A DNA stretch of 20,804 bases, from IMG/VR virus record IMGVR_UViG_3300050821_010082, positions 1 to 20,804 of that record, one strand, 5' to 3'. This DNA comes from a virus. This document shows, one piece after another, positions 1 through 20,804 of this stretch (positions within the stretch are counted from its first letter, which is position 1; the number at the start of each line of letters is the position of its first letter). Position numbers and translations under genes: made by a program. Under the pieces are notes generated by a model. That model ran no database searches. It was not told the DNA's origin and saw nothing but the letters and a program-made list of their open reading frames with translations.

Positions 1-624
1 CTCCGTTTCGCGCGGGGCCAGCGCGGCCCGCTCCAGTTCGTGAATATGGTCGCATAAATTGCATCGGCAATCGCCCATGTGTATCCCATCGGTGCGGCCC
101 CTCCACCAACGCGCTTCCTCCAGTCGAACCGTCTCCTCACGCACCTGTGGTGCAGCTAATGTGAAGCGGCCCTTGAGCGCCAGAAGTTTCTTACGAATTA
201 TACTGGTCAACACGTTCTCATCAAAAATAGGGTCTTGTGGGAATAGGTCTAGGCATTCATCCACAATCTCATCCGCGTTCAGTGGACTGGCCGCACTCGT
301 TGAATTCAGCGGCTCGGTGCTCCCCCACTCTTGCTTGTGAAGCCGGTCAAATCGTTCCGGCAAAGTGTCACCTCCTTTTGGGACTTCCTGCGCGACCCCG
401 GCCAGCGCCGCGTCCTGCTCACGGTGCCATTCCGCTCTCGCTACTAGGTCTTCAAGTTGCTTACGAAGTGGCGCAGGAGCCTTCTCTGCGACGGCCCGCG
501 CCTCAAGTTCTGTGCGGCACTCAATCAGCAAATCTCGCACTCTTTCGTGCAGCGCAGATTCCGGGTTAAACAACCCTCCGCATGTCAGATAATCTGTGAT
601 TCGTTGGCATAAGTCCGGCGTCAC
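1..624 (-). CDS. Hypothetical phage protein, GTG start, C-terminus cut off by window edge
   Basis: The reading frame is open from a GTG at 624-622 to base 1, giving 208 codons with no stop, so the C-terminus lies outside the window. The GTG overlaps the TGA of the upstream gene (GTGA), which is the reason for choosing it. The visible protein is charged and mostly helical in appearance (residues 25-75 are rich in Glu, Arg, Leu and Ala, possibly a coiled coil). A Cys/His cluster lies at residues 186-195 (C186, C188, C191, H193, H195), just before the edge, and may bind metal. I do not recognise the family. It is the last visible gene of a leftward unit of small accessory proteins and is most likely an early or accessory phage protein. 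That it is coding is fairly certain; its function is unknown. Confidence 0.72.
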   Translation of the reverse strand, partial: MTPDLCQRITDYLTCGGLFNPESALHERVRDLLIECRTELEARAVAEKAPAPLRKQLEDLVARAEWHREQDAALAGVAQEVPKGGDTLPERFDRLHKQEWGSTEPLNSTSAASPLNADEIVDECLDLFPQDPIFDENVLTSIIRKKLLALKGRFTLAAPQVREETVRLEEARWWRGRTDGIHMGDCRCNLCDHIHELERAALAPRETE

Positions 625-974
625 TGGGCCTCCTTCTTAGCGTGGAAATATTCGCAAGCATCCTCGTGATTCAGTTTATCGGGATTCTCTGAAACTGCAT
701 GACAGAAGCGACAGTGGTAAAAAACTCCAGCGCCTTCTGAGACCGTATAGAATCCTTTTCGTCCTTCACGCAATGCCCACCTAAGAGCGTTCTTTAGGCC
801 ATCCGGCTCAGTGACGGAGGTGGCGAGGGCGGCTAGCGCGTCTTTGCGTAGCACGTATTCGCCAGCGTGAGGGAAATTGATAGCCCCTACAACCTGTCCA
901 TCTTCGTAATACAAGTCCACTCCGGGTAACTCGCGCAGCGCAGCTTCCAGCCGTTCCCGATTGCCCTCAGTCAT
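621..974 (-). CDS. Small protein with C-terminal C2HC zinc-finger-like motif
   Basis: This is a 117-aa protein. The N-terminal half is acidic and mixed alpha/beta, with residues 11-43 looking like short beta strands. The C-terminal part carries C88-x2-C91-x11-H103-x3-C107, spaced like a small zinc finger or ribbon, which suggests metal-stabilised nucleic-acid or protein binding. The start ATG overlaps the stop of the upstream gene (ATGA at 974-971), and its own TGA overlaps the GTG of the next gene, so the three are probably translationally coupled. No family is recognised with certainty. Small finger proteins of this kind are common in phage early regions, and a regulatory or host-takeover role is an inference only. 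Confidence 0.8.
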   Translation of the reverse strand: MTEGNRERLEAALRELPGVDLYYEDGQVVGAINFPHAGEYVLRKDALAALATSVTEPDGLKNALRWALREGRKGFYTVSEGAGVFYHCRFCHAVSENPDKLNHEDACEYFHAKKEAQ

Positions 975-1243
975 CGGAAGTCAACCTTGGCCTCTTTGTC
1001 CGTGTATATCGGCCTTCCCTTCCCGTCCATTTCCCCGCTGAACCACCACTTCTTTCCCCCGTGCTCGATCTCGTACGGATTCGGCCACCCTATTCTCGTC
1101 GTCGCCACTTCCGCACCGTTCATCCTCAAGCTGACTTCCAATTCTCCCTGCCGATGTTCTCCAGCCATTTTCCTTGCCTCCTCGCGTCTGATGTACCCGC
1201 CCAGCTCCCTGCTGCCCCAGCTTCCCGTCTCCGTGTCGCCCAT
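971..1243 (-). CDS. Hypothetical 90-aa protein
   Basis: The frame is open further upstream to 1291, but the ATG at 1243 is preceded by AGGAGG with 6 bases between, an ideal ribosome-binding site, so this start is chosen. The longer form would also overlap the upstream gene. The protein is hydrophilic. Its N-terminal helix (about residues 10-30) is followed by a probable beta-rich part with aromatic residues (GWPNPY, KKWWF; about residues 52-70). The last codon overlaps the ATG of the next gene. No known family is recognised. It lies in the leftward unit headed by the ribbon-helix-helix-like gene. Confidence 0.75.
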   Translation of the reverse strand: MGDTETGSWGSRELGGYIRREEARKMAGEHRQGELEVSLRMNGAEVATTRIGWPNPYEIEHGGKKWWFSGEMDGKGRPIYTDKEAKVDFR

Positions 1244-1271
1244 TTGCGTCCTCCTATCTCCCCCTATCCCC

Positions 1272-1808
1272 CTACCCATCCCCGTCGTCAAAGTCCGTGA
1301 GGCTCACCGGCCTCAAGTAGTAGTTGAATTTCCGCGTGAATTCCTTCCTCCAATGCTCGCGCCAGTACTTCTCCTCGATCCGCGCTATCCTCTCCTTCAT
1401 CCTCAGCAGCAGGGGCACTATCCGGTCGCGGTGCCCGTCGCTCTCCATCATCTGCACGGTCTTTTCCACCTTCTCCATGTCGGTCTTGAACATCATGTGC
1501 TGCTGCTCCTCGATGAGCGCCTCCTCCATGGCCCGCCTCTCCGCGCCGTAGTTGAGTATCTGCTTGTCGTTCGACCTCTTGGCCGCGTAGTCGAATCCGT
1601 ACCTTATCGCCCACCTGAGGAAGTCCGATTGCGTCTCCCAGCCGAAAACCTCCTTGTGGACCATCAGCTTCTCGATGTCGCGCAGCATGCCGGGGGGCAC
1701 GCGGCAGTGCACCGTCGCGGAGTGCCCCAGCTTGTCCTGCGCGGGCACCATGAACTCGGACATCGTAGACTTGCCGGGCAGGGGAATCACTCGATCGTCT
1801 TTGGCCAT
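1272..1808 (-). CDS. Ribbon-helix-helix-like DNA-binding protein with coiled-coil tail
   Basis: From the chosen start this is a 178-aa protein. About residues 29-75 have the arrangement of a CopG/Arc-type ribbon-helix-helix fold: a beta strand (SATVHCRVP), a helix (GMLRDIEKLMVHKE), then a turn and second helix (TQSDFLRWAIRYGF). Such proteins dimerise through the strand and bind short tandem or inverted operators. Residues about 90-165 are highly charged and helical, likely a coiled coil. The ATG at 1808 has AAGGAG 9 bases upstream; an in-frame ATG at 1817 sits directly against that site and is less likely. The gene lies immediately downstream of repeated GTGCTAC elements (1824-1865), which suggests autoregulation. 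The fold is assigned by eye and is not certain. It heads the unit containing the 90-aa, 117-aa and left-edge genes. Confidence 0.7.
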   Translation of the reverse strand: MAKDDRVIPLPGKSTMSEFMVPAQDKLGHSATVHCRVPPGMLRDIEKLMVHKEVFGWETQSDFLRWAIRYGFDYAAKRSNDKQILNYGAERRAMEEALIEEQQHMMFKTDMEKVEKTVQMMESDGHRDRIVPLLLRMKERIARIEEKYWREHWRKEFTRKFNYYLRPVSLTDFDDGDG

Positions 1809-1823
1809 CCGGGGCATCTCCTT

Positions 1824-1865
1824 GTGCTACGGTAGCACGTAGCCGTGTGCTACACCGTGTGCTAC
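1824..1865. promoter_or_regulatory. Repeated GTGCTAC operator-like array upstream of the ribbon-helix-helix gene
   Basis: GTGCTAC occurs at 1824-1830, 1847-1853 and 1859-1865, with its reverse complement GTAGCAC at 1832-1838. The first and the inverted copy form a perfect 7-bp palindrome around one base. The last two copies lie in a 12-bp direct repeat (CCGTGTGCTACA, CCGTGTGCTACG). The array sits directly upstream of the start codon at 1808. Mixed direct and inverted short repeats are the usual target of ribbon-helix-helix repressors, so autoregulation is a reasonable inference. A CATAAT hexamer on the - strand at 1885-1880 could be a nearby -10 box, but it lacks a good -35. The stretch 1809-2119 otherwise holds only the promoter at 2058-2087; no gene is supported there. 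Confidence 0.6.
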
Positions 1866-2057
1866 GCGGCCACGGGGGGATTATGCTGTGCTCTACAGAA
1901 GATCTTGTACTGCGCACTGCTGCCATGGGGGCTGCCGCTCCTACGCTGGACGGGGCCGGGCGGAGCGACACTTGCCCGGTGGGGCGGCCAGCATCCGCAG
2001 ACGCTCGACCGCTTATTGGGCCTATGACGTTTCCGGCCCCGTCACTAGCGTACGGCT

Positions 2058-2087
2058 ACTGTACCACGGGGCCGCACAGCCTGTCAA
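2058..2087 (-). promoter_or_regulatory. Leftward sigma70-type promoter with extended -10
   Basis: On the - strand TTGACA (2087-2082) is followed after 18 bases by TACAGT (2063-2058), preceded by TGG, an extended -10 element. The element closely resembles the promoter at 3926-3897 in both boxes, spacing and flanking bases. Transcription would start near 2051, leaving a leader of about 240 bases that crosses the GTGCTAC array before the ribbon-helix-helix gene. Confidence 0.6.
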
Positions 2088-2119
2088 TAGTGCGGCCCGA
2101 TGGCGGGGACTTCGGCGGG

Positions 2120-2227
2120 CTAAAAATCGAGAACCCAAGCGAGGGCAGTGAAGAGGACTAAGGCTGCTACTGCGGCCCAGAGGATGACGGCCCGGGCCTC
2201 ACGGAAGTTGCTGTACGAGTCGCTCAT
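2120..2227 (-). CDS. 35-aa single-pass membrane peptide
   Basis: A short frame encodes MSDSYSNFREARAV, then a hydrophobic stretch at about residues 14-32 (ILWAAVAALVLF followed by TALAWVL), ending in DF and TAG. That is one transmembrane helix with a short polar N-terminus. The ATG at 2227 has AAGGAG 7 bases upstream, inside the 12-base leader AAGGAGCGACAC that also precedes the 145-aa and 247-aa genes of the same unit, which strongly supports translation. It lies after the 247-aa gene across a 9-bp hairpin and before the promoter at 2058. The function is unknown. Small membrane peptides in phage early regions can be superinfection-exclusion, toxin or holin-like proteins, but nothing here distinguishes these. 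Confidence 0.68.
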   Translation of the reverse strand: MSDSYSNFREARAVILWAAVAALVLFTALAWVLDF

Positions 2228-2252
2228 GGTGTCGCTCCTTAAGGGAGATGTC

Positions 2253-2285
2253 GAGGCCCGCCGCAAGGGAATTGGAGCGGGCCTC
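2253..2285. repeat. 9-bp perfect inverted repeat (hairpin) between the 247-aa and 35-aa genes
   Basis: GAGGCCCGC (2253-2261) and GCGGGCCTC (2277-2285) are exact reverse complements around a 15-base loop. The transcript would form a GC-rich stem in the leftward message, just upstream of the ribosome-binding site of the 35-aa gene. There is no U tract on either side, so a classical intrinsic terminator is not supported. A processing or attenuation role is possible. Confidence 0.5.
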
Positions 2286-2316
2286 GTCCATCCGAGGTCA
2301 CTGATCCGGCCCTGCC

Positions 2317-3060
2317 TCAGTGCCCGGACGCTTTCAGCTCTGCCGCCGCCTTGGCCTTCGGGTGCCCCATCTTGAACTTCGGGGGCACGTTGGCGAGCTT
2401 CTTCTCGTCGCCGTTGACGATCGCCCGAAGCCAGCCGTAGTACCGCGCGTCGTGGCCCATCGAGAATCTGCCCTTCACCTGCGTACCGCAGCCGCAGAGG
2501 CAGTCGTTGAGCACGACCTCCTTCTTGACGCGAGGGGCGGTCTTGGCCTTCGCCTTGCGCTCTGCCGCATTGGCCTTGGCCGTCTGTGCCGCCGTCTTCG
2601 TGTGCTTACCGATGCCCGGGAGTCCTACCGCTTGTGCTGTCATCTGTGCTTCTCCTTTTGGTGGTGCTTGTGGTTTTGTCACTGCCGCTTCTGGTGCGCT
2701 GAGGAACCTCGTTACGTCTCGCGTCTCGCCGACCGGAACCACGGGCGTGCTGGTTGACCAGTACGTCGGCCCGCCCGTCGTCCGCACGAACGATACCGAT
2801 CCTTCCTTGGTGTTGAAGTGGCGCTCCTGCTCGTGGCCGTCCATGATGACCATGGCTGTGCCCGGCCCTATCCGGACGAGCGTGCCGAAGTGCATCTTGT
2901 TGGCGATGGGCAGGTCCAAGCGAAACCTCTCTCCGGGCTTGAGTTGTCTTATGGGCACTTCTTGATCGCGTGGCAGGTTGTGTTGTGGCGCTCCGTACGC
3001 GTAGTTCGGCTTACCGGGTTGTCCCGGTATCCGTGGAATCCGGCTGATTACTGACGTCAT
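2317..3060 (-). CDS. CxCGC..GHD-motif protein, long form with extra N-terminal beta domain
   Basis: This is a 247-aa protein. Residues about 35-115 look like a small beta barrel (alternating FRLDL, GTLVRIG, AMVIMDG segments). Residues 140-180 are Ala/Lys-rich. Residues 187-203 carry C187-x-C189-G-C191 followed by KGRF and GHD (H203), the same module as in the 145-aa neighbour. The Cys/His spacing suggests a small metal-binding knuckle. The ATG at 3060 has AAGGAG in the shared leader AAGGAGCGACAC and lies inside the 3' end of the HTH gene (50-bp overlap). A strong internal start at 2643 would give a 108-aa product that aligns with the shorter paralogue. A nucleic-acid-binding role is inferred only from the basic linker and Cys motif. 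Confidence 0.82.
   Translation of the reverse strand: MTSVISRIPRIPGQPGKPNYAYGAPQHNLPRDQEVPIRQLKPGERFRLDLPIANKMHFGTLVRIGPGTAMVIMDGHEQERHFNTKEGSVSFVRTTGGPTYWSTSTPVVPVGETRDVTRFLSAPEAAVTKPQAPPKGEAQMTAQAVGLPGIGKHTKTAAQTAKANAAERKAKAKTAPRVKKEVVLNDCLCGCGTQVKGRFSMGHDARYYGWLRAIVNGDEKKLANVPPKFKMGHPKAKAAAELKASGH
2641..2659 (-). promoter_or_regulatory. Internal ribosome-binding site and start inside the 247-aa gene
   Basis: AAAAGGAG (2659-2652 on the - strand) stands 8 bases before an in-frame ATG at 2643 (Met140). The peptide after it (TAQAVGLPGIGK) matches the N-terminal region of the 145-aa paralogue (TAAAVPLPGLKA). The site could therefore give a separate short form containing only the basic linker and CxCGC module. 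Confidence 0.55.
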
Positions 3061-3391
3061 CGTGTCGCTCCTTTTGTGCTGCCTGCTCCTGCTGCTCCTT
3101 CTTGCGCTGCTCCTGCACCAGATCGAGCACGAGCATCAGGCGGTCCACCGTCGTTCCGAGCGCGAACGCCAGCTCCCGCCCGAGCCTCATGCCCGGAGTC
3201 CTCTTGCCGTTGAACACCTTGCTCAGCATGCTCATGGACACGCCCAGCTTCCTGCTGAGCTGTCCCAGCGTGATCGTGCCCATGAGCGTGGTTAGGGGCG
3301 TCGGCGGGTTCAACAGCCCCCCGCCGATGCCCGGTGACTTGGCGGTTCTTACGCCCTTCGCGACACCGCCACGCCGTTTGCGTTTGGTCAT
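3011..3391 (-). CDS. Helix-turn-helix (Cro/C1-type) regulator
   Basis: This is a 126-aa protein with a basic N-terminus (TKRKRRGG). The HTH at about residues 41-79 follows the Cro/C1 pattern: TLGQLSRKLGVS, then MSMLSKVFNGKR, then a third helix (MRLGRELAFALGT). The C-terminus (residues 94-126) is a Gln/Glu/Lys-rich polar tail. The ATG at 3391 is chosen because the extension to 3466 has an unlikely composition and runs into the upstream gene; its ribosome-binding site is weak (AAGG). The last 50 bases overlap the start of the 247-aa gene in another frame. The probable role is a phage transcriptional regulator acting at the divergent control region (3897-4044), perhaps on the inverted repeat at 3926-3943. 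The family assignment is good; the target is inferred. Confidence 0.85.
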   Translation of the reverse strand: MTKRKRRGGVAKGVRTAKSPGIGGGLLNPPTPLTTLMGTITLGQLSRKLGVSMSMLSKVFNGKRTPGMRLGRELAFALGTTVDRLMLVLDLVQEQRKKEQQEQAAQKERHDDVSNQPDSTDTGTTR

Positions 3392-3410
3392 CGCTGCACC
3401 GCCTTTGCCC

Positions 3411-3848
3411 TTATGCCCCCACCCCGAGCAGCACGGGCTGATTCGGGCGCTCGATCTCCGGCACAACCACGTGCCTGCCGATGGCCTGCCTCAGCGTGTT
3501 GTTCAGCTCGTTGCGCGCAATCATCCCGCGCACGCGCTGGTCGTGCCCCTGTGCGAAGCGCCCCTTGACCTTCGTGCCGCACCCGCACAGGCAGTTGTTG
3601 ACGCGCAGCTTGGCGAGCCTCGCTTGCCGCTCCTGCTCAGTCTCGGCCTTGGGTGCGTGCTTGACGACGCCCTTGGCTACGGCCTTGGCTATCGCCTTCG
3701 CACCTGCCCGCACGTCTACCTTCTTCGCCCGCTTGGGTAGCTCTGCCGCCTGCTTGCCCTTGGCCGCTCGCGCCAGCGCCGCCTTAAGTCCGGGCAGCGG
3801 GACGGCTGCTGCTGTGCCCTGCTCCTGCATCTGCTTGTTCGTGTCCAT
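3411..3848 (-). CDS. CxCGC..GHD-motif protein, short form
   Basis: This is a 145-aa protein and the first gene of the leftward unit, about 40 bases downstream of the predicted transcription start. Residues 20-80 form an Ala/Lys/Arg-rich, probably helical segment. Residues 86-102 carry C86-x-C88-G-C90, KGRF and GHD (H102), followed by a helix (QRVRGMIARNELNNTL). The module is shared almost residue for residue with the 247-aa protein two genes downstream, so the two are paralogues. I have seen CxCGC..GHD motifs in uncharacterised phage and plasmid proteins and know of no firm function. The start is supported by AAGGAG in the leader AAGGAGCGACACCG before the ATG. A basic linker plus Cys knuckle is compatible with DNA or RNA binding. 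Confidence 0.83.
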   Translation of the reverse strand: MDTNKQMQEQGTAAAVPLPGLKAALARAAKGKQAAELPKRAKKVDVRAGAKAIAKAVAKGVVKHAPKAETEQERQARLAKLRVNNCLCGCGTKVKGRFAQGHDQRVRGMIARNELNNTLRQAIGRHVVVPEIERPNQPVLLGVGA

Positions 3849-3896
3849 CGGTGTCGCTCCTTGGCCGTTCAGCTCGTTCGCTCCCGACCATGCCTC

Positions 3897-3926
3897 AGTC
3901 TACCACAGGCCCGCACTGTCTGTCAA
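3897..3926 (-). promoter_or_regulatory. Main leftward promoter, extended -10
   Basis: On the - strand TTGACA (3926-3921) is followed after 18 bases by TAGACT (3902-3897), preceded by TGG. Transcription would begin near 3890 and reach the 145-aa gene start at 3848. The flanks, including ATGGCG and GACTTCG upstream of the -35, are shared with the promoter at 2087-2058. Confidence 0.68.
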
Positions 3927-3943
3927 TACAGCGTTTGCTGTAT
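3926..3943. promoter_or_regulatory. Inverted-repeat operator candidate on the leftward -35 box
   Basis: ATACAGC (3926-3932) and GCTGTAT (3937-3943) are a perfect 7-bp inverted repeat with a 4-base spacer, touching the -35 box of the leftward promoter. Size and placement fit a Cro/C1-type dimer site. The HTH protein of the same unit is the obvious candidate binder. The duplicate promoter at 2058-2087 lacks this repeat. Confidence 0.55.
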
Positions 3944-3996
3944 GGCGACTTCGCCAATAGAGGTATCGCCTTGATTACTTCCCGGCAAAGCGCTTT

Positions 3997-4791
3997 ATGC
4001 CTCAAAGTGTGTCTACCCGCACACGGTGTCAAGGGAGATTGACAGGCTTGGCTTCGGCGTGTTCCCCTGCCTTCGTGTCCAGCAGCCAAGCCCCCGAGAC
4101 TCTTCTTGCCGTCCGCTCCTCCCCTGCTCCGACCCCGTGGGACCGCCGTCCTCGCGAGTCAGCCTCCGCCTTCCGAGCGTTCTGCGTCTATCGCGACATG
4201 GGCACCGACCGAAGCCTTGAGCGTGTCGCTCTGCAGCTTGGTTTGGCTCTGCACAAGCTCGTTCGTTTGGCGCGTGACTTTGGTTGGCGAGGCAGAGTCG
4301 AGGCAAGCGATTTAGCGCTACTCGACCTCGCCAAAGTTCGGTCGGTCGAGTCGAGGCTCATGGCGGCTGACCGGCACGCTCAGCTCGCGCAAAGTCTGGT
4401 CGCCACGGCGGCAAAGCGAGCGTCGCGCCTCCTGCCCGAGGAGCTGGACGTCGATGCGCTGGTCAAGGTCGCGCGAACGGGCGTCGAGCTGGAGCGTCTG
4501 GCCCGTGGGGAGCGGAACGAAGGCGCGCCCCCTGCTCAGCAGGTCGCCGTCGGCGTGGCGGTTCGGTTTGGCTCTGCTGAGCCAAGCTGGATGAAGCAAA
4601 GCAAAACCGAAGCGAAGGGTACTAGTAGCATCGTGGGAACAAGTAATCGCGGGAACCAGCCCGCACCGGGTTCTCTACGCGAGTCAACCATTCCGAAATT
4701 GCCCCCGAAGGAAACGAAACGTATCAAGAGTACTAGTAGGCTCGCGGCAAAGGTCCATAAGGATAGGAAGGTTAAGGGACCCGTCCAGTGA
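3997..4791 (+). CDS. terS: Terminase small subunit
   Basis: The region 48-105 (WDRRP, ESASAFRAFCVYRDMG, RSLERVALQLGL, then DFGWRGR and VEASDL) is typical of the DNA-binding HTH domain of many siphovirus-like small terminase subunits. The middle (about 110-175) is helical and would serve oligomerisation. The C-terminal 60 residues are basic and disordered. It would recognise the packaging site and present DNA to the large subunit, whose gene overlaps it by 4 bases (GTGA). The start is uncertain: the ATG at 3997 has no ribosome-binding site, whereas TTG at 4048 has AAGGGAG 10 bases upstream and would give 247 aa. The domain is intact under either start. A weak -35-like TTGATT at 3971 with a -10-like hexamer at 3994 would favour the later start. 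Confidence 0.85.
   Translation: MPQSVSTRTRCQGRLTGLASACSPAFVSSSQAPETLLAVRSSPAPTPWDRRPRESASAFRAFCVYRDMGTDRSLERVALQLGLALHKLVRLARDFGWRGRVEASDLALLDLAKVRSVESRLMAADRHAQLAQSLVATAAKRASRLLPEELDVDALVKVARTGVELERLARGERNEGAPPAQQVAVGVAVRFGSAEPSWMKQSKTEAKGTSSIVGTSNRGNQPAPGSLRESTIPKLPPKETKRIKSTSRLAAKVHKDRKVKGPVQ
4019..4044. promoter_or_regulatory. Operator-like elements at the start of the rightward late unit
   Basis: GCACACGGTGT (4019-4029) is an exact 11-base match, in inverted orientation, to part of the repeat array upstream of the ribbon-helix-helix gene (1852-1862). It overlaps a perfect inverted repeat, TGTCAA (4027-4032) and TTGACA (4039-4044) with a 6-base spacer. Neither TTGACA copy has a -10 at proper spacing, so these look like protein sites rather than promoters. 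The region precedes the likelier TTG start of the small terminase gene. Confidence 0.35.
4240..4738. repeat. Repeats inside the small terminase gene (possible packaging-site elements)
   Basis: The 13-base sequence GGTTTGGCTCTGC occurs at 4240-4252 and 4565-4577. The second copy forms part of a perfect hairpin, TTGGCTC (4568-4574) with GAGCCAA (4579-4585). The 10-base GTACTAGTAG, containing the palindrome TACTAGTA, occurs at 4619-4628 and 4730-4739, exactly 111 bases apart. In pac-type phages the packaging start lies in or near this gene, so these are candidates for small-subunit recognition. That is inference. Confidence 0.4.
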
Positions 4792-6410
4792 GTATCACTA
4801 AGGTTGCCCATAACGGTGATACCCGCATTTTCGCCGAGACGGGCCGCGATCCGGCCTACGGGACCCCCATCATCATCAGTATTGGCCGGTCGGAGTACTA
4901 CCTTGGCAATCCCGTGGGTCCTCAGCAGTCTACCTTTATAAACGCCACGGAGCGGGAGCAGCTGTGCGGCGGGGCGAAGCGCGGTGCCAAGTCCGCCAGC
5001 CTATGCCAGAAGTTGGCTATGCTGGCCTGCCTGTTCCCCGGCAACCGTCTGGGCATGTTCCGGCAGGACCTCACGGACTTGAAACAATCTATTATGGTGA
5101 CTTGGGACATGCTGGTGCCCGAGGAGCTGATCCTCAATCATCACAAGACCGACCGGCTGATCACTATCCGGACCTCCGGTAAGCCGTCCATAATGCACTA
5201 TACCGGGCTGGGGGATGAGCATGACGCGGAATCGTCCAAGGGTAAAGAGTTTGGCCAATTCGCGGTCGATGAGCCGTCCGAAATATCTCCAGAGTCTTAT
5301 CGCCAGCTACTTGCGCAGCTCTGTTGGGTGCTCCCCAACGGGTCCCGTCCTCCATATATGGCCATGCTGGGGTCTAACCCGGAGCCGGGATGGGTCCACG
5401 ACCGCTTCTGGCCGATCATTGAGCCGACCGAGAATGACCCCGAACTAAAAGTGGTCAGCAACGGGCACCAGATATTCATCAAATTCCTCCCTGAGGACAA
5501 TATATACCTGCCGCCGAATTGGGTGGCCGATCAGGAGATGGACGCTCCGAAGGAGTGGGTGGAGAAGTACTTAAGAGGGTCATGGAAGACGTCCACCGGG
5601 CAGGTATTCAAGGAGTTCGATGAGAAAATTCACTGCATCGACGTCCCGCCGGAAGGTTACCTTAAATCCCTTATACTTGTGGCCTCGATCGATCATGGCT
5701 CTACCGGCACGACGGACATGCTTATCGAAGGCATCGACCCGGACGGGAACACGGTAAGCCTACTTGAATATCGGGAGAAGAACAAGCTTATCAGCGAACA
5801 CGCCCGGGGGATGGCGGCCTTAATGGACCGGGCGGTGCTCCTCTGCGGCAAAAAACAGGCGGTGGACAATGCTAAGAAGGACCCGGGTATCGTCCCATCA
5901 TTTTACGGGTTCGAATATATTCTTATCGACCCCTCGACCACTGCTAAGGTCAATCAGGGCAAAACTGAGCTATTCGCTAACATCGACGAGTACCGCCGCA
6001 ATGGCATCCCTGCTATCCCTGCCTATAACGCTCTGGAGTCTGGTATTAATTTGGTGGCTGAGTATCTCCACCCCAAACCCCTACATCGCCATCCTGTTAC
6101 TGGCGCTCTTGGCAGTCCTTCCACTTTTATCGTTAAGAAGAATTGTCCGGGCCTCATTCGGGACATCATCGGACTCCGCAAGACGATCACCGAACGGGGG
6201 ACCGTCCGGTATGTCGGGGAAGACCACGGCCTAGACAACAAGCGCTATATCCTTATGTCTAGACCGGAGCCTCCCGCCCGTACGGAACGCGATCTCCTAT
6301 CTTTCTCTACGCAAGATCAATTGTTGATGCGTACCCACGACAATTGGGCCAAGAGGTTTGGGCACACCGGCACCAACGACAACACTTGGTGGGGGGACAG
6401 AATACAATAA
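4788..6410 (+). CDS. terL: Terminase large subunit (packaging ATPase and nuclease)
   Basis: This is a 540-aa protein of usual family length. It pumps DNA into the prohead and cuts the concatemer. The ATPase domain has Walker A GGAKRGAKS at 61-69, Walker B FAVDE at 158-162 with the catalytic Glu, and the coupling segment GSNPEPGW at about 195-202 followed by HDRFW. The RNase H-like nuclease domain begins near 296 with ASIDHG (D302); a second acidic residue is probably in LIDP near 380. The GTG start overlaps the small-subunit stop (GTGA) and has AAGGGA 8 bases upstream. A one-base stop/start overlap joins it to the next gene. The family assignment is firm; the subfamily, and so cos or pac packaging, cannot be read from the sequence by eye. 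Confidence 0.96.
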   Translation: MSITKVAHNGDTRIFAETGRDPAYGTPIIISIGRSEYYLGNPVGPQQSTFINATEREQLCGGAKRGAKSASLCQKLAMLACLFPGNRLGMFRQDLTDLKQSIMVTWDMLVPEELILNHHKTDRLITIRTSGKPSIMHYTGLGDEHDAESSKGKEFGQFAVDEPSEISPESYRQLLAQLCWVLPNGSRPPYMAMLGSNPEPGWVHDRFWPIIEPTENDPELKVVSNGHQIFIKFLPEDNIYLPPNWVADQEMDAPKEWVEKYLRGSWKTSTGQVFKEFDEKIHCIDVPPEGYLKSLILVASIDHGSTGTTDMLIEGIDPDGNTVSLLEYREKNKLISEHARGMAALMDRAVLLCGKKQAVDNAKKDPGIVPSFYGFEYILIDPSTTAKVNQGKTELFANIDEYRRNGIPAIPAYNALESGINLVAEYLHPKPLHRHPVTGALGSPSTFIVKKNCPGLIRDIIGLRKTITERGTVRYVGEDHGLDNKRYILMSRPEPPARTERDLLSFSTQDQLLMRTHDNWAKRFGHTGTNDNTWWGDRIQ

Positions 6411-6619
6411 TGCCCAGCGTATCTAAAGCCGAACAGGCCGCAATGGCTATAGCGGAGCATAACCCGTCCAAGCTATACAAGCGCAACCGGGGGCTATTGA
6501 AAATGTCCCACGGACAGCTTCACGATTTCGCTTCAACCCCGACGAAGCATTTGCCGGGCCACATTAATAAGAAGCACGCCGGGGCCGCTCACGGTTTCGG
6601 CAAAGGACCGGTTGCTTAA
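6410..6619 (+). CDS. DUF3008-like small protein
   Basis: This is a 69-aa basic protein. SKAEQAAMAIAEHNPSK at the N-terminus and QLHDFASTPTKHLPGH in the middle resemble the DUF3008 pattern (SKAQQ... DFA.T...LP.H) seen in many phage and bacterial small proteins of unknown function. The C-terminus ends in HGFGKGPVA, a peptide repeated in the 143-aa protein two genes on. The ATG at 6410 overlaps the TAA of the large terminase (TAATG), which decides the start. The frame is open upstream to 6344, but that would overlap the terminase by 67 bases. Its position right after the terminase suggests a head or packaging accessory role, not shown directly. Confidence 0.8.
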   Translation: MPSVSKAEQAAMAIAEHNPSKLYKRNRGLLKMSHGQLHDFASTPTKHLPGHINKKHAGAAHGFGKGPVA

Positions 6620-6919
6620 ATGGCCATGATGCCCCCGTCAGCGATGCAGCCCCCCGTAGTGAGAAGGCCCGGTGCAGGTGGAGGCATGGGAGCAGTGCCC
6701 CCCGTGACGCCTCCTCCCCCCGGTCCCCCGGTTGCTCAGGCAGCCCCCCCGGTGATGCCTACGCCACAGGTGCCCCAGCCCCCCATTGACGGGCTTGGGC
6801 AGGCTATGCTACACTCGGCCCCGCCGTTACGAAACAGAGTAGCGATGCGCCAAGCGGGTGCGGCGGGCCAACTCGAGCCGCCTAACGATTCCGTTCGAGG
6901 TAACTATTCCGGCTATTAA
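6620..6919 (+). CDS. Proline-rich small protein
   Basis: This is a 99-aa protein starting immediately after the previous stop (TAA then ATG). Residues 5-57 are dominated by Pro, Ala, Gly and Val with PPPPGPP-type runs. The remainder (58-99) is more ordinary, with LGQAMLHSAPPLRNRVAMRQAG probably helical and a polar C-terminus ending NYSGY. No family is recognised. The low complexity makes function unreadable; Pro-rich small proteins near portal and scaffold genes are often virion or assembly accessories. The ribosome-binding site is weak, and the gene is probably translated by coupling. Its TAA overlaps the strong Shine-Dalgarno site of the next gene. Confidence 0.68.
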   Translation: MAMMPPSAMQPPVVRRPGAGGGMGAVPPVTPPPPGPPVAQAAPPVMPTPQVPQPPIDGLGQAMLHSAPPLRNRVAMRQAGAAGQLEPPNDSVRGNYSGY

Positions 6920-6930
6920 GGAGGTAGCTT

Positions 6931-7362
6931 ATGAAGGGTGGATTCAGTAAGGGGCCGGTCAGCCCGGCTCACAACAAGAAGGGCAATAACGGGGGCGGGG
7001 GCGTCAACACAGGCCGCGCTCTTCGTACCTCTATCCCTAACTCCAACCGGGGCGGATTCGAGCATTCCGGCCACCGGGTCGCGACCAGCCACGGCACTTC
7101 CGGTCACGGCATGCTCCCGGGCGGCCATAAGAGTACGGAGATAGCCCACGGCGGCGGAAAGGGCGGCGGCAGTGCCGATCGCCGCATTCGTGCTCATTTT
7201 GCGGGCGTCCATCACGGTGGCCACGAGGGCATTCGCGGCAAGTCCCATGCCGGTAAGGGGTTCAAGAATCACGGTGCCCATCGCGCCCACGGTTCTCATC
7301 CCCACAACCTTCCCTCCTTGCCGACTGGATTCGGTAAGGGTCCCGTGGGACTCGACGACTGA
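6931..7362 (+). CDS. Gly/His-rich protein with terminal GF(S/G)KGPV motifs
   Basis: This is a 143-aa protein of about one third Gly plus His, with many Lys and Arg residues and few hydrophobics, so it is probably largely disordered. The N-terminus is MKGGFSKGPV and the C-terminus TGFGKGPVGLDD, bracketing the protein with the heptapeptide that also ends the 69-aa protein. The segment near 29-48 (RALRTSIPN, then RGGFEHSGH) resembles RAIGSVVDP and RGGFGHSGQ in the 135-aa protein at 8115-8522, so the two are probably related. The start is firm: AAGGAGG lies 6 bases before the ATG. The His-rich composition could bind metal ions or nucleic acid. No characterised family is recognised. Confidence 0.78.
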   Translation: MKGGFSKGPVSPAHNKKGNNGGGGVNTGRALRTSIPNSNRGGFEHSGHRVATSHGTSGHGMLPGGHKSTEIAHGGGKGGGSADRRIRAHFAGVHHGGHEGIRGKSHAGKGFKNHGAHRAHGSHPHNLPSLPTGFGKGPVGLDD

Positions 7363-7677
7363 ATGCTCCCCGAGCGCCATATCGATAAGAGGGACGTGGT
7401 GGTCATCGAGGGACCCCCCGACCGTCCTCGTGGCCGCCTGATCTGGCGTCCCATCGCCCTGATCACCGACGTCGATATCGCCCCGTCGATCGTCTCGCGC
7501 AAGGTCGCCATCCGCCTCACCGACAGGGCCATGGCCGACGCACTGTCACGCTTCCCCACCATCACCGAGGCAGTATTTCTAATCTCCCCGTCCAACATGC
7601 GAATGCGTAGCTTCGCGGATCTTTACCATGCTACCGCCGTTCCGGGCGAGCTTATGATTTCTACCATTAGGGGGTGA
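7363..7677 (+). CDS. Hypothetical 104-aa protein
   Basis: The ATG follows the previous stop directly (TGAATG), with no obvious ribosome-binding site, so coupling is likely. The composition is ordinary and globular: alternating hydrophobic stretches (DVVVIEG, RLIWRPIALITDVDI, VAIRLT, EAVFLISPS, GELMISTIRG) suggest a small beta-rich or alpha/beta fold. It is unlike the low-complexity neighbours. No family is recognised. The stop lies 3 bases before the GTG of the next gene, consistent with the same message. It is probably real because it fills the only gap in an otherwise continuous gene string. Confidence 0.65.
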   Translation: MLPERHIDKRDVVVIEGPPDRPRGRLIWRPIALITDVDIAPSIVSRKVAIRLTDRAMADALSRFPTITEAVFLISPSNMRMRSFADLYHATAVPGELMISTIRG

Positions 7678-7680
7678 CAT

Positions 7681-8118
7681 GTGGCTCAAGGCTCAGCACC
7701 TTTCGGCGTGGCTGACAAACACGCTCTCGTACGTTCGATCCTTGGACGCGATCCTGCGGGACCGCCAGTTCCTCCAAGCCCCAATGACTCGGCTGCAGCT
7801 GGAGGTCCGCAAGTCGGTCCTCCGGGAGCGGGAGGAGCGCCGGGCGGCTTGCTTACCCCCGAAGACGCTGGATACGCTCCTGACGGACTCAATTGCGGCA
7901 ATTGTGCCGCCTTCCAAGGAGAGGGGCAGCCCTGCGCCAAGGTCGCAGCCCCCATCACCGCTGCCGGATTCTGCCGCGTCCACTCCGAATTGACGGCGGG
8001 AGGCGCGGGCGGGGGAATGCCCCCTCCCAAGCCCGAAGGCGAAGAACCGGAGGAAGAGGGCGAGGAAGAGCCTGAGGAACCCGGCGAAGAAGAGCCGGAA
8101 GAGGAGCCACCCCAATGA
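7681..8118 (+). CDS. Protein with HiPIP-like four-Cys cluster and acidic tail
   Basis: This is a 145-aa protein from GTG at 7681, with a GGGGGTG ribosome-binding site about 5 bases upstream. Residues 25-62 are Pro/Gly/Ala-rich. Residues 64-103 hold C72-x2-C75-x9-C85-x12-C98 within NCGNCAAFQ ... AAGFCRVHSE, a spacing resembling high-potential iron-sulfur proteins (C-x2-C, then two further Cys with GWC) and similar Cys-cluster proteins in phage genomes. Residues 114-145 are a Glu/Pro tail (about 17 Glu). It might bind a Fe-S cluster or zinc; a reduced virion protein is also possible. An overlapping ATG frame at 7679 is rejected. The gene overlaps the next one by ATGA. The metal and role are unknown. 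Confidence 0.72.
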   Translation: MAQGSAPFGVADKHALVRSILGRDPAGPPVPPSPNDSAAAGGPQVGPPGAGGAPGGLLTPEDAGYAPDGLNCGNCAAFQGEGQPCAKVAAPITAAGFCRVHSELTAGGAGGGMPPPKPEGEEPEEEGEEEPEEPGEEEPEEEPPQ

Positions 8119-8522
8119 GCAGCGGCACTAACGGTTTAGGGCGTACCGCCGACGAACTTTCCACCCGTCGCGGCGGAGGCACGGGCGACCGCGCCATAGG
8201 CTCCGTCGTCGATCCTCTGGAGCGCGGCGGGTTCGGCCATTCCGGGCAGGAAGGCGTCCCCGGCAGCGCTCCCGGTGGCGGTGGAACCAGTGACATCGAG
8301 TCTTCTTCCCTCCCCGGCAATCCCCACTCCATGCATGGATTCCGCCATGCCATCATGAAGTCTCAGCACTCGGGCGGCGGGGGTGCTGGACACGGATTAG
8401 GGGGCGGTGGACGCCTTCTCGGGAAAGTCCGTAATGCCTCCCGCATGTTCCAAGGCGGGAGGACCCACGGCGTGCACGTCGGCGGCATGGGCATACACGG
8501 TTCGGGGGGCTTGAAGGGTTAA
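8115..8522 (+). CDS. Gly/His-rich protein related to the 143-aa protein
   Basis: This is a 135-aa protein whose ATG overlaps the previous stop (ATGA), with GAGGAG 8 bases upstream. Gly makes up roughly a third of the residues, with scattered His and Ser. The motif RAIGSVVDP...RGGFGHSG (about 26-44) matches the 143-aa protein at 6931-7362. The C-terminal third has GGRLLGKVRNASRMFQGG, perhaps a short amphipathic helix, and then HGVHVGGMGIHGSGG. It is probably disordered. No known family. Its place between terminase and portal suggests a head-assembly or virion accessory role, by context only. Confidence 0.75.
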   Translation: MSSGTNGLGRTADELSTRRGGGTGDRAIGSVVDPLERGGFGHSGQEGVPGSAPGGGGTSDIESSSLPGNPHSMHGFRHAIMKSQHSGGGGAGHGLGGGGRLLGKVRNASRMFQGGRTHGVHVGGMGIHGSGGLKG

Positions 8523-8815
8523 TGATCGTCCTCGCCATACTCGGCGTATTGTTTCTAGGCGTCCTAGTCGTCGCCCTAGTCCTGTTTTTTCGGGACTCCG
8601 CGTACAAAAATGCTCTCCTCGCGTCGGAACAGGCGCGAATAGACGTTCAGGAGCGGTGCGACAGGCTCACCGAGGCTCTGGCGCGGTCGGGAAAGGTCGA
8701 TCTAGTCCTTCCCCAGCCCCGGCAGGCTGTTCTCGAGCCTTCCCCGGGCTGGTTTGATCCCAAGCCACCACAAGTTCAGGTCAAGGTAAGTCCCTTAGGA
8801 GGGAAAACACAATGA
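8522..8815 (+). CDS. Membrane-anchored coiled-coil protein
   Basis: This is a 97-aa protein with a long N-terminal hydrophobic helix (residues 2-24, VLAILGVLFLGVLVVALVLF) with no charged residue before it, then an Arg/Asp step and a helical charged stretch (about 28-57, ASEQARIDVQERCDRLTEAL), and a Pro-rich end. There is one transmembrane anchor; the orientation is unclear. The start is joined to the previous stop (TAATG), and the stop overlaps the next start (ATGA). The architecture resembles inner-membrane spanins, but no partner lipoprotein with a lipobox is nested with it and no holin or endolysin is nearby, so a lysis role is not supported. The function is unknown. Confidence 0.75.
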   Translation: MIVLAILGVLFLGVLVVALVLFFRDSAYKNALLASEQARIDVQERCDRLTEALARSGKVDLVLPQPRQAVLEPSPGWFDPKPPQVQVKVSPLGGKTQ

Positions 8816-9621
8816 ATAAGAGGTTGAATAAGTGGTCAACGTTGGCCCGGCTGACTACGGTGCTGGCGGTCTCCCTGCTCATCGCGGGACTTACCGGCAA
8901 CCGCATCGCCAAGAATGGTACCATCATCTATGCCCAGCAATCCCCGTCCGCTTTGGTCGGGCAGGTTCTAGCGACTAATTACCTTGCCCCCACCGCAGGC
9001 GCTCAGATGGCGGCGGTCGGCGGCGTGGTCACCAATCCTGCCTCCAACTTCGTCGTTCAGATATCTGCTGGCACCGTGTTCTGTAGCGGCGAGTTTCAGT
9101 CCATGGGCCAGTTACAGATCACGCTGCTTCCCTCCACCACCTATGGCATTTTCTACAACTGTGCTGCCCCTGCCGCCTACGCCCGGACCGCCGTAGTCGG
9201 TCCCGGGTCCGCTCCCGGACAGCCCGGCGTCCCTTCCACCGTCCTCCAACCGCAGGGCGGCGAGATCTTTATTGCCGTCGTGGTATGCAATGCCACGGCC
9301 TGTGGCAACGGCGGCAACGGTTCCATCACCGACCAGCGCGTCCCCGCCCTGTGGGCTGTGGGCGAGCCTGTTGGTGCACACCTTCTTGCCGCTGGCACCA
9401 ACCAGGACGTTACCGGCCTCGCCACGCTTGCCGGTGGCACCAAGGCTATTACGTTCGTCATCCCGTATCAGGCGACGCCCAATTGCTTTGCTCAGGACGT
9501 GACCACCATCGCCAACACAGTTACGGCCATCACGTCGGGCGGCCCTCCGGTCACCACGCTCACCCTCACCGGCACCGGTACGGACGTCATTAAGTATTTC
9601 TGCATAGGGAACCCTAACTAA
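8812..9621 (+). CDS. Secreted or anchored fibre-type protein with shared C-terminal domain
   Basis: This is a 269-aa protein. A positively charged N-terminus and hydrophobic segment (about 12-28) are followed by IYAQQ near 39-43, so it is either a signal peptide with a long c-region or an uncleaved anchor. Residues 47-180 resemble a phage fibre module: QISAGTVFCSGEF, LLPSTTYGIFYNC, EIFIAVVVC and ending ITDQRVP. Residues 198-269 (TLAGGTKAITF ... LTGTGTDVIKYFC) match the C-terminus of the 1045-aa spike-like protein. The start overlaps the previous stop (ATGA) with AGGAGG 9 bases upstream. It lies just before the portal gene. It is probably a virion surface protein; the export signal in a phage structural unit is unusual. 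Confidence 0.78.
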   Translation: MNKRLNKWSTLARLTTVLAVSLLIAGLTGNRIAKNGTIIYAQQSPSALVGQVLATNYLAPTAGAQMAAVGGVVTNPASNFVVQISAGTVFCSGEFQSMGQLQITLLPSTTYGIFYNCAAPAAYARTAVVGPGSAPGQPGVPSTVLQPQGGEIFIAVVVCNATACGNGGNGSITDQRVPALWAVGEPVGAHLLAAGTNQDVTGLATLAGGTKAITFVIPYQATPNCFAQDVTTIANTVTAITSGGPPVTTLTLTGTGTDVIKYFCIGNPN

Positions 9622-9627
9622 ACCTCG

Positions 9628-11871
9628 ATGTCTTCCCTCCTACAGAGCGTCAAGGGCCTACTCGGGAAAGCCGGGTCGGCCCTTGGTCTGTCCGGCAACG
9701 GTACGGGCAAGGACGATGAGGGGCAAACAAATGCCCTATCCTTCACGCAGCGGATGTGGGATGACCTCAAGAATGCCTACGTGGTCTACCACCAGTCCAT
9801 CTGGCAGGCCATCCTCATGTACGCCAACCAGACTTGGATTGAGTGGGATGACGCCCGCAAGGTCTGGCAGCCCCAGCAGCCAAGCGACGATTGGGTGCCC
9901 CGCCCGCGCATTAATCGGTTTTCCCCCACCGTCGATGCCGTGTGCTCCAACTTCTTCAAGATCCCAGAAGTAGACGTTGAGCCTTCCCCGGACGATGATC
10001 CCGTAGCGATGCAGGTCACCAACGTCTGCAATAAGTATCTGGATTACTTCTTCACGACCAACGGCCTCCACGGTCCCTACAAGACCGTCAAGGACAAGTC
10101 CGGTGTCGCCGCCCAATTGTTCGTCTTGGCCGGTGGCGTCATGACGAACGTTTACCCGTTCCGCAAGAAGATCGGGACTTCGCCCGTCCCCGGCGCTCCG
10201 GTTCCGGGCATTTCCGCCACCTGCCCCAAGTGCGACACCGTTACCCCGATGCCTGCTCCCCCCGAGGGCATGAGTCCTCCCGAGACTTGCCCGCAGTGCG
10301 GCGGCCCCCTACAGGTCGAACGTACTCAGATACCCGGCGAACCGGAATTGGGAGAGGACGGCAACCCCAAGACTGAGGATCAGTACGAGTATTGCATTCA
10401 TTGCGACATCGAGAACATGCTATACGCAATTCCCCGCCCGGGCGCTCTCGATCTCGATGATTCCCCCTACTTCCTGCTTGCCAAGCGCAAGACCTTGGAC
10501 GACATCTTCTTCCGCTGGGACGGGTTCGATGCCTCCGCCGATTCCATTTGGCCCGATGGTTATTCCGTCACCTACGAGCACGCCCTGAACTTCTGGTATA
10601 CGGGTTATTCCTCGTCCACGATAGTCGCCAAGGACTCCTGCATGACTCTGCAGATGTACGTGCCCCCGAGTCATGTCAAGGATTTCCCCAATGGCTTCTA
10701 TTGCGTCTCCATCAATGATAAGGCCGCTCACTACGAGGAGTGGCAATTTCCGGAACACCCGATCACCATCGGCGGCTATCTGGATATGCCCACCCTATTT
10801 GTCGCCCGCTCCGTGGCCTTCGATCTGGCCGAGATTCAGCGCGAGCTTAATGCCTATGAGTCCATCATTAAGCTTCATGCCATGACTAGCGCGAGCGACC
10901 CGATTGTCATTGATGCCAATACGCTCGTGGGGGAGATCACTGGCCGTGCCGACAAATTTATCAAGTGGCGCTCCGTTTCGCCGAATAGCAAGGAGCCTCA
11001 CCGCATGGAGTCCGGGCACCTCGATGATGGCGTTTATAAGCAGCGCGATAACCTCCATGCTGAGTTCCAAAACATCTCTATGGCGGTTAATGCGTTCCGT
11101 GGCGAGCAGGAAGGTGCCATCGTCGCCGCCTCCGCCATCCAGCAGCTTCGGGGGCAGGCCGAGCAGATGTTCTCCAAGCCGCAGGAGAACTGGTCCTCCC
11201 TCTGGAAGGAGACCGGCAGAAAGGCACTCAAGTTTGCGCAGAAGTACCTGACCAACGTGCAGCTCGTCGCCATCTGCGGCCCCGGGTCCACCGCCGACAT
11301 CATGCAGTTCAAGAAGGCCGACCTCGACAAGTGCATCACGGTACTCGCATCGCAACACGGCATGCCCCGCACCCGCGATGAAAGAAAGTCCGAGATGATG
11401 ACCATGTGGGATAAAGGTGCTCTGGACATCAATCAGCCGGACGTCCGGCAGCGCATCTACGAATTATTCGGCGAGACGGGTATGATGAAGTCGTTCAATC
11501 TCGACGCCACCCGCGCCCGTCTTGAGAATCAAGCCATGAAGGAGAACGGCCAGGTTCTCCAGCCCATGGTGGGCATCGAGGACTTGGGTATTCACCTATT
11601 CATTCATACATCCCGCGTCAAATCCCTTGAATTCGATCAATGGAAGCCCGAGGCCAAGCAGGCCCTCATGCAGCACATCCAGCTCACCAATCAGGCGCTT
11701 GAGCAGCAGCAGATCAAGCAGGCCCAGATGGCGGCCATGCAGCAGAAGACTCAGGATGCCGGGAAGTCCAACGCCCAGATACACGGGTCGGCTGGCGCGA
11801 CCGCTTCCGCCGCCACGCCGCCCAAGAAGTCCGAGCAGAAGGGGCCGGGAGGTCCCCCAGCCAGTGCGTAA
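9628..11871 (+). CDS. Portal protein, large type with zinc-ribbon insertion
   Basis: This is a 747-aa protein, as long as P22-like portals. It would form the dodecameric ring at one head vertex through which DNA enters and leaves. Portal features include the N-terminal helical region (FTQRMWDDLKNAYVVYHQ, then WIEWDD), PRINRFSPTVDAVCSN, a central wing domain, the helix-rich RSVAFDLAEIQRELN, and a C-terminal Gln-rich helix (about 690-715). An insertion carries C199-x2-C202 and C221-x2-C224, a zinc ribbon, followed by another C256-x2-C259 pair. It precedes the secreted-protein cassette and then scaffold and capsid. The ATG has no clear Shine-Dalgarno site. The last 8 bases overlap the GTG of the next gene. 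The family assignment is firm. Confidence 0.9.
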   Translation: MSSLLQSVKGLLGKAGSALGLSGNGTGKDDEGQTNALSFTQRMWDDLKNAYVVYHQSIWQAILMYANQTWIEWDDARKVWQPQQPSDDWVPRPRINRFSPTVDAVCSNFFKIPEVDVEPSPDDDPVAMQVTNVCNKYLDYFFTTNGLHGPYKTVKDKSGVAAQLFVLAGGVMTNVYPFRKKIGTSPVPGAPVPGISATCPKCDTVTPMPAPPEGMSPPETCPQCGGPLQVERTQIPGEPELGEDGNPKTEDQYEYCIHCDIENMLYAIPRPGALDLDDSPYFLLAKRKTLDDIFFRWDGFDASADSIWPDGYSVTYEHALNFWYTGYSSSTIVAKDSCMTLQMYVPPSHVKDFPNGFYCVSINDKAAHYEEWQFPEHPITIGGYLDMPTLFVARSVAFDLAEIQRELNAYESIIKLHAMTSASDPIVIDANTLVGEITGRADKFIKWRSVSPNSKEPHRMESGHLDDGVYKQRDNLHAEFQNISMAVNAFRGEQEGAIVAASAIQQLRGQAEQMFSKPQENWSSLWKETGRKALKFAQKYLTNVQLVAICGPGSTADIMQFKKADLDKCITVLASQHGMPRTRDERKSEMMTMWDKGALDINQPDVRQRIYELFGETGMMKSFNLDATRARLENQAMKENGQVLQPMVGIEDLGIHLFIHTSRVKSLEFDQWKPEAKQALMQHIQLTNQALEQQQIKQAQMAAMQQKTQDAGKSNAQIHGSAGATASAATPPKKSEQKGPGGPPASA

Positions 11872-14800
11872 ACTAGCCCTATTACTAGCGTCCTTATTGA
11901 TGTTCGTCCTCCCTGCCTTGGGGCAGACTACCGTTACGGGCACGGTCGTCGACCCGAACGGTAACGTCTACGCGAACGGAACCGTATCCGCGACCCTGAC
12001 CGGCGCTTCCGGCATCCAGTACCAGTTATCCGGTTCTCCTGCCCCGGTGTCGTCCGGTCCATTCCCGATGACCGCCCTTGGCACCTTCTCCTTCCCCCTT
12101 GGGGACAATTCCGTCATCTCCCCGCCCGGGTCCGGGTATATCTTTACCCTTTGTGCGCAATCTGTGGGCCTCGGACCCGCCGTCACTCCGGTCCGCATCT
12201 GTTTCAATACCGCCCCCATCACCGTCACCGGCCCATTTCAAGACATCACCGGTCCCATCGGTGCATCGCCGCCCGCCATCCTCGGCCCTGCCCCATCCTC
12301 GGGCGGCGGCACCAGCATCCTCCCCCTCAATAACACATTTTCTGGCAACAACATTCATACGGGCAACGAGACGTTCAACCTCATTACTTCCTCCACCCTC
12401 AATCCGGGTTCTTCCGGGTTTATGCGCCTAGCCACAACCGATTTTATTGCATGGCGCAATGCCGCCAACAGTGCCGACATAACCTTGTCCAAGTCTCAAG
12501 CGGCGTCCGGTACCCTCCCAGCCGATCTGTTCGTGGCTAATGCTGGTCTTGGGGGCTGGTACGGGGCTGAATTTATTGATGCCAACGGTGCCCCGGCATC
12601 CGTGGGTGCATTCCGGGTATCCTCCACCGACCTTATTGCGTGGCGTAACAAAGCCGGTACCGGGGATAACCGCTTCGGACAGGACACCTACTCCGACGCC
12701 ACCACCGACGTTAGCAGGTTCTTCGATACCCCGGTCCTTGCTAAGTTCTTCGCCAGTGGCAATAATACGTTCGGTGGGTCATCTACCGGTGCGGCGTCCG
12801 GCGCATATCGCCTTGCTACTTCCGAGGCGATCTGCTGGCGCAATGCTGCTTCATCCGGCGACATCTGCATCACCAAAAATTCCTCCGATGCATTCCTATT
12901 CAACGGTGTTGGCCTTCTTATCAGCCCGATGACCCTACTCGGGGATTCCATTGTCGGCGGTGCATCCGGCGTTCCTACCCGTCTAGCTGGCCCCACCGGC
13001 CCTAATGGTGTACCCGAAATACTTCTATCCACGCCCTCAGGAGGCCTTGCTACCGCTCAAGGTTGGTCGCTCTACGGTCTTCTCAATCGTGAGGCGGCCA
13101 ATGGTGATACAGTATTGTCCTCCGACTGCGCTAATCGTATTCGATTCTCCGGGGCCGTGGCTGCCTCCGAGGCCCTCCCGACCCCCGCTACGTTGGGAAT
13201 TACTAAGTGCAATTTTAAGATCGTCAACAACCTGTCCACCGTCAACAGCGTCACCATCACCCCTGCCGGTGGCTTCCAGATCAACGGTTCGGGTACTCTT
13301 GTCCTGCTAAATGGTCAGGCCGCCTCGATATCCGTGGACGCATCGGGGACTAGCTGGGACGCGGATGTCGTCGAGACCGCCCTCGTCGCCGGTGCCAACA
13401 TCACTTTGACTCGCAGCGCTCTCGGCTTGTCCATTGCCGGTTCAGCAGGGGGTGGTTCCAATGCTCTATGCACGGTCAGCTTCACCCCGGGTGCGGTCGG
13501 CACCACCAACACCGCTGGCAGTACCTATTGTTTCAGTAATCCGGGCACTTATACGTTCGCTGCCGCTGACGTCATCACTAACGATAACGTTACTCTTTTC
13601 TGTTTGGACGGTTCGGCTATCCTCCAACGCACCACCGGTACGAATGATGGGTTCGACCTACAGGGGAACAACGACCAGATCATCGGCTGCAAGATTGACG
13701 GGAATGGTGGCACGGTCAATAACTTGATCGTAATGACCGGGAACCATGACCGGGCCAATAACAATTTCCTACAGAACGCCACTACGACTTCGCAGACCGG
13801 TCTAATTCGCATCTCGGCGGGCATCGACAATCAGGCCAATGGCAACCAATGTCCTGCCCTGAACGATGTATGCGTGTATATCTCCGAAACTGCCGCTATC
13901 CACCAGTTTCAGGCCAACGGCAACTGGTGCGAACTGACGGTCGGCACTACCAGCAACGACGCATGCGTAGGGTACCACGGTCTGGGTAACGGGGGCATTC
14001 TTGGCGGCCTGATCAGCAACAATACCGCTCGATGGCTTAGTGGAACTGGCAATTCCTATTGTTGGGAGGGCACGGGAGGCAACAACGGCACGCTCCCTTA
14101 TACCGTCCAGCGCATTCATACCACCAACAATGACTGTGAGTTTGTAGGCGGGAACCCTCAGGCATTCCGGCAGGCATCCTGTGGTGCCTGCGTCACCGAC
14201 AACAACACGGTTATCGACAACGGCATCACCCCGGGCGGCGCGATCTGGACCATCGGCGACAATTTTGGGGGCTATTTCGGACATAACGTCACCACCATCA
14301 CTTCCGGTGGTGGGTGTCAAACCGTTTACAATTTCGTTGATAATGCCCGTTTGGAAGTCGGCGACAACACGTCCGAGGGCTGCGGGTCCAATGCCGGAGA
14401 ATTCGCCTATCTATTTACCAACGTCACCGCTCAATCCGGTGGTGACGTCAATTTCCATGGTAATAATTGTTTTCTACCCGCTAGCGGTTCGGGTACGTGT
14501 TACGACTTCAAGAGCAACATCAACACTACCGCGATGCCGAACATATTGTTCCACGGAAATAAAGCGGTTGAGACTGGCACTGCCAACGGCATCGGCGCGA
14601 AATTCGAGACCGCAAACGGCGGTACGATGGATAGTCCGCTCATCGGTCTTAACAGCTATGCCGGTTTGGCAAACGGTCTGATAATCAACGATTCAGGGGT
14701 AACTAATGCCAAGGTGGGCATACAGTCCTACGCCGGGGTAACCACGAGGGTTACCGACAATGGCACTAATTCTGCTATTCAGGATACTTCATTTACACTG

Positions 14801-15001
14801 TCCGGCACCCTCTCTGGTGGAACCAAGACGGTTACGTTCCCGGCTGGCGGGTTCAGTTCCTCATCCTCTTATAATTGCCTGCCGCCGCGCGACACCACGA
14901 CACCGGCCAATGCTCTTACTCTAGGTACGTTCACGGCTACCACCGTGGTCCTTACCGGCACCGGCACTGACGCATTCACTCTTAGCTGTTCGGGGAGGTA
15001 G
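11864..15001 (+). CDS. Secreted tail-spike-like protein with WRN repeats and beta-helix
   Basis: This is a 1045-aa protein. The GTG at 11864 gives a clean signal peptide (RKLALLLASLLMFVLPALG|Q, cleavage near 20); the frame is open upstream to 11627, but that stretch lies inside the portal gene and is Ser/Arg/Pro-rich shadow sequence. GGGAGG lies 11 bases upstream. Residues about 21-110 resemble a carboxypeptidase-regulatory-like beta-sandwich (VTGTVVDPNGN). Residues 185-345 hold three repeats with R-(L/V)-x3-(D/E)-x-I-x-WRN, W at 197, 260 and 325. Residues about 560-960 are Asn/Gly-rich with repeated N-x-D turns (GCKIDGNGGTV), fitting a right-handed beta-helix as in spikes. The C-terminal 75 residues match the 269-aa protein. 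A likely role is host-surface or polysaccharide binding; enzymatic activity is not established. Confidence 0.8.
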   Translation: MRKLALLLASLLMFVLPALGQTTVTGTVVDPNGNVYANGTVSATLTGASGIQYQLSGSPAPVSSGPFPMTALGTFSFPLGDNSVISPPGSGYIFTLCAQSVGLGPAVTPVRICFNTAPITVTGPFQDITGPIGASPPAILGPAPSSGGGTSILPLNNTFSGNNIHTGNETFNLITSSTLNPGSSGFMRLATTDFIAWRNAANSADITLSKSQAASGTLPADLFVANAGLGGWYGAEFIDANGAPASVGAFRVSSTDLIAWRNKAGTGDNRFGQDTYSDATTDVSRFFDTPVLAKFFASGNNTFGGSSTGAASGAYRLATSEAICWRNAASSGDICITKNSSDAFLFNGVGLLISPMTLLGDSIVGGASGVPTRLAGPTGPNGVPEILLSTPSGGLATAQGWSLYGLLNREAANGDTVLSSDCANRIRFSGAVAASEALPTPATLGITKCNFKIVNNLSTVNSVTITPAGGFQINGSGTLVLLNGQAASISVDASGTSWDADVVETALVAGANITLTRSALGLSIAGSAGGGSNALCTVSFTPGAVGTTNTAGSTYCFSNPGTYTFAAADVITNDNVTLFCLDGSAILQRTTGTNDGFDLQGNNDQIIGCKIDGNGGTVNNLIVMTGNHDRANNNFLQNATTTSQTGLIRISAGIDNQANGNQCPALNDVCVYISETAAIHQFQANGNWCELTVGTTSNDACVGYHGLGNGGILGGLISNNTARWLSGTGNSYCWEGTGGNNGTLPYTVQRIHTTNNDCEFVGGNPQAFRQASCGACVTDNNTVIDNGITPGGAIWTIGDNFGGYFGHNVTTITSGGGCQTVYNFVDNARLEVGDNTSEGCGSNAGEFAYLFTNVTAQSGGDVNFHGNNCFLPASGSGTCYDFKSNINTTAMPNILFHGNKAVETGTANGIGAKFETANGGTMDSPLIGLNSYAGLANGLIINDSGVTNAKVGIQSYAGVTTRVTDNGTNSAIQDTSFTLSGTLSGGTKTVTFPAGGFSSSSSYNCLPPRDTTTPANALTLGTFTATTVVLTGTGTDAFTLSCSGR

Positions 15002-15004
15002 GGG

Positions 15005-17848
15005 ATGATCATTCTTAAGCGCCTGTTACCGCTAGTCCTACTGGCCGCCGCCTCCGCGTTCGGGCAGGCCACGCCCCCTTCTTATAACTATCCCCCTCCG
15101 GGTGCGGACATTCTCGGTGGGTTCAAGGGGCAGCCCTGCGTCAATCCGGCTTGGCCCCCGGCGACCGTCACTACTCCCGGGGGCACCACTACCTACCGTC
15201 TCCCCATTACTAACGTCGTCCTTGCCTCCGGTACTAATACGGTCACGGTTCCCAGCACCTCCACGCTCATCTCCGGTCAGGTCGTCTACCTCACGCAGGT
15301 CACCGATTCATTCTATAATACTTCCCTTTCCACACTCGGGGTCACCATCACCAAGACCGGTGCTTCCACATTCACCTTTCCCGGCACCGGCACCCATACG
15401 GCATCCAGCGGCGGATTCGTGGTTCCCGGTAACTGGTATTTCCAGCTCCAGACTTCCCTATCCCCTCAGGCTTGGTATTTGTGCAACGATCAGGGTAATC
15501 GAATGTTTTTTGAGGGGATCGCGGCAGGCACTTGCCCCTCCTCCGGTGGCGCGGGATCGCTCCTCGCCAACAAGTACGGCGGCAACCCCCAGCTCGCTGC
15601 CAATGATACTATTGCCTTCATCAGCAACATCAATTTCAATGGATTCGGGGAGACTTGGACGTGCACCGATGGGTTCCCCATGGCCGCTCTCGATACTACT
15701 ACTGTTGGCCTCTATTCCTCCAACAATCTCAATGGCATCCTTCCTGCCGGTAACGCCATCAAGGACCCCCGCCAGCTTATTAGTCCGGTGTTCACCACGG
15801 TCACTACCGGGGGCTTCGGTAACCCTGCTGGCTGTATCGATGCATTTGATCCGAAGTTTGAGACGTTCGCTCAGGGGTACTTGACGGTTTCGCAGAACCC
15901 GAACATACGCAAGAGTCCATATCAGGCGATGCTGTCGATCGATAGCGCCGACCAGACCGCCTGTTCCTCGGTCGGTCCGGATTTTGATAGTTACCCCATC
16001 GATCACAACGCCAATGCCATTGCCTACATCATGTTTACGATTTCCCCGATTGAGACTTATAACCCACGGACGGACCGGGGGTCGGCGGGGAACAGCGGGC
16101 CTACGTCCGCCGCGTGGCTATACGCGGACCCGATCGTATATACGAAGACGCTTATGGCGTCGCCACCTACGACTTGTTCCGGCACTGTGGTTTCCAATCC
16201 GCCCACGGTTGCCCCGTGCCCCATCCCGACGTTTCTACAGAAAAAGTATGGCACCGTTGCCGCCCTCAACGCCGCTTGGGGAGGTGCTAACTATTCTACG
16301 TTCGGGTCAGATGGCACGTGTATCGGCTATTCCTTCACGTGGTGCGCAGCTACGCTCCCATCCGGCACGGTCGGTGTCGGCAACAACACCGTTCTCACTT
16401 ATACTACGGCTACTCATGCCAATGTCGATCCGTTCTCGGTGCAGATACTTCTGAACGGGGTAGTCATCGGCGGCGACTGTCCACAGTTTATGCAGAGCGG
16501 CATCTGCGGTACTCCGGGGGCGGGGCTGGGTAAAATTTCCGGTGCTACCCTTGCCGGTGGCACGATCAACTATGCGACCGGCGCCCTCACCGTTACATTT
16601 ACTGCCGGTAATGCTCCCCCGACCGGATCTTCCATTCAAGCTAACCTGATTTGGGGCGGCTGGCCTAAGAACGGTCCGGGCGGTGGCGGGCACGGCGTCA
16701 TGGATGAGGATGGCAGTGGTTCGTGGTTTGGCACCAATCCGGTATGCCTAAAGCCGGTTGACCCATCACATCTTCCCGGGACGGATAGCTTCGTATGTCG
16801 TCCAGCCAACCCTACGGGCCTTGCTGCGCCGAATGCCAATACCACCTTCGCCTCGGACATGGTGGATGGCTGGGAACCTCAGTATTTCGGTGCGTACTTC
16901 TCCAGCGTCCGTACAGCATTCAAGGCGGCGACCCCGAACCTGATGTATCTATCCCCTGAGACAACCGGCACTCAGACGATGCCCCCGCCGAAGTCGATGC
17001 TGATTGGCGCAAATCTCTATGCGGACGGACTCTATGCCACGGATTATGTAGCAGGGCTACCGGACGTCGCCACGCGGGCCGCCATGCTCGCCTATTATAC
17101 CAAATTCTACTCAGGGCCGATGATCTCCGGGATGCTCCGTACTGCTAGTCCCGATTCTGCCGTGGCGAATATTGCCGGTAACACTGCCACGAGCTGCCAA
17201 GGCTCCGTGGTCTGTTCCACCACTCAGGGTGCCCGCGCTTTAGAGTGGTTCAATTCCATAAATGAGATGCTTACTCTGCCCGGATTCACGGGCGTCCTGC
17301 AGTGGGTGGGGCTGACTTGGTGGTCGCTGAATGATTGTGACACCGATCCGGGGAACCCGAATAATTGGGGCCTCAAATCCTGCGGCGGCACGGCGACTGG
17401 CGGAATTAACTCTTCATCCGTCACGTCGAATAACGCCTATGATGGGCGCGAGGCTGCCGTAGCCGCCATATCATGTTCGCCCCCGTCCCTCGCTACGGGC
17501 CTTTGCGGTTTGGAGCACAATCCGGGTAGCTCCCCGGTTAACGCTATCCGACCATTCGGCGATGTAATTCATGGCCCCGGGGGCAATAATGGAGTCAAGG
17601 CAGCCAACTTGCTATGGACGACGGGGCTTATCCCGCCGCCGCCCCCTCCCCCTGCCCCTTGCCCGCAGTGCCAAATATTTACGTGGAGCGTCCCTACCAC
17701 TATGGCGCACACCGGTTGCAAATATATTCCGGGCACCACCACCTACTGTATGGCCGGGGATGGCCTATACGTTTCCTCGGACGGCGTGACTTGGACGAAG
17801 GCGGCACCGCTGGCGGCGTCGGCGGTGACTAAGGTGTCGCTCAATTAG
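15005..17848 (+). CDS. Secreted glycoside-hydrolase-like protein with nested beta domain
   Basis: This is a 947-aa protein. The signal peptide (IILKRLLPLVLLAAASAFG|Q) is preceded by GGGGAGG 6 bases before the ATG. Residues 60-140 are a beta domain. Residues about 145-820 show TIM-barrel glycosidase traits: NRMFFEGIAAG (165-175), FLQKKYGTVAALNAAWGG (410-427), YFGAYFSSVRTAFKAATPN (627-645) and a terminal strand with WWSLNDCDTDP ... NWGL ... YDGRE (772-816), as in GH5/GH42-like enzymes. An insertion at about 453-552 (VLTYTT ... INYATGALTVTF) is a phage-type beta module. The C-terminus has a poly-Pro linker (835-841) and an Asp-box-like SSDGVTWT. The catalytic glutamates cannot be assigned by eye. 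A likely role is degradation of host or environmental glycans. Confidence 0.75.
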   Translation: MIILKRLLPLVLLAAASAFGQATPPSYNYPPPGADILGGFKGQPCVNPAWPPATVTTPGGTTTYRLPITNVVLASGTNTVTVPSTSTLISGQVVYLTQVTDSFYNTSLSTLGVTITKTGASTFTFPGTGTHTASSGGFVVPGNWYFQLQTSLSPQAWYLCNDQGNRMFFEGIAAGTCPSSGGAGSLLANKYGGNPQLAANDTIAFISNINFNGFGETWTCTDGFPMAALDTTTVGLYSSNNLNGILPAGNAIKDPRQLISPVFTTVTTGGFGNPAGCIDAFDPKFETFAQGYLTVSQNPNIRKSPYQAMLSIDSADQTACSSVGPDFDSYPIDHNANAIAYIMFTISPIETYNPRTDRGSAGNSGPTSAAWLYADPIVYTKTLMASPPTTCSGTVVSNPPTVAPCPIPTFLQKKYGTVAALNAAWGGANYSTFGSDGTCIGYSFTWCAATLPSGTVGVGNNTVLTYTTATHANVDPFSVQILLNGVVIGGDCPQFMQSGICGTPGAGLGKISGATLAGGTINYATGALTVTFTAGNAPPTGSSIQANLIWGGWPKNGPGGGGHGVMDEDGSGSWFGTNPVCLKPVDPSHLPGTDSFVCRPANPTGLAAPNANTTFASDMVDGWEPQYFGAYFSSVRTAFKAATPNLMYLSPETTGTQTMPPPKSMLIGANLYADGLYATDYVAGLPDVATRAAMLAYYTKFYSGPMISGMLRTASPDSAVANIAGNTATSCQGSVVCSTTQGARALEWFNSINEMLTLPGFTGVLQWVGLTWWSLNDCDTDPGNPNNWGLKSCGGTATGGINSSSVTSNNAYDGREAAVAAISCSPPSLATGLCGLEHNPGSSPVNAIRPFGDVIHGPGGNNGVKAANLLWTTGLIPPPPPPPAPCPQCQIFTWSVPTTMAHTGCKYIPGTTTYCMAGDGLYVSSDGVTWTKAAPLAASAVTKVSLN

Positions 17849-17858
17849 GAGGATGAAC

Positions 17859-18785
17859 ATGAAGAAATTTTTACTGGCACTGGCGCTATTACTAACCCCG
17901 GGGCTGGCTCTCGCTCAGCAGCAGGTCACTCCTGCCCCGGATTGCGTGTTCGCCGCCGACTACAACGGCACGACCGCCCAGCGCTTCCCCGCTGCTCAGA
18001 CTCCCGGTGGTACTATCGGGTTCGATAATCGCAATTTAGGCTGCACCACGTGGCATTTGTACTATACGGTCACGGGCTATTCCGCCGTATCGGTCGAACT
18101 CGATAATGCCCCCGATTCGAACGGCCAGCCCGGCTCATGGGTAGTATGGCCTTCCATCGATATCGCGTCCAACACGCTGCCGATGACTACGGCGACGCAG
18201 GACCAGATTACGGCTTACGAATTTTATCCGTGGGTATCCATCAACGTCAATTCCGTAACCGGCAACGGGCGTATTCTCCTTAAGGCATACGGCTGGCGTC
18301 CCGGTCCCCTGCAGGATGCCAACGTCGCCCCAAACTCCGTAACCATAAACGGGACGACCGTCGTAGGAGGTACCGTAACCGTCGTCGGACAGACTGCCGG
18401 TGCCGCCGACCCCTGCATGTCCAGCGGCATCGTCAAGTCGTCCGTCGCCATCTCCATCGCCGCTGCGGGCACCACTCAGCTTGTCGCTCCGTCCGGCGCT
18501 TCGTCCGTATACGTCTGCGGCGGGTCTTTCACCATCGCCCCGTCCGGTACTGCCGCCGACTCTCTACAGTTCATTACGGGAACCGGTGCGACATGCGGCG
18601 GCTCTACCGTCACCAAGACCGGTACCTTCGGTTCAGGGGACCTAACGACGACGACCGGCCCGCTGGCGGTTACGCTTCCCGCCACGGGTACGGTATTCAG
18701 CGCGGCGGGTAGCTCCGGGGTCTGCGCCGTCGCCGCTGGCACCACGGTCAACATTCAGGGAATTATCACCTATGTACAGCAGTAA
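17859..18785 (+). CDS. Secreted beta-rich virion-type protein
   Basis: This is a 308-aa protein. The ATG at 17859 is chosen over the in-frame ATG at 17853 because AGGAGG ends 6 bases before it and touches the other. The signal peptide KKFLLALALLLTPGLALA|QQQ would be cleaved at about 19. Residues 28-148 look like a beta-sandwich (FDNRNLGCTTWHLYYTV, VSVELDNAP, AYGWRP). Residues 184-308 form a Cys-containing beta module (SSVAISIAAAG, VYVCGGSFTIAP, GTGATCGGST, GVCAVAAGTTVNIQGIITYVQ) resembling modules I recall from phage tail or head-associated proteins in metagenomes. It is third in the cassette of exported proteins, between the glycosidase-like gene and scaffold. Its function is probably surface decoration or adhesion; the exact family is unknown. 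Confidence 0.78.
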   Translation: MKKFLLALALLLTPGLALAQQQVTPAPDCVFAADYNGTTAQRFPAAQTPGGTIGFDNRNLGCTTWHLYYTVTGYSAVSVELDNAPDSNGQPGSWVVWPSIDIASNTLPMTTATQDQITAYEFYPWVSINVNSVTGNGRILLKAYGWRPGPLQDANVAPNSVTINGTTVVGGTVTVVGQTAGAADPCMSSGIVKSSVAISIAAAGTTQLVAPSGASSVYVCGGSFTIAPSGTAADSLQFITGTGATCGGSTVTKTGTFGSGDLTTTTGPLAVTLPATGTVFSAAGSSGVCAVAAGTTVNIQGIITYVQQ

Positions 18786-18824
18786 TAGGAGAAACAGTTA
18801 GCACCGCACCCAAGGAGAGCACCG

Positions 18825-19811
18825 ATGAACAGCAAACTTTGCATCTGGTTTCCACTAAGGCCCTTTATGGCTTTCGCCTCAGCGGGTTCCTCACTACCCG
18901 GGTCCACCCCCGGTGACTCGGGAGGAGGCGCTCCAGCAGGCGGAACGGGGGGAGGCGCACCCGGCGCAGGTGCTCCCGGCCCCGGTGCTGGCTCGGGTAC
19001 TCCCGCTGCCGGTGCAGGCGCTGCCCCCGACAACATCGCGCAACTTAGAACTGCTTATGAGGCCCTCAAGGCCAAGCACGAGCCTTACGAGAAGCTAGGG
19101 GAATATGAGCAGGTATCCGGTGGTTACGGCGCATATCAGAAGGTGTTCGCCGAAGTGTCGGAAATTGGCACCGCGCTCGGGTATCCGGAGGACGAGATCG
19201 CGGAGGCCATGCGCGAGGCCCCGATAGAGACCTTGGACTATTTACGCCGCCAGTACGCGGAGGCGGAGTCCGGGGCGGGGGGCGGGGAGGGTGAGGTTAG
19301 TCAGGAAGATCTCCGTGCTCAGGTTGAGGCCATGGTTAGTGAGGGCCTGCAACCGGTCTACGAGCGGGAGAATGTCACCCGCACGGAGAACGCTAACGCC
19401 CTGTTCGACCGGACGGTCTACGGCATGATCGGAGAAGCGCTCAAGAAGGAGGGCGCGGACATTGCTTCTCTCCGCAACGATCCGGTTGCCAAGCACGAGA
19501 TCGAGTGCCTCATTCTGGCTACCCGGGAGATCATGAAGTGGGACGCGGACGGCATAAAGGCGCTCAAGTTTGAAGGAAAGACTGCTGCCGTCCAGAAGGC
19601 ATTCAATACGGCGCAGAATCTGTTCGAATCGTACTATGTGGCTCGGGGCACCCGGGAGCGGAACAAGATCGTAGCCCCGGGAAGAGGAGCAGGCGGAGGG
19701 GCACCCGGAGCGGGAGGGGCGGGCGCAGGTGGGGCCAAGAAGGGCCTCACGCTCGACGAGATGATTGATGATCCGGGCAAGATTAACCCGAAGTACGCAG
19801 CCAAAGTTTAA
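18825..19811 (+). CDS. Scaffold-like head assembly protein
   Basis: This is a 328-aa protein directly before the capsid gene. Residues 19-68 are a Gly/Pro/Ala low-complexity linker. Residues 70-265 are charged and helical (LRTAYEALKAKHEPYEKLGEYEQV, EDLRAQVEAMVSEGLQPVY, a long helix near 245-270). Another Gly/Ala linker (282-303) precedes a short C-terminal LTLDEMIDDPGKINPKYAAKV, a typical capsid-contacting tail. Composition and position fit phage scaffolding proteins, which fill the prohead and leave during maturation. AAGGAG lies 7 bases before the ATG at 18825; an alternative Met15 at 18867 would give a more typical N-terminus but has only AAGG. No protease motif is seen. The role rests mainly on context and architecture. 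Confidence 0.8.
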   Translation: MNSKLCIWFPLRPFMAFASAGSSLPGSTPGDSGGGAPAGGTGGGAPGAGAPGPGAGSGTPAAGAGAAPDNIAQLRTAYEALKAKHEPYEKLGEYEQVSGGYGAYQKVFAEVSEIGTALGYPEDEIAEAMREAPIETLDYLRRQYAEAESGAGGGEGEVSQEDLRAQVEAMVSEGLQPVYERENVTRTENANALFDRTVYGMIGEALKKEGADIASLRNDPVAKHEIECLILATREIMKWDADGIKALKFEGKTAAVQKAFNTAQNLFESYYVARGTRERNKIVAPGRGAGGGAPGAGGAGAGGAKKGLTLDEMIDDPGKINPKYAAKV

Positions 19812-19935
19812 CCTTATGACGGCTGTTGCGGCCCCGTCAACCGCAGGCGAATAGGCGGCCCGCCACCGCAAAAGGACGTATCAGGAACCGGCCCGTCCCC
19901 GGTGAGCAGGGAAAATCTCGGTAAGGAGGCATTGA
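19812..19935 (+). other. Intergenic capsid leader with pseudoknot potential
   Basis: These 124 bases between scaffold and capsid hold TGACGG (19817-19822) complementary to CCGTCA (19834-19839). Within that loop TTGCGG (19826-19831) is complementary to CCGCAA (19866-19871), so an H-type pseudoknot can be drawn with two perfect 6-bp stems. Further weaker pairs exist (GGACG with CGTCC; ACCGG with CCGGT). The only other feature is the strong capsid ribosome-binding site AAGGAGG near 19923. GC-rich sequence pairs easily by chance, so this is a candidate only. Confidence 0.3.
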
Positions 19936-20804
19936 ATGGGCGTAGACACAACGACCTATTTGGCTGACGCCAAGATCGTATATGGCGCTATCCAAGAGCA
20001 GGTGTCTACGCTTGCCGCGATAATGAATCTGTTCGGGGACGGTTCCAAGTTTGGCAAGCCGATTAATGACATCGGCATCCGTGGGTACGTGTTCTTGGCC
20101 CGCGTCCAGCCCAACTGGAATATGGGATACCGACCTGAGGGAACGACTGGCGTTGGCGCAGCCGGTAACCAAGGCTTGACCAACTCCACCGTGACCTTGC
20201 GGTACGCGTACGTCCCGATCACCATTACCGGGCAGGCGGAGAACCTGACCAAAGGCGAATCTCGAGCCTTCATGCAGGCTAAGGCCCTTGAAGCCAAGTT
20301 TGACATGAAGGACATCGTGAGCCACGTGAACGTAGTCGTAGTCGGTGCCGAACCCGGAGGCCAATTGGCTCAGGTCAAGGCCGCCGGTGGCGGCAACCCG
20401 TTCACGGCTGACAACACCGGACTGTTGCCCGGCTCCATCTACCTTCGGGTAGGTATGCCGGTCGATGGAATCCCGGTCGGTGGCGGCGCTCCCGATTTCA
20501 CCAACCAGAAGATCACGGCCATCAACTATGCCACGAACGCCGTAACATTGGCTGGTGGCGTCGCGGTGGCCGGACACGCAATCGCGCTCGCCGGTGAATA
20601 TCCTCAGGTCGCGATCGCCAATGACGGGTGGTTCACCGCCAACGGCTTCCAGAACCTGATCAACTCATCGGGCGTCGTGCAGGGCATCGATCCGGGCGTA
20701 TTCCCAGCTTGGCAATCGTACCTGCAGGACGTCGGCGGCGCGGCCCTCTCCTCGCAGCTCCTCCAGCAACTGAGGCAGTTCGTGAAGAACCGGGGCGGCG
20801 TGGA
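19936..20804 (+). CDS. Major capsid protein, C-terminus cut off by window edge
   Basis: The frame is open from the ATG at 19936 to the last base (289 complete codons, no stop). AAGGAGG lies 6 bases before the start, one of the best ribosome-binding sites in the window, as expected for the most abundant virion protein. The N-terminal arm (TTTYLADAKIVYGAIQEQVSTL) is followed by an extended, beta-rich region (YVFLARVQPNWNMGYRPEG, VTLRYAYVPITITGQAENL) and a long helix-like stretch (about 107-130), a pattern seen in HK97-fold capsid proteins. The region near 175-220 may be an inserted beta domain (KITAINYATNAVTLAGGVA). Its place after the scaffold-like gene supports the call. The subfamily is not determined. 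Confidence 0.85.
   Translation, partial: MGVDTTTYLADAKIVYGAIQEQVSTLAAIMNLFGDGSKFGKPINDIGIRGYVFLARVQPNWNMGYRPEGTTGVGAAGNQGLTNSTVTLRYAYVPITITGQAENLTKGESRAFMQAKALEAKFDMKDIVSHVNVVVVGAEPGGQLAQVKAAGGGNPFTADNTGLLPGSIYLRVGMPVDGIPVGGGAPDFTNQKITAINYATNAVTLAGGVAVAGHAIALAGEYPQVAIANDGWFTANGFQNLINSSGVVQGIDPGVFPAWQSYLQDVGGAALSSQLLQQLRQFVKNRGGV

Follow-up and report, generated by a model that had tools for sequence, protein, structure and literature searches.

Why would the head-assembly gene block of a tailed phage encode proteins that begin like exported ones, when the virions of such phages normally form within the bacterial cell? The question is raised by a stretch of viral DNA of 20,804 nucleotides, referred to here as the window, which is part of G001 (0 mismatches over 20804 bases), a 43.4-kb phage genome with a 124-base terminal repeat. 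This genome and a second one, G003, look complete. An earlier note had placed four proteins of 269, 1045, 947 and 308 aa around the portal and scaffold genes, coordinates that hold, and had described a clear Sec signal on the last three and a hydrophobic N-terminus on the first. That observation is right and was understated: the four proteins, termed A to D, all pass a signal rule at the starts given there and are predicted Sec/signal peptidase I substrates. The features of the window are as follows.

4788..6410, + strand: terminase large subunit (phrog_979, 5.1e-10), a context gene
8522..8815, + strand: small protein directly 5' of A with a hydrophobic N-terminal segment, judged by eye
8812..9621, + strand: protein A, 269 aa, with an N-terminal signal, a disordered linker, a domain like the shoulder of receptor-binding proteins (RBPs) and a lectin-like tip
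8812..8934, + strand: Sec signal as predicted for A, 41 aa, ending ...IIYA↓QQ, from the alignment and a check of the start
9007..9363, + strand: shoulder-type RBP domain of A, residues 66-184, from structure matches
9382..9612, + strand: tip domain of A, residues 191-267, like a tailspike tip or H-type lectin, from structure matches
9628..11871, + strand: portal protein, 747 aa, without a signal (phrog_156, 4.9e-13)
11864..15001, + strand: protein B, 1045 aa, with a signal, an N-domain and a variable body; its GTG start overlaps the portal stop
11864..11923, + strand: predicted signal peptide of B, 20 aa, ending ...LPALG↓QTT, with GGGAGG upstream of the start
11924..12301, + strand: N-domain of B (QTTVTGTVVDPNGN...)
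15005..17848, + strand: protein C, 947 aa, with a signal and a body without a family, 24 Cys
15005..15064, + strand: predicted signal peptide of C, 20 aa, ending ...ASAFG↓QAT
17859..18785, + strand: protein D, 308 aa, with a signal and two beta-rich parts
17859..17915, + strand: predicted signal peptide of D, 19 aa, ending ...GLALA↓QQQ
18825..19811, + strand: scaffold-type protein, named by position and similarity among relatives only, which fails the signal rule
19936..20802, + strand: major capsid protein, truncated at the window end, with the gene start at 19936

The portal also matches Pfam P22_portal below the family cut-off, and the capsid family (phrog_14242, 3.1e-21) was matched on the L004 homologue of the window capsid. 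The gene caller picked a later ATG for B in place of the GTG at 11864, and an ATG two codons upstream of the D start would give a protein of 310 aa. A single scan of genome contigs with a diverse capsid alignment returned one weak match (L050, a Desulfamplus MAG), and therefore no convincing prophage was recognized and no host is assigned; the AxA↓Q style of cleavage led us to guess at Acidobacteria, which remains our assumption.

The signal rule requires a basic n-region, a hydrophobic h-region and small residues at -3/-1. It was calibrated on 44 E. coli K-12 genes, whose locations were labelled by the analyst, and was passed by 5/5 periplasmic or outer-membrane proteins plus 1 putative one, 4/4 lipoproteins, 1/21 cytosolic proteins and 0/1 Tat substrates. 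It was also passed by 6/12 inner-membrane proteins, so the rule cannot tell cleaved signals from N-terminal anchors. Over 27 contigs, the parent of the window among them, 47/70 genes of the block passed versus 21/354 genes elsewhere (Fisher 1.1e-28, which is not a true probability since the genes are related), and shuffled block proteins passed in 186/3500 cases; these counts rule out chance as the source of the signals. The cassette recurs in related contigs, where the earlier note had suggested looking for it, with A itself present in 17 of the 23 contigs that cover the gene before the portal and absent from 6. Four capsid genes also pass, and in L003 and L028 this is attributed to upstream start choices of the gene caller, as the L004 and window capsids start later. 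The best site chosen by the rule itself lies earlier than the noted cut by 16 residues in A and 4 in C. The absence of A from these 6 contigs counts against reading the block as exported RBPs, and so do the portal-scaffold genes of L046, L049 and L066, which have no signals.

Because anchors and signals look alike to the rule, the hydrophobic N-termini could instead be uncleaved membrane or assembly anchors, for example for head assembly at the inner membrane, with no export at all. The hydrophobic segment of A lies about 12 residues from the junction, the small protein preceding A has a hydrophobic N-terminus of its own, and 7/22 scaffold-type genes in the set pass the rule, all of which fit an anchor. 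The alignment of A (15 non-duplicate rows, window included) speaks for cleavage: the residue at the aligned +1 position is Gln in 15/15 rows, preceded by Ala in 12, Gly in 2 and Ser in 1, and mean pairwise identity rises from 0.24 ahead of the junction to 0.47 over the next 120 columns. A diverged signal followed by a kept domain is the pattern of a cleaved signal. The +1 residue of D is likewise Gln in 8/8 rows (7 further distinct contigs carry D homologues), and the predicted signals of B, C and D are of the typical 19-20 aa, which together make an anchor improbable. In all 15 rows the start of A has a Shine-Dalgarno-like site and comes 5' of the hydrophobic segment, the L023 start being taken upstream of the gene caller's choice; in-frame starts further 3' are not kept among the rows, and most have no such site. 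A wrong start codon is thereby ruled out for A, and its hydrophobic segment is not bypassed by conserved downstream starts, a point on which the earlier note stands. Among the purposes which that note had offered without choosing one, the virion anchor is weakened by the Gln junction and the signal lengths, the N-termini are best read as export signals, and the joining of virions outside the membrane is the option that we favour.

What the putatively exported proteins might do is best approached through A. The AF2 model of A is of moderate confidence (mean pLDDT 65), and whole-chain TM-scores in Foldseek are low (0.2-0.3). The shoulder domain, residues 62-184 in the comparison with known RBPs, matches 8kec (Z 10.5), 9euj (Z 9.8), the p2 RBP 2bsd (Z 8.6) and Mtd 1yu4 (Z 7.8), the nearest proteins being the tail fibre of cyanophage A-1(L), the RBP of lactophage p2 and Mtd. 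The tip matches 7eea (Z 8.2), the R2 pyocin fibre (Z 7.2), the Sf6 tailspike (Z 6.3) and Helix agglutinin (Z 5.7), and its lectin-like form resembles the Pam1 and Sf6 tailspikes. In the VIA list for A, rows 1-36 consist of lectins and of proteins from phages or pyocins, the latter mostly belonging to fibres, baseplates or tailspikes. A profile search of the PDB with A gave weak matches only, to sialidases and one other protein (E about 0.1). The tips are exchanged among relatives: some end in ...GNPN, others are ...AWRC-like, and a third type is longer. As modelled, A combines a shoulder and a tip, both modules known from phage receptor-binding proteins. A shoulder fold with an exchangeable tip is also the arrangement of the phage RBPs of A-1(L) (tail fibre), p2 and BPP-1 (Mtd). 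A differs from the solved RBPs and fibres in its Sec-type N-terminus, its place beside the portal and its richness in Cys; the solved ones are not known to carry a signal.

The other three proteins gave fewer matches. B matched nothing in Pfam, PHROGs or NCBIfam, and its N-domain had no match in the PDB profile search; 25/27 loci with this N-domain pass the rule at some in-frame start and the remaining two look signal-like by eye. For C, Pfam and NCBIfam gave nothing, PHROGs gave a single weak match without an assigned function (0.038), and the PDB gave one match at chance level. We thought C to have a TIM-barrel-like look by eye, and the earlier note had offered glycan breakdown as a role; for C this is not borne out, as no glycoside hydrolase profile in Pfam, NCBIfam, PHROG or PDB supports it. 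D has no Pfam or PHROGs match, and its AF2 model (mean pLDDT 53) is too weak for use. Neither B nor C had a tblastn match in the phage collection, and the same search found none for the L023 158-aa block protein, the L034 tail tube or the 153-aa G013 fibre protein; the portal gave 10 matches, all at about 20-22% identity, and 10 records aligned with the G014 spike, only over short stretches. The block proteins might be host-acquired cargo, ordinary secreted host proteins that the phage captured where its genome tolerates insertions and that do little specifically for the phage. Gene number and content between portal and scaffold do vary among contigs, the L003 homologue of B has a CarboxypepD_reg match (9.5e-4) under the curated cut-off, and C was seen in the IMG/VR scan only in the identical parent contig. 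This origin is nevertheless highly improbable for the cassette, given that A recurs among the contigs, folds like phage RBPs and has tips exchanged as in phage fibres.

Cysteine content was compared as residues per 1000 aa. The value is 28.6 for A and 21.9 for the signal-bearing block genes, versus 2.4 for the capsid, 0.9 for the scaffold and 7.0 for the genes 3' of the capsid gene. High values are not peculiar to exported genes, since the early minus-strand genes reach 18.5, the portal 12.4 and the signal-less CysP family 43.6.

Beyond the window, a signal also occurs at the tailspike position, in 8/9 genomes found with the spike domain of that position; an IMG/VR scan with the N-domain of the spike gave three contigs, all already in the set, and no others. 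In G010 the signal heads a pectate-lyase-type tailspike (Pfam 7e-14, phrog_2234 1.4e-14). As a counter-example, the G013 tailspike has the same N-domain without a signal; its sister gene is preceded by a signal-like mini-ORF in a different frame. All fibre-like proteins of G001 pass the rule (5/5, B at its GTG start), as do 4/5 in G003, plus a 277-aa one clipped by the region boundary, and no obvious large signal-less fibre or spike was seen in either genome.

The main rival to a place in the virion is that these are exported, non-virion proteins: secreted or surface adhesins, or proteins that bind or cut glycans, acting on or around the infected cell. They might cover receptors against other phages, loosen the matrix or stick released virions to surfaces. 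The signal and Cys data are the same for this explanation, and each phage has several signal-bearing block proteins, seemingly more than one tail needs, which counts against the virion reading. B-type domains with signals occur in other viral contigs as well, some apparently of other virus kinds, and L058/L059 encode a lysozyme within the same block. Against it, the pectate-lyase tailspike bears a signal at the tailspike position too, and G001 and G003 would be left without an obvious large receptor-binding protein. Host binding could also rest with a small protein that has no signal and weakly matches tail fibre J (phrog_31, 5.1e-9 in L034), a further point against the virion reading. On balance the non-virion explanation is a serious one, though rather unlikely.

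The receptor-binding reading draws on the shoulder and tip folds of A, the swapping of tips and the signal on the gene at the tailspike position. We tentatively favour, at just short of an even chance, that A, B and D, likely C as well, and the protein at the tailspike position in the other half of the genome are receptor-binding fibre or spike proteins of a putative podovirus that are made through Sec and dock late. The Sec machinery would export the fibre and spike precursors, and signal peptidase I would cut before Gln. The Cys-rich beta domains may then fold with disulfides outside the cytoplasm, presumably in the periplasm, and the portal, capsid, tail tube and ejection proteins, without signals, would stay cytoplasmic. 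Lysis would bring both together, with the exported fibres docking last on finished particles. The site in the head block may serve as a cassette for collecting and swapping exported binding proteins. A tailed-phage lineage with a two-compartment virion, in which cytoplasmic heads, tails and ejection proteins are joined at lysis to periplasmic, disulfide-bonded spikes and fibres, is plausible, though somewhat less likely than not.

Parts of this arrangement have counterparts in known phages. P22/Sf6-type podoviruses have a portal of the phrog_156 kind, like the window, and the Sf6 tailspike shares its kind of tip with A; in contrast to P22/Sf6-type tailspikes, the spikes here start with a signal followed by a 'TLTGTIKRPDG' domain. 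In PBR31 the spike follows the ejection proteins, as in the related genomes, where the ejection proteins are named by position only; the G010 spike has a pectate-lyase domain. The main tailspike of PBR31 has no signal, unlike most of the spikes here. The rule is also passed by two fibre-type proteins of cultured phages, gp19 of BcepC6B ('tail fiber') and orf035 of PBR31 ('putative structural'). Both lie directly 3' of the tail spike, with junctions read by eye as ...ALALG↓ATL and ...TSAFG↓ATL. Over the stretch covered, each of these phages has one such signal-bearing protein, of another sequence family and outside the head block; neither is reported from virions in the accessible text portions. 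The CB5 and Mulvp2 tail fibres fail the rule, yet share the C-terminal part of PBR31 orf035. In Podoviridae sp. ctLwi270 (MW202554, spring water), four post-portal genes start signal-like (3 pass the rule, 1 by eye), and three of the four carry annotations, namely glycoprotein repeat, ConA-like lectin/glucanase and endopolygalacturonase; its portal is 19.7% identical to that of the window, and the habitat is different.

Exported phage proteins of another kind are known. Lom, encoded among tail genes, is an exported outer-membrane beta-barrel according to the available part of its description (PMC12309495). On that account, Lom-type and block proteins are alike in being phage-encoded, exported (predicted here) and placed among tail genes, and differ in that the block proteins are fibre-like and multi-domain. 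The Pfam matches of the window proteins include no barrel family (autotransporter C-terminal beta-barrel); AC_1 was matched in one relative, below threshold. Three signal peptides are reported for two rumen Bacteroides phages, with fibres not named in the portion of the text available (PMC5723332). In the accessible portions of the open-access literature, we found no tailed phage described as having a signal peptide on its fibres or spikes.

As predicted from sequence, this is a soil phage group in which most host-binding (fibre- or spike-type) proteins bear an export signal. If these proteins are virion parts, they would be an exception to the rule of wholly cytoplasmic assembly for tailed phages, and phage morphogenesis would rely on Sec export and disulfide formation by the host. 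Otherwise, a group of soil phages would secrete many proteins of receptor-binding type. Gene callers that skip hydrophobic starts, as for B, would miss a real feature. Either way, a secreted or glycan-active look alone would not be enough to call soil-virus proteins metabolic genes, and with such a protein in each of the cultured phages BcepC6B and PBR31, the question is open to test.

The 20,804-base window, an IMG/VR phage record, is identical (0 mismatches) to part of IMGVR_UViG_3300021171_000003 (G001; loci L002 and L010-L012), where G numbers denote viral genome records and L numbers the loci or contigs read from them. The 124-base direct terminal repeat of G001 and the opening of the record within the capsid gene indicate a complete circular genome of ~43.4 kb. 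The gene order of the window is listed below; for its four signal-bearing proteins (A-D), the coordinates and N-termini stated in the earlier note were confirmed.

Gene order in the window
5' part, minus strand: early genes
3997-4791: TerS (phrog_6299, 8.6e-17)
4788-6410: TerL (phrog_979)
After TerL, before 8522: several small genes
8522-8815: small protein with a hydrophobic N-terminus, directly before A
8812-9621: protein A
Next: portal (phrog_156)
11864-15001: protein B
15005-17848: protein C
17859-18785: protein D
Next: scaffold-type gene, then capsid

Four clustered genes on L011 of G001 encode a PurZ-like/adenylosuccinate synthetase-like protein (5329-6570; NF038379, 6e-58), a family-4-type UDG (7263-8330), a DNA polymerase I-like protein that also matches DpoZ, more weakly (8348-9733), and a 5'-deoxynucleotidase-like protein (10150-10770; 6.8e-8). 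Each match lies under the curated cut-off, and G001 is a candidate 2-aminoadenine (Z) DNA phage. The record of G003 has no exact repeat; it is probably complete, since both of its ends fall in one PurZ-like gene.

Sec signal peptides were scored with a home-made rule that combines a basic n-region, a 9-residue uncharged h-region and small residues at -3/-1. In a calibration set of 44 E. coli K-12 genes, whose locations we labelled ourselves, the rule was passed by 5/5 exported proteins and one putative one, 4/4 lipoproteins, 1/21 cytosolic, 6/12 inner-membrane and 0/1 Tat proteins; it detects signals well but cannot tell them from N-terminal anchors. Related contigs were gathered by portal and capsid scans, and the block (A plus the genes between portal and scaffold-type gene) was counted in 27 loci on distinct contigs, the parent of the window included. 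Near-duplicates (L030, L045, L058) and the weak L050 had been removed, and the counts leave out 5'-open genes, genes <60 aa and duplicate N-termini. The search for this cassette in related contigs, proposed in the earlier note, showed that it recurs, with 47/70 block genes passing the rule compared to 21/354 non-block genes (Fisher 1.1e-28, which only ranks the contrast because related genes are not independent) and 186/3500 trials with shuffled block proteins. Capsid (4/22) and scaffold-type genes (7/22) make up 11 of the 21 passing non-block genes, and [AVSTG]x[AG]Q sites occur in 33 rule-passing block genes and four others. Eight of the 23 failing block genes pass from an alternative same-frame start, a test applied to the loci other than L059, L062, L066 and L068; among the remainder are the L059 lysozyme and, in L046, L049 and L066, the genes between portal and scaffold. 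Among the 23 contigs that cover the position just upstream of the portal, 17 carry gene A, and none was found in the other six (L028, L042, L046, L049, L058, L066). The scaffold-type genes of L024, L025, L026, L029, L032, L035 and L068 have signal-like hydrophobic starts (e.g. MIKHLLSYLLFCGTMFAAGAPA). The near-identical L058 and L059 encode a phage lysozyme inside the portal-scaffold block (L058:7943-8332, L059:3037-3426; Pfam 5.9e-13, L058 scanned), accompanied by small hydrophobic proteins.

At the predicted cleavage junction of A, Gln follows in 15/15 aligned rows, the window among them, preceded by Ala (12), Gly (2) or Ser (1; L023, which has a further A|Q 3 residues upstream). Mean pairwise identity is 0.24 ahead of this Gln versus 0.47 across the following 120 columns, and the D family has Gln at +1 in 8/8 rows. 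These patterns suggest cleaved signals at the N-termini of A and D, rather than chance or anchors. The mature parts are low in charge and high in Cys (per 1000 aa: A 28.6, block genes with a signal 21.9, genes after the capsid gene 7.0, capsid 2.4, scaffold 0.9), though Cys content alone is no proof: early minus-strand genes reach 18.5, the portal 12.4 and the CysP family, which lacks a signal, 43.6. This family (13 copies; e.g. L003:17811-18440 and L004:17661-18350) precedes the scaffold-type gene in many relatives and was not found in the parent contig of the window.

The AF2 model of A (15 sequences; mean pLDDT 65, pTM 0.46) contains an N-terminal helix (7-29); confidence is low at 34-68, and beta structure follows in two parts, strands at 81-174 and a further region at 201-265. 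The top-ranked Foldseek matches in the PDB were two cyanophage A-1(L) tail fibre chains (4.6e-5 and 2.1e-4), followed by the lactophage p2 baseplate (2.1e-3) and Pam1 tailspike (0.046), all with low whole-chain TM-scores (0.2-0.3). With VIA-align, where Z <8 may reflect a common arrangement and six chains reach 8, residues 62-184 matched A-1(L) (Z 10.5), a phi812 baseplate protein (9.8), the p2 receptor-binding protein (RBP; 8.6) and Mtd (7.8), while residues 191-267 matched the Pam1 tailspike (Z 8.2), R2 pyocin fibre (7.2), Sf6 tailspike (6.3) and Helix agglutinin (5.7); the first 36 rows consist of proteins from phages or pyocins, and lectins. The best BFVD matches are uncharacterised haloarchaeal tailed virus proteins; a receptor-binding sandwich domain (2.3e-4) and, after it, an H-type lectin domain (2.4e-3) rank lower. 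The second domain, or tip, is exchanged among the 15 aligned rows: one type is marked by ...GNPN (window, L018, L024, L025, L026, L029, L038), another is AWRC-like (L003, L004, L019, L021, L022, L023, L031) and L032 has a longer one.

Protein B consists of a signal, a conserved N-domain of ~125 aa and a variable remainder. A scan with the N-domain found 27 loci, several on contigs already in the set and some mutual duplicates, and 25 satisfy the rule from some in-frame start; by eye, the other two read SSAWA|QF (L097) and AAFA|QF (L099). Many of the 13 loci inspected look unlike the phage of the window, and 10 proteins from five loci gave almost no PHROGs matches. Nine viral contigs with signal-bearing B-type proteins (L089, L091, L093, L095, L096, L101, L102, L105, L107) are possibly another virus kind; several carry resolvase-like and ATPase-like genes by eye, and the structural-looking genes tried from L105 had no useful PHROGs match. 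Homologues of D occur on 7 further distinct contigs, though the structural model of D is weak, and C had no informative match in profile, PDB, IMG/VR or phage-collection searches.

The signals extend to the tailspike position. G001 encodes a 422-aa protein (signal KVAA|SLSTITGTING) downstream of ejection-type proteins, named by position, and upstream of small membrane-type genes. Its relatives occur in 9 of 20 records searched, and the spike-position gene passes the rule in 8/9 (G001, G005, G007, G008, G010, G012, G014, G015); in G010 the signal and N-domain precede a pectate-lyase domain (7e-14; phrog_2234 tail spike, 1.4e-14). In G013, two adjacent signal-less spike-domain genes begin right at the domain, and a 22-codon ORF in another frame just upstream of the first (L062:9993-10061) encodes a signal-like MKRFLGLLALVLAVACPMMEFK by eye; this may be a lost or split signal, a frameshift or an assembly error. 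Cultured PBR31 has the same gene order, with the spike after three internal proteins and lysis genes one gene further, but its tail spike lacks a signal, as does the main spike of BcepC6B by the same rule. Both BcepC6B gp19, annotated as a tail fiber, and the putative structural protein orf035 of PBR31 pass, whereas the CB5 and Mulvp2 tail fibres, which share the C-terminal part of orf035, fail. In ctLwi270, a phage from spring water, four proteins encoded downstream of the portal have N-termini that resemble signals. In the available text of the PBR31 paper, a signal is mentioned only for esterase gp40, the tailspike is the apparent RBP and no mass spectrometry appears (PMC10975493); for BcepC6B, the available text identifies gp18 and gp16 as structural (PMC3426561).

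Across 11 records, four covered in part, 35/48 fibre-like proteins (by composition, >=120 aa) pass the rule versus 38/465 other proteins, with some alternative starts allowed throughout. By inspection, two of the 13 exceptions are region-boundary fragments (G012, G015), one (G002) has a signal at a start beyond the upstream reach of the test, two (G002, G007) start hydrophobic but were missed, and eight are genuine (four from G013, the rest singly from G003, G005, G012 and G014). No fibre-like gene was seen at the spike position of G003, leaving the block proteins as its binding-type candidates; a 167-aa signal-less protein on L034 of G003, with a weak tail fibre J match (5.1e-9), remains an alternative putative host-binding part.

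The favoured reading is that the block proteins are exported RBPs that join the virion late. Export as free adhesins that are not virion parts would better account for the number of paralogues and for the lysozyme in the L058/L059 block, but would leave two complete-looking genomes without an obvious large binding protein. For late-joining RBPs, Sec export is proposed to allow disulfides and would keep sticky binding domains apart from cytoplasmic assembly; docking onto the virion, which we purely infer, would be the last step. Such spike-last addition is plausible because P22 tailspikes can reportedly attach to completed heads in vitro. The parts are of known kinds, phage RBPs and Sec signals; no description of their combination, conserved in a phage group and reaching the tailspike gene, was found in the portions of the open-access literature available. 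Two-compartment assembly, if proved, would be of greater novelty than known parts newly combined.
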